Origin: Isoetes taiwanensis
Lineage: Eukaryota > Streptophyta > Lycopodiopsida > Isoetales > Isoetaceae
Assembly (NCBI GenBank): GCA_021234155.1
Contig: JAJEKV010000813.1
Coordinates: 1 to 64,000 of the forward strand
Direction of reading: 5' to 3'
DNA length: 64,000 bases
The position numbers and the translations under genes were made by a program. Shown here one piece after another: positions 1-64,000 of this stretch. Under the pieces are notes generated by a model. That model was given only the letters and a program-made list of their open reading frames with translations, had not been told where the DNA came from and made no database searches. Each line of letters begins with the position of its first letter. Positions within the stretch are counted from its first letter, which is position 1.

Positions 1-3000
1 GTAAGATCTTCGTGGTCCCTCCACATTGTTAGCTGCGTTCTCCAATTAATCTTTAGATGCTTCCGCGCTCGCCAGGTGGGCTGGTGGAAACTGGCGGGGC
101 CTCTTCGGCTTGTACAACACCACTTTTGGATCTCCACGAATTCCTCTTCGGAATGTCGGGTGTGGCTGTTAGGACTTGTCGCCTTATCGTTGGTATGCAC
201 GGATGTCAAACACAATTTCCCACATAGGAGGTATGCAGCTCAGCTACCTCCCTTGGGATCTCTTAGTAGGAAATAATCCAGTAAGAATCCTACATTCACA
301 ATACAGGTAAACCCCTACTTCGTCCATCTGAGGGGATTCTCCCTCTTAACGTAGGGAAGGTTGAGGATAATAGCCGATTGGCGAATATGCCTCCTCGCTG
401 AGTCGATGATCACTGGGTGGCCGTGTGTCTATTGGCTGACTCGGTCGGCCTTGGCACGTCTTGTTGCCGAGCTAGTAAGCCTCTCCGTCCTTCTTGCCTC
501 CCTCATCTCGTGGGTTTCTTCTTCTTCTTGTGTCATCCGGTTGCAGCATGAGTTTTAGATGTTGAATGGTGGTGTTGGTGCTCTTGGCAGTCTTAGATCT
601 TAGGTGAATATATAACTGCCTCCAGTGAGGTGCGAATCAAAAAGGTTAGATGTAGCTCCCACAGTAGTTAGTTGGCCCTTGTCTTGCATAGGCTTGAGCT
701 AAAGCCTTGGTTTGAGGCGTGCCTGCTCTATGATGCTGAGTCATGTAATGCAGCATGTTTGGTTATCCCACGGCCTACTCTTGGATCTGTGGCAGGGTGG
801 GGTCTTGGGAGCCCGCCACGGGTGGCAGACGTAGCTGCGAGGGAAGAACAGTCATATTGGCGGTGATGTGGAGTGTGGGGAGTTCTGGTCAGGGTGAGCT
901 TGAAGGTCGAGAGATGGTCAAAGACATGAAAGGCTTGTAGAGTGGGCGGGATCGATTTGGGTCGTTGTGCCAAATGGGTAGAAGCGTGCGGTGAAGGGTG
1001 TGAAAGTGACTGTGAGGGGATGAGGCGGGGCTGAAATCACTTGAGAAAGTAGAGCAATTTTGGTTGGGGAAAATGATAAATATTTGCACATACATGGATG
1101 CCTCGAGGTTCTGATACCACGAGGGGTTCACGATAGGAAGACTTCAAATCTATGATGTAAGGTGTCCAAATGAACTACCATGAAAGTGCGAATTCTAATC
1201 CAAAACGAAACAAAAACACTACATTGCGGTTTGTTGGAGTCAAAATTGATCTAATTCCCAAGGCAAAATCAGTATCGATCTTGATGTATGAAATCTTCTG
1301 CGTCCTTGACCATGAATAGGATTTCTTGGGGCGACCGGTTTTAGGCAATTTGCAACTTTATGAAGTTTGGAGGGTTTAGGAATCCTAACATGACTTCCTA
1401 AGCATGATTCTGGCAATTAGCAACTTTGTTACACAATTTGAACATGGATTAGCTTCACAGAATAAGTAATCCAGATGCTTGAGTTGTATGAGAATAACTC
1501 TGCTGTCGCGGCCGAATAGGTTTCTTGGCCTTGACGGTTCGACAATTTTACCAACTTATGACTAATTAACTTAGGATATTTAACTATTAATTTTTCCTTA
1601 GACATCCAGTGTAATGGTCAAAACTAAAGTAAAAATTAAGCTTCTTAACACATTTCCTACAGAAATTAAGGTCAGTTACAACAAAGTTGTATATTTATGG
1701 GGGCTTAGCAATTACATTATTTTACACAAAATTTTGCATCCTCAAGGGTACTCCTTGCGGTCTGCTTGTAAATACAAGTCGCCCAGGCTGGTGAGCACAA
1801 AACTTCATGACTACACCATAACACCTAATAGTTGTCGGCGAAAGCGTCACCACAGCCAGTAGGTGGCGAACTCGCATCACTTCCGCGCCATTTCGAATGG
1901 TGCCTTCCCTATCGAAATTAGTGCTTGTTAGAAAGTCACCCAATCTCCAAAACTTCCGGCGTCTTGAGGAATTAGGCCATGGTGGGGCCTTCTTTGGCTT
2001 CTCGGTCGTTGGCGGCGTGAACGCTTCTTTGGTGGCGGCCCTCCGCATGCGTAGCGTTGGCGGGCGTTTTGTGCGGCGGTGCCAATCATTATACCTCGTC
2101 CTTTGACGGTTGTTGTGAATCGTAGCGTTAAAGGTGGGTTCTCATTCAAAGCGAAAGATCGCCCTTAATATACACTATGCTCCCCTGCCAGGTGCTTTCG
2201 AGCCACAGATAAGAGTGGCCTTGAGTCGGCGTCCTCCTCACGCTCTTCTTCCTGAAGTAGCCTCTCCTTCTTCCACCCATCCTCACTCTTCCGCAGGAAT
2301 CCCCTCAGAGTACTACGGTCCTCAGGCCGTCATTCCTCTCTTAGGTCACTTCTTTCCTGTTCCCTCGGTTTGCCCGGCTCTCTCTCCCTCTTCTTCCCTA
2401 GCGGCCACTCTCTTGGTGCTCCTCTGCAACCTTTTCCTTGCCCTTCTTCTTGAGGCATTGAGCCGCCTCTTGGGTGGGGTGTGGGGCTGCTCCTCTTACA
2501 GGGTTCTTCCACGCAGACTCTTCCACCTCGGTGTGAGACCCAGATGGCCCGGGTTGCTCGGGTTCTGCAGGTGCTGTGACTGCTGGAGATTGCCTCTCCT
2601 GCAGTCATGGTGGGTTTGGGTGTTTGGCTGTGGCTGTGGAAATTTTCGGCGGGTGGGGGTTGTGGGATGGCGTGGCTGAAGTGGCCGTGGGGGTGTGGGT
2701 GAAACGGCTAGGGCATGCCTTGCGTGCGTACTGCCGTAGGATGCAGAGAGCGGTGACGCCAAAGAGTCAAGAGATAAAGGTGGAGAAAGAGTTTGGAGAA
2801 ATGAGGTGTGGGGGGTATTTGAGAAGGAGTCCACAGGAGTATTCTCTCCCTACCATTAATATACCTACTTATTAGCCCCTTTACTATTAATTACCCCATA
2901 AGTACCCTTATATATATGTTTAATTTGTAATACATATAATAAAATTAAATATTATACCAAATTCAAATTCCTAATAGTTTGGAAATTATTAAATTATAAA

Positions 3001-3170
3001 TTCGCCCAAATTTTTCACCGGTCTCGATTGGCATGATTCTTGATCGTTTTGGGTGAAGTCGGTCGCAGGATGCATGTTTCACTCCAATTTTTACTAGAAA
3101 GGTGTGAATTTGACTCATTCACTTCTAATATACCAATTTAGGACCCACTGCAGGAGAAATTTGCCTATTT
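1..3170. other. Intergenic, no recognisable gene
   Basis: Reading frames here are short, overlap on both strands and match no family I recognise. The only suggestive signal is a sequence complementary to a retroelement primer-binding site near 1,107-1,119, listed separately. An AT-rich block lies at about 2,870-3,010. I see no other structure. Confidence 0.5.
1107..1119 (-). other. PBS-like sequence (minus strand)
   Basis: On the minus strand this reads TGGTATCAGAACC, close to the initiator-methionine tRNA primer site TGGTATCAGAGCC of many plant LTR elements. A decayed element on the minus strand would then have its LTR to the right and its internal region to the left. No second LTR or coding domain was seen, so this may be chance. 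Confidence 0.25.
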
Positions 3171-4620
3171 TCGAGGGTTAGGTGGTGGAAATTTTATTTC
3201 ACACCTATAGATTACCGTTAGACTACTTTCATGGTCGATTACTTCGGATTCTTGGTCCAGCCAAAGGGCTGCTTCTAATACCATTAATGGCAGCTCCCTT
3301 CATCTCGGCCCGTTACCTCACGCCAATCCCCCATCCCCAGTCACCGGCCGCGCAGATTTCCGGAGTCTATCCACTTTCACGGGATCGCGTGGTGCGGGAA
3401 GGGTTTCTGAAGGTGTCTGCGGCGCCCTTCCTATGGGCTCTGTATCACGGCGGAAAATCAAACCAACGTCGATTACTTGATAACAATACGTCATATGGCA
3501 CCTCGAAGATTAGTCCATCCACATATCCCACAACAAGAAGATAATCCCCTGCAGCCATAAAACATGAGAGCTCCCACCCATGGCTCCCGGAGCTCACGCC
3601 AAGGAGGATAAGGCGACTACTTGCGACCTCCAGATAGATGGGCAGGGTCATAACAATGGCGAGGTACGGCTGCCAGACAATGGCTGGGTTGACCACTCCA
3701 TCCGCCCTCGTGCCGCTGCCAGGATGGTCAATGTCGAGCTTCGGCATGACTCACCAGCCTTCGAATCACCGGCCAATCCCATGGCATCACCGCCGGGGAC
3801 TACTCCGGTGCATCTCCACCAGTCGGTGAAGCGGAAAGGGTTACGCCCTTCCGGGGTCTAGAATCTCGGTGACTAAGAATCGTGAGCTTTGGACCGTCTG
3901 CCATTGAACCTAAAGGCAATCGTAACCACCTATATCGCAAAGCGAAAGCAACCCGCCAGGAAGTGTCGGACCAATATAAACCTGCGAAAGTAATAGACCA
4001 ATGCTTTATTATGGGATCCCGTATTACTGAGGATCCTCCCTCAGCATTGCCTCTAGCCACGGGTTGTGTAGTCTTCGGGTCATCATAGCCTCAGCGATTG
4101 GGTTTCCTATGCCTGGGAGCGCAACTAATAGAACTAAAGGGATCTGCTGGAGCATACTTTTTATATGGCCCTGGGTCTCCCCAACCTTCCCAGCACAAGG
4201 AGGAACAGCATGATCAGCCATCATCACATAATCGTCATGAACAATATCATATGAACATCTTAACCTAATCATGCATGTCTAACTATGGGTTAGGGTTCCT
4301 TGATTGGGGTTCGGATGTTCAACAAAGGATCTGGGTGGCTCTGCTCTGGGCGTGCCCCAGCCACGGATGGCGAACTTCGGGGTGAACTATGAACTCTGTT
4401 TCAACCTGCCTCGCCGAGGCTTTCCTCCCCATCTGAGGCGTCTCCATGCTCACCGGTAGTTTAGAGACTTTGCTCCCTCTCTGATCATACACACCTTCCC
4501 GAGACTCTTCGGGCTAGCTATGACGAGCGAGAATGCCAATGGGGTTTTAGAGACGCATTAGTGAGGATTGGGAGTCTTTGGGGTGGGAAAAAGGGTCTGG
4601 GTTGGGTTATCAGAGCTAAT
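3171..4620 (+). repeat. Possible LTR remnant with PBS-like end
   Basis: A GC-richer block shares short stretches with the orphan LTR at 58.2-59.4 kb, such as GACAATGGCT followed by TTGACCA and CCGCCCTC (3,690s and 58,440s), and a GAGCTCCCA plus CATGG motif. It ends near GTTATCAGAGC (4,605-4,615), which resembles the TGGTATCAGAGC primer site. Both boundaries are unresolved and there is no paired copy, so this is a weak call. Confidence 0.25.
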
Positions 4621-4750
4621 ATGAGTATGGGACCACAGGATTACTTGCATTGGCACCACTGAGATGAGGCGATTATTGGCGGTTTTGCCCCATAGGATAA
4701 GGCCATGTAAATAAAACCTTATCCTAAAGTTATCTAAGATTCACTTTCTG

Positions 4751-4800
4751 CTGATACCACCACTAAAACACCCTAAAACTATATTAGAGCTTTATATAGT
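4751..4800 (-). other. PBS-like site and TATA-like box, minus strand
   Basis: On the minus strand a TATATAAAG box is followed about 30 nt later by TGGTATCAGCAG, which resembles the end of an LTR and its primer site. No paired LTR or coding region was found, so this could be a fragment of a minus-strand LTR element or chance. Confidence 0.25.
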
Positions 4801-6235
4801 ATTACCGGAGATCCCGAGATATCTGCGTATTTTGTGCGTATTCACAGGCGATCGCGGGATATTTTATCACTATATGAGCAAAGTGTTCGAGCAAAGGGGT
4901 TAAATGAATACCAGAGGTCCGCATACAAAGAGGTCAAGAACTTATGAAAAGCGAATTAATACTCGTAACCAATGTGGGACAATAGTTTAACAAAATAAAT
5001 CGGTGAAAAGAACTCATCGGACAAAGGGCCCAGAAATAGACTGCCATGATCAACCTAATTTCTAGTGCTTTTAAGACAAACAAGCTAAGAAAAGGATCAA
5101 ACATAAATAGTGTCGCTGCTCGAACAACGCGAACTCTCGACCATCAAAATCGAACTATAGAGAAAAGTCGCTTTCGAGATCGGCGAATCTAATGAAACTC
5201 CGCTTCTCGCGTGCGCTCCGAAAATAATAAATGGAGGATGAAAATAAAATAAAAAAGGGTTAGAGGAAGTGAGATGGAGGATAAATTATAGAATACAAGC
5301 GATGCACTTAATAAATAAGAAAACAAAACTAGATTAGACAAATGGGGTTATCAGACGGAGGATGCCCAAATCAGAACACATGAAGAGCAAAGGCATTTGA
5401 GAAAAGATAATCTGAGAATGAAAGAGGTCGAGGAGATGATGTATTGAAAACAATAAAGTGACAATGATCCTTAACTATAAAGCTGCATATGAGGCTGCCG
5501 TGAGCAACAATGACTACAAACATATAGGTGATAAAATTTTCTTGGCTAATAATAGCGAAAATCAGCGAGTTGCACTTGATATAAATTAACAAGTGCTAGA
5601 TGAAATATTGATTTATAAAGATGCTATGTAATGCGCGCCTCAATGAGGCTGCTCGGAATATAAGCAGTTGAATATAGTACAACCGCTTTCTAAATAAACA
5701 AATCTCTCGACCATCACTCTCCGCAACCTACAAAAAGCAAAATACTTCTGAAATACAAAATAGCAATCATATCTATCCCCAGAAAATATAAAAACATAAA
5801 TATCGCTCTTGACAAATGGGAACAATAAAACCCCTAAAATACAAAGGTATTTAAGAAAAGCAAAATAGAAAATTAAATAAACAAACAAGGCCTAAAAAAA
5901 AGTGAACCAGGCGGCGAAGGGACCACGAGCGCAGTTTAAATACAAATAACGGAATAACAACATCAAGCAACAAAGTGGGTTAATTCGACATCATAAAAAG
6001 ACTAAACTTGAAAATTGGGATGTAAAGATGTTGAGTGAAATAAGTAGATCGCATGAGGAGGGATGAAATGAGTGAGGGAACTAACTCCGGGTCATGTAAG
6101 CAAATATGGTACACTATGTTCCACACAAGATAGTACATTACAAGATAACACCAAATACAAAATCAACCCTATAAAAAACAGGTGACCTTCAATAATCCAA
6201 AATATGGAATCGAAAGTGGTTGGAGGGAGGCAAGG
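4801..6235. other. Intergenic, nothing recognised
   Basis: AT-rich sequence with no frame that resembles a known protein and no clear repeat structure. Confidence 0.5.
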
Positions 6236-9200
6236 AGGTGGGGATTGTTAATGTTTATGCCCCCTGTCTGACCTTCTCGTGGGGTAACTTTATAGACCCG
6301 CGGTCAGGAATAAGTTAGCGAGCCTTGGTGGGTTCTTGGGTTGCTTGGACTGCTGTTGGGGGACTTCAATATGGTATGATAGAGATGGCTCTGGTTCTTT
6401 TAAGTTGTGCATGGGTTTGAGGATCAGTGGTCTCTGGTTTGTTGCGGAATTTGGCCTTGGTTGAAAGATCTGAGAACTTAATCTTTCCTGGGACAGGCAG
6501 CAATATCTGAGAAACATGACCAGGTTGCTGTGGCCTCCCCATGCGCCTTTGGATGGTGGTAGCACTCTTTGTAACGTCCGGAGGAACATTACGTCTGCCT
6601 CCATTTCCGATCCGCCTCGGGTTGTGTTCGGTCAGTCTCGGTGCCTATATCGACCTCCGGGATGGTTGGACGACTTCAGTTGATCTCAATTTCGGCCGTG
6701 TCAGAGTTTGGCGGTACGCTTTTCATCTCGAAGGGGTATATGCGGTATGGTGTCTGCGCGTTAGCGGGGTGAAGCGTTTACCCGGGTCTTTGTGAAACGA
6801 TAATAAACAGCAGCGGAGATTACCAGATCTCCTCCCGAGTTGGAAGGGCTGTCCAGGCCGCTGACCTTCGATGGCATTAGGAGAATATGATGTTCTGCAG
6901 CGTATTAGTGCCTCCCAGAAAGCGGAGTTAAAGTCTGCCAGGAAAGTAGCGTGAAAAGTATACACAGTTGAAGGAGAGGGACCTAGAGTTGGTGGTGTGC
7001 CAGGCGTGACTAAGCTGACTGACGATATCTGGCTTATCTACAGCTGGCGTCCTTGCTTTACTGATGCACTTTGGAGGATCCGAGACTGATTTGCAGCGGT
7101 ATGTGCATCTTAGCTCATTTCGGTTTTCACCTGTGCTCTTCCCTATGGCGGGGAGAATCACGGGGAAGAAACTTGTTTGAAACATTAAACTATCTAATCT
7201 ACCTCATCATTGAGAGCTTGGGCGGGGAGCTCTCCAAGAGGACTGGCGAGGCATATATGTGCATAGCCAAGGATAAATATCTGAGCTGGATAGCATCCAC
7301 AGTGGGTTCTTTGAACTTGTTGGGAGTGTTTGTGATGTGTACGGTGTATCTTGGGATTCTTTGCGATCTTCTCCAAATGGATGAGATCTTGAATCGCGTG
7401 CATTCCACGAATTCAAGTTAAACCCTACAATGTAATTGAGCCTATCTCGCTGGTATCCTCATTATACCACTGAGTATTCTGCTCTAGCGAAAAGTTAAGC
7501 CAGTGTTAACCTACTCCAGTAGTAAGAGTGCGTGGGGTTTGTTCTGGGGCGGAACATTTTATTATGCCACTTGGCACAGGCCTTTTATTGGTAGAGGAGA
7601 AGTAGGTCAAAGAGCATTGCACATCTTAAGCTTGACTTTGCCAAAGCTACGATAGTAATGGATTTGGGGAGTTCTTGTGCGCCCATGATGTTGGCGTTGG
7701 GTTGTGTGGTCATGCAGGCAGTCATGTGGTGCCAGGTGGAAGCCTGGGGCTGCGTTGGTGTGCCCGGTAGGGCAGCTGTAAGCGGAGGTGCGTCGAAGTA
7801 CCTGGCGCCGTTTTACGATTGTGGGACCAATCTCGGTTGTTTGCGGTGGAGAGACGTTGAATGGAAGCTTGGACTGAAGAGATAGTATACTGAATGTCTG
7901 ATTCATAGATGACTTTTTCCTCTTCTTGGTGGCCGAAACGAGAATCTGCGCGAAATGTGAAAATTCTGGCGGATACTTTCTCGCGGCCTCAGGCATTTAA
8001 TTGGGGTAAATGCGCTCGCGTATAGGCTGTTGACTCGCCTCCCCACTTGTTTGACTCTATTTTAAACGGAAGGTGCTTCACCAGAGTATATGTATACTAG
8101 GGTGTTGGTATTCTCTTTGGAGGATGTTTCCACGGGGAGGGTGTGGGGCCGAAGATTTTTAGGGGTTCTGAAACACCTCAATTGTTGGAAGGTAGTGAGG
8201 TTGTCATGGGATGCTTTGTTGTGATTCGTGCTCGTGGTATGGCATGTGTTGGCTCGAGGGTGAATCTGGAATGGGATTCAAGATTCGGTGGTATGAGAAG
8301 GTTGTTGGCGGTGGAAGTCCCTATAGGAGGATAAGGAGCTTTAGCCATTGGATTGGCCATAATCGTGTTAGTCTCCAAGTTTGTTTGGAGCCTCTACCAA
8401 GAATGGAATCTTCTCTGAATCTTGGCGTTGTTATTCTTGATCTCTTATATTATTATTAGCATTTGAGCTTGTCTGTGCATATGGAATTACCAAAACACTT
8501 GTTGTATAGTCTCCAAACCTCCCACCTGGGCTGTTGGAGAAGCACCCCGGGATCATGTAGCGGTATTGCTCTTCCGTGGGATTATGTGTGGGTTTATCGG
8601 CTCCCTCTTCTCCTTTCTTGTGGGTTCCTCACCCACCAGCACTTATAGGTGACGCTGGGCATGAGAGCCGCTTGGAAGCGGTATTTGTGCTCACGGAGGA
8701 TGGTATTGGGGTGGTCAACCTTAGCTCCATGGGAGTTCTTCAGTACGCTTTTCGCACTAGGTGGCGGGAAGCTATCTGGGAACAAAGTGGTGACCAAAGC
8801 TACACATACCCTATAATGAATCCCTGAGGATGATGTGGTGGTCTGAGGTTTCTGGAAGGTTCATCAGGATATTGTGTCTTCTTGTTTTGTCCGGTCTTGT
8901 TGCCGGGTGTTGGCTATTCATGACATGCGCTATGAGCAGAAGTGATGCAACGCTTCCGAGTTCTGATATAAGCGCTTCAGGATTTTAGGCAATGAACCTT
9001 AGCGAACTCCGCAAAGGTTAGAATTTTCCCCGTAGTGATACCCGTATATCAAGAGTGAATACCCTTGTGAGTGATTTAGGGGCGGATGTGACCTCTACGC
9101 ACTGTTGGTGGCCGCTTCATCATTGGTATTGAGCATTATGCGGTTTTATGCCCTCACTTGCGGCACGGGGATTGGGTCGAGCTACGTTTCGGTGAATTGA

Positions 9201-9612
9201 CTATGGCCGATTCTTTCATGTATACGTCACGATATTTGGCGACAAACCTTTGCGTAAACGGCATTGGCTTGGTTTGGTGGCTGATTTGGGCGGTTGTTGG
9301 ATAACTGGGAGTTCGTGACTTTGGGCCTGCGTGATTCCCTATTCGAGTACAAACTATTTCAAAAAGCATAAAGTATTCTACGTGTGAAGTAAGCGAAAGT
9401 TTGCCATTTGGCCCGGGACTACTGAAGTGTTATGGAAATGGTGATAATTGAGTTTGTTTGTGATGAGTTGGATTTTTACATTAGGTTTGTTGTGGAGTGT
9501 CGGTATCATTTGTCTCTTTGGAGGCAGTTCTCCTTCCTCCTCGCGCTTTGTAACATTACCATTCTTTGAATATGATACGATGATACTGATTCTTCAAAAA
9601 AAAAAAAAAAAG
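6236..9612 (+). mobile_element. Decayed LINE (L1-type) remnant
   Basis: Two short stretches look like the apurinic endonuclease of plant L1-type LINEs: VNVYAP near 6,247, then GDFNMV followed by DRDGSGSF near 6,360-6,400, the usual order in this family. About 3.2 kb downstream, a stretch typical of plant LINE 3' ends (TTTGTAAC, then an AT-rich tract and CTTC) runs into a 16-17 nt poly(A) at 9,596-9,612. I could not find a convincing reverse transcriptase between them, nor a target-site duplication. Treating the endonuclease and tail as one element is an inference from strand and order. It is non-functional. Confidence 0.4.
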
Positions 9613-12600
9613 ATATCAACAAAAGGTGATATGGAAAGAATATGTCAAAAAAGAAACTGGCTTTCGAGGAGATGAGACTAATGATGTTAGCCAGTATACA
9701 TTTGGGAAAAATATTCAAATGGCACCATATCAACAAGCCTAGTACGTGAGAGCTAAAAGCGGTGGACTTGCACAGAGAGTATCCGGGGAATGGGATTCAG
9801 ACAGAAGCGTGGGTTTGGAAGCCAATTCAAAATGAGGCAGGTGATGAAGTACGTTTGGCATGTGCCGCGGTTGCATGACAGGCAAGGTGGCGGATTTGAG
9901 GGTGAGTTGATGGAACCCCAGATGTATATGCACCATAGCATAGAACAAATCCACCCAAATCGGAAGGTACCAAAATAAGCACAAATTCACAAGGGCTACA
10001 TACATATAGAAACATCACGAGTCTCAGAACATTCCAAAACCTCTATGCATATAAATCTAAATCATGTAACATTTAGGACCATTCAGAATATCGAGGCTGA
10101 CTTTAGAGGTATTCAAGAATCTATCGCAAAACCATACTAAGTATTCAACAAATTCTGTGTTTGGAAGTTGAATTTCAACTAATATTACAAGCTAGTGTTA
10201 CGATAGCAGGGTTGTATTGTTTGGACGGATTTAGAAGCCTTCAATACACGCAAGTTGGAGAACCAATAGCTTAACCACCGGATATTTGCAACTTTTGGAG
10301 TTTCTCAAACAGCCACTACGTTAGTAGTACAATATCAACAGAACATAGCCCCAACACAATCCGAGGGACCTTTGGTTTGACACCAAAAGTGTAACAAATG
10401 CACACGCATCGCAGTAATGATAACAAATTAGCATCGCTCACGCCTACAAAAGTCTTGGAATAATGCATAAAGCGTATTGAATACGAAACCAACACATCTA
10501 CGAAAGAAATGGAAAGATCCAATCTATAACCCGATAGAACAAGAGCTTGAAAAATACACTATGAGCAAAGATGAAGGACAACTTCATTTGTATCCCTTTA
10601 TCTTCAGGTATGGAGCAGGAAACAATAACACAACAGAAGACTTCGAAATAATAGAAGGAGGAGTTACTCATACGCAGTAAATTTTGGCTAATAAAACAAC
10701 AAACATAAACCAAAGCGAGAATCACAGAGTATAGGTTCATGAACGAGTTAGGAGTTCGAAGTCGCGTGATACGTAAAGGCCTATAAAAGCGGGGTTCCAC
10801 GAGAATTAGAGTCGGAAGAGGATCATATGCGGTTGGAGTGGAATGTGAAACTTAAGCAGAATAGACTTACCTCATGCAAAGAACCTACAATCCATGAATG
10901 TTTTCTTTGATCTTCGCAAAAGCTGGAAATTTGGGCTGAATCGACCAATACCTAGGCGGTGATTTTGGCCCTAAGTTGGCTATAAGTACTTAACACTAAT
11001 CCCCCACCAAATAGGGGTTCCATCTCGCGTCAATCGGTTTTCGAAGCTACCAAACCGCAAAAGAATGCAAATCAGGGGCCGAACAAAAAAGCAATTGGGG
11101 ATTCTAAAGCATCATGGACATATACCTAGAACCCAAATCGCGGAAAAAAGCCAAGAAAAAATACAAAAGATTATAGTAACTTATCTCAAAAATCATTCAC
11201 GGGCGAAGGACACCGCGAACCAACCATCATTGCTGATCCAGTCCAGTTCTTTGCGGACATTATCCGCCGTTGGGCCGTAAAGCGCTAATGGAGCGCCGCG
11301 ACGACAATATCGGATTCGAGGCATTCTTTAGTAGCCAAGACTGAAGAATTTGCCATAGAAGATCACTTTTCAATGACATCACCTTGAGGGGCTTTTAGGA
11401 AGGGTCATGAAGACTTCAGTCGCCAACCACGTAAATCAAAACCATCGGTAATGCTGAGGTCGTTAATGAAGAAAATCAACCTCTACATTGGCAAGATGCC
11501 TTGAGGGTAAAGGCAGTAGTCTCGGTAACCGAAAGAATATTATCTTCTTGGCTTCAAGCGGCGATAGGTGGACAAACTTCTACAAGTTCGTGGAGCTAGG
11601 CCTTGGTAATGTTGAGTAGGATAAGCTCATGGATGATAGCATCCATGATATGATCGTGAACATTCCATAGGCTTTATGGTTTGTAAGCTTATGATATATG
11701 GTTTTAATGGTTAAAAGTTATGTAGTGTATGAAATTTAGTATGGAAATAGGGCAAATTGTGTCATTTGTATTTGTGGAGTCCAGACGGATGTGGGCAAGC
11801 ATGGGTGCATGGTTTGATGCAGGCCTTATATGTTTGGAAAGGTGCCTCTTTTTGTTCTGGCGGCAATTTGGGAAGTGGATAAGATGGGGAAGCGATCCTA
11901 TAAATCCACGAGCTTGGAGCCTACATACCTAACGAGGTGAGCCAATTTCTTGTGTTTTCCTTTTTTTCCTGTTGTGTTGTTTTGTTTCCATGAGGAGGGA
12001 TGCTAGAAGATGTGGGCAGCCGGGGAATGGGCGACGGACTCTTCTTACGGGAGGTCGGTGTGGAGGCATGAAGAGATGGTGTTGAGGGATGAAGGCATAT
12101 ACCTCATAGAGCGTGAGTGTGACACTGGTGGGTGTGTGAGGCATGGATGCACCCCGAGTTCTATGACATGCTCATTAATAATTTACGAAGGTGTGTTTTC
12201 GAATCTTTGCATTAACGTGAGGAAGGCGATGACTTAGATCCACCGCATTACCAAGTGTGTATTTAGGCTTGCTACGAAGTCCCCTAGAGTTGTGAATTTG
12301 GCCATAAGCGGAGGGATTTGGGTGGGGAAATACAAAAGCAATAGGGGTTGTTCTTGTTTGTAAGGCATTAAAAATAGCGGGGGCTCCATTGTTTCGAGGG
12401 GCTAATGGGTATTGCATGAAGGATATGGGGAAGCCCCACTTCAAACGCACACAAAGAATGTTTCGGCGCCGGTTGGAGATGGGCAGAGGACGCATACTTA
12501 CTTGCTCTATGGTGCGAGGGGACATCAAGCATGTGGTAGTTTTGGATAACAGGGAACCTCTTAGGAAGAGCCCTTCATTTTGTGAACTATCATGGGGAAG

Positions 12601-15574
12601 GCGGTACGAGTTCTAGCCTTGTATACACAATCACTAGGATGCTTATAACCCGGTAAATTGCGTGTTGTCTACTAGTTTGGATCCTTCCTTCTAACACCGC
12701 TTTATATCGAAAGCATAGAGTGAAGGCCGCCTCGGCACCGACACTAAACCAAAAGTCGCTTTGCCAAGTGATGTAAAGGTTGGCCTTTGTATGGCATCGG
12801 TTGGGATGGAAACCCGATTCGCCAGATTGGGAAAAGTAGGAAACCTTTGGGATGAGGTACCCTGCCATGCTTTGGAGATATGGATGAGAACGGAAGGGGA
12901 GGATGATGAAGTCCAGGCCTCGAGGGCTATCGTGGACATGCACGGGACTAATTTCATACCTCTTGACACCCCGGATTACACAATGGCAATTGGGTGACCT
13001 GCTGTAGGGGGCTGCCCGCGGTTTTGTACATATGTTTCTCTTTGTTTTGATTTTGCATCTTTGTTTGCGGTTATTTCTTTATGCTGGACTAGAGATGGAA
13101 CGTGGTAATGGGGCTGTAGGGATGGAGATTGGGGAATGGGGCTGCTGCTACCAGCAGCCTTGGAGTGATTAGGGATGAGGCCAACCCGGCTATTGGGGAT
13201 GGCGTGATTAACATTGACAAAGGATGAAGAGGCCCCATCTTCCCCTCCTCCACCGATCATTCTCCGGGCCAAGTATCCATGATGTGAGTATGCAATGCCC
13301 TCTCTGTTGCATTCACTCCGAACGAGGAGCGTTGTGCGGTTGTTTCCTCGAAGTTGTCTCAAGCATTGTTAAGCGTAATACTCTTAAGTGCGTGGCGGCC
13401 TCTGTCAGTTGTTTAGGATGAAGCGGCGCTGTTTCGGCATTGGAAAGTGGTTTTTTACATGGAGTGGGAAAGAGGTGGAGGGTCACGGATGGCGCCCGGC
13501 ATATCGTGAGGCGCATATATGAATGCGGCGGGCTCTTCTTATCGAGGAATTGTGGCGAATTGACACTTGGCCAGCGCGCCACAATGGTGTTATGAACAAC
13601 AACTAGACAACGGTATGCTTGTATGATTCTACGCTGCTTTCTTCTGGCGTATGCTTTTGTGTGACAGGTGTATGCATGAGAAAAGGAACTAAAAATGCAA
13701 AAGGAATGTGAAATGGTGCCAGTCGGGGAAAAAAGTTTGTGTTTGATTGGAAAAACCAGATTTTGTGTGTTTACGTTGGCTTCATGTGATTGAATGTGGA
13801 AAAACGAAAATTTGAAAAATAAAGAAAAGCATGGTGTGATTGCATGTGCATGTGCATGGGTCTTAACCCTTTAAGAGTAGGCCGGTGCTGGGCTCGCGAA
13901 ATCAATCTGTTCCCTCATTTCATTTGTAATATGCGGCAATTTCAGCTGGGCAGCGAAGGTAGGGACTTATGTTGGTGCAGCCTTCTTTGGTGGCTGCAAG
14001 CGTGTGCCTCAAGTTTGTGGTGGCAAGCATGAAAGCTTATCTTAGCCTTTATTCTATTTTAGGTTCTTTGCCTATTTCAGGAGGCTCTCTTCTATCTGGG
14101 ATCAATGCAATATTTATTGCTTGTGCAATGGTTGTCAAGGGCCTAAAGAATAGAGACCCAACTAAAGCGTTTGACCCCATCTCGAATGGCGTTATGCTGC
14201 AATGTTCTAGAGGGAATATCTGAGGGAATATGCTTGCATCCTAGCGATTTGGGAATGCACTAGAAGCCATCCACCACATAGGTGCTTTCTTCAAAGGATC
14301 GCCCAAGAATTGAGCTAAGCCCAATGATTTGGAAGGAAATGTAGGGACTAACTAAAATTATACCACGATGGTTAATAGACATCCAACATATTGAAACCCC
14401 TTGGTGGGCTTGATCACCTTGCTAAGAAGGAATCATTACAAGGATAATATGTTGAGAACATGTAGAAAGCCAATACCTCCAAAAATAATCCAGCCGAATA
14501 ATGAAATGAAGTAATCTAACAAGTCCGCCAACTTGTAATGATGGCATCAACTCAATTGGTGGGAGTATTTCAAGAGTTTAAATAACAAAGGGAGGGGAAT
14601 AATCGGTTTTGTAGCTTTTATGATACATCTAAACCAAGCCTTTTAGTTGCTAGTCTTCCGAAGGTCAAAAAGGGATTTCCTCTAAGGACAAAATCTTCGA
14701 ATTAAAATTGATCTAAATAATTGAGGAATCCATAGCTTTATTGAGAGGCTGTGGGGGGATGGGCATATTTTGCCCCTTTATTCAAGATCCGGACCGTACA
14801 TAGTGATCCTCGTTTGTGGGGTATGCATGTACAAGTTTTTGTATCTTTTGTATATTAAGGTTTGCAAAATACTATAAGGTTTTGAGAGAATGTACTTAAT
14901 GGTATTAATTTTGTACATGTATTGTAAATATATTTTGGGGCTCTCGCTGCGGGGAGTAACCCCCGTGTGAATATGCACCAAAACCAAAGGGGGTTTAAGG
15001 GGATTTTAATTTAAATGTGTCAAATGCAATGGTTTATGTTAATAATGTTAATGGTAGTTGTGTGTTGATTGTTATATTAAATAAAATTTTGGGCCCTTAG
15101 GGCCCTAACTAAAGCGAGAAGAAAATGGGAAAAATCTTCCATCTAACATCGAAATGAAGAAACATCCATTCAACACTATTACAAGTTCAAACACCATATA
15201 TATAGATTCTTGCTCAACAAGCAATAGAATGGGAAAAACATATCTGCAGAGAAATCTTTGTTGTAGTAGGACTTTTGAAGAAACCAAGGTAAATAATGAT
15301 GATGCGAGAACAAACATTGTGGTGGGATCGCGGCTCTATGGTAAAAAGGTGCGGTCGTTGTAGAAGCTTATCAATGTTAAGGATCACCTTTTCCATAGAC
15401 TTCACTATTTCATGCTAATTGTTGTTTGGGGTCTAATGACAAAATATCTTTTAGGCCATTTAAAGGTGGTTGCGGATATCACAATAAATTTCAAATGTCA
15501 CATTCGATTACAAAAGTCCATCCACCAGTAACAACAACGGCGGCGACATCGCGGCGACTTATGGATCCCGGCCA
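9613..15574. other. Intergenic, nothing recognised
   Basis: About 6 kb without a recognisable gene. A small frame at 13,969-14,223 (84 codons) is hydrophobic in its first half but matches nothing I know. Minor structures are a 9 bp inverted repeat with TCATGGATG arms near 11,630-11,655 and the palindrome GGGCCC-TTA-GGGCCC near 15,091-15,105. The rest looks like decayed repeats or unique non-coding DNA. Confidence 0.45.
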
Positions 15575-16452
15575 CGATGAGGATTGGCATTATAAGTCAT
15601 ATGAGCATTCATGAGAAGCAGTGGCAGTGAATGCATGTAAAGAGCAAATGAGCAGATAATGATCTAAGTTGAATCATAAGTTACTGAAGATTGTAAACTA
15701 TGTTGCTACAACGTATGGTTGCATGAAGACTTAGGCTAATATGTGCGCCTATGAGAAGCAAAGGCGAGGGCCAAACAACCTTGAACATTATGACATTATC
15801 TAGGTGCAAGGGTTGATTATTGGTTGCTAGTTCAATGTTCAACATGGACATGCTTATCGAAGAAAAGAAAACTAATGTTAACATGGTTATGATAGCAAAA
15901 GTCAGCATTAAAATTGAAAAGAGGTTTCAATGGTTCAAAGGCTTATTTCTTATGATAAGCGTGTGGGATATATCAAGGCGGCTCAATCTTTGAGTTTATC
16001 CATGGGATATTTAGTGATGACTAAGAAGCCTGGATTGGAAAGTTGATCGGCTCCTTAACCGCCGGATTAATGATTACAAAGACATGAACCACGTAGGAAA
16101 AGGCGTATCTTGCGGATGAATCAAGTCATAGATCCGATATGGAAGACCTGGATATGCTTTCGATCAATGGAACTTCTGATGTCGGATCAATGCCCGATGA
16201 ACAAGAAATTATGCCTACGGTGTTTAAAGCTAAATGTTTATTGACAATAGAACCATTGTGATTGCAAAACATTGATTCAAATGATGGAAAAATGTGTATA
16301 ATCTAGTGGAGATTAGAGATCATATTGTGGCTCTCCACTAGATCATCATTTGCACTTTAGGTGCTCATGTAATTTGGAAAGAAATCTTTGCTAGGCATCT
16401 CAGTTATACTCTTGAGATAATCATAGCTTTTAAAAAAAAAAAAAAATTAACA
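15575..16452 (+). repeat. 5' LTR of copia element
   Basis: Direct repeat of 20,781-21,662. It starts at CGATGAGGATTGG (the other copy has TGATGAGGATTGA) and ends TTAACA, just before the primer site. Differences from the 3' copy are concentrated at CG-containing words and A-runs. Confidence 0.9.
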
Positions 16453-16454
16453 AA

Positions 16455-16466
16455 TGGTATCGAGCC
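16455..16466 (+). other. Primer-binding site (tRNA-iMet type)
   Basis: TGGTATCGAGCC lies two bases after the LTR. It is one base short of the usual copia primer site TGGTATCAGAGCC, complementary to the 3' end of initiator-methionine tRNA. Confidence 0.8.
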
Positions 16467-16499
16467 ATTTTAACAATGTATAGCAATTTGGAAGCCGAG

Positions 16500-17440
16500 T
16501 TTGCTTAACACCATAGATGTATACAAAGTGGTCCGAGGGGTTTCAAATATGGAAGGATGCCATAATGCATGTCTTCGGATGTAGAGGAGCTCTCGAAGGT
16601 GGTTGATCCTAATAGTCAAGTGTCGGCCGGATGATGCTAACTAGGGGTTGCTTCTGAGGATCGATGCTTGGCGGCTGAGCTGCAAGTGGTCAACCACAGT
16701 GCGTGTCTGCCGATTTCAGGGCAGCTAGAGTGCGATGTGGAGCTAGTGCTTCGGGCGTTTTGGAGGAGGTACCAAGATAGGAGGAGGAAAATCATTCTGC
16801 GGAGCTAAAGTCAAAGAAGCACAAGGCATTAACTTGTAAGGTAAGTCCCGCCACACGTTTGAAGTTAAGGTCTCTGGGTCCTAGGGAGATGTGGAAGTTC
16901 TTGCTTAAGCATTATGAGAAAAAACATCCTCACAAATAGATTTATTGGAAAATGAATTAGGAATCTAAAGCTTAGAGAGGATGAAGATGTATCCTAATTT
17001 TTCAACAAGTTTGATAACTTGATTGCCTGACCTAGAAGGGGGCTGGGGTTGTGATATCCGAGAGGAGTCGGTGTTGCAAATTTTGGGGCTATAGGGGGGA
17101 GAATGAGACCTTGGCATTATTCATTAGAAATTCAAGCAAAAAAGTAGAGAAGAGGCAGAGGTCATGTTTAGAACCGAATGGGAGCAAAAAAGTATTAAGG
17201 CAAAGTCAAAATGAAGAAACCCCCCAAATACTAGTGGTGAAAAAGAAAGGCAAAATAATTTGCTATCATTGTCATGAAGGGGGCATTATAAAAATGAATG
17301 CCCTAAACTAAAGAAAGAATTTAATTGCTACACTTGTGGGGAAGAGGACATGTAGCCTCCAAGTGTCCCACACCAAAAAATTATGGTAGGCCTTCAGAGG
17401 AAGAGCCATGAAAGAGCATACATTGCTCAAGAAGAACAAG
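16500..17440 (+). pseudogene. copia gag, frame-broken, two CCHC knuckles
   Basis: Gag forms the virus-like particle and binds the element RNA. The early part contains a W-x-x-W-K-D-A-like patch typical of copia gag N-termini. Near 17,255-17,310 a CCHC zinc knuckle is readable (CYHC, then H, then NEC) across one frameshift in the G-run. A second knuckle (CYTC, then GHVASKC) follows at about 17,325-17,370, again across a frameshift. Several stops and shifts make this non-functional as written. It is the first coding segment after the primer site and is followed directly by the protease. Confidence 0.7.
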
Positions 17441-17449
17441 AGCCTAAAA

Positions 17450-17766
17450 CTAAGACGCCTAACAAGATGAAGATGAGGTATTATGATTTTGCAGTTATCA
17501 ATGAGAATGCATGTACAATAATTAACCGATCATTTAATAGTTGATTCTCCGAGCTGAAAGATCAATAGTTAAGGATCTTTGAACTCTTGAAAAAATTCTC
17601 AACCTGCAAAAATCAAGAAAGATCCAAGTTGGCAATGGGGCATTGCAAGATATTCAAGGAAGTGGGCTTTTGCAATTAAAGGACTTGAATGGAAATATCA
17701 TAAATATAGAGAATGTGTTGTGTGTTCCAGCAATAATTAAAATTTTAATTTCAGTAAGTCAATTAT
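17450..17766 (+). pseudogene. copia aspartic protease remnant
   Basis: The protease cleaves the polyprotein. The active-site region reads LIVDS followed by AERSIVKDL near 17,534-17,575. In copia elements this position holds a D-S/T-G triad, so the glycine is lost or obscured by a local error at a CG dinucleotide. Placement between the gag zinc knuckles and integrase fits the family order. Confidence 0.6.
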
Positions 17767-18830
17767 GTGATTTGGGATATAGTTACATTTGAAGCAGAAC
17801 AATGTAATGTATTTCTCAAAGATGAATTGAAGTTTTATGCCAAGAGAGTTGGAAATTTGTTTGAGCTAAACAATCTCGTGCATTGTGGTGTAAATGTAAT
17901 ATCTGAAGTTGGTGTAGAACTCTGGCACAACAGATTAGCTCATACAGATTATTAGAAATTAGAAGTTCTGCATAAACAAGGCCTTATAGATTATTGTGAC
18001 AACAAAAATAACCATGTTTGTGAAGGATGTGTTCTTGGAAAGTTGCACAGGCTGCCATCTGCTAAAAGACAATCCAAAACACAGCAAACTTTGGAATTAG
18101 TGCATTCTGACTTGTGTGGCCCATTAAATGTAAGAATTTCATAACTTTCACTGATGACCACAGTAGAAAATGCAAAACATATTGCTTGGAAAAGAAATCA
18201 CAAGCTTTAAATGCTTTCAAACAATATGTGGCCCGAAATGGAAAGGGAAACAGTTACAAGCTAAAATGTATTAGATCAGACTGCGGAGGGGAGTATTTGT
18301 CAACAAAATTTAGAGCATACTGCATTACTCATGGCATTAAAAGACAATTAACATGCAGATATACTCCTCAACAAAATGGGGTGTCAGAAAGGAAAAACAG
18401 GACAATTATGGATGCAGTCAGGTCTATGCTAAAGGAAAGTGGCTTACCAAATAATCTTGGATTAGAAGCTTTGCAAGTTTGCCATAGAAATTCAAAATAT
18501 TCTTCCTTCTTCTACTCTTCATGGAAATATACAAAATATAGAAATTCAAAAAAATATTCTTCCTTCTTCTACTCTTCATGGAAATATACCAAATATTGTA
18601 TGGAATCCTAAGGAAGAAATAGATTATATGAAATACAAAGTTTATGGCTGTTTGGTATATACTCATGTTCCTTCGTAATTAAGGAAAAGGCTTTGGACAA
18701 TAGAAGTGAGATTGGTTTTTTGGTGGCTATGACAATGAAGCCAAAGGATATAGAGTATATAATCCAAACAAAGGCCATTATAGTCCGAGATGTTTTATTC
18801 AATGAAAGTTACTATATAAACACGTAAAAA
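17767..18830 (+). pseudogene. copia integrase (GAG-pre-integrase plus catalytic core)
   Basis: Integrase inserts the cDNA into the genome. The zinc-binding half shows LWHNRLAH near 17,920-17,945 and CEGCVLGK near 18,018-18,040, which supply the His and Cys ligands. The rve core follows: CDLCGPL at about 18,109-18,125, FTDDHSRK near 18,150 (first catalytic Asp), IRSDCGGEY near 18,272 (second Asp), and PQQNGVSERKNR near 18,367 (catalytic Glu). The core is open over 18,114-18,611. Downstream the GKR-like C-terminal part is readable (YGCLVYTHVP, GYDNEAKGYRVYNP) in another frame. A tandem duplication at 18,488-18,595 disrupts the linker. Confidence 0.88.
18488..18595 (+). repeat. 54 bp tandem duplication inside integrase
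   Basis: Two adjacent copies of a unit containing ATTCTTCCTTCTTCTACTC are nearly identical except for an A-run length difference. The unit falls between the catalytic core and the C-terminal domain. The correct reading of the unit is NILPSSTLHGNI, so the duplication adds one extra copy and shifts the frame. It may be replication slippage or an assembly artefact. Confidence 0.85.
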
Positions 18831-19129
18831 GGGGGGTGAAAATAGCACCTAAAATTACCGAACCCATGGTTAAATTTGAGACTGAAGGAGAGGATGAATC
18901 AGAGGAGATTGAACAGCCGTACATTCATGAAGAAGAAAATGAGCAAAACACTCGGGGAAAATGCAATGGAAGAAGAGAGTCAAGTCCCCGCAGAGAAATT
19001 GAACACAAAGCCCCGAGGTGGAACAAGTACAAAGACAAGAAGTGCATGATCCAGTCAAGATCAAAAAGGAAAAGAAAACACAAGCGGAAAAATTAATTGA
19101 AGAAGCAAAATTAGAAGATAAACCTTATG

Positions 19130-20050
19130 GCGAATCGAAAGCAAGGCAAAAGTGGGCGATTATTGAAGAGAGAGAGCATGAGCAAATAATGGCCATTCTA
19201 GAGGATGAGATCATACCAATGCAATTTTGAAGAAGTTCAGTGAAAGTGTAGACAAAGAGAAGTGGATGGCAGCTATGAGGGATGAGCTTAAATCATTTGA
19301 AGACACCAAAACATATGAGCTAGTAAAATATGATGGGAAACGAGAATATCATAGGGAGTAAATGGTTATATAAAAATTAAGCTTAATCAGGATGGCAAGA
19401 AAAAAATTCAAAGCAAGATTAGTTGCTCAAGGTTATACTTAAAAAGGAAGCAGATTATGATGAAACCTACTCTTCTATAGTAAAACTCACAAGCATCAAT
19501 TTTATTAGCCATGGCCAATGCTCAACTTAGAATTGCATCATATGGATGTTAAAACGACTTTTTTTAAATGCAACACTTGAGGAGGAGGCATTTATGAGGC
19601 AAGCCAGAGACTATGAGCAAGGGAAAAACATGATATGGAAACTAAATAGGGTTGTATATGGGTTAAAAGCAATCATCAAGGAATGGTACTTATGTATGAA
19701 TCAATTCTTGCAAGACCGAGGGGATTTGAGAAGTTGCAAAATGATGGCAATTTGTATAGATTCAAGCAAGGTGAAGAATATTGCATAGTTGCATTGTATG
19801 TGGATGATTGCATCAGCCACTCAATCAAAGTTCTAAATTCATGCAAGAGTATTCAAGTCACGGTTTCAAATGGCGCACCTAGGAGAATTAAAGAAATTCT
19901 TGGGTGTAGAGGTAGTCAGAATAGAGAGCAAAAGTGGTTGAGGCTACATCAAGAAAAACATGTAGAAAATATGCTCAAAGATGCAACCCGAGCCGGTAAG
20001 AAAAAGCCCGACAAAAATTCCAATGACTCCGGGACAACCAGTTAACCTAT
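19130..20050 (+). pseudogene. copia reverse transcriptase, frame-broken
   Basis: The reverse transcriptase copies element RNA into cDNA. Visible motifs in order are DKEKWMAAMRDELKSFE near 19,250, FKARLVAQGYT near 19,410-19,440, WKLNRVVYGLKA near 19,640-19,670, and the catalytic box LYVDDCI near 19,792-19,812, with both aspartates kept. The C-terminal LKKFLGVEV-like segment is at about 19,888-19,915. Several frameshifts separate these pieces. It follows integrase, which fixes the copia assignment. Confidence 0.88.
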
Positions 20051-20059
20051 GTACAGATT

Positions 20060-20760
20060 TGGCGAAGAAGATCTTTGCCAAAATGGAAAACATTCCTTAC
20101 GAAGGTATTAATTGGATGTTTACTATGCTTGGCTAATAATGCTCGACCGACTGTAGCCTCTGATCAACATTCAATGAGGAGAAATCATAATGCAACCGAG
20201 AGAGCATTGGGAGGCGCCAAGCGAGGTCTTGAAATATCTCAAAGGCACTCAAGGACATGGTATTTGTTTCAATTCAGAAAATCTAATCATGAAATGTTAT
20301 AGTGATGCAGATTGGGGAGGAGACCTGCATACAAGAAGGTCCACATCAGGGTATGCAATATTTCTAGGTGGAGGGTTATTTCACGGAGATGTAAAAACAA
20401 GCTTTCTTGGGCCATGAGTTCGGCCAGAAGTCGGAATATCGGTATTTGCATTAGTTGCTAAGGAGGTAGTGTGGCTGAGGAGATTATCAAATGAATTGAA
20501 CTGTGAACGAATGGAGCCTACTGACATATGGACAGACAGCCAAAGTTGCATAGCAATAGTGAAGAATCCTGTGCATCATGACAGGACCAAACATATTGAA
20601 TTGAGCATGCATTTTATCACAGATCTAGCTGGAAAAAAAAAGGGTAATACATATGGAGTATGTTGACACAAACAAAGTGTTGGAGCATATCTTTACTAAG
20701 GCATTACCGGAAAGTAAATATGTGAGCTTTAAAGCCCGAAGTTAAATGTGTCAAATACAT
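20060..20760 (+). pseudogene. copia RNase H domain
   Basis: RNase H degrades the RNA strand of the RNA:DNA hybrid. The segment CYSDADWGGDLHTRRSTSGY (20,295-20,352) contains the first catalytic Asp. TDSQSCIAIVKNPVHH (20,530-20,578) holds the next Asp, and RTKHIELSMHFI the H-I-E/D motif. The end reads VLEHIFTKALP, the usual copia C-terminus. Two or more frameshifts are present. The stop region lies close to the polypurine tract. Confidence 0.88.
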
Positions 20761-20766
20761 AGACTT

Positions 20767-20780
20767 AAAATTTGGAGGAG
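20767..20780 (+). other. Polypurine tract of copia element
   Basis: AAAATTTGGAGGAG sits directly against the TG start of the 3' LTR, where plus-strand DNA synthesis is primed. Confidence 0.75.
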
Positions 20781-21662
20781 TGATGAGGATTGACATTATA
20801 AGTCATATGAGCATTCATGAGAAGCAGATGTGAATGAATGCATGTAAAGAGCAAATGAGCGGATAATGATCTAAGTTGAATCATAAGTTCTGAAGATTGT
20901 AAACTATGTTGCTTGCTGTGTTGCATGAAGACTTGGGCTAATATGTACTTTATGAGAAGCGTTGTGATGGCAAGTGGGCCAAACAACCCTTGAACATTTA
21001 TGACATTATCTAGGGTGCAAGGGTTGATTATTGGTTGCTAGTTCAATGTTCAACATGGACATGCTTATCGAAGAAAGAAAAAACTAATGTTAACATGGTT
21101 ATGATAGCAAAAGTCAGCATTAAAATTGAAAAGAGGTTTCAATGGTTGGGAGGCTTATTTCTTATGATAAGCATGTGGGATATCGAAGACGGCTCAATCT
21201 TTGAGTTTATCCCGTGGGATATTTAGTGATGACTAAGAAGCCCGGATTGGAAAGTTGATCGGCTCCTTAACCGGATTAACGATTACAAAGACATGAACAC
21301 AGAGGGAAAGACGTATGCGAGATGAATCAAGTCATAGATCCGATATGGAAGACTGGATATGCTCGGTCAATGGAGCTACGGTGATCGGGTCAATGCCCGA
21401 TGAACAGTAAATTATGCTACAGTGTTTTAAAGGTTTAAAGCTAAATGTTTATTGACAATAGAACCATTGTGATTGCAAAAACATTGATTCAAATGATGGG
21501 AAAAATGTGTATAATCTAGTGGAGATTAGAGACCATATTGTGGCTCTCCACTAGATCATCATTTACACTATAGGTGCTCATGTAATTTGGAAAAGAAATC
21601 TTGCTAGGCATCTCAGTTATACTCTTGAGATAATCGTAGTTTTAAAAAAAAAAAATTTAACA
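20781..21662 (+). repeat. 3' LTR of copia element
   Basis: Starts TGATGAGGATTGA after the polypurine tract and ends TTAACA at 21,662. It pairs with 15,575-16,452. Confidence 0.92.
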
Positions 21663-22229
21663 GTCCCTTTATCCCCTCCCTTTTGACAAAAAATAAAATG
21701 GATCTTAGTTATCTAGTAAGTGCAAAACTGATCATAGAAAACTAACCTTTTTAAAGAATGATTTTCATGGCACCTTCCTTATTGTTCAATCCACCAGGCC
21801 TCACAATATAGTAGCTTAAATTGAGGCAGCAGACCATAAATTGCATACCTACTATTTGATTGTTCACATACATGGCTATAGCAAACAACCATGCCTGGCC
21901 ATTACTTTGATCAGCTCAATAGCTTTGTCAATTCGATTTGCAGCACAAAGGCCACTCAAATAAGAAGTGAATCAAGATTTGGAAATAAAAGACGAATTTT
22001 GAAATCAAAAATCAAAGTTAAACCTGATTTGAACAAGCAGGGGATGACGATCTTCCTTCTCATTCTTCAAAAGCACCAAAGAGCTTTTAGACCCCTTCTA
22101 ACACGAATACTATGCCTTCTAAACTTTCTGGATGGCTGTCTCTGACCTTCCATGCATGACAAAGATGTGCCCATTTTGATGGCTTGATATGCTGAGGAAT
22201 TAGTGCGCATCTATCTTTCGATCGCCAGG
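21663..22229. other. Gap between copia element and transporter fragment
   Basis: I see no coding similarity on either strand. If the transporter to the right was once complete, its remaining exons should lie here on the minus strand, but none is visible. The copia element may have separated or replaced them. Confidence 0.45.
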
Positions 22230-23461
22230 AACTACAAGATTTTGTATATAATGCTTGGAAATATTACATGTCCAAAATAACAATATGCATAAATTCCAGT
22301 TACAGTCATAATATTGTACACTCTGAAAGCTGGTATTGCTTCCTTAAAACCAATCCCTTCAAACAAACCAGCCCATATTACCGCAAAGACTATGAACATA
22401 TATGTTACCACTCCACCAGATAAATATGAAAACAATCGCAGGTCGCGGATAAGAACTGTTGGTAAGATAAAAAGAATTGCTATAATAGCCAGCAGTTGGG
22501 AAGGCCCAAGATTTATCCATGATATATTGAGAGCAGCTGCAGGAAATAGCTTTATCTCCAACAGATATCGGATATCGTGTAGCAACAGCCGGAACTCGGT
22601 CCTAGAATATTTTTTCTTGCTTCCAAAGGACTACCGGGCCTAAAGTCGGCAAAGGCATAAAAGGGCATTCTCATTTTGAATGCAGATGCTCATTCAAGTC
22701 GCTCTGCTCAAATATAAGCATTCATTCAGCAAGAACAACATGTACTTCTATCATCCGCAGAGGTGATTTTTTTGCATTCAAGGAAACCCTTCAAGGCAAA
22801 TGCGAGATACAGTTCCTGATCGGATTGAATAGGGTTCCAAAATTTTCTTTAAGATGGGTTTTGTAGAAACATCTACTCCATGCTTATCTGGGCGATCAGA
22901 TCGAACTCAAGAAAAGCTAGAACTGCTATCGAATCCATCTACTCCGTATGGTGTTACTCCTCCATTAACACTAGGGCAAAGATCCCCACCAATATTTTCT
23001 CCTGGGTCTGCACAAATTTCCACGTACAAGAAGCATGTAACTGTAGCTCGACCCTTCCAACCAAAGGCATACCCACCAATTTCTTGGTAGCTATTCACAG
23101 ATTCACTAATGCTAATGCAACAGCCAAGTTGGTATGCTGTGTAGCAAAATGTTATTGCAAAAAATAAGAGAATGCCGAGACCAAGCCAGCCACCCTGTTG
23201 GAGTGCAAAAGGAGTTGAGAGCATCCCAATACCTGCCAATACACAACGATTAACCATGGTCCGCAACATGGACGGATCTTGCACGACAGACCAAATGCTT
23301 CCAAGCACAGATCTCCTCCTCCTTGGCACAGATCTGGGGTCAGTCTGCCATAGAACCCTAAACAGAGGTACAGATGCAAAGAACCCTAAAATATATTGAA
23401 CCCTAAAATATATTTGGAATAATATTGAACATTCGTAGGTGACTATAGAAAAGTGGCACAA
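22230..23461 (-). pseudogene. Vacuolar amino-acid transporter (AVT1-type) fragment
   Basis: The AVT/AAAP family exchanges amino acids across the vacuolar membrane with about 11 membrane helices. Two minus-strand segments match it. Segment one (about 23,290-22,960) has the hallmark first helix with GIGMLSTPFALQQGGWLGLG, then a second helix (LLFFAITFCYTAYQL) and SYQEIGGYAFG. Segment two (22,585-22,232) reads LPTVLIRDLRLFSYLSGG, a helix ending VIWAGLFEGIGF, and GIYAYCYFGHVIFPSI. The ~330 bp between them is probably an intron. Helices downstream of GHVIFP are missing and no further exon is seen before the copia element at 21,662. It is therefore a 5' part of a gene or a pseudogene. Start codon and splice sites are not certain. 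Confidence 0.78.
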
Positions 23462-25264
23462 AAATCAAGGATCCAGAAAGGGCGCACTCTAGAAATACTA
23501 TTTAGTGCACCTCATCAATTACAGCACCGAAATCATAGAAAAACCTTAGTAGAAATCGTACAAAAACATAAAAAAAAAACCCTGTTATTATGCTAGATAT
23601 TCAATCAAACACATTTATGGCTTGAAGATAAGGTGAGAAATGCATCTAGATTTCAATGTAGATTTGCTAAATTAGAGCAATCTAAATCAAAGCAATAGCA
23701 GAATATTAAAAGCCGTTGGGATTTGTCCTGCAGTTTCATTCTAAATCCTCGTGTTTTATACTACTTAATACTCTGATTAAATATTGTAATGCGCATCAGT
23801 TTTTTTTACATGATTTTCAAAGTTATGCACAGATTCAATAGAATGCTCATTTTGTTTTGTTGATTCAAGAGACAGAAGGGATGGATGGGTATTCTCAAGC
23901 AACAGCCAGCATATTTGAGAAAGTTAAAAAAGGGGATGCAATAAGCATTTCACAGGGCTTTATGAACTGGTTGTGCTAGAAATTTTGCAACAGGCATGGC
24001 AGATGGATCGTATGAGCTTAGTTCTTTAAAGCACAATTTAAGGATTGTCGAATTTGTCAAAACAAAATATCATGTGGAGTCTTTCTTCCAAAAGATCCAT
24101 GTATGTCTCATTTGGTATGGACACATGGGGAAATATTGTATTGAACACGGGGAGAAGTTTGTTTGATTGCAATATAAGGTTGAAATTTGATGTGTCCATT
24201 TTTCGAAAAAACTAGAAACATGTAATTTGAATATTTATGCTAGTGCAGTTTGTATCTACTCTGCAATGTGGAGCTCTCTAACAAGAATGTATTGTAGCTT
24301 TTGGTGGAGTACACAGGTTCTGCATCTGGAATTCGTATAGAAAGAACATCTTTTGAGACAATAAAAGCAGAAGCTCTCCAAAGTTGTTTCCTTCTATGGG
24401 AACAATGTCGTGGGAAAATTATTTGGTGGCGTTCCTGACAGACAAGGCACTTTCCTGCAGGATTATGAGGAGAGAGATGAGAACATAGAGATATGCCAAT
24501 CTATGATGTTATTGTTTAAGCAATTTGTGCTCGTTTAGGGTTGTTCAGTTTTATGATAAAAAATTTTAGGAGTCGAGCCAAAATGCATGTTTGCTACACA
24601 AAAAATAAGGAATTAGCAGTGGGTTTTGACATCCGGGAATGGTTTGTGGATTGTGGAACCTGTAGATTTGAAAAATCTTGATGATACGAAAACAAGCAAC
24701 GACTTAGCTGAAATAAGGTTGGACATGTTCTAAATAACTAAAGTACATTCCTAGGATGGGTCCTATGATACAACTAGTTGGCCGAACGAAAGATACAAAC
24801 GTTATGAAAATGGTCAACTAGACAACCAACCATGTTGGTACCATATGAAATGGGTGCTCACACCAAAAAATAAAAATTACAATGCAAAATGTACCTATAT
24901 AAAGAGCTAACTTTAGCAAATAAAACCACGTCTAAATGAAAACAAATCGGATCGTGTTCCGATTGATGAAGATATAAGGTGCAAAGGACGCATAATATAG
25001 AATGCTGGCGAATAGAATTGTGGAATTGCTATATAATGGACTAGGCATCAACTAAAAGTACTAAATGCCCAAACGGGATGCTCTCACCAAAAATGAAGCT
25101 CCTCATGAAAAAATGCTCATATGCAAAATGCGAATTTACCTGGATCCAGACAAAGTCGAATCGCATCATCAAATAACATATGTAAGATGATGATTAAAAT
25201 TCCCTTCCGCTTCCATGCCGGATAAAAACTTCAGGACGGCCCGAATGAAAAGAAATGCGATTAG
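23462..25264. other. Intergenic, nothing recognised
   Basis: AT-rich sequence. Two loosely similar stretches near 24,838-24,960 and 25,070-25,180 (both with GGGTGCTC/GGATGCTC ... ACCAAAAA ... GCAAAATG) suggest an old duplication. This could hold the promoter or first exon of the minus-strand transporter, but I see no clear signal. Confidence 0.4.
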
Positions 25265-25579
25265 ATGGCAAGGTTAGGTGTAAAGCACCACCTCTCTTAT
25301 GAAAGAAAAAACTTAGATGTCATGATCTTATCTCAAACAAATGCTAGAGCAAAAATTGAAAACCAAGTGTATGAGAAACTGAAACATCTTGCAATGACCC
25401 ATAACATGACTATAAAAGAAAATCTAGATGTAATAAGCTTATTTCAAACAAATGCTGAAGCAAAAATTGAAAATCAAATATATGAGAAACCGAAAATTCG
25501 TGGCGATGTTGCACTTCATACCCAATCGCGTTGGGAAATTGTCATGGCAGTCAAAGGGAACCGAACCAGCAACCAATAG
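25265..25579 (+). CDS. Hypothetical 104-residue frame with internal repeat
   Basis: An ATG-initiated frame of 104 codons that I do not recognise. It contains two in-frame copies of a ~37-residue unit: NLDVMILSQTNARAKIENQ with VYEKLK, then NLDVISLFQTNAEAKIENQ with IYEKPK. The DNA period is 111 bp (about 25,303 and 25,414). Substitutions between the copies keep the frame, but that is weak evidence for coding in so short a sequence. It may simply be a decayed tandem repeat that happens to be open. Confidence 0.2.
   Translation: MARLGVKHHLSYERKNLDVMILSQTNARAKIENQVYEKLKHLAMTHNMTIKENLDVISLFQTNAEAKIENQIYEKPKIRGDVALHTQSRWEIVMAVKGNRTSNQ
25303..25500 (+). repeat. 111 bp tandem repeat, about 1.8 copies
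   Basis: CTTAGATGTCATGATCTTAT at 25,312 recurs as TCTAGATGTAATAAGCTTAT at 25,423. Both are followed by TCAAACAAATGCT and GCAAAAATTGAAAA. Confidence 0.85.
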
Positions 25580-25869
25580 CTAAAACCCACGGAACGTAAC
25601 CACCAAAGCAATATCGATCTAGGATACTATAACCTTTGTATAAAAAACAACTCATACCACATGGACCTCCAGAGTGGCTTCCGTATTAATTGTTGCACCG
25701 CTATCTAAAAAGGAAGGTTCCAAAACGAATCCAAGAATAACCGAAAATTTATGTATTGAGAGACTTGAAGCCAAATAATAAAACCCAAAAATTTACATAC
25801 TGAGAGACTTGTACCCATGACCATGTACTGTAGTATATTGAGAGTCATGAAGATAAAATGATCACACAA

Positions 25870-25980
25870 TTGAATTTGAAAATTGTCTATACCAAGACTT
25901 GGACCCAAACAATCGAATCCAAAATTGAATTTGAAAAGTTGTCTATCTATACCAAGACTTGGACCCAAACAATCGAATCC
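25870..25980 (+). repeat. 55 bp tandem repeat, two copies
   Basis: TTGAATTTGAAAA, then GTCTATACCAAGACTTGGA and CCCAAACAATCGAATCC, occur twice back to back. The second copy has a few extra bases. The phrase 'ACTTGGACCCA' is related to the 143 bp repeat that follows. Confidence 0.9.
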
Positions 25981-25991
25981 AATAGAATAAG

Positions 25992-26278
25992 ACGTGGACC
26001 CGAATAAATAATCGAAACCAAAAAATTGTGTATGGAAAGACCTAAACCCATAAAATTGTGTGTGGAGAGACTCGAACCCATGACCTTGAAAGTGAAAAGC
26101 ATCTACCTAACCAACACATCGAACTATGTTATGTACGTGGACCCGAATAAATAATCGAAACCAAAAAATTGTGTATGGAAAGACCTAAACCCATAAAATT
26201 GTATGTGGAGAGACTCGAACCCATGACCTTGAAAGTGAAAAGCATCTACCTAACCAACACATCGAACTATGTTATGTA
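25992..26278 (-). repeat. 143 bp tandem repeat with tRNA-like internal promoter
   Basis: Two almost identical 143 bp units start at 25,992 and 26,135 with ACGTGGACCCGAATAAATAA. On the minus strand each unit contains GTTGGTTAGGTAG followed about 25-30 nt later by GGTTCGAGTC, which resemble the A and B boxes of a polymerase III tRNA promoter with tRNA-like spacing (B boxes at 26,069-26,078 and 26,212-26,221). The stems of a functional tRNA do not pair properly, so this looks like a tRNA-derived (SINE-like) sequence or tRNA pseudogene that was tandemly duplicated. Confidence 0.7.
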
Positions 26279-28140
26279 TTATAATTATTATGTTACCATC
26301 AACTTATAGAAAGGACAAACTTACAGAAAGGTATTGTCTTGAGGAGGGCAGCGGCAGCAATCGGAATCCCTGCATTAGGTAGCTCTCTGCAATCGACGAT
26401 CTGGAGTTCTGCGGCGTTGTACATGTGCAACCCAAGAGAACTGAGCTCAAATCAAACCGCGTGACCGCCCAAACTAGAAGTTCGACACCAAGGATGTAAG
26501 CCCGGCCCTCAAAGTGGACCAAGAAATAGAATGGAGCATCAAGAATCACCACCGTTGGTGAAGATAATCCTTCTTGAATCCCCATCCTCGGAGAACACGT
26601 AACAAAAGGAAATATATGCCGCAGATTTCCAGCCGGGGATGATCCGGGGATGATTTAAAATGGCATAGCGTAGATCGAGGTGCGGACCACGAGAAACTTC
26701 AAGAAGAGGTAAAAGCGATAAGTTAGATTGATGTAATCGCACGAGCCACAAATGATGAAAATCGAAAGGAAGATCCGTAGAAAATTCGAGCACCGACATA
26801 CCGACATATATTAACCGGAGCGTAATATATAGCAGTACATTGAGCAAGCTAAACCGAAATCAAACCACAAAAATCAAAGAAAAACCAATCTATAAGCAAC
26901 CAAGCGGGGCGGGGACAAACACGATGAATCCAAACCGACAACAAGGCGGAATGGAATAGGGATTGGATCAAATCCGAGTAGCATCAGCGGCAAAACGAGG
27001 GGAAAACAAGAACAAAGGGGGCCACAACCGGTGCACCTTTAACGAATCGGGTTGGGTTAATCAAACAAAATAAGGGAAAGACGGCAAAGAACGGAACCAA
27101 GGAAAAGCTCGACCCCAGCGTCAGTACCCAAGATTCGCCAAGATACAATACAAAAACTTCGAGATCAAGAACCCGTGAAGCCATAAATTGAAGAGAGGAA
27201 CTAACCGACAAAAGAACCAAAGCTTAAAGCAAATTATCGCATGTCAGACTGCACCCAAACGACCCAACTCAATGCATAATAAAAAAACCAACTATGGTGG
27301 GATATGGTCGGAAGAAGCTGAATCGATGCCCATTCAAAACTTCTGGTAGGAAGGTAGGAAGAAGCGGAGGGAAGCTTGTAGAGCTAGAAAAGAACAATAA
27401 GGAAAATAAGCTCAAGAGAACGCCGATGACTAGAAATGAGGAAGGAGGCGGTATAAATAGAGAGGTAAGTAGGAATCCCCATCCAAGGAATGTCGGTTCT
27501 ATTGCGAGGTTCTATTGCTATCGCCAATAGAACCGTGGCATTATCATGGTCTAAAATTGTTTGACTTATCGAGCAATTTCTACGGCTTTTTATGAGTGAT
27601 GTAAAAGGAGATATGGAAGCTTCCTTAGAACCACGACCGGTTGCAATGCTTCAAAAAAAACGAGATACTAGTTGAAGCTATCTTCTTGATGATTAAATTG
27701 GTTTGGGGTTTAGATTTGCTATCATTTTATGGCACATTTTGACTTTGTGTAGAAAGATCAATTTTAATTTTAATTACATTAGGCAATAAAAAACTTATCT
27801 ACCACATTTCAAACCTTACGTAAACTTATATGTTCAAGAGGCACAAATGTTAAAATCTTGGCGATTGAAGCTGCAACATTTTATGAGGCAATGTTGGCAT
27901 CTCGATCAATTGCAATTTGCTAGGTTATGGGGCATTGTGCATTGCTAATACTGTTTATAAGGCCCCATAACATGTGCCAGAGGTGTGATTCTGAAATTGG
28001 TAGATAATTGGCACTTTCAAAACGGATGATTGATCGTTCGCCAAAAGTAGCACTTGATCTTATGCAATTTGTGACTAAAAGGGGCTTTGAATATAAGCCT
28101 TTAGATTATCATTATTAAGATTTAATCTTAAGCAATGAAC
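26279..28140. other. Intergenic, nothing recognised
   Basis: Frames of about 80-100 codons on the minus strand (26,304-27,220) match nothing I know. No repeat structure stands out up to the left target site of the chromovirus. Confidence 0.45.
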
Positions 28141-28145
28141 AATTT

Positions 28146-29696
28146 TGTGACGTTCCAAAGATTAACGGTCCGGCCCCGTGATTATCGCATCGCCCTAAAC
28201 CACGCATTCCGCCACCCGGCCGACGGTGCGCCCGGCGTAGTAGCGGGCGGGTAGCCCCTAGGGGGGGGCAAGGTTGCAGCGGGTAGCCCCTAGGGGGCAA
28301 CTTGCAAGGTATGTGCATTTATTAATGTGCACATTTACCAATGTGCACATTTATCTAGGGGCACATTTTCCCATGTGGACACTTTATGCCACCTAGTCAT
28401 TAAAGGCAAGTGGGCCACACCCAATTATCCCACATGCTTAAAGGGATAATTGGAAACCCTAGCCCTAAACCCTTGTCTATTTAGGTAGGAGAAACCCTAA
28501 CTTGCCATTTTCGTCCATAGGGTTTTAGAGCTCTGTTTTGCTTGCTCCAAGAGTCAAAACCGCCTCCCAGACTCTGTCTTAGCGATTTGACTCATTAGTT
28601 TTCCTTCCTAGCTTCATCTTCTAGCAGTTCAACAGGATGGTCGAGTTCAAAGCAGGAGGAGCGAGCCAAGGATCAGGTATTTAGTCAATTTAATAGCCTA
28701 AACCGTTAGGTTTAGCCTATTAAATTGCCCATAGCAGCCAATTAGATTCCCAGATACCAGACTCTAACTAAAAAACCTAACTCTACGATATAGATTAGAT
28801 CTAGTTCTTTAGTTCTTCTGTGATGTATATGGATGATGTATCTCTGTGGAACTCCTTGTATTGGGAAGGGGGGTAGAGACCCTAAAACTTAGTAGTTGAT
28901 GTTCCTAGTTAGCCTCTCTAGCACACTGTAGATTCGGCCTGTGTACAAGAACCACACCTGATTGTGGGTGAAGGGGCCAGACTGGCTCATAAGGAGGTTC
29001 GTGTTCTGACCCTTGAGCGATCCCTCTGGTGTGTAAGGCCTAGGGCAAGGCATGGGCTCGACACCCGTGGAGTGATGCGTCACTCTCCATTGGGTTCAAG
29101 TCGAATAAGGGCAGTGGCCCTCTAGTCACCTTGGGTCAAGCACGATCACGGAGGGAGTGATCCCTACCGCCCCACCGAATGGGGAGATGCAACCCAGAAT
29201 AGCCCTTTGGCTATGCATCCGGCGGGCTAAGATCAGTCCCAACACTTTTTCAGCCTACTACGCAAAGTGTGCGGGAGGAGGGGCGGATGGAGTGGACAAC
29301 CCTAAGCCATGTTCTCATGCCAGCCAAATCCATTGCCATGAATTCTGTCCGCAATGAATTCTGGAGACCCAAGCCGTCAGTCATCCCTTCGAGTCTGAGC
29401 CTTGGGTAGGATTTCCCATGTGATGTGCTGATCATTGTCTATGCAGATATGTGATGAGCCATCCTTCAAGATGGCTATGTGATGTTGATGTTATATACTG
29501 ACATGTATGTTTACGCTTCCGCAGCTAGGTAGGCCCTGAGGGAGACAGGGTAAAATGACCCCTTCATTCTTCCCACTGGAACTCATCAAGGTTGCAGTGA
29601 CATATGGAGGGCCCTGTATCAGTATGGAGCTGGTATGGGGGATGAACTCCTGTTTGTATACGGTGAGTGCACCGTATATGAGTAGGGGACATCACA
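28146..29696 (+). repeat. 5' LTR of chromovirus
   Basis: Starts TGTGACGTTC and ends GACATCACA. It pairs with 50,700-52,371. It holds a short internal repeat of GCGGGTAGCCCCTAGGGG (about 28,248 and 28,278) and two copies of AATGTGCACATTTA near 28,325-28,350. Confidence 0.9.
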
Positions 29697-29697
29697 G

Positions 29698-29709
29698 TGG
29701 TATCAGAGC
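29698..29709 (+). other. Primer-binding site (tRNA-iMet type)
   Basis: TGGTATCAGAGC lies one base after the LTR end and is complementary to initiator-methionine tRNA. Confidence 0.9.
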
Positions 29710-29901
29710 AATGTTCTTGGAGACCAAGAGCAAAGCACTGACCATGATCCCAGTAGTACTAACTTGATAGGATCCTCAAACCTCAAAAAGTGGGAAATTT
29801 TTTTCTCATTTTTGTAGTATATGCTAAGGTAGTAACAGTTAAGAGAATTGGAACTTAAAAAGATTAAAAATAGAGCAGCCGAATCCTTCTAGAGTAAGAA
29901 G

Positions 29902-29967
29902 GTCTCACACGTCGCGCCAGGACTAAAAACAAAACTCCAGTTTTTGACCTGGTGCAACGTGTGAGAC
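29902..29967. repeat. Leader hairpin, copy 1
   Basis: A 66 nt inverted repeat. The left arm GTCTCACACGTCGCGCCAGG pairs with the right arm CCTGGTGCAACGTGTGAGAC. An inner AAAAAC/GTTTTT stem encloses the short loop AAAACTCCA. It is the first of four dispersed copies between PBS and gag. Confidence 0.95.
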
Positions 29968-30092
29968 ATTGGGCCAAGAACACCTTAAAACTTGATGAAT
30001 TTCAGAAAAGTAACATGCTAGATTGAGTTCTAAGATAAGATTTAGCTAGAATGGTATGTTACAATCACATAAATTAGTCAAAAATGTACAAT

Positions 30093-30159
30093 GTCTCACA
30101 CGTCGTGCCAGGACTAAAAACAAAACTCTAGTTTTTGACCTGGGCGCAACGTGTGAGAC
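30093..30159. repeat. Leader hairpin, copy 2
   Basis: A 67 nt inverted repeat with arms GTCTCACACGTCGTGCCAGG and CCTGGGCGCAACGTGTGAGA(C). It lies about 100 bp upstream of the first TATA box. Confidence 0.95.
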
Positions 30160-30259
30160 CAGTACTTAGAAAACTCTGAAATAAGTATATGTTTTAAGTC
30201 AATAGGTATTCGGCACATTAAATAGAGCAACTTGAATTTTGACCTAAAATTGCCCAAGC

Positions 30260-30268
30260 TATAAATAG
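30260..30268 (+). promoter_or_regulatory. TATA box of leader module 1
   Basis: TATAAATAG lies about 110 bp before the ATG at 30,369. A motif AGGCGATCTTTC follows at 30,323-30,334. The same arrangement recurs at 32,295, which supports a real, duplicated internal promoter. Confidence 0.6.
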
Positions 30269-30368
30269 ATGTAGACCCCCTCATTTGTACGTTCCCCGCT
30301 AGAAATCTGCCTCCCGCTTTTAAGGCGATCTTTCTAAGACCGACCTCGGATCGACCGAACCGTCAAAC

Positions 30369-31673
30369 ATGGTCGAACCAAGAAGACCGCTCTAGTTCCC
30401 CGACCGATGGATCAGCCCGGCGCTTAAGATCCGAACGACATGTGCGGATGCTTCGGGGAGCGCCTCTTTAACGAGAATGGCCAGTCTTCATCGGAGCGAG
30501 GGAACGGATGAGCACCAAAGGGAAGGATCCAACAGGAGGAGCAGCGGGACGAGGAGATAGACTAGCAGGTCGATCAAGACAAGGTGCACTCAGATGCGGT
30601 ACAAAGGTGCTCGAGGGGATAAAGAAGGAAGCGAGAGCGGAGGACCAAGGCTCATGAAGAGCATAGGCACCAGGCTCGAGCCAACCATCGAGGAGCAACT
30701 TCGAAGCTTGGATTTGGAGAGAAGGAGGCGGAGGAGCAAGAAGAACAGAGAGAGTCGACACTCGAGCCGGTGAGGAAGAAGAGCTCATGCATGGATCAAA
30801 AAGCTAACGAAGCAAAAGAACGCCGCCAGAAAGGAAGAGGGCAAAAGAAGAAGAGGAAGCGGAGGAGCAGGAGGCCAAAGAGGCCGAGGAATTGAGATCA
30901 AGAAAGGGAAGTTCGTGGAGGCGGGCCAAAGAAAACTTAAGAAGGTTCCATTAACAAAGACCCCAACCCCAAGGTCGCTATCATCAACGGCGGTGGTGAC
31001 CCAGCCCCCCTCCCTCCTCGACGACTCAAGATGAAGACTTCAACCCCAACACCGCCCGGTGGAAGCTCTTCTAAACCCCCAGCGCAAGCGCAAAGACAGG
31101 ACCTAGAGCAGCCGGATCAAGTGCGTAAGCCCCCGCCATATCCGAATTTGGGACAGAAGAAATGCCTACGACACCGCCGAGAATCTTATGTAACGACCCT
31201 ATCAAGATTTCATTGAGAGAAAGATGAGGGAGCACAATGCGTATATGAAGAAATGGGAGGATTACAACTCCTATTACCCCAGTAAGCGTGGTTAGAACCA
31301 TCGAAGGTGGACATCCGTTTGAAGAAGCTTTTGACTCTAAGGTCAGCCACGCGAAGCCCAAGCCTCCCAAGAAGCCAAAGCAAAGAAGAGAGCCAAAGAG
31401 AAGGAGAACGAGAGAAGAGCACTTCAAGAAATCAGGCACTTCCAGCGAAGCTTCGGCCTCTTAATCCCCCGTGCCCCCTTCGCCCGTTTAGTTAGAGAAG
31501 TCATGCAGGAGTTCAACACCGGCATCGCGGGTAACAGATTTAAATGTTGCCGGGCATTACAGAAGCAAATTTGAGCAAAAGATAGTGCAAAGCATTTTGA
31601 AGATTCCCAAACCGCGATTGTGCATGCCAAACGAGTAACCTTAATGAAGAAGGATATGCACTTGGCAAGATAA
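30369..31673 (+). pseudogene. Leader ORF A: charged and Pro-rich region plus histone H3-like domain
   Basis: An auxiliary gene inside the retroelement leader. Starting at the first ATG after the TATA box, the region reads in shifting frames as a highly charged stretch (about 30,640-30,930, KEAEEQEEQRES-like), a Pro-rich linker (about 31,030-31,140), and a patch RKMREHNAYMKKWEDYNSYY (about 31,217-31,280). A basic Lys/Pro/Arg-rich segment (about 31,351-31,415) then leads into the H3-like core described separately. Frameshifts are frequent before 31,353 and none is seen in the core. AT-rich, 3'UTR-like sequence follows to 31,830. The host origin of the histone part is known family biology, while its capture by the element is inferred from position inside the LTRs. 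Confidence 0.6.
31410..31670 (+). pseudogene. Histone H3-fold domain (CENH3-like features)
   Basis: H3 pairs with H4 in the nucleosome core. An 87-codon stretch in one frame aligns along the whole H3 core. The alphaN helix reads ALQEIRHFQRS (canonical ALREIRKYQKS). Then come LLIPRAPFARLVREV, QEFNT, loop 1, and RFKCCRALQK at the start of alpha2. Next is FEDSQTAIVHAKRVTLMKKD with MHLAR, matching H3 [20 protein letters not shown]. RHFQ, LLIPxAPF, TLMKKD and a loop 1 about three residues longer than in H3 are closer to plant CENH3 than to canonical H3. One in-frame TGA (31,572) lies in alpha2 and a TAA (31,671) follows LAR. Both could come from C-to-T change. Preceding basic residues resemble a histone tail. 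The family call is firm and the CENH3 subtype tentative. Confidence 0.85.
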
Positions 31674-31834
31674 TTAAGGGAGAGCCCTATTAAATTTTGT
31701 AAATGATGAAAATTTTGTTAATACAAAGAATTTTTGAGTAGATTATATGTGTAATCTTACTTAATTAAGCTGAGTTAGCAAGTAACAGCTTTTGTTTTAG
31801 TTAAATAATCCATTTCTAGAGCAAATAGTGAGAT
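31674..31834. other. AT-rich spacer after ORF A
   Basis: Low-GC sequence between the H3-like domain and hairpin 3, with no reading frame. It resembles a 3' untranslated or intergenic spacer between two transcription units. Confidence 0.4.
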
Positions 31835-31901
31835 GTCTCCCACGTCGCGCCAGGACCAAAAACAAAACTCCAGTTTTTGACCTGGGCGCAACGTGTGAGA
31901 C
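31835..31901. repeat. Leader hairpin, copy 3
   Basis: A 67 nt inverted repeat with arms GTCTCCCACGTCGCGCCAGG and CCTGGGCGCAACGTGTGAGA(C), and the same inner stem and loop as copies 1 and 2. Confidence 0.95.
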
Positions 31902-32033
31902 CATATCCAAATTAGACCAAAACACCTCCAAATCGACCAAGTAAGGGGTCAATTCTGCCTACTCGATGAGCCTAGCATGTTTAGACCCTTAGATCACCCA
32001 AATTGGACAAGTTTTGACCAAAATAGGGCAGAT

Positions 32034-32100
32034 GTCTCACACGTCGCGCCAGGAGCAAAAACAAGACTCCAGGTTTTGATCTGGGCGCAACGTGTGAGAC
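32034..32100. repeat. Leader hairpin, copy 4
   Basis: A 67 nt inverted repeat with arms GTCTCACACGTCGCGCCAGG and TCTGGGCGCAACGTGTGAGA(C). The loop is slightly changed (AAGACTCCAGG). It lies about 195 bp upstream of the second TATA box. Confidence 0.95.
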
Positions 32101-32294
32101 CTCTTAGCATTTTCTCCACCATGCCATATCCAATTGACTTCTAGTTTCTTGCAATAGGTTCATTAGATAGTCTCGGTCATGCTCAAACCCTCAAATTAAC
32201 CTTCCAGTTCCCATTTGAGCCTCAACATAGGCTAGAATTGCCCAACCTCAAGAGTTTTTCAAGTCACCCAAAAAATTAGGGTTTTCTCCTCCTC

Positions 32295-32303
32295 TATAAA
32301 TAG
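32295..32303 (+). promoter_or_regulatory. TATA box of leader module 2
   Basis: TATAAATAG is followed by AGGCGATCTTTC at 32,351-32,362 and an ATG at 32,416. The order and spacing match module 1 (30,260; 30,323; 30,369). Confidence 0.6.
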
Positions 32304-32415
32304 GTCCCCATCTCTCACTTAGCACCCTACAAGTTTGCTCTTGACCCTTTAGGCGATCTTTCAGCTCCCCGAGGCACTTTTGCATCCGTTTGGTAGTCTC
32401 ATCTTCCCTAGATCC

Positions 32416-32945
32416 ATGGCAACTGCTGACTTCAGGCGATGGTACATCGCCAGTGCCCATGCTGCCGAGGCTGATGTCAACAACATTTTTCGAAGTTTTT
32501 CCGGAAAGAAATAGATGTCCAAGCCACTCTGCACGCAACCCCGCCATATAGACAAGTCCTGACCGAGTTCCAAGCTAGGGTAGGACTGTCTTTAGTGCAG
32601 CTCCCTTGTCTGCAGTTGCCGTCCCCAGACAAACCCTTCAAGCAGCCTTGGGTGATGTTCCAAACATTGCCAAATATCTGACCAACAAGGCCCAGAGGTT
32701 GCTAGACTACATGGTCACGACGGTCAGCGGGACCAAAGTATTTTTCCCACACCACTGCCTTAGCAATTTTCCTCTCCCACCGTGCCGAAAACCCCATAGG
32801 GGAAACTTATATCCCTCCCATGGATGTGGACCCCTTAGCCTCCTCAGCAGCAGACCAGCTCCTTTTGCAGTACCAACAAGAGCAAGAAGGAAGGGCAGAA
32901 GACGAAGAATCGGAAGACGAGGACTACGTCGAGCTTGATCGCTGA
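32416..32945 (+). pseudogene. Leader ORF B: unknown protein with acidic C-terminus
   Basis: I do not recognise this protein. It starts at the first good ATG after the second TATA box (MATADFRRWYIASAH) and can be followed for about 175 codons across roughly three frame changes. The middle (AALGDVPNIAKYLTNKAQRL, LLDYMV) is predicted to be helical. The last ~25 residues are strongly acidic (EGRAEDEESEDEDYVELDR) and end at a TGA at 32,943. Acidic tails of this kind occur in histone chaperones and other chromatin proteins, but no domain supports that here. It could be a unique structural protein of the element. The neighbouring H3-like gene makes a chromatin role worth testing. Confidence 0.45.
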
Positions 32946-33960
32946 AGAGCGGCGAATTAAGCGGTGAGGGAGTTCGCGGGGAATTAACGAGCGGGCAGCA
33001 AACCCTCAGGATCGCTCCACCACTTGGGCTAGGTATCACAAGCCTAGCCCCCATCATCATCGACGGCGAGGAGTACCTACTCCTCAGCGACATCCAGAAC
33101 CTCCCCGAATGCAGGGAAAGGGAATATCGACTCGACGAGTTGCTGCAGCAACAAGATCTGGATGATTTTATCATCCGAGGAGTTTCGACTTTTCCACTTC
33201 AAGTAAGAGAAGTCGACACCTACATGTGAGAGTCTACTGACATCCAAGCCTCACGGCAACATCGCATGCAACAATGGAAACTCGAAGGGGCCGATCAAGA
33301 AGAGGAGTTCTATGCCATCCAGGAACAGATGGGAATCCGTGGCAAGACCACAAACATTTTGATGCCGAGCTCTTCGACACCAGCCCCCACAGAGAGAAGA
33401 GGCGAGATCGACCTCAGGCGAGCTTCATCGAGAGTTAGGGATTACAGAGAGTTCACCGAGGTGGAGGTCGCAATATAATATGCCGAAGACACGAAATGGG
33501 TGGCCGAGGAGGTTTAAGAATCAATAACGATGCACAACGGCATGTGTCGGCTGCGATACTATCTCCCCGCTGGCGGGCCGGCGGGAGAATAGCGGTACTA
33601 CACCACAAATTCAGCCCTGTGGGCTTAAGAAGGAGTATTCATGCTCATCGCGCTCTCAGGCTTTGGCCGGCATGCTCGGCTAGCTGCCAACACCGACTAT
33701 GCCATCTTAGTCAAGAGAGCGATGGCACTCGACATCTTCGACTTCGCCATACCTTACCGACGGCAGGGAAGATGGCAAAGGACCGCTTTTTTACACCTCC
33801 ACCGCAGGTAGAGGAATTGGTGGCGGCCTGCGGTGGGGACATCAACAAACGCCCCTCGGGGAACTTGGGACCTTTCGGTAGGAACGGCCCAAGTTAAGAA
33901 GTTCCTTGAGGATAACCCATCCTACCGGCGATTTCAAGAATAGTCAGACTCTTGATCCCG
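32946..33960 (+). pseudogene. Leader ORF C: unknown, frame-broken
   Basis: I do not recognise it. One readable stretch (about 33,022-33,228) contains IIDGEEYLLLSDIQNLPE and a Gln/Asp-rich segment (LLQQQDLDDFI). Another (33,266-33,478) is charged, with DQEEEFYAIQEQMG and a Pro/Ser/Thr patch. A third (about 33,630-33,800) reads NTDYAILVKRAMALDIFDFA and then YRRQGR, which loosely resembles the end of histone H4. The end (about 33,800-33,900) has ELVAACGGDINKRPSGNLGP. These may be one protein or several. It lies between ORF B and gag and has no TATA box of its own. Confidence 0.35.
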
Positions 33961-34099
33961 GAGGCTTTGTATTAAGATATGATATAAAATAAATATAATT
34001 TCTTTTACACTTTAAATGTTTTGTTGACGTATTTTGTTCCACAACTATACCAGCAAACACATATAATGCAAGAGAACAAATAAAACTAACCGTACCGCC
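33961..34099. other. AT-rich spacer before gag
   Basis: Low-GC stretch containing ATATAAAATAAATATAAT, which separates the auxiliary frames from gag. It could hold polyadenylation signals for the auxiliary transcript. Confidence 0.35.
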
Positions 34100-35400
34100 A
34101 TGACCTCAGCTAGAGGCCCGGGCTCAGGGGAACGACAATGCCGAGACCATAGAGAAGAACAGACTCATCGCACGGACCCCCCGTGAAAAGAGCTTGTATG
34201 AGGCATTTGGCCCCATGACCCCTGAGGAGGAAATGTCACAGATGAGGATGGACCTTGAGCATATAAAGGCTTTCCTGGCCACACAAGCAGGAGTTGGGTC
34301 GGAAGGCAACGCCCTATTGCCACAAGCATCAGCTCGGAAAGCAGGAAAGGACATGAAGAGGAGCAAGAGAAGGAGGTCCCCAAAGCGGAATCCTCCGGGC
34401 TCAAGCTCGGACTCTGACTGATTCAGGAAGAGGCCGAACAAGTCTGAAGAACCGAAGGGGCGCATGACACAAGGAGACGAGGACCTCGGACTACCAGAAG
34501 AAGGTAGACTCTGCGTTGGGAAACGTTTGGAAGGCCAGGAAGCTCGAGCAATTCTCAGGCGAGAACAGGGTCGCATGGAGGCGAGAGGCCTTTCGATGAA
34601 ATGAGTGAGTATGGCAACACCTATGGTACGAAGGACAAGGACAAAGGCAGGGTGGCAACGGCCAACCTGAAGGGAGCACCACGCATTTGGTGGAAGGGGT
34701 ATGCCAAGGCCCACGGCTTAAGCAGGAATGTTGCAGGTTCAGAAAGTTTGCTAAAGCTTTCAAGCGCCATTACGTCCCAAGGGAACACAAGTCCAATATG
34801 ATGCGGCCGGTTCTGGTTGTGTTGCGAGAAGGCAACAAATCACCCGTATATACAGAGGAATTCATGCGGCTAAGGCTTTATGTGCCAAAGTTGAGCGAAA
34901 AGCATGCAGTGGAGAGCTATATTGAAGGATTGAATGAGGAGATACGCAAGCTTGTAAGGGCAATAAACCCCAAGACAGTATCAGAAGCAGAGTCCAAGAC
35001 AATAAGCTTGCAAGGAGCGGGCCTCCGAACAGTGGCCGAGAGGCAGCAGATACTGGGGATAAAGGCAAGGCAACGGGGAGTTATAGCCGAGAGCAGCCAC
35101 CCAGTCCGGCTAGAGCCCCATATAAAGCAACCATGGGCAGAAGAGAAGAAGCAGGTGTCCTTCAAGGACAAGCAGGAGGGGTCAAATTACTCCAAAGCAG
35201 TGCGGTCCTTCTTGCAAGCCATGCCCAAAGAAAAGAGACAGGAGTGCATAGAGAAGCAGCTTTGCTTCAGGTGCTTCCAGCCAGGCCACGGTGACAATGG
35301 AACCCGCCTTCGCCTCATGGAGCGCAGCTTCGAAGCTGAGTTGGGGATGGGACACTGTCCCCGACGGCATGAGGCAGCCCGCCGACTATATTCAGGATGA
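34100..35400 (+). pseudogene. Chromovirus gag
   Basis: Gag forms the particle shell. From the ATG at 34,100 the region reads EEMSQMRMDLEHIKAFLATQ, then a basic segment (KRSKRRRSPKRNP). The core gag domain follows at about 34,660-34,960 with LKGAPRIWWKGYAKAHG, FKRHYVPREHKSNMM, YTEEFMRLRLYVPKL and VESYIEGLNEEIRKLV, the pattern of the plant retrotransposon gag family. A zinc knuckle starts at about 35,263 (CFRCFQPGH), with its last cysteine lost in a frame change. The longest open part is 34,687-35,400. Protease follows in an overlapping frame. Confidence 0.82.
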
Positions 35401-35830
35401 GTGTCATATTTTTGCCGCCATAGATACAAAAAAGCAAGAGAATCAAGATAAGGTAATTTCCACGGTAGGGAAGGCCAAGGCCAAGTCTTTCATAGTCCTG
35501 ATAGACTCGGGAAGTAGCCATAACTTTGCATCCCCCAGAATGGTTGAAATGTTGAAGTTGAAACCGTTGAAGTCGAAGCCGAGGCCCGTCGTCTTAGCAA
35601 GTGGAGCAGTAAGGCGCATCGGTAGGCAAGAGAATTAATTTTGACATTGACTTGCCGTGAATTAACATCCGGATGGGGCAGAGGTAATGGGCATCGGCAA
35701 GTATGACTTGATAATAGGAATGGAGTATCTTGGACTGGCAGGGGCCATCATTGATTGTGGAAAGCGCAAGGTGACCCTCACAACGCTCGACGGCAAGATC
35801 ATTGAGATCACAGTAAAAGAAGTTGTTCCC
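35401..35830 (+). pseudogene. Chromovirus aspartic protease
   Basis: Retropepsin-like protease that processes the polyprotein. The active site VLIDSGSSHNFASPRMVEML at about 35,498-35,557 has the D-S/T-G triad intact. Downstream, YDLIIGMEYLGLAGAIIDCG (about 35,704-35,763) matches the usual flap-to-end LGxxWL pattern. Frame changes occur near 35,630. Confidence 0.85.
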
Positions 35831-36009
35831 ATCATGCAAAGGCATGTCTAGTAAACGACTGCTCAAGTGCATCAAGAGCGAAAGGGTAGCATACATCTTC
35901 AAGCTTGAGATCAAGAACCGAGGCGGGGAAGAAGGCAAGGAAGATAAGGTGCTCAGCAAGTTGCCCAAGCAAATAGCTAAGTTGATCACGGAGTTCCACG
36001 ATCTTCCCG

Positions 36010-36720
36010 GATGAGATCGAGTACCTCCCTCCTTACAGGGGAGTCGAGTGTGAGATAGCACTCGAACCCGGAACGAAACCGACAAGCAAGGCTCCATACG
36101 TAATGACGACGCAAGAGTCGACAGTGAGCTAAAGAAGCAATTGCAGGAGTTGCTCGACCTAGGCTTCATTAGACCTAGCGTTTCACCATTTGGGGCACCC
36201 ATTCTCTTTGTCAAGAAGAAGGATGGCAGCTTGAGGATGCATCGACTATAGGGCGTAGTTGAATAAGCACACCATCAAGAACAAGTATGCGCCCCCGATC
36301 GGATGACTTGATGGACCAGCCCAAGGGGCAAGGGTCTTCCAAAATTGACTTGAGGTCGCTATCATCAGATCCGGATAAAGGAAGAAGATATCCATAAAAC
36401 CGCCTTAATGCGCAGACGGGCACTATGAGTTCACAAGAATGCCCTTCGCTTATCAAACGCCCAAAGAACGCTCATGAAGCTCATGAAGCGACATCTTCAA
36501 GGAGTTCTTGGACACCTTTGTGATAGTATTCTTTGATGATATTTTGGTGTATAGCATCCCTTTGAAGAACACATACAACACCTAAGAAGAGTGCTTGAGA
36601 AGTTAAGGAGGCACCGGGGCTTATGCGCCAAGTTGTCGGCGCCACCGCCGCTAAATCCGGAGAAGGTGGAATACCTATCGACGGATCCCGCCAAGATTTA
36701 AGCAGTTGATTCAAAGGGTC
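36010..36720 (+). pseudogene. Chromovirus reverse transcriptase
   Basis: RT copies element RNA. Motifs in order: [20 protein letters not shown] (about 36,014-36,072), [20 protein letters not shown] then [16 protein letters not shown] (about 36,130-36,240), a damaged IDYR-LNKHTIKNKYAPP (about 36,241-36,295), SKIDLRS near 36,338, and the catalytic box FVIVFFDDILVYS near 36,514-36,552. The palm motifs are in the normal order but spread across several frames, with small deletions at CG-rich words. Confidence 0.85.
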
Positions 36721-36769
36721 GCAAGATCAAGAATATCCATGAGGTCGGTTTTCTCGCCTAAAGGTGGTA

Positions 36770-37285
36770 CTACGTGAAGTTTGTGAAGAAATTTGCAAAG
36801 ATAGCGGCCCCGCTTAATGTATTTGACGAGGGCGAAAAGGTGAAAGATTGGGCAGATCATTGGCACAAGAAAGCCAAGCTGGGTTTGAATTGTTGAAGGA
36901 AGCTTTGACAACCGCCCCGCCTTAACCCCGCCGCACTCCTGAGAAAGACAAGTTGGTGAGACGCAAGTAAGATAGCCACAGTCAAAGTGCTCATGCGGGA
37001 AGAGCGAGTAGTAGCGTATGATTCGGGGAAGATGAACGACGCCAAAACGCGCTACCCGCGATGCGATCAAGAATTGCTTGCGTTGTCGTGGCATTAAAAA
37101 TTTGGAGGCACTAACCTCTTGGGAAGGAAGTTCCATTAGATACGAGATCATCGAGCCTCCAAAGATATATTTCACGCAACCACACCTTTTAACCCTGGGC
37201 AAAATAAGGTGGATGGAGTTCCTCGAGGAGTATAGCTTTGAGATAGTCTACAAGCCGGGGAAGCTAACGTGGTAGCGATGCACTT
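36770..37285 (+). pseudogene. Chromovirus RNase H region
   Basis: Follows RT. YYVKFVKKFAKIAAPLN near 36,769-36,820 is the RT thumb/connection. VVAYDSGKMNDAKTRYPRCD with QELLAL near 37,010-37,084 corresponds to the gypsy RNase H segment VAYxSxKLNxAExNYPxxDxELLA. RWMEFLEEYSFEIVYKPGK near 37,212-37,266 is the conserved end before the integrase. Frameshifts and stops are present. Confidence 0.8.
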
Positions 37286-37389
37286 TCAAGGCATCCCCGA
37301 CAACTAGAGTGCATTGCAATGCAATTTCGACGCCTCCAAATGACTTCGAAAGAAGATTGAAGAAACCTTTGCCACAGATATGGACTTCA

Positions 37390-37603
37390 AGGAAGTATGG
37401 GCAAGCTTATGCAGGAGGCAAGAACAGATAAGGAGAGAGAAACTTTCAAAAATTTTAAGAAGGAAGGTAATCTCTTGTACCATAAGAACAAGTTGTGCGT
37501 GCCGGAATCATCAAGGTGTAAGGAAGTTGATTCTCCACGACACCCACAACAGTCCAATAGCTGGCCATGTAGGATTTATGAAGACATATTTCAAAGTGCG
37601 CAG
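37390..37603 (+). pseudogene. Chromovirus integrase, N-terminal half (split by insertion)
   Basis: Contains FKKEGNLLYHKNKLCVPES and then LILHDTHNSPIAGHVGFMKT (about 37,527-37,588), the His-His half of the zinc-binding domain. The coding match stops abruptly at 37,603, where the nested element begins, and resumes at about 48,640 with YYW and the Cys half. The integrase gene is therefore broken by the insertion. Confidence 0.85.
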
Positions 37604-40098
37604 TGCTGCCATGCTATGGCAGCATGTAAGAGCCAAGCATATATTAGTACTAATCCTATCAGTTTGGTTCAATTTGCAAGATATTAGGAGAATGCTTCAC
37701 TAGCATACACTCAAGTTTGAAGAGCAAAGGAAGGACAATTGACTCAAGTCACTCAAGAGATGCAAAAGGTCAAACAAGCATAGGAAGTGTAGAGAAGAAG
37801 AGAAAGAAGACCCCTTGAAGAGCATTCCATGGTATGTAATCATTTATGAGCTTGGCATCTTTGGCATTTTTTTTATTTCCATCCTCATCCACTCCACCAT
37901 CCCAAATAGCATTGAACCTTGACTCCTTCCTCATACACCTCCCAAAGTCAAACTTGACCTTGAAAGTTCTTTCTAGTCAAAATACACCTTCATAAAACAC
38001 CCACTTGCTTCATCATCCACTAGTTCAAGAGAGACTTGACTTAGTCATAACTTTGCTTATGAAGTCAACATTCCATGCAACTTGAGCAAAATGTAGAGAG
38101 GCTTGCAAAAATCCCTAAGGGAAATGCTAAAAATTCAAATATGCCTCAAAGATGCTTCAAAGATGCTCCACAAAATTTTTGGCTTCCTAATGAGCACTAG
38201 ATGTGCCAAGTCCCCTACACCTTACTACACACATCACACCCATCACCATTTCATCCTTTTTCATCTCAAACTCTCATTCAAATCAAAATTCATTTCAAAA
38301 TATCATTGTTGCCACATCACTTTTGACACCCTCATCATTCACACACATCATCTCCACATCATTCTAAAAAATTTTGACTAGAGAGAATTTTCAAATTCAA
38401 GTGGGTTGACACGTCATCATTCCCATTGGCCATGTCATACTACCTAGCCATGCCATGTTTTTCAAATGCCACTTCATCCACTCCCCAAATTTTTTCCAAA
38501 CTCCAAAGAGCTCTATGGTGAAAAAAGACCCTGAATATTATAGGGCACAAAAAAGAGATTTCCCTAGAAAAAAAAAAGAATTTTGAGAAAAGGCCTTATT
38601 TTAGGCATGGTATATGTGTTCTAGGGAATCATGCCATAGGGTGTAAGGGGTGCAAAAATTTTCCTATCTACCCCCTTAGCCTAATTTCTCTTCCAAGCCA
38701 ATTCCCCCCGTGGGAGCATCCGGGCGCAGGGATTAGGTGGAGGTACCCGAATCCCGTGGACCTTGCCTTAATAATCGAAGAAATCAATTTTTGGGCCTTA
38801 TATACTTTTATCCGCTAAATTGAATTGGGCCTGTGGGATATTTCTCTTCGAACCCGCCGTAAACCTAAAACTGGAAAATGCCAAGATCCGCTTGAGCGAC
38901 CTAACAAACCATTAATTCAGCACCTAAACTCGCAGAATCATTATAATTAATGCCATGAATGCTTAGTGCGGGCTAAAAAGATGTAAGAATTGAAAGAAAT
39001 GATGAAGATTTCAACGAACAAGACATTCTACAAAAGGGGATTTTTCGCCTGTAAGAGTTTTGAGGGCTTGAAGGCAAAGAAGATTTTTTGGCTTTGAAGA
39101 AGGACCGGCTTGACAACCTTGAGCTTGATCCTGACCTCCTATGTTTACCTTTGATCCGGATTATTGACTTAATTCTCCGGATTTTTTATGTGCACCTATT
39201 TGATCCTGTGCCCAAGACCCCGAGCTTGGGATGTTATATTGTATCTTCTGAGTGACTTATTCAATTGAAAATCCGACCTTTGCAGCAGTTTGTTTGAGTT
39301 GCTTTGTGATCTTTTCAAAAAGCAAAAAATTATCATAGCTTTATTGTCATAGCGTGAGTATCTAGTGCCGTGCACATTGCTGTTAGCATGTTTTGTCTAC
39401 CCGTATCACAAACCCTTAGAAAGTGCAAAAGCCAAATCCTCGCATTGCAATGGAAAGTTGGCATTGTTAGAACATGAGGTATTGCACAACAGGTGTGGAG
39501 CATGGGAGAGCCACCGTTTTGAACTTCAATCCTGTCCAAACAAAGTATGTGGAAGTAGACAAAGATTAGATACACGCGTGCGGTTGACCCCTTACAAAAC
39601 ATTATCTTTCAAGAACATTTTCTTCTTACAGTTTAGGCTAAGAATTATCAAAAAGAAAAAAATTGATCCTTTCTGGTCGAAAAGAATAGTTGGCCCCCGT
39701 GTGCGCACAAATCGAGAAAGATAGAGTTGATAGTCCCAAAAATTCATCACCAATATCGAAGTTCCAAATATCACGGCTCTCAGGGGATATTGACCAAAAA
39801 TTGACTCGGGGTGTTGATTTGAATCTAAGCCCACCTAGCCTACTCGACCTCATTGAGCTTTTTGTACCGTTAGTGACAAGTGTTGAGAACATCAAGGAGT
39901 GATATCCACACCCATAGCCCCATAGATCACATTGCAAGAGATTTTGTGAGGCAGGACTTTTTTTTTTTTCAGGGGAAACACACCCTAGTGATCTTTTGTG
40001 ATTCTTTCCTCGGAACTTTTTACTTTCGAGTGGTTGCCTTAAGCAACCCGGAGGTTCTAAAACCGAGGTTGAAGGTTTTGCCGGGAATACCTTCAACA
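37604..40098 (+). repeat. 5' LTR of nested element
   Basis: A 2,495 bp direct repeat of 46,135-48,633, starting TGCTGCCATGCTATGG and ending CCTTCAACA. Frames inside it (for example at 39,365-39,724) are not conserved between the two copies and are not genes. Confidence 0.9.
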
Positions 40099-40101
40099 TT
40101 T

Positions 40102-40121
40102 TGGAGGTTCTACCGGAGATC
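40102..40121 (+). other. Putative primer-binding site of nested element
   Basis: TGGAGGTTCTACCGGAGATC begins three bases after the LTR. Starting with TGG is required of a tRNA 3' CCA complement. It resembles the tRNA-Asp-type primer site of Athila/Tat elements (TGGCGCCGTTGCCGGGGA) with several differences, so the tRNA is uncertain. Confidence 0.5.
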
Positions 40122-40129
40122 ATCTTTCG

Positions 40130-41180
40130 AACCGGACTCATGGCACCAAGAAGAGTTAATGAGACATCTGAGCCCTTACCGAGACCGCGAGGATAATCAG
40201 GAAGCACGCTACACCCTTTGTCACCATACAAGCAAGCTGCGGGCATGCCTTATCAATACCGAGTTAAATGTGCCTACTAAGGTCCCCTGTTTTTGATCCG
40301 AAAGCATGAATGCCAACAATTTCCTCAAGACCTTTGAAGAATACTATCAAGAATATGGTCACAAAAAAGGTCGTAAGTTTTACGAGTTTAAGAAATGTTT
40401 CAAGAATGATGAGGTAAGGGCTTGGTTAGAATATGTTATAGGTTTAGGCACCAATTCTTGGGAAGAACTGGTAAAAAAAGTTTCTAGCAAAGGTTTGGAA
40501 GAGTCTTGGACCCTCAAGATTTAATATTTGAGTTGCAAACTTTTCGCGATCAAACATGGTGAAAGTGTGCAGCGTGGTATGTCGAAAAGATTCAATCACT
40601 ATCCGGGTCAAATGCCAAATCAATCATGTTCCTAACCATACATTGCATCTAGTGGCTTCTTTTATCGTGGGATTGAGCAAAGACCAAGAATACACGTAAA
40701 GATTTTGAAGATTCAAAAGCGAGGGATTTGATACAATACACAAGGCTTTCACCAAAGCTTCGAAATTGGGATATGATATCATACTTTACCGGATGAAATG
40801 CACTCACCAAGTGATCCTTTTTTTCATTATGAGCAGGAGTGTATGGGATCAGCAGACTGCACTGCCTATGCTATCCAAAAAGAAAAGAAAAAGGTTAAGA
40901 TGGAAGATGATGAGGCTCCCCGGCAGGATGTAGGAGAGATCACCAAGGTATATCGAGGCATTGGTTGAGGTAACTAAACAACCGCAAGAGTTGAAGAACT
41001 CAAAATTTGAAAAGAAAACTTACCCTCCATGTGTACCGCTTTAGAGATACTCATTCTTCCGATTATTCTTTGGTATAGGCCATGCACTAAAAGTGTGGAA
41101 AAAGAGGTCATTTTGGTAAAGAATGCCCGTGTGTGAATTTTGTAAGGGCTGTAGGGACATTACGAGGATAGATCTAAATG
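40130..41180 (+). pseudogene. Nested element gag
   Basis: Gag of a Tat/Athila-like element. The most readable part, 40,306-40,521, has NNFLKTFEEYYQEYGHKKGR, FYEFKKCFKNDEVRAWLEYV and SWEELVKKV, matching the capsid-type gag pattern. A CCHC zinc knuckle is visible near 41,091-41,131 (CTK, C, GKRGHFGKEC) across one shift, and a second Cys/His cluster (CKGC, HYED, KC) follows at about 41,140-41,180. The start codon is uncertain: ATGs at 40,140 and 40,306 are candidates. Confidence 0.7.
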
Positions 41181-41619
41181 TCAAAAGAATATTTTGCCGG
41201 GACAAGAAAAATCTAAAATTGGTGAACCAAGTGCATCTATAAGGTTTGTCTTGGTGAAGTTGAAGAGCAAGAGGAGATTATGGGCTGTCCACACGGAAGG
41301 ATGAATAATGCCAAAGAGAAAGAACCAAAGAATGAAGAAGTTGAGATTTTGAAACATAAAGATCTTTGAGCAAGCGTTGTCGCGTGCCTCCTCCTCCTGC
41401 TCAAAAAATTTGTCAAGAAGGAAAAGGCGTGAGGATTTTGAATATTTATTGAAGAATTCTAAAATCTGCGTGTAGATTTGTCGACCACGCTCAAGATAGC
41501 CCTTCTTCTGACGAAGAAAGGTGCTCAATCTTACTAAGGAAGATGAGTTTGCCCCGACAAATCACATTGATGAGCACATGCTCACCCGGGAAGATAATGA
41601 TCCGGAGCTTTCACCGTGT

Positions 41620-41960
41620 TGCTAAAATGGAAGGGAAAATATTAACCAAAGTTACGCTAGATGGAGGATCACCCTTGAACGCGTGATGCCACACCATGTC
41701 ATGAGGCTGTGGTGGTCTAGAAGTAGACAAGAAGGCTCCAATGATCTTGAAATCTTTTTCTAATTCTAAAATCAATCCGATTGGGAATAGTTAGCAATGT
41801 GCCTATTGATGTTGAAGGAATAATGGTTGCGGCTAACTTTGTGGTGGTTGCTTTTGAAGGAATAGGGACAAATCAGATATTTATGACTTACTTTTGGGCG
41901 AAGGTGGCTTTCTATAGTAGATGCTAGGCTGTGTGGTCAAAAAGGAGAATGTACCATCTC
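41620..41960 (+). pseudogene. Nested element protease
   Basis: VTLDGGSPLNV followed by MPHHVM (about 41,653-41,705) is the active site: D-G-G-S in place of D-S/T-G, as often in Tat/Athila elements. LLGRRWLSIVDARLC at about 41,893-41,935 matches the LGRxWL segment near the protease C-terminus. Frames change in between. Confidence 0.65.
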
Positions 41961-42119
41961 AAATGGCAAGAAAAAGGTAACATTGTATAATAAGATAGGA
42001 GAGTTTGAAAGCATGAATTTCATTGAAGAAGAAATGTTGATATCACATCCATGTGGAGAATTTGAACCGGATCTGATGAGTTGGAGTCTAGCATAAAAAT
42101 CTCAAAGGAGTTGGCTTCA

Positions 42120-42500
42120 ACCAGGTTGAGCAATTTTGCTTATTTATGGTTTGATGGTGGTGTTTCCAAAAGGCTTAATGTGGCATCTTCTCACGCTATT
42201 CTCAAGGGCGCCTCAAAGCAGTTCTTTGGCTAAAGTAGGAAGGATTCATCCTAATGTCACTTCTAATATGGCAGAATATAAGGCATTGATTGCAGGTCTT
42301 CAAGAGGCAAAAATCTAAACATCAGGAATGTGATCATCTTTGGAGACTCTCACTCGTCTGCTTGAGGCAAATATCAGGGGAGAATATCAGGCCAAGAATG
42401 AGGACATGTTGCAGCTCAAAAGTCAAGCCATCTTTGAACCCGGAAGGATTTTGATACACAGGAACTTCGCGCCATGTTCAAGGGGAGCAGAATGGTGAAG
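42120..42500 (+). pseudogene. Extra (archaeal-like) RNase H domain upstream of RT
   Basis: LWFDGGVSK near 42,143-42,170 supplies the first Asp of an RNase H. NMAEYKALIAGLQEAK near 42,267-42,315 has the Glu motif AEYxALIxGLxxA. IRNVIIFGDS near 42,321-42,350 holds the next Asp. GEYQAKNEDMLQL follows and a degraded 'RGAEW' segment stands where the last Asp is expected. This is the archaeal-like/plant type (aRNH). In Tat elements known to me the extra aRNH lies between RNase H and integrase; here it lies between protease and RT. It is frame-broken. Confidence 0.65.
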
Positions 42501-42739
42501 CGGAACTCGTTGTCAGAAGGGTGTGCTAATCTGGAACATTTGGTTTGAGGGAGCAATTCAAGAGGAGGAACTTGAGAGAAGAGATCCGCAGCAGCTATAC
42601 CCCATCCGGTAATCAATGCAAAAGTGAAGACAAGCGGGTAAGGGAAGTCAAGGTCAATAAGAAGGGTCTAGATAGGGTGTTATATGTTGGAGATTTGTCG
42701 AGGAGAAGAGGATAATGCTTTGGTTACCAAATTTTTTTG

Positions 42740-43520
42740 ATGATTGGAAGGATGTCTTTGCTTGGGATTATGATGAGCTGGTGGGAATTGACAAAAACAT
42801 TTGTGAATTTGAAATTAAAATAAAGGGAGGTATGAAACCGTCATACAAAAGCTAAGAAGAATCAATGCTTCTCTATTAGGTCTAATCAAGGAAGAATTAT
42901 ACAAAATGAAAGATGCGAGGGTGTGATTCTTGAAATTGTGAACTCACGAGTGGCTATCTTGCATTGTTCTGTTGAAAAAAAGAAAAACAAGGCCATTAGG
43001 ATCTGCATAGACTATAGAGATTTAAACAAAAGCTACCGGTCAAAGATTGTTACCCTTTTGCCATTTCTGGAAGAGGTGTTGCATGTCAGCTTGTGTAAAG
43101 AAATTTACTCATTCTTAGATGGCTTTTCGGGTTTTAATCGGATAAGCATCAAGGAAGGTGATCAGCCAAAAACTTCATTTATCACACCTTGGGGAACATT
43201 TGCCATGAAAAGAATGCCATTTTGATTGATGAATGCTTCTGGCAACATTTCAAAGAGCCATGGATGCAATTTTAAAAGAAATGCCACTAACATTTTTCGT
43301 GTGTATTTTGGATGATCTTTGTTTGGGAACTTCTCGAAAGACATTTTGATATGCTAACCATGTTGTTTGACTTGTGTAGAAAGGGGGGAGTGAGTTTGAA
43401 CCCCAAAAGTGTGTGTTTTATCATCAAAGGGGAATTGCTTGGGCATGTAGTATCTACTGGCCGAGGAATTCAAATATCCGGACAAAGAAGATTGAAGCCC
43501 TAAGGAGATTGACACCTCCA
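42740..43520 (+). pseudogene. Nested element reverse transcriptase
   Basis: Starts with DWKDVFAWDYDELVGIDKNI (42,740s-42,800), the pre-RT segment. Then IRICIDYRDLNKSY (42,998-43,040), YSFLDGFSGFNRISIKEGDQ (43,109-43,165), PKTSFITPWGTFAMKRMPF (43,167-43,224) and the catalytic box YLDDL-like (CILDDLCLGTSRKTF, about 43,300-43,342). GGVSLNPKSVCFIIKGELLG (about 43,385-43,445) is the next conserved segment. One main frame change follows MPFGL. Confidence 0.85.
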
Positions 43521-44062
43521 AAACCCTCAGCAGGGTTAAGAGCTTCATAGGGATGACCAGCTTCTTGAGAATGTATGTCCCTCATTTTTCCCACACCATA
43601 AGCCCAATCTCCGGCCTCACAAAGGTTGGGAAGTTCTCAAAAAGTGAAAAGCAAACACATCCTAGTAGATTGGGATGAGCAATGCCAAAATTCTTTTGAC
43701 AAAATCATTGATGCCATTTGCAAATCTATCCCGCTAAAACCTCCGATCTAGAGAAGCCCTTCAAAGCTTACATCGGTGTGACAAAAGAAAGAAATTGGTG
43801 TGGTAATTTTACAAGGGGATCATGTGATTACTTTTTGCAAGCAAAATGTGGTCCGATCTTTGAGATTAGATATCCCGGGTTGGAGAAGAGTGCAGCAGCT
43901 GACCGATTTTTTGATAGAAAGGCAAGGACATCTTCTGCAAAAACAATCGGGTGCAAGTGCTCATGAGGCAAAATCCTTTCTCCTCCTATTTGCAAAAAAG
44001 CAGCCAAAGGCCCAAAATGCGAGGTGGGCTTGTAAGATCAAGCTTATGATATTACTGTAAAG
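43521..44062 (+). pseudogene. Nested element RNase H region
   Basis: Begins with the RT connection (SFLRMYVPHFSHTISPISGL, about 43,558-43,620). FKAYIGVTKE at about 43,758-43,790 and VVILQGDHVITFCKQN near 43,799-43,845 correspond to the gypsy RNase H region LxLDASxxAIGAVLxQ, although the first Asp position reads Tyr-Ile-Gly. The domain is degraded and its catalytic set is incomplete. Confidence 0.6.
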
Positions 44063-45489
44063 GTGGTAAAGTTGATCGAGAATCCCAGCTCCTACCTTCC
44101 ACTTGTGTTGTTTGAGCATGAAGATCAAGATGGTTTGTGTGTTGATGACAATCTAACAAACTTGATCTCTGTTGATCACGAGAAAAACATTGATTGGCAA
44201 TTTGACATCGAAACTATTTGGAAAGCAATGAGTTACCTAAGAACTTGAGTGTCGAGTCAAGAAAGGAGATTTAGGGACAAATGCAAAGAAGTTCAGTCTA
44301 ATTGAGGGGATCCTATGCAAAGTTGACAAGGCGGGGAGTCTTGCTGAGATGTGTGGATAAGGAAGAGGCTAGAATGATAATTGTGCGTGTCATGAGGGAG
44401 TTTGTGGAGGACACTTTTGCGGCCAGTATTACAACTTGCAAAAAGATTTTAAGGTCGAGGATACTTTTGGCCCCTACTCTCTTTAAGGATTGTTATGAAG
44501 CTATAAAATGCTGCCACAAATGCCGGATTTTTGGCAAAAGAACCTTGCAACCAACTGCCACGGCGCCATAATTTCCCCTGGACCTTTTCAAATGTGGGGA
44601 CTGGATTTTATAGGCCCCATAGACCCACCTTCCTCAGACTCAACACGGTTTATATTAGTTGCCGATTACTTTTACCAAATGGGAGGCAATTCCTTTTGAA
44701 AGCCAATGCCCAAGCTATCGCAAAGGTTTCTACATGAAAATATACATTGCGATTTGGTATCCCTTTCAAAATTGTTTTTACGATAGAGGCAGCCAATTCA
44801 TCAAATACAATTGCATTACTTCTAGCCACCTTGAAAGTCAAAACACACCAAGAGTTCATCCTATTACCCTCAGGGAAATGGCCAGGCAGAGTCAACCAAT
44901 AAGACTCTCAAGTCAATCCTGAAGAAGACCATCAGTGTTTCAAGAAAGGATTGGCATTTGAAACTTCATGATGCACTTTGGGCATACAGAACTACCATCA
45001 AAGTGGCTACAAAGCACACCCCTTTCAGTTTGGTGTATGGGATAGAATGGTATTGCCTATAGAATTAGAGCTTCCATCACTGGGTTGGCCTATCAGATAA
45101 ATTTGGAAATGGATAATGCTCTAAAAGACAGATTTGTGAGATTGATGCAGCTTGAGGAGCATAGATATGAGGCTGAGAATGCAATAATAAGGAAAAAGGC
45201 CAAGGATATTGCAGCCTTCAAAGCAGCACATAAATTACAGGGAGTCTTGAAAGAAGGAGAGTTAGTGTTAAAAGTGGAACAAAGCAAAGGGAAGATGTGG
45301 CAACAAAATTCGAAAATCTTTGGGAGGGACCATTTTGAAGTAATAGGGACGGTGGCAAGGATTCATATTGGTGAAGGATATTATGCCGATGGCGTGAGAA
45401 TTGATGAACCCTATCAACATTGTGCACCTAAAAAGGTATTGGCAACAACATGTTGCCCCTTGCTTTCCTCAACTGAAATCTCGTGGTAA
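44063..45489 (+). pseudogene. Nested element integrase
   Basis: Zinc-binding part: GVLLRCVDKEEARMIIVRVM then ILLAPTLFKDCYEAIKCC and HKCRIFGKR (44,335-44,545). Catalytic core: GPFQMWGLDFIGPIDPPSSD (44,580-44,640, first Asp), a degraded FCYDRGSQFI (about 44,772-44,803, second Asp), and a Glu region near 44,870-44,900. [17 protein letters not shown] and HTPFSLVYG (about 44,953-45,045) close the core. 45,085-45,489 is open and holds QLEEHRYEAENAIIRKKAKD and the C-terminal beta domain. Several frameshifts. Confidence 0.85.
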
Positions 45490-46090
45490 GATGTAGCTAG
45501 GTATAGTTAATACATATGGTTAAAACTAGATCAGTTAGGCTGTCTTAGTAAATTTAGTTACGCTTTAGGGTTATTATTTGTGTGTTAATGAATTTATAAG
45601 TGTTGCTATGCGATTGTGATCAACTGAAGGAGTGAATTGATACTAATGATCATAGTTCCATGCAGGTGCATCCGAGCATGTCGTCACACATCTCTTCCAT
45701 TGCACTACATTGATCTCCATCATCCGGAGTTGCCGACATTGCCTCCACACCGGCGACTCACTCATACTAACAAGCTTTATCTTCACATGCGGTGCATTCC
45801 CATGTTTATATCCATCGTCATCCGATCAAGAGTTGACCTCATTGCATCGAAACTCCTCCTACATTGCCAATAAATTTCCCAAGCTTGTCGTCATACCACC
45901 ATCCTGCGGCTTCTCATAACTAAAGAGATTTATTTTCCATGCAGGTTCATCCGAAAGTAGCATCATGCACGCGTTCATAATATCAAATCTATCACCTTCC
46001 AATCCATATGCAGGTCATTGAGTTGCCAACCATATTCTCATATTGGCAACTTGGCCGGAGAACATGTCAAGAGTCATCAAGCGACTAGTC
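45490..46090. other. 3' untranslated region of nested element
   Basis: No conserved frame. Short repeats of CATGCAGGT and CATCCGA-like words are present (about 45,660, 45,940, 46,010). It ends at the polypurine tract. Confidence 0.5.
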
Positions 46091-46106
46091 AAAGGGGGCG
46101 GGAAGA
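46091..46106 (+). other. Polypurine tract of nested element
   Basis: AAAGGGGGCGGGAAGA is a strong polypurine run, but it lies about 29 bp before the LTR start inferred from the left junction. Either a gap exists or the LTR boundary needs adjustment. Confidence 0.55.
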
Positions 46107-46134
46107 CCAGCCTTCTCTTTTTGTTTGGCATAAT

Positions 46135-48633
46135 CTTTGCCATGCTATGGCGGCATGTAAGAGCCAAGCATATATTAGTACTAATCCTATCAGTTTGGTT
46201 CAATTTGCAAGATATTAGGAGAATGCTTCACTAGCATACACTCAAGTTTGAAGAGCAAAGGAAGGACAATTGACTCAAGTCACTCAAGAGATGCAAAAGG
46301 TCAAACAAGCATAGGAAGTGTAGAGAAGAAGAGAAAGAAGACCCCTTGAAGAGCATTCCATGGTATGTAATCATTTATGAGCTTGGCATCTTTGGCATTT
46401 TTTGATTTCCATCCTCATCCACTCCACCATCCCAAATAGCATTGAACCTTGACTCCTTCCTCATACACCTCCCAAAGTCAAACTTGACCTTGAAAGTTCT
46501 TTCTAGTCAAAATACACCTTCATAAAACACCCACTTGCTTCATCATCCACTAGTTCAAGAGAGACTTGACTTAGTCATAACTTTGCTTATGAAGTCAACA
46601 TTCCATGCAACTTGAGCAAAATGTAGAGAGGCTTGCAAAATCCCTAAGGAAATGCTAAAAATTCAAATATGCCTCAAAGATGCTTCAAAGATGCTCCACA
46701 AAATTTTTGGCTTCCTAATGAGCACTAGATGTGCCAAGTCCCCTACACCTTACTACACACATCACACCCATCACCATTTCATCCTTTTCATCTCAAACTC
46801 TCATTCAAATCAAAATTCATTTCAAAATATCATTGTTGCCACATCACTTTTTGACACCTCATCATTCACACACATCATCTCCACATCATTCTAAAAAATT
46901 TTGACTAGAGAGAATTTTCAAATTCAAGTGGGTTGACCGTCATCATTCCCATTGGCCATGTCATACTACCTAGCCATGCCATGTTTTTCAAATGCCACTT
47001 CATCCACTCCCCAAATTTTTCCAAACTCCAAAGAGCTCTATGGTGAAAAAAAGACCCAGAATATTATAGGGCACAAAAAAAGAGATTTCTAGAAAAAAAA
47101 AAAAAGAATTTTGAGAAAAGGCCTTATTTTAGGCATGGTATATGTGTTCTAGGGAATCGTGCCATAGGGTGTAGGGGGTGCAAAAATTTTCCTATCTATC
47201 TGACAGCCTAATTTCTCTTCCAAGCCAATTCCCCCTGCGTGGAGCATCCCAAGCGCAGGGGTGTGGAGGTAAAACCGAATCCCGTGGACATGGACGCAAT
47301 AATCAAGAAATCAATTTTTTGGGCCTTATATACTTTTGTCTCGCTAAATTGAATTGGGCACGTGGGATATTTCTCTTGAACTACCTTTAAACCTAGACCG
47401 AAAAATGCCAAGATCCGATTCGAGGCGACCTAACAAACCATTAATTCAAAGACCTAAACTGCGAATCATTATAATTAATGCCATGAATGCTTAGTGCGGG
47501 CTAAAAGACGTAAGAATTGAAAGAAATGATGAAGATTTCAGCAGAATAAAGACATTCTACAAAAAGGGGATTTTTATGCACGTAAGAGTTTCGAGGGCTT
47601 GAAGGCAAAGAAGATTTTTGGCTTTGAAGAAGGACCGGCTTGACAACCTTGAGCTTGATCCCCGACCTCCTATGTTTACCTTTGATGGGATTATTGACTT
47701 AATTCTCTCGGATTTTTTTATGTGCACCTATTTGATCCTCGTGCCCAAGACCCCGAGCTTGGGATGTTATATTGTATCTTCCGAGTGACTTATTCAATTG
47801 AAAATCCGACCTGCAGCGGCCGGTTTGTTTGAGTTGCTTTGTGATCTTTTCAAAAAGCAAAAATTATCATAGCTTTATTGTCATAGCGTGGAGTATCTAG
47901 TGCCGTGCACATTGCTAGTTGTGGTTTTGTCTACATCGTATCACAAACCCTTAGAAAGTGCAAAAGCCAAATCCCTCGCATTGCAATGGAAAGTTGGCAT
48001 TGTTAGAACATGAGGTATTGCACAAGCGTGTGTGGAGCATGGGAGAGCCACTGTTTGAACTTCAATCCTGTCAAACAAAGTATGTGGAAGTAGACAGCAT
48101 TAGATACACGTGCAGTTGACCCTTACAAAACATTATCTTTCAAGAACATTTTCTTCTTACAGTCTTAGGCTAAGAATTATCAAAAGAAAAATTGGATCCT
48201 TTCCGTCGAAAGAATAGTTGGCCCCTGGTGTGCAGACAAATCTGAGAAAGATAGAGTTGATAGTCCCAAAAAATTCATCACCAATATCGAGTTCCAAATA
48301 TCAGCTCTCTGTCAGGGATATTGACCAAAAATTGACCGGGTTGATTTGAATCTAAGCCCACCTAGCCTACTCGACCTCATTGAGCTTTTGCAAATCTGTT
48401 AGTGACAAGTGTTGAGAACATCAAGGAGTGATATCCACACCCATAGCCCCATAGATCACATGCTGCAAGAGATTTTGTGAGGGACTTTTTTTTCTCTTCC
48501 AGTGGAAACACACCCTAGTGATCTTTTGTGATTCTTCGAACTCGAACTTTTTGCACTCGTGAGTGGTTGCCTTAAGCAACTGGAGGTTCTAAACCACTCG
48601 AGGTTGAAGGTTTTGCCGGGAATACCTTCAACA
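46135..48633 (+). repeat. 3' LTR of nested element
   Basis: A 2,499 bp direct repeat of 37,604-40,098. It ends CCTTCAACA, after which the chromovirus integrase reading resumes. Confidence 0.9.
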
Positions 48634-49560
48634 CGCGGCAGCTACTATTGGCAGGAATGAAGAAACAGTAGCTTCGCTACATCAAAGAGTCGGCTATGTC
48701 GGCCGAAAGCAGCCTTTAATTCGTGGGCATTGGAACCACTAGTGGTGCGAACGCTAAGTGGGAGGTCATCAGCATGGACTTCATAACGGGCTCCCAAGGA
48801 CCGAGAAGAGGGAAAGATGCTTTGATGGTAGTGGTCGCACAAGTTGTCGAAGATGGCACACTTTGTGCCTTGCGGGACCACCCATTTATGGATACAAATA
48901 AGCTCTTCACCAAAGAAATCTTCGGGCTCCATGGCATGCCAAGGGAGATCATCTCGGCGGGGACCCCAAGTTCATGAGTGCCTTTTGGCGGGACCTCTTT
49001 GCGACAATTCAGGGACGAAGCTATCCATGAGCAGCGGCCTATCATCCTCAGACGGATGGGCAAACGGAGCAGACCAACAGATTTTGAGGATATGCTACGA
49101 AACTATGTCTGGAACAAGCAAGGTATGTGGGAAGAATTTATTCACTTGGTGGAGTTTTCGCGACAATAGCACCAAGGGAATCATCCCAAATGTAGCCGAT
49201 TTATGATCAACTACGGCTACCAATGCCTAACTCCAAACACTTGGCACAACCCCGTGTCAAAAGTAGAGGTTTCACAGCAAATGTTGGCCGACATGCAGCA
49301 GCTGGTGGAAGAAGTTCGAGGATATCTTCTTGCAGCAAGGAGTCGACAAAAGAGCATCGTCGACAAGCATCGAACGATCGAGGGAGTTCCAAGTTGGCGC
49401 GCGGCGTATGGCTCAAGATCAAAGTGAAGGGGTGAAGCTCGCGATCGGAAATTGTAAGAAGCTTGCTCCAAGGTGGGCTGGACCCCGGAGAATAGTCAAG
49501 AGGATAGGTAATCAATCCTCTGCATTGGATCTACCAAAGACACCTAAAGATTCATAAAGT
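48634..49560 (+). pseudogene. Chromovirus integrase, C-terminal half
   Basis: Resumes with YYW (48,643) and the Cys half of the zinc domain, then the catalytic core. WEVISMDFITG (about 48,760-48,792) holds the first Asp. A degraded DRDPKFMS-like stretch (about 48,955-48,980) holds the second Asp. Then SSDGWANGADQQ (from HPQTDGQTERxNQ; about 49,042-49,080) and EDMLRNYV (about 49,087-49,110), where the Glu region is damaged. QMLADMQQLVEEVRGYLLAA near 49,276-49,335 and KLAPRWAGPRRIVKRIG near 49,461-49,510 are the C-terminal segments before the chromodomain. Confidence 0.85.
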
Positions 49561-49870
49561 CTTCCACGTGAGTTTATTGAAGAAGCATACTCCAAATCCA
49601 GACGAAGTCTTGGACACCCCAACGTTGTTGGAAATGACAAAGGAGCAGCTGGAAATAGTTCCAAAATTGATTCTTGATAAAGCCTTCAAGAAAACAAGGA
49701 GATCAGAGTTTCTCCAATATTTGGTCAAGTGGAAACACTTGCCGGTGGAAGACGCGACATGGGTACTTAAGAAAGATCTATTAAAGCAGTGCCCACAGTT
49801 TATGGAGCAATGGGACGGCAAGGTCATCTCCGAAGAAATCGGCTCAGGCATGTCGATTTGTGTAGATTAA
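49561..49870 (+). pseudogene. Integrase C-terminal chromodomain
   Basis: The chromodomain binds modified histone tails and directs integration in chromoviruses. After VSLLKKHTPNPDEV, the frame 49,568-49,870 reads EIVPKLILDKAF, then FLQYLVKWKHLPVEDATWV (about 49,709-49,765), matching the beta-strand core (YLVKWKGxPxExATW) and the following helix (LKQCPQFMEQW). The frame is open and ends at the TAA at about 49,868. This is the best preserved domain of the element and gives the chromovirus assignment. Confidence 0.9.
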
Positions 49871-50685
49871 TGTCTTTGTGTAGTTAAGATTAATCTACGC
49901 ATGCAACCTATGTGTGGTATGGGTTGCATGCGTTGTTACCGATGATGAGACCACTACGGTGATCTCTAGGACGTGGTGTAATGTCAATGTAGGCATGACC
50001 GCGGTTCTGCTTGGATGAGTAGATTAGAAAGTCTACTTCTGTCCCACGGAAGTAGACGACCTCGAGAGATAAGAGGTCATTCAGGACTGCATTGATAGGA
50101 AAAGCACCTCTAGTCAATGCCTCACGGGGAGGACCCTATCCTTCACGCCCCATATCAAGGGAAGGACCCTATTCTCCACCCCGGGCAACTAAAGGTGTAG
50201 GCATGAGCCATATAGGCATTATAGAGGCTGTCTCCTCGCCGCGATGGAAGAAGCATCCTCTTCCCTGGCCAGGAGATTAGTCATGCATTCATGTAGATAG
50301 GCGGGTGGTCACCTTATAACCAAAATTTTATTAATAATTAAAATGGTACTAACGTAGTGTCAACCGCAGCCAATAGAGCGCCCGGATGGCAAGGAGGTCG
50401 AGCTACGAAGACTTGCAACACAAATTTTGTTGGAATGTGTTGCAAGGAATGAAAAGTACCTCGAAGCATAATTGTGTATAAAACAGTATACTGTTTAATC
50501 AAGCGATGAATTGATAAGTTAATTGATAATGTAATGACGTAATAATGTTTTAAAATCATTACCTTAAGGTAATCCTAGTAATTATGTAAGTATAATAGTA
50601 ATATATTGGATGCATCAAGTTGATTGCGGGTTAGGAAGATCCCAAGGTGGGGAGACCCACGATCTTTAGCGGGGTGACATCATTT
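49871..50685. other. Chromovirus 3' untranslated region
   Basis: No conserved coding frame between the chromodomain stop and the polypurine tract. GC-richer to about 50,290, then AT-rich. Confidence 0.6.
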
Positions 50686-50699
50686 CAAGGTGGGGAGAA
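50686..50699 (+). other. Chromovirus polypurine tract
   Basis: The run AAGGTGGGGAGAA lies directly before the TGTGGCG start of the 3' LTR. Confidence 0.8.
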
Positions 50700-52371
50700 T
50701 GTGGCGTTCGGCCACGATATCACGGTTCGAACATTATCACGATCGCTTGCATCACGCAGCATTACCGCCCCCCCCGACCGACGTGTATGCCGACGTGTAG
50801 CCAGGCGGGTAGCCCCTAGGGGGCAACTTGCAAGGTATGTGCATTTATTAATGTGTCCCTATTCTAGTGCCCATACTCCACGTTTGCCCACGCCAAGGCA
50901 AGTTTCTCCCAAAAACCATTGAAGAAAATAACAATTTCAACGGCCCCCCTTTTTTTTCAAACTCTAGGGGCACATTTTCCCATATGGACACTTTATGCCA
51001 CCTAGTCATTAAAGGCAAGTGGGCCACACCCAATTATCCCACATGCTTAAAGAAATAATTGGAAACCCTAGCCCTAAACCCTTGTCTATTTAGGTAGGAG
51101 AAACCCGAACTTGCCATTTTCGTCCATAGGGTTTTAGAGCTCTATTTTGCTTGCTCCAGGAGTCAAAACCGCCTCCCAGACTCTGTCTGAGCGATTTGAC
51201 TCATTAGTTTTCCTTCCTAGCTTCATCTTCTAGCAGTTCAGCCGGATGGTCGAGTTCAGAGCAGGAGGAGCGAGCCAAGGATCAGGTATTTAGTCAATTT
51301 AATAGCCTAAACCGTCTTCCAGTCATTGTATCAGTAGGTTTAGCCTATTAAATTGCCCATAGCAGACAATTAGATTCCCAGATACCAGACTCTAACTAAA
51401 GAACCTAACTCTACGATATAGATTAGATCTAGTTCTTTAGTTCTTCTGTGATGTATATGGATGATGTGTCTCTGTGGAACTCCTTGTATTGGGAAGGGGG
51501 GTAGAGACCCTAAAACTTAGTAGTTGATGTTCCTAGTTAGCCTCTCTAGCACACTGTAGATTCGGCCTGTGTACAAGAACCACACCTGGTTGTGGGTGAA
51601 GGGGCCAGACTGGCTCATAAGGAGGTTCGTGTTACGACCCTTGAGCCGATCCCTGGTGTGTAAGGCCTCAGTGGGGGATCACCGTGGACTAGGTCTAATG
51701 GCTTGCCCACCGCATGTGGGCAAGGCATGGGCTCGACACCCGTGGAGTGATGCGTCACTCTCCATTGGGTTCAAGTCGAATAAGGGCAATGGCCCTCTAG
51801 TCACCTTGGGTCAGCACGTAGATCTCTGGAGGGAGTGATCTCTACCTGCCCCATCGGGCGGGAGATGCAACCCAGGAATAGCCCTTTGGCTATGCATCCG
51901 GCCGGCTGGATCCAGGTCCCAACACTTTTGACCTACTGCGCCAAAAGTGTGCACGGGGAGGGGGCGGATGGAGTGGACAACCCTAAGCCATGTTCTCATG
52001 CCAGCCAAATCCATTGCCATGAATTCTATCCGCAATGAATTCTGGAGACCCAAGCCGTCAGTCATCCCTTCGAGTCTGAGCCTTGGGTAGGATTTCCCAT
52101 GTGATGTGCTGATCATTGTCTATGCAGATATGTGATGAGCCATCCTTCGAGATGGCTATGTGATGTTGATGTTATATACTGACATGTATGTTTACGCTTC
52201 TAGACTAGGTAGGCCGAGGGAGGCAGGGTAAAATGACCCCTTCATTCTTCCCTTTGGAACTCATCAAGGTTCAGGACATATGGAGGCCCCTGTATCGATG
52301 TGGAGTCGGGTATGGAGGATGAACTGTTTGTATCACGGTGAGTGCACCGTGATATGAGTAGGGACGCCACA
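50700..52371 (+). repeat. 3' LTR of chromovirus
   Basis: Pairs with 28,146-29,696 but is about 120 bp longer. Extra or replaced segments lie near 50,855-50,962, 51,313-51,331 and 51,668-51,720. It ends GACGCCACA. The following AACTT is the right target-site duplication. Confidence 0.9.
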
Positions 52372-52376
52372 AACTT

Positions 52377-53160
52377 CAAGCATTGAAATGGCATTTTCCT
52401 TAGTTAATAAGGATTTATTTAAATGTTAATCACTTCTAAAACATAACGGAGAGTAGCATTGTCTAAAGTCGATACTTGCAATTTGAATCTTAAATTTTGA
52501 ATCCCAATTTGAGGTACTCAAAGTAACACCATTTTTCTCGTCTGAAGGCAAAGCATCATGGTATGAGATCGAGTTGAAGTTCAACACCGGTTCCCAAGTT
52601 GACATGAATTCCCCTAATAGACTTAGAAAAGAGAAATGCCAGCGCGCCAAGGCAGCGATAAATTTCTTTGTATATATAATCTAAAATAGATTAAGGTGGG
52701 ATGCATTGGGAACAAGTGCATGTATTATAAGTTTTAAATGTATCCGTTGATAGGTTAAATGTTGAAGGTAATAATTGCATAGAGTTACCTTGTGTATACA
52801 TCGTGGGAATTAAGCTAAATAATAGCGATAACGTTTATGTAACAAACATCTGAGACATAGAGCTAAGCCTCTGCATTGTCCAACCTTACATATTATAAGA
52901 AAAACATTTATATGCTTTTCATTATTTGGCATACTACAAGGCTTTTCATTTTCTCCCTAACTCCTAAAAAAAAGGTATAATAGTATCTATGTTCAAGATG
53001 ACATACTCTAATGAAGTACTTCCTTCCATTTGAAACATTAATGAATCAAAACTAATTCTTGTACAAGTACTTGCTTCAATGTCGGGGAAAAACTAGCCAT
53101 CCCCATTGCATCTCTGGCACCATCGCATGGAATTGTGTTAGATATAATTATTAAGTAACA
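52377..53160. other. Intergenic between chromovirus and LINE
   Basis: AT-rich, with no recognisable gene or repeat. Confidence 0.5.
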
Positions 53161-53175
53161 ACTAATTAATGTAAC

Positions 53176-53540
53176 CCCCTCCTTCTCTACCTATCCCTAA
53201 TCTTGGGGGGATCGACCAAGAAGGCAGAATTATTGTGCAATTCCCTCCCAAGTTTCTTATCCTAGATCGACCCCAAGAATAACTTTGTGGCCTCCTCCAT
53301 AAGTACCAGTGTGGAGGTGGTTCATTCTGGATGGCCCATGGATATGGATATGAATGAAGATTCGAAAATTACGATCGGGACATAGATCAGGACCAATTTC
53401 AGAACTTGGAATGGAATCTTGTTACTAGAAGAAGGAAGAAGGGAAAAGGAAATGAGAAGAAAATGATCATGGGACCGCCCAGAAGGTCTCCAAGGAAAAC
53501 CAAACCCCAGTTAAATGGATATAAATCTTAAAAGGTATTA
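53176..53540 (+). pseudogene. LINE 5' region / basic N-terminal frame
   Basis: Begins with the CCCCTCCTTCTC leader. A basic stretch WNLVTRRRKKGKGNEKK and PPRRSPRKTKPQLNG (about 53,412-53,520) precedes the endonuclease without a distinct second ORF boundary. ORF1 seems shortened or decayed. Confidence 0.45.
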
Positions 53541-54000
53541 CACGGAACTTGAGGGCATTAATTCTAATGTGAAAAGAGGAAGGGTGAAGGTTTGTCCGGC
53601 ATCTATGAATTTAGACTTCATTTTCTTTTCAAGAACACAAGATCCATGATGATAGTATTGATAATATAATTAGAGAAGTGTCGCCTATTAATTTCAACCA
53701 TTGGTCTATAAAAGCAAACAATTCTTCGGCAGGTATTTCTATTGCTTGGCATAATAGGATTAATCTAAGTGATATGCAGATGATGCGGGATAGTAGTAAG
53801 AGATGGCAGATTTTACATGGCAATATAGGGAACAATAGGATTGCTTTTGTGAATATTTATGCCTATCATCACCTATTTGAGAGGGCTCGTACTCTGGAAT
53901 ATTATAACTAATGGTTTGAATAGTATCCCTTATGATGAGATCATAATGGGGGAGTGCTAACCATATGAGGAGGCTAACCCATGAGCCCTTGGCGGGGATG
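53541..54000 (+). pseudogene. LINE endonuclease domain
   Basis: APE-type endonuclease that nicks the target. NLRALNSNVKRGRVK is followed by FQEHKIHDDSIDNIIREV (about 53,630-53,685), SAGISIAWHNRINL (about 53,727-53,770) and NRIAFVNIYAYHHLFERART (about 53,834-53,893), which match the QE-x-K, G-x-x-I/L-W and VN-x-Y-A motifs. The GDFN-like step (about 53,940-53,965) is degraded (IMGEC). Confidence 0.75.
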
Positions 54001-54129
54001 AAACGATAAATGGATGACTCGCTTACAAATCACCACCTAAATTTGGCAAGAGTGGTCCCTCATTCCTATACCGGAATAACCACAGAATCTATCCTATCTT
54101 CATGATAGGTTTTACCTCGGTGAATCATT

Positions 54130-54788
54130 ATGGAGCAAGCAGCTCTAGAGTCTCCAACCTTCAATTACACTATCTCGATCATTATCCCCGCCTTTATTAA
54201 TATCAACGCCAACAATAATCGGAGAAAAGGAATTCTTACTTTAAGCTTAATACTAATCTTCCGGATCAAGATGATTTTATTACCAAAGTTAGCTTTCGGG
54301 TGTTGGAGATGGAAGATAAGCCCAAGAATGAACTCCGGGTGGATGGATTGGTGGGTTAAGACCTCCAAAAACATAAAGAATTGGTTAAAAGTTTGGGGAA
54401 GGAGATACATCGAAAAGAGACTATTCACCGGCAAGAGTTGAGAAATCAAGATGGAATAGCTCAGGGACGTAATAAGGAGAATCTTAAAATTCAGATTGAA
54501 AGGGAAGAAATCAAGATTGCAAGGGGTTGGAAGACTAAAGCCAAAGTCAAAGAGCTAAGGGAAGATGAGAGGGCCAATTCCAAATACTTTTCATTAAGGC
54601 AAAAGGGAGGATTAAGAAGAATCATATATATAGTGTTCTTTTGGGAGGGAAATAATATTGTTGAGGACAACCATCTCAAAGAGGCTGCTAAGGAGCATTT
54701 TAATGTAATTATGGGTACTATCGGGATACGAACTCTCAAGACATTCATAACTTCATTGATATTCGTGCCAGAGTTACTAACGCCATGA
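54130..54788 (+). pseudogene. LINE linker between endonuclease and RT
   Basis: A long charged helical region (ELVKSLGKEIHRKETIHRQE, KARGWKTKAKVKEL-like) and NSKYFSLRQKGG, the usual plant LINE segment W...-x-G-D-x-N-T-K-Y-F. It leads into the RT at about 54,780. Confidence 0.6.
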
Positions 54789-55720
54789 ACAACAAGATGT
54801 CTAGACCTTTCAACAACGAGGAAATCTTTAAGGTGCTAAATGAAATGGAAAATGGCAAAACTCCAGGGTCCCGGGATGGCCTCCTATTTAATTCTTCAAG
54901 AAGGCTTGGGGCTTTTGGGTAATTTTGTGTGTTTTCATTGCTAATGAATTCTTACTAACCAAAGGTTTGACCGGCAGGATCAATACTAGCTTTATTGCTC
55001 TCATACCTAAAATGGACATGCCCATCTCCTTTTCCGATTATAGGCCTATCTCACTATCCAATGTGCTCTATAAGCTTATTTCAGTTCAATTGCAGCTAGA
55101 GTCAAGCCTATCCTTGATGAGATCATAAGTAAGACACAAAGTGCATACTTGAAAGGGAGGTACATCTTGGACAATGTTGCAAAAAGATTCTAGGGATTAG
55201 TTGGGCCGTGGAAACTAAACAAAACATAGGGCTTCCTTAAATTGACATCACCAAAGCCTTCACACGTTAGAAGTTGGAAATTTTTGCGTGAATGTAGCCG
55301 GAGTTTAGGATTCTCCGTAAGAGGTAATTTCTATTTTCATGCATATCTCGAAAAACTCAAGATCAGTAGGTCCTAATCATGGGGAATGCAGCCCCTTCTT
55401 TGACATAAAAAGAGGAGTAAAACAAGGTTGCCCCCCGCACCTTTTTATTTTAATAGTCATGGAGGGTTTGCATAGTAATTTCCGTAAGCTTAGAAATCTT
55501 AATGGGCTTAAAGGCCTCAAACCCCCCTAATCAAGAGATGGAAGATATTCTCAATGTTCATTTTGGTGATGATACCTTTCTTTTTATGAACTGACAACCA
55601 GCCTATTCAAATCAAGCATGCCAGATCCTCGAAGACTTTGGAAGATGCTCGATGCAATATCAACCCCACTCAAGACAAAGTTGGGATTTCAAGGGATCGT
55701 ACTAAAGGGGAGCAAGCAAA
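54789..55720 (+). pseudogene. LINE reverse transcriptase
   Basis: Visible RT blocks in order: FNNEEIFKVLNEMENGKTPG (about 54,810-54,870), INTSFIALIPKMDMPISFSD (54,979-55,038), YRPISLSNVLYKLIS (55,039-55,083), IISKTQSAYLKGRYILDNV (about 55,122-55,180), KRGVKQGCPP (55,409-55,440), and FGDDTFLFM (about 55,563-55,590), where the plant LINE consensus has FADDT. Frames change between blocks. Confidence 0.85.
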
Positions 55721-56719
55721 TTTTATCTCTTGATGTATGTATCTCTCTCCTACCACCAAAACCAAAATCTTGGGATCCCCTATGCAATTAGAGTGAACGC
55801 GAAAGTGATCCGTGGGGATCTCTTGGACAAGTTCTACAGAAGGTGGACTCTCTTAACTCTAAATTTCTTTTCTAAGAATGGTAGGGCTATTCTGCAAACT
55901 CGTTATATCCCTTTCTCAAAGTTTATCACCATCTATTATTATGGCCCTAAAAAAGGTCTATTCTAAAATGCAAAGTATTATTGGTAGATTCATTCAAGGG
56001 GGTACAAAAAATCGTAAGATGCCGGATTCCGCCTCCATGAAGGAGTGTTGCAAAACTAAAAGTATGGGGGATTGGGGGGTTATTAACATCTAAAAAAGCA
56101 AGCAACCGCTTTTAGTCTAAATACTTCTACGTAGCCCTGCACAGATCAGATTCATCACCCTACCAAAGCTCGACAAGCATTATATCGGGAGATGCCATCC
56201 CTTTGGGTGGAGGGGACTTAAGATGCACCTTCCCTTTAGTATTTTCTTCCCTCCCTTCACCATCCCAAATTCCATCCCCGACATAAGAAGTGGATCAAGG
56301 CGCGGATCGAGGTTAAAGGCATGTACACTTGGAAAGAGGGCCTCTCGTGATCAAGCAATTTTCTCGAGCCCTTTCTCTTATTTTTGATGATCCTAATACT
56401 TGTTTAGCCTCTCATTTCCCAACCCAAACTAAACAATGGACTAAAGGTGGGAATTGTGTTCATCGTGACATTACTAATAATTTGACTATCACACCTCCGC
56501 TCGAGGATCCGGGGAAGAGTCCGGAGATGCTTTTCAATAGTATTACACGTAAACTTGCTAGTGGTCAAGTGGCACCATTCTCAAGATTCGTGGCACATAA
56601 ATGGGTTGGGTGGATACAAAGTTAAAAAGCTTATAAATTCCTTTAACAGTAGATCAGGATATAACAATCCATATCAAATGGAATAATACTGATCACATGA
56701 GAATCAAAAAGGAATCTCA

Positions 56720-57720
56720 TATTTCTTGAAGTGCCCAATTCACCCAAAAGTAAAAGCCTTTATGTGGCGCCTTTGGCATAAGGTTTTGCAACAAATTTGA
56801 AAAGATGGAGAATGAATATGGCGTATTCTAACATTTGTGTGCGATGTATGTGGATCAGGAAGATGAGAATCATCTTTTCGCAAAACCGCCTATGGGCCTA
56901 ATGGACTGGAGTTAGCCTGTTTCGAGCTTAATATGCCCAATCTTAGGACCATGAGCCCCATTTTCGGGACTTTTTCTTTCTTCCTCAAAACCCATCAAAT
57001 TCCATGTGATTTATCTTCTCCTTTGAGGATGTGGAAGGGAAGAAATTTCGATCTTCAAAGAGGAGATTATTTGGCCTCGTGCTATCATTGAGCAAACTAA
57101 ATATGATATTAAATGGATTGAGGAGATTTTCTGGTGATTCATGCTGGAAACCTTTTCATCCTTATCTAACTTTATTTTGAAATTCGGCAGGGAACATTCT
57201 CGGCCGTTGGTAAAAAAGCCGGTGGAAAAGGATTGACCTTCACTCTAATGCGCTTATGGCTAACTCCGCTTTGGGGGTCGAGATCCCCGAGCACATGAAG
57301 GCGATGTCAACGAAATGCGGTGCTTGTAACACGATTATGATGCAAAGAGGGATATTTTATGGGCGAAAAGACAAGAAAGGAAGATTTAATCCCGCAAAGC
57401 TCATTTATGCAAATGCCCATTCTCGGCCTATTCATAAGAGCTACCAAAGGAATGGGGAGAAAGGATCACGATGTGGCGAGCCCAAGAAAAGGAGATTTGT
57501 GGAATGAAGACTGTTATTATCTTTATATATGATGAAATCCTTTTGAGATATAGGTTCTGGCCTAAACTACGGGTCCGGGCTTTTAAATATTTTCTTAAGA
57601 TATTATGTTGAAGGGTCTTCATAACCAACCCCTACCTAAATTGGTTTTTTGTAAACATATGTATATACATATGTCCATATGTACACAAATATCTATATTA
57701 ATATAAATACTAAGCCTTCA
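56720..57720 (+). pseudogene. LINE C-terminal zf-RVT-like region
   Basis: FLKCPIHPKVKAFMWRLWHK (about 56,734-56,795) and a following Cys-rich stretch (NICVRCMW, about 56,830-56,855) match the zf-RVT region found after plant LINE RTs. Beyond it are WKGRNF (about 57,029) and a frame at 57,256-57,507 with CGACN. The 3' end runs into the poly(A). Confidence 0.6.
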
Positions 57721-57747
57721 ATTAAAAAAAAAACTAATTAATGTAAC

Positions 57748-58233
57748 ATCACTAATATGACTTATTTGGCATCCTCCATAAGGCCTTTTGCCTTGTCCAC
57801 AATCTCAAAATAAGAAGAGAAGGTGCCCCGTAAGGGCAACCATTTCCATGCTTCCGATATCTTGTCTTTTAAGGGCAGTTTTTAGATTACCTATATTTGT
57901 GCATGGTAATTTTTTTCTTACACCTTTATCAAGTTCACGAATTAGATTACTCCATTTTCACATAAAAATTCAATTCTCTTTTTTTTTTCCCTTTTGGCAA
58001 AAGCACTTGTATCATGCAAATGACAAACATTTTAGATAAATCTTACGTAGCTTATCCTTTGAAAAAACATAGTTTATAATACTATTTCCATACATTATAA
58101 ACCTTTGAAATCATGTGCCTCTCTTCTTTTGTTGTGCTTATTTTGAAATAATATTTTTTACATTTTGCCCTTTCATGGTGAAGGGCTACACTTACCTTAT
58201 TTGAAGGTTAAAGGCAACCTAAAGGTGGGGAAA
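57748..58233. other. Intergenic; PPT-like run at its end
   Basis: AT-rich, no gene. It ends in AAAGGTGGGGAAA, a polypurine-tract-like run directly before the orphan LTR. Confidence 0.4.
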
Positions 58234-59408
58234 TGTTGCAAATCGGGTCATTGCAGGGCCGATTTATCAAGGTGAGAATCGCCGAGAGGGTAGTCTAATC
58301 CATCCCATTACAACATATGCAATATATCATCAACATCAAAGCATCAAATGAAGGTTTCTACCGGGTCAAACTCAAGGATTGACTGATGGTCGGGTCTCCC
58401 GTGACAGACAGCTCGAACGGCAATGACTTGGGATGGCAATAGACAATGGCTAGGCTTGACCAATCTAACCGCCCTCCCCTGCATACTTTTGCGTAGGCTT
58501 AATCAAGCTCATAGAATGTAACTCCCTGAGATGTTATCTCATGGTAGCCTAATGAGACCACCTGTTGCATCTCTCGTCCTGGCTGAGGCTGTAGGGAATT
58601 GCATCTCCCCCTCGCACGCAAGAGCTCCCATGGGTGGCTAGAGGATCGCTAGAGACACCTCCCTTACCTCGATCAATTCCCAAAAACAAGAGCCAAGCCG
58701 ACACCAACTCTTGAGAGTCATGAATCATTGACCTAGGAAGTGTTGGGCCCATACCCGGACCGCACAAAGTGACCGACTATGAGCCTAGCCCGCCATGGGA
58801 CCCTAGTAGTCAAGGGCCAACAGTGGTCCTCCCTCCACTTTTACCACGGACCCCTTTGTGTGGTGCTGGCCACTTCAGAGCCTCTCAGCTGTGTGAGTTC
58901 TATGCACAGCCGCATAATAATTTTTGGGAACTAATGGGTCTTAAACTAGGAGCATCATCTAAATAATGGCTACTAGGGTCTTTATCCCCCTTCCAATACA
59001 CAAGAGGGTAAATATGAGATCAATCAACATCATATATCAAAATAGCATGCTAAATAACAAGAGTAACAACTAAGCCTAATCACACACATATAACATACAC
59101 TTAAGGTTCATTTACTAGGGTTCATAATCAAAAAATTGTACAACACGCTTAACTCATTGAATGCTAATGTGATCACCCATACTGATATTCAAATCATACC
59201 TAACATTATACTAATGTACAAAAGATGGTCAAGTCAGACGGATAAGGCCACAGACAGTGGTTTAAACTCACAACCTTCCAGCCAAGTAGTCACATACCCT
59301 TGCCAAGCGCTACTAATATTTGTTGAAGACATTCCTTCACGCCTCTCATATGTGGGACTATCTTCCTGGAGGTTCTAGAACATTTAGAACCTAAATGCAC
59401 AAGCAACA
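58234..59408 (+). repeat. Orphan LTR (candidate)
   Basis: Starts TGTTGC and ends GCAACA, a 6 bp terminal inverted repeat with TG...CA, over 1,175 bp. A polypurine-like run precedes it and TGGCGCCG follows two bases after it. No second copy lies in the window. It may be the 5' LTR of a truncated element or one of two tandem LTRs. It shares short stretches with 3.2-4.6 kb. Confidence 0.5.
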
Positions 59409-59410
59409 CT

Positions 59411-59418
59411 TGGCGCCG
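59411..59418 (+). other. PBS-like site (tRNA-Asp type)
   Basis: TGGCGCCG matches the first eight bases of the primer site common in Athila/Tat elements, two bases after the LTR end. Confidence 0.45.
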
Positions 59419-61500
59419 ATATCATCCATTGGAGTGGCGCGATCCTCGATCGTTGGCCTAGATATATATGAGTATCTCTTCTTGTCGAACCATTCCCGCT
59501 CAACGCCAGCCTTGAGCTTTAGGCATCCGGCCTCGCGGTTCCCGCTGCCTTGGGGCCATTGTACTTTGATTCCCCGCTCATATATCAAATTCTTTTCCCA
59601 TCTTGGCGATTCGTGATTTTGCATATATTTTTTAAGTACTTTTCTTGTTCCCTCATGTAGGTTCATGACAAACAACTTCCGACGGTCTACCTAAGAATCT
59701 ATTTGAAATGGTCGCCCTCAAGAATCAAGGCCCTACTCCCGTGTTCTCCATCACTTGCAAGTGGATCGTGGATTTATTTCGCATAATATACTAGATTCAA
59801 GGTTGTGACCCTTTTAAAATATCAATGCAATGACAACTTAAGCTCTCATCTTGAACTCGAATCAAGTTAAGAAAAGCAAGCAAGACAGATCACTTACATG
59901 TCATCGTTTCGCACCTCCTTCCATTAGACATGAGATAACATTCCACTTTTCTTCACCACAACGTATGAGGTGCAGATCGTAACTGACCGCAGAAGGTGTA
60001 TCTATATAAATAGAAAATCCAAACTCAATTTATTTTGAATAACATCCCCAACAGAGAAACTCAAGTGTAAAAAGATAAGATAAGATAAGATAAGCAAATA
60101 CCTTTGCACTGTGTAATACAAAGTAATTCAAGTAGGAGCAAAGAGATAGATAGTGCCTACATTAACACTGTTTTTGTTCCTTTTTCCTAGAACTCATCTT
60201 ACCCTCACTTCTTCCTAAATTTAACATTTTGCCTAGGAGGCTGCTTGGCCTCTCCAAATGCAACATTGTTACTTCTTTTTTGGCACTTCAGGTTTTGTCA
60301 ATGACAGTAGCTTCTCGGTCTCTTTCCTCCATGTTGCAACTTCGCTATTAAATGCCTTGGAATAGTATGCACTTTAGCATTTTGCTTGCACTCTTAGCAC
60401 ACTTGTTCTCTATTTTTATACTTTCATCCGCTATGTTGCTTAGGAATGTGATTTGCCCACCATTTAAAATATGCACTCTATGTAGTTTCAAAAAGGGCCT
60501 TTTCAATACCGGACTCTTTTGTGGTTATTGTTCTTTATGTTTCCAAGGAAGCAGCATATTGCACAAGACCTCTCCACATGAACAAGAAAAATAACATGGA
60601 TCCATGTCTCACACATTGCAAGCGCTGTAAAAAATTGCTTTAAACTTTTGGGAAGAAACACCATTGAGCCTTAATAATGTCTATCACATAGCTTCCCGCA
60701 TCTAGGCTCATCTCACAATAAACAGAGCCCGACGGCCATAGCCATTTTAATCCAAGTTTTCTAAAAATACGTTTTGATGAAGCAAATCGTGATCCCCACC
60801 ATCCGCTGGCCCCGAAAAATCCACACCGCCTAATCGCTTTCAAGTGTCCCCAAATCCCAAAACTTTTTGTATGAGACAACTAATATGCCACAAAGTTATC
60901 AAAACTGACACTCTATCCGGCCCCTCCCCACACTCCCCCAAGGATTGCCTCATTGCGAACCAAAAAATTACCTTTTTGTTTGGGTGTGTTATGGGTTTTT
61001 GTTTTGAGTTCTTTTTTCCACCAAAGTAACAAGATCTCAACACACTAAACAAAAAGGTTAATTTTAAACCTTTAAAATTAAACCCTTTAATGAAACCTTT
61101 AATGCTCAAAATTTCTACAACTTCAAGACAATCTTGTAGAGAATCAATTTTATTTTGCAAAAATTCATTATCAAAACAGCAATAATTTAGCTTTTGCCAT
61201 AATCAAAGGCAACGTAAGTTGATGACAAGTGGAGTAACACTGTTTTCCTTTGAAAACTATCAAACTAGGCCCTTAACTAGATATGATCATTTTGTTATTT
61301 TGTACTTTTGGTTCATTTTCAGGAGTTTTGTTTTTATTCCATTTCATTGATTTGGTCTAAGTTATTTTATTTGCAAACTCTCATGATGAACAAGAAACTT
61401 AAAGTCTTTTAGGAATTTTGGCTTTTTGATGCCAAATGATGAACCTTTTCTTTAGATTGATAGATAGATAGAGTTTTTCGTCAAAAAGGCAGGAAGGAAA
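59419..61500. other. No recognisable gene
   Basis: If the orphan LTR is a 5' LTR, its leader would begin here, but I see no gag. A GATAA microsatellite is listed separately. Short frames match nothing I know. Confidence 0.4.
60074..60094 (+). repeat. (GATAA)4 microsatellite
   Basis: Four uninterrupted GATAA units followed by G. Confidence 0.95.
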
Positions 61501-61559
61501 TATAACTTGGGCGTCCCTTTAACATGGCTTCTTCCTCACTTAAGGCTGAAACCGTGTGT

Positions 61560-63300
61560 AGCAAATGAGCATCCTTTAATACCCTATTGTAGGTCGAAAC
61601 AAACTTATAGTATGTATATGTTTGGGAGAACAAAAAACATTGATTTATGTTTTTTAATTGAAAAATATGAGGAGCTAATCATGAACTTTTTAAGTAGATT
61701 TTTTAATATGGAAATGATTTAAGTAGTGCCAACAAATGAATGAGAAAAATAACCTAAACAAAAAGCCAAAGCAAATACATTTCAAGCACTTAATTTTCTT
61801 CAAAGTTAACTTGCTAGAAAAACATTTATGTTTGATTTGGAATTGAAGTCAACCTCGAGCTCGACTAATCACAAATAAGTTACAAATAGGAGATGAAGAC
61901 GTGGTCAAACATAACAAAAAATGATATAGATGACGTGGGTTAAATAATGCTTGTTCTAAGCAAGCATCTATTCAAACACGTGTTGGGGTCTGCTAGAATG
62001 CAACGCATTGACTGAATGTATTCTAAAAGGGTTGCATGACATCTAGCTTTTGGATATAGCCAAAGAATGTGGTAACTGGATATTTACAGGAGGGACATGC
62101 AACCCTATAGGTTGATTTTAGGAAACGTCAAAGATGATGCTTTACCCCAACCAATAGAGTGAGCTACAAAAATTTATAAACAAAGTGCAAAAGTGGGTTG
62201 TTCCTCAACCTGTTGTCTTTGAATTTGGTATATTTTTGCTATAATGCGTGTAACAATAAGTATCCCTACTATGTAGCGTATTGATGTATATTGAAGCAAA
62301 CTTATAACATACATATTCCTAGAAGCTAAAAGAAACGAATATTCTTTAATGTTACTTAATTGCTTTCAAACATGTTTGTTGTTGCTATCAAGAGCTAACA
62401 CTTTGTTATCCCTTATATATAGTTGATCAAGACCTTTCATGTAGAAACCGTGGCATAATCACATCCAATGATGAATAGACTTTTAATATAAATATGATCG
62501 GTAGTTAAGTACCACTTCAAGCACTTAAATTTTCCGAACAACTAACAAAGATTCCTAGAAAACATTTATGTTCCATCTCGAGATCTTCTTACATATATGA
62601 GTTTGAATTGAACAAAGTTCTATGACTGAGCTTGACCAAGCAATAAAGTGCAAAAGATATGTCATCATAAGGAGATGAAGATGCACAAGAAAATACCGTA
62701 GATGATGTGGCTTATTTGATTAACATATAGTGTCATTAGTCTCTAAGCACAAAGTGCAAGGTATAAGCTCATTATAAGGAGAAGCAGCTTTTTATAATGC
62801 CACAATGGCAGATCCTGATGGATATATGACACAACACACCACACCCAACATTGCTCTAAATAATGCACAAAAAATTGCTACTGCATGGTGTGGCTTGTTT
62901 AATTAACGAGTATTGGCAAGGGCCCCTAAGTGCGCCTACTTGTGGGGATTCACGTGAGAAGCACCGATGGCCAGCTAAAAGTTGCTGGACCCAAAGGTTG
63001 AAAATGAAAATCTCAGCCCCATTTGAGAGACGGATATAGCTGCTGCATGGAGAAAAAGCATCACCGAAAAAATAGCACCTTTATGGGCCGCTTTAGATTA
63101 AGATTGAAGAGGTATCAGAAGAATGCAATAGATTGATGGAATGTATTTTAAAAAGACAATGATGACATCTAGCTTTGATATATCCAAAGAATGTGGTAGG
63201 GTTTAATTGATGCATTCTAGAAAATGCTATAGAGGAAGTTACATGCAACCCTATGTAATGCATTTAGGAAACGTCATAGATGATGTGCTTTAATAACAAT
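61560..63300 (+). repeat. Diverged tandem duplication
   Basis: Several blocks recur in the same order. GAAACAAACTTATAGTATGTAT (about 61,597) recurs as GAAGCAAACTTATAACATACAT (62,292). TTTCAAGCACTTAATTTTC (61,779) recurs as TTCAAGCACTTAAATTTTC (62,516). GGAGATGAAGACG (61,889) recurs as GGAGATGAAGATG (62,671). GACATCTAGCTTTTGGATAT (62,039) recurs as GACATCTAGCTTTGATAT (63,166). The last pair also shares ACATGCAACCCTAT and TTAGGAAACGTCA. The unit is roughly 0.7-1.1 kb with insertions. No coding content. Confidence 0.75.
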
Positions 63301-63747
63301 GACATCTAATAACAACAAACAACAGAATCAACACTATCTCCGGCTATGCTTATGATTTCCCCAGAAAGAACTTGGGGTCCTCTAAAGAACCAAGGCAAGA
63401 GGTCAAAATTGAAATAGTAATCACATATTGACAAGCCAAACAAGAGATTAAAATTGACAAACATTTTTTTTGGGGAGTATTTTTGTTTAGGGTTTTGATT
63501 CCATTCCGAGCCTTATGGGACTGGATTATGAGCAAAAGATGATTCTTAGACTTGGCCATGTCCGCCGGATTCACGTAAAAGCGCAAAGGCTTTAAATGAA
63601 ATGCCGATCAAACATGCGCAGTGGATGCTAAAACAAAGAAACGAAGAGGGCGCCATACCCTCCGCCGGCCATATTAATCCGCCTATTAAAAAATAACTGA
63701 AGAGGGCTTTACAGCTATAGTGTAAAAAAAAAAAAAAAAAATGAGGC
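63301..63747. other. Intergenic up to poly(A) and E2F-like cluster
   Basis: No recognisable gene. A poly(A) run of about 17 bases lies at 63,724-63,741. Confidence 0.4.
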
Positions 63748-63808
63748 TTTTTTTTCCCCGCCACCAGAAGTTTTTTTTCCCGCCCGCGATGCACAATTTT
63801 TCCCGCCC
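63748..63808. promoter_or_regulatory. Three E2F-like TTTCCCGCC sites
   Basis: TTTTTTTTCCCCGCC (63,748-63,762), TTTTTTTTCCCGCCCGCG (63,771-63,788) and TTTTTCCCGCCC (63,797-63,808) cluster within 61 bp. The last two contain TTTCCCGC, the plant E2F/DP recognition word. Such clusters occur upstream of S-phase genes. No gene is visible next to it in the window, so the controlled gene, if any, may lie beyond 64,000. Confidence 0.4.
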
Positions 63809-64000
63809 ATGCTAACATTTAAAATTTGGTACGCAATTTGGGTGAGAATTTTGGTACGCCCTTTGAGTCCCATGGGCGCCATAGCCCCTCTTTGAAGCCT
63901 CCCATCCCGGTGGTGTCCCTAAGATAGCAAACTTTCTTGATGGCCACACTCGCATCTCCCGCCCCAAGTAGTCTTGAAAGACGAAAGGGATCACCCCAGG
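63809..64000. other. GC-richer window end with short direct repeat
   Basis: TTTGGTACGCAATTTGGG (about 63,823) recurs as TTTGGTACGCCCTTTGAG (about 63,849). No gene is called. It could be a 5' untranslated region of a gene beyond the window. Confidence 0.3.

Follow-up and report, generated by a model that had tools for sequence, protein, structure and literature searches.

Histone H3 is already known as cargo of a transposable element in a fungus. A hAT DNA transposon of Pyrenophora tritici-repentis carries an H3-like gene, H3L, with an altered tail; in the available part of the paper its authors place it in neither H3 nor CenH3, report 26 copies in the reference genome, which are near-identical, and suggest drift (PMC3538342). 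Plant LTR retrotransposons contain additional ORFs beyond gag-pol, and host genes have been transduced in sense orientation, as described in a paper whose main text does not contain the word 'histone' (PMC7264820). In orchids, Ty3/gypsy elements carry an ORF for an AlkB m6A demethylase, which the authors interpret as a response to host control; in section 12 of that paper, no histone domain is named for the 121 angiosperm genomes surveyed (PMC9289625). The Selaginella chromoviruses SM-Tcn1, Galahad, Diluvium and Cranky have been described as well (PMC3350952).

Here, we describe Ty3/gypsy elements of Isoetes taiwanensis in which an ORF upstream of gag, ORF1, ends in a histone H3 fold. As in Pyrenophora, a transposable element bears an H3-like gene with an altered tail. 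Unlike H3L, the Isoetes genes belong to plant retroelements, form two diverged families and are under purifying selection, and the family analyzed in most detail keeps the H3 tip and loses the ARKS motif. Instead of a hAT transposase and terminal inverted repeats, its representative in the analyzed DNA has LTRs, gag and pol pieces. With the orchid elements it shares the character of a large plant gypsy element with a fixed captured host-like domain, although the captured domain differs (PMC9289625). With the Selaginella chromoviruses it shares the Ty3/gypsy organization, the chromodomain and, for one described element, a tRNA-Met primer binding site (PBS), but no histone ORF is described for them in the part of that paper available (PMC3350952). 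It also resembles the plant LTR elements with additional ORFs in general (PMC7264820). No retroelement that carries a selected histone of its own was found in the open-access full-text literature, searched by titles and the starts of abstracts, supplements excluded, and the word 'histone' is absent from the main texts of the Isoetes genome papers. A TE-borne H3 has a precedent in the fungal hAT element, and domain capture has precedents among plant gypsy elements.

The stretch of DNA that was analyzed (the window) comprises the first 64,000 bases of a contig of 85,948 bases. It contains an element, the founding member of what we call the window family, whose features are listed in Table 1. The first-pass annotation had called it a Ty3/gypsy chromovirus with matching LTRs and a target-site duplication. 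Indeed, LTRs, PBS and polypurine tract are present, gag is followed by the order protease-RT-RNase H-integrase (RT by motif, H2C2 below the cut-off with E 1.8e-4), and a chromodomain closes the integrase. Pfam recognized gag, protease, RNase H and chromodomain in broken pieces; the RT piece had no Pfam match. The LTRs match (45 substitutions in 1,319 aligned sites, K2P 0.035, 28354-29687 versus 50963-52363), and the flanks agree only in part. The PBS is presumably of the tRNA-Met type. The nested element within pol has LTRs of 2.5 kb that are 93% identical. As the first-pass annotation stated, the H3 fold lies between PBS and gag. The leader of 4.4 kb is built of two modules. In both, a pair of hairpins and a TATA-like word, TATAAATAG (at 30,260 and 32,296), are followed by an ORF; module 1 leads to ORF1, which ends in H3, and module 2 to ORF2. 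An Rfam search of the leader, hairpins included, gave nothing that reached the gathering threshold. The hairpin pairs and TATAAATAG in front of both ORFs are perhaps internal promoter or translation signals. Elsewhere in the window, 15576-16443 and 20782-21655 form a direct repeat (90% identical), perhaps the LTR pair of another element, and a 144-bp tandem duplication (99% identical) is located at 25992-26278.

Table 1. Features of the H3-bearing element in the window
Feature	Position	Strand	Basis or remark
Putative target-site duplication, left AATTT	28141..28145	+	right AACTT 52372-52376; 4 of 5 bases match
5' LTR (TGTGAC...CACA)	28146..29696	+	start from comparison with copy L065/L066
Primer binding site TGGTATCAGAGC	29698..29709	+	sequence
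Hairpin 1	29898..29969	+	-39.5 kcal/mol, z -8.6
Hairpin 2	30089..30160	+	z -8.1
ORF1, decayed in the window: ATG start, long charged linker, C-terminal H3 fold	30369..31670	+	homology to open copies
Histone H3 fold of ORF1	31419..31670	+	PDB, Pfam, other copies
Hairpin 3	31831..31902	+	z -6.2
Hairpin 4	32030..32101	+	z -6.3
ORF2, decayed in the window, second auxiliary protein	32416..33930 (right end approximate)	+	homology; no Pfam match
gag (Ty3_capsid, Retrotrans_gag), broken	34104..35397	+	Pfam
Protease pieces (RVP_2)	35252..35848	+	Pfam, near curated cut-off
RT-like piece, RNase H (RT_RNaseH), integrase H2C2; broken	36054..37604	+	RT by motif only
Nested LTR element, foreign to the H3 system	37607..48633	+	LTRs 37607-40098 / 46138-48633
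Chromodomain, integrase end	49508..49867	+	PF00385, E 4.7e-10
Polypurine tract AAGGTGGGGAGAA	50687..50699	+	sequence
3' LTR	50700..52371	+	LTR comparison

The H3 fold of the window copy occupies 84 codons in one frame on the forward strand. Its right end at 31,670 agrees with the earlier call of 87 codons from 31,410, and its left end was moved to 31,419. The single internal stop noted before is an in-frame TGA at 31,572-31,574. A phmmer search against all PDB chains returned histone H3 as top match (E 4.6e-16), so that the fold was correctly named, but helix alpha-2 is scrambled in this copy and the match does not extend intact over the whole core as had been claimed. Pfam Histone (PF00125) matched the whole stretch, with X at the stop, at E 1.7e-14, and the two stop-free halves at 1.7e-10 (above the curated cut-off) and 1.6e-5 (slightly below). 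A frame-tolerant profile scored 138.5 bits, while 60 mononucleotide shuffles under the same setting reached 18.2 at most. The copy retains 25 of 29 columns that are at least 90% conserved and 5 of 20 columns that are less than 50% conserved in database homologues, which were chosen by likeness to this very query. A tree with the window copy as sole element H3 gave no placement (end branch 2.15). The window copy of the element is dead and its ORF1 decayed.

The I. taiwanensis assembly (1,658,258,908 bases, 1,110 contigs) was searched; candidates in these searches are not equivalent to confirmed copies. The assembly has 66 matches to the chlorophyll a/b-binding family, and one of the best of these scores about 350 bits against LHCII chains of land plants and 313 bits against those of green algae, with a single multi-domain entry (9vfj_2) ranking higher still. 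A DNA query of 281 bp from the H3 region gave 1,027 candidates; all 40 that were scored carried H3 at 79-100% identity, comprising the window itself and 39 further places. A protein query from one copy matched in 150 of 150 scored cases at 86-100% (best 150 of 8,845 candidates), and by our count 134 of these had an H3 without stop. H3-bearing places number well over a hundred, and likely thousands. Hairpin 2 and the TATA-like word were collinear upstream of H3 in 28 of 30 fetched loci (window included; not L002 and L025), hairpins 3 and 4 lay downstream in 28 of 30 (not L014 and L022), and the ORF2 start was collinear in 25 of 30; hairpin 1 lies before the start of some fetched stretches and so could not be scored throughout. 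The first-pass annotation had expected numerous insertions with LTR, hairpins and H3 frame in common, and had named an H3 confined to one copy, or a histone part bounded by its own target-site duplication, as findings that would speak against it. The counts bear out the prediction and contradict the single-copy case, and the shared placement of H3 makes a private duplication moot.

Linkage to the element was also seen from the LTR and gag side. Listed H3 matches lay 2.35-2.46 kb downstream of 5 of 40 LTR matches, on the same strand, at 3.4 kb from the LTR match C941:13,473,957, and 2.7-3.1 kb upstream of 13 of 40 gag matches. Slices of 800 bp were fetched from the expected place for 15 other LTR matches and 12 further gag matches. 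They contained H3 in 4 of 15 (two degraded) and 6 of 12 cases (one degraded), and H3 was absent from the other 11 and 6 slices; control slices of the window contained H3 in 0 of 15. Slices lacking H3 are expected from 3' or solo LTRs, nested insertions and deletions, and H3-less copies of the element may exist. In copy L022 the H3 region passes straight into gag, and in L014 into LTR-like sequence. The copy at C941:13,462,069 has two LTR stretches (1,070 sites, K2P 0.016). The second is preceded by a PPT-like tract and cut off by a further LTR start, and no target-site duplication could be assigned. Two local arrangements were noticed in addition. Three H3 matches on the reverse strand (G000:C1032:11104025, 11105703 and 11107385) are spaced by 1.68 kb, a possible tandem array of the ORF1 module, and part of ORF1 (window 30486-31021) is seemingly tandem-duplicated in L002.

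Two open ORF1 copies, fetched for their long frames, can be read through from their MARTK start, over 451 and 444 aa. The protein starts with an H3 N-terminus (MARTKQ/ETAR), continues with a long, charged linker of ∼350 aa that replaces the remaining tail, and ends in an H3 fold extending from alphaN to alpha3. In copy L008 this fold reads like ALREIRHFQRSFGFLIPRAPFARLVREVMQDFNTGMRVTDEMLLALQEAAEQKIVQHFEDSTACTVHAKRVTLMRKDMQLASIIKGE. Pfam Histone matched one ORF1 per family at E 2.8e-25 and 1.1e-43. In the copies other than the window, the element H3 is 49-57% identical to replicative H3. The window family has S-I at the positions that we take to be H3 R128-R129. By reading, residues H113, R116, D123 and R83 persist, which presumably make H3-H3 and DNA contacts.

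MARTK was found at the expected place in 26 of 32 loci, with an exact ARTKQTAR in 18 of the 26, tips from decayed copies included. A canonical H3 tail with ARKS at residues 7-10 and 25-28 was not observed. Residues 9-10 were KS in none of the 26 tips; they read VP in 14, KP in 5, IP and KA in 2 each, and VL, VR and AL in 1 each. K9 was thus retained, with residue 10 alone changed, in 7 of 26 tips, and in these K9 may still be methylated. ARKS was absent from all 25 open stretches of the window family and all 15 stretches of the sibling family described below, whereas it occurs twice per protein in 15 of 15 host H3. For K9-S10 the 26 tips are more informative, since many of the open stretches, the shortest of 89 aa, do not include the tip.

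A second family emerged when the genome was searched with Pfam Histone (150 of 8,705 candidates scored). The top 15 matches (L031-L045) are replicative H3 genes, all with the tail MARTKQTARKSTG. Among the next 15 that were fetched (L046-L060), 14 contain the N-terminal domain of a second type of ORF1 and 12 have the corresponding ORF2 behind H3; we refer to these as the sibling family. In its fullest ORF1 frames, an N-terminal domain of ∼200 aa is connected by a Q-rich linker to a near-canonical H3. The N-terminal domain (MPRFKLTVDLKKLSVFQLF...) is seen fused to H3 in L047, L048, L052, L053 and L056; in L052, ORF1 had no Pfam match outside the histone part, and the domain had no PDB match. The free H3 tip is lost. 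In our alignment P stands at the place of K9 in 14 of 15 sibling loci and the K27 stretch is missing; 13 of the 15 have STGGK-like letters. The locus L061/L062 has the order ORF1(H3), ORF2, gag, protease. In tblastx blocks its gag is 33-51% and its protease 54.5% (E 4e-93) identical to the window element. The ORF2 proteins of both families, in the sibling located at L062:613-1488, are related (blastp 3e-6; hhalign E 1.9e-6, probability 90%); a Pfam search of ORF2 gave no match. No sibling LTR pair was found within the 17 kb fetched. L049 represents a more distant H3-bearing element (ORF2 45% and N-terminal domain 36% identical).

The phylogenetic analysis grouped the sibling H3 with host H3 and with plant and yeast H3 at 100/97. 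Narrower groups, sibling with host H3 (98/75) and sibling with the host gene L045 (96/79), were both below the program's mark. The window family formed one clade (100/99) on a long branch. A single origin of the two families, with an AU p of 0.204, is neither shown nor rejected. The nearest named protein-database matches of the decayed window copy were plant CENH3, which hinted at a captured CENH3 that steers insertions to centromeres. The other copies and the tree speak against this candidate. Fetched loci aligned ungapped to replicative H3 in 27 of 30 cases (all except the window, L020 and L023), without the extra loop-1 residue of plant CENH3. In the tree, plant CENH3 stood apart (91/91, below the program's mark; host CENH3 left out) and the sibling family fell with replicative H3. 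We consider a CENH3 origin very improbable; the source of the element H3 looks like a replicative H3.

The constraint on the H3 frame was quantified by pairwise dN/dS. In 28 of the 30 window-family loci, chosen by DNA similarity (the window copy L001 and L023 were dropped, their fold being shifted), the median was 0.087, and it was 0.083 for 300 pairs with dS >0.3; the copies are related, so that pair counts are not independent. Variants common to several copies comprised 64.5 synonymous versus 22.5 nonsynonymous changes, and singletons 35.5 versus 57.5. This matches the prediction of purifying selection on an active lineage and neutrality once a copy is inserted. Analyzed by part in 8 copies open over at least 290 aa, dN/dS was 0.083 for H3 and 0.197 for the linker, the latter value being inflated as the far N-terminal part of L018 is seemingly read in another frame. 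ORF2 is under weaker constraint (0.317, 13 copies of the window family). Within the tip, codons 2-9 had a pS of 0.687 and a pN of 0.052 (ratio 0.076), compared to a ratio of 0.684 for codons 10-20. The ARTKQTAR tip is as constrained as the fold. For the sibling H3 the median dN/dS was 0.055 (15 of 15 loci), which is biased low because these loci were chosen by their fit to the histone profile. Host H3 genes had a median of 0.009; hence, the element H3 is under less constraint than a housekeeping histone.

Thus, the Isoetes elements possess an extra ORF under purifying selection in many copies, as plant LTR elements with a fixed host-derived ORF do. The first-pass annotation had suggested that the H3 was captured, retained as an auxiliary protein and kept under purifying selection across copies, and the many copies, the two families and the low median dN/dS all agree with this. 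A passive passenger, derived from a processed H3 pseudogene that inserted into a single element and is carried along with it, would be in line with the gene fragments that plant LTR elements commonly capture (PMC7264820). It is contradicted by the copy number, the occurrence in two families, dN/dS values below 0.1 and the constraint on tip and fold, and hardly merits belief. In the copies examined, the H3 ORF is multi-copy, part of the element, constrained and devoid of ARKS.

We propose that a chromodomain Ty3/gypsy lineage captured a host replicative H3 gene, which would have become ORF1 between PBS and gag. The window family would have kept the ARTKQTAR tip and the H3 fold while a long charged linker replaced the remaining tail, with the hairpin pair and TATA-like word coming to precede each of ORF1 and ORF2; in the sibling family the H3 tail would have been made internal behind a new N-terminal domain. 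The ORF1 protein probably binds H4 as its partner and functions as an H3 variant in chromatin, because fold, tip, and the presumed H3-H3 and DNA contact residues persist. Plants silence retrotransposons through H3K9 methylation. If ORF1 were placed in nucleosomes, either at the target site or on the DNA of the element itself, H3K9/H3K27 methylation in its normal context would be impossible there, and the copy might escape or delay heterochromatic silencing. This step, suggested by the sequences, is tentative. The conserved tip argues against it in part, as silencing evasion alone does not need ARTKQTAR. The tips with a retained K9, the S-I of the window family in place of R128-R129, the constraint below that of host H3 genes and the possible H3-less copies also count against the overall explanation. 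For the whole explanation, a captured replicative H3 serving as a chromatin-acting ORF1 that resists heterochromatic marking, we see the balance as even. That a plant Ty3/gypsy lineage encodes a methylation-proof H3 variant and writes its own chromatin state against heterochromatin is a more doubtful, if possible, reading. If true, it would represent a counter-move to H3K9-based silencing at the nucleosome level. It would also offer, with K9-S10 and K27-S28 lost in two families, a natural experiment on the H3 parts required for silencing.

The constraint on the tip (pN/pS 0.076), equal to that on the fold, would also be compatible with a role in integration. Here the ARTKQTAR tip or the fold would tie the pre-integration complex to nucleosomes or H3 tail readers, and the chromodomain at the integrase end fits such a targeting function. 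However, by eye the window chromodomain lacks two of three cage aromatics. The same has been described for plant group II chromodomains, and no ligand of these was found (PMC3350952). In addition, the sibling family has lost the free tip. We regard tethering as unlikely. ORF1 could also act as a histone mimic that sequesters H4, chaperones or proteins reading the unmodified tail and thereby weakens host chromatin assembly or silencing in trans. Such interference would be in line with a tip that is exact in 18 of 26 cases though the fold drifted in identity, but not with the tipless sibling family; we judge it improbable. A similarly improbable role is packaging, in which ORF1 would bind nucleic acid in the particle or compact cDNA, the histone fold being used outside nucleosomes. 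The long charged linker and the position of ORF1 upstream of ORF2 and gag would suit this function, yet a zinc knuckle is weakly matched in the sibling gag itself (E 0.005, below the cut-off), and conservation of ARTKQTAR would be unexpected for a plain packaging protein. The chromatin-acting H3 variant remains our preferred explanation.

Relatives of the element were also looked for outside Isoetes. Viral contigs contained no relative of the H3 part, the RT piece or the H3 alignment, and none for the hairpin word. In the protein database a gag piece had no match, and the ORF1 read-through gave one weak match only, located over the H3 part (P0121, E 2.4e-4). Separately, four metagenomic H3 variants (P0049, P0061, P0062 and P0102; 168-169 aa, 6 to 21 members each) were observed that have a stretch like LLIPRAPFARLVREVMQD and a long loop 1.
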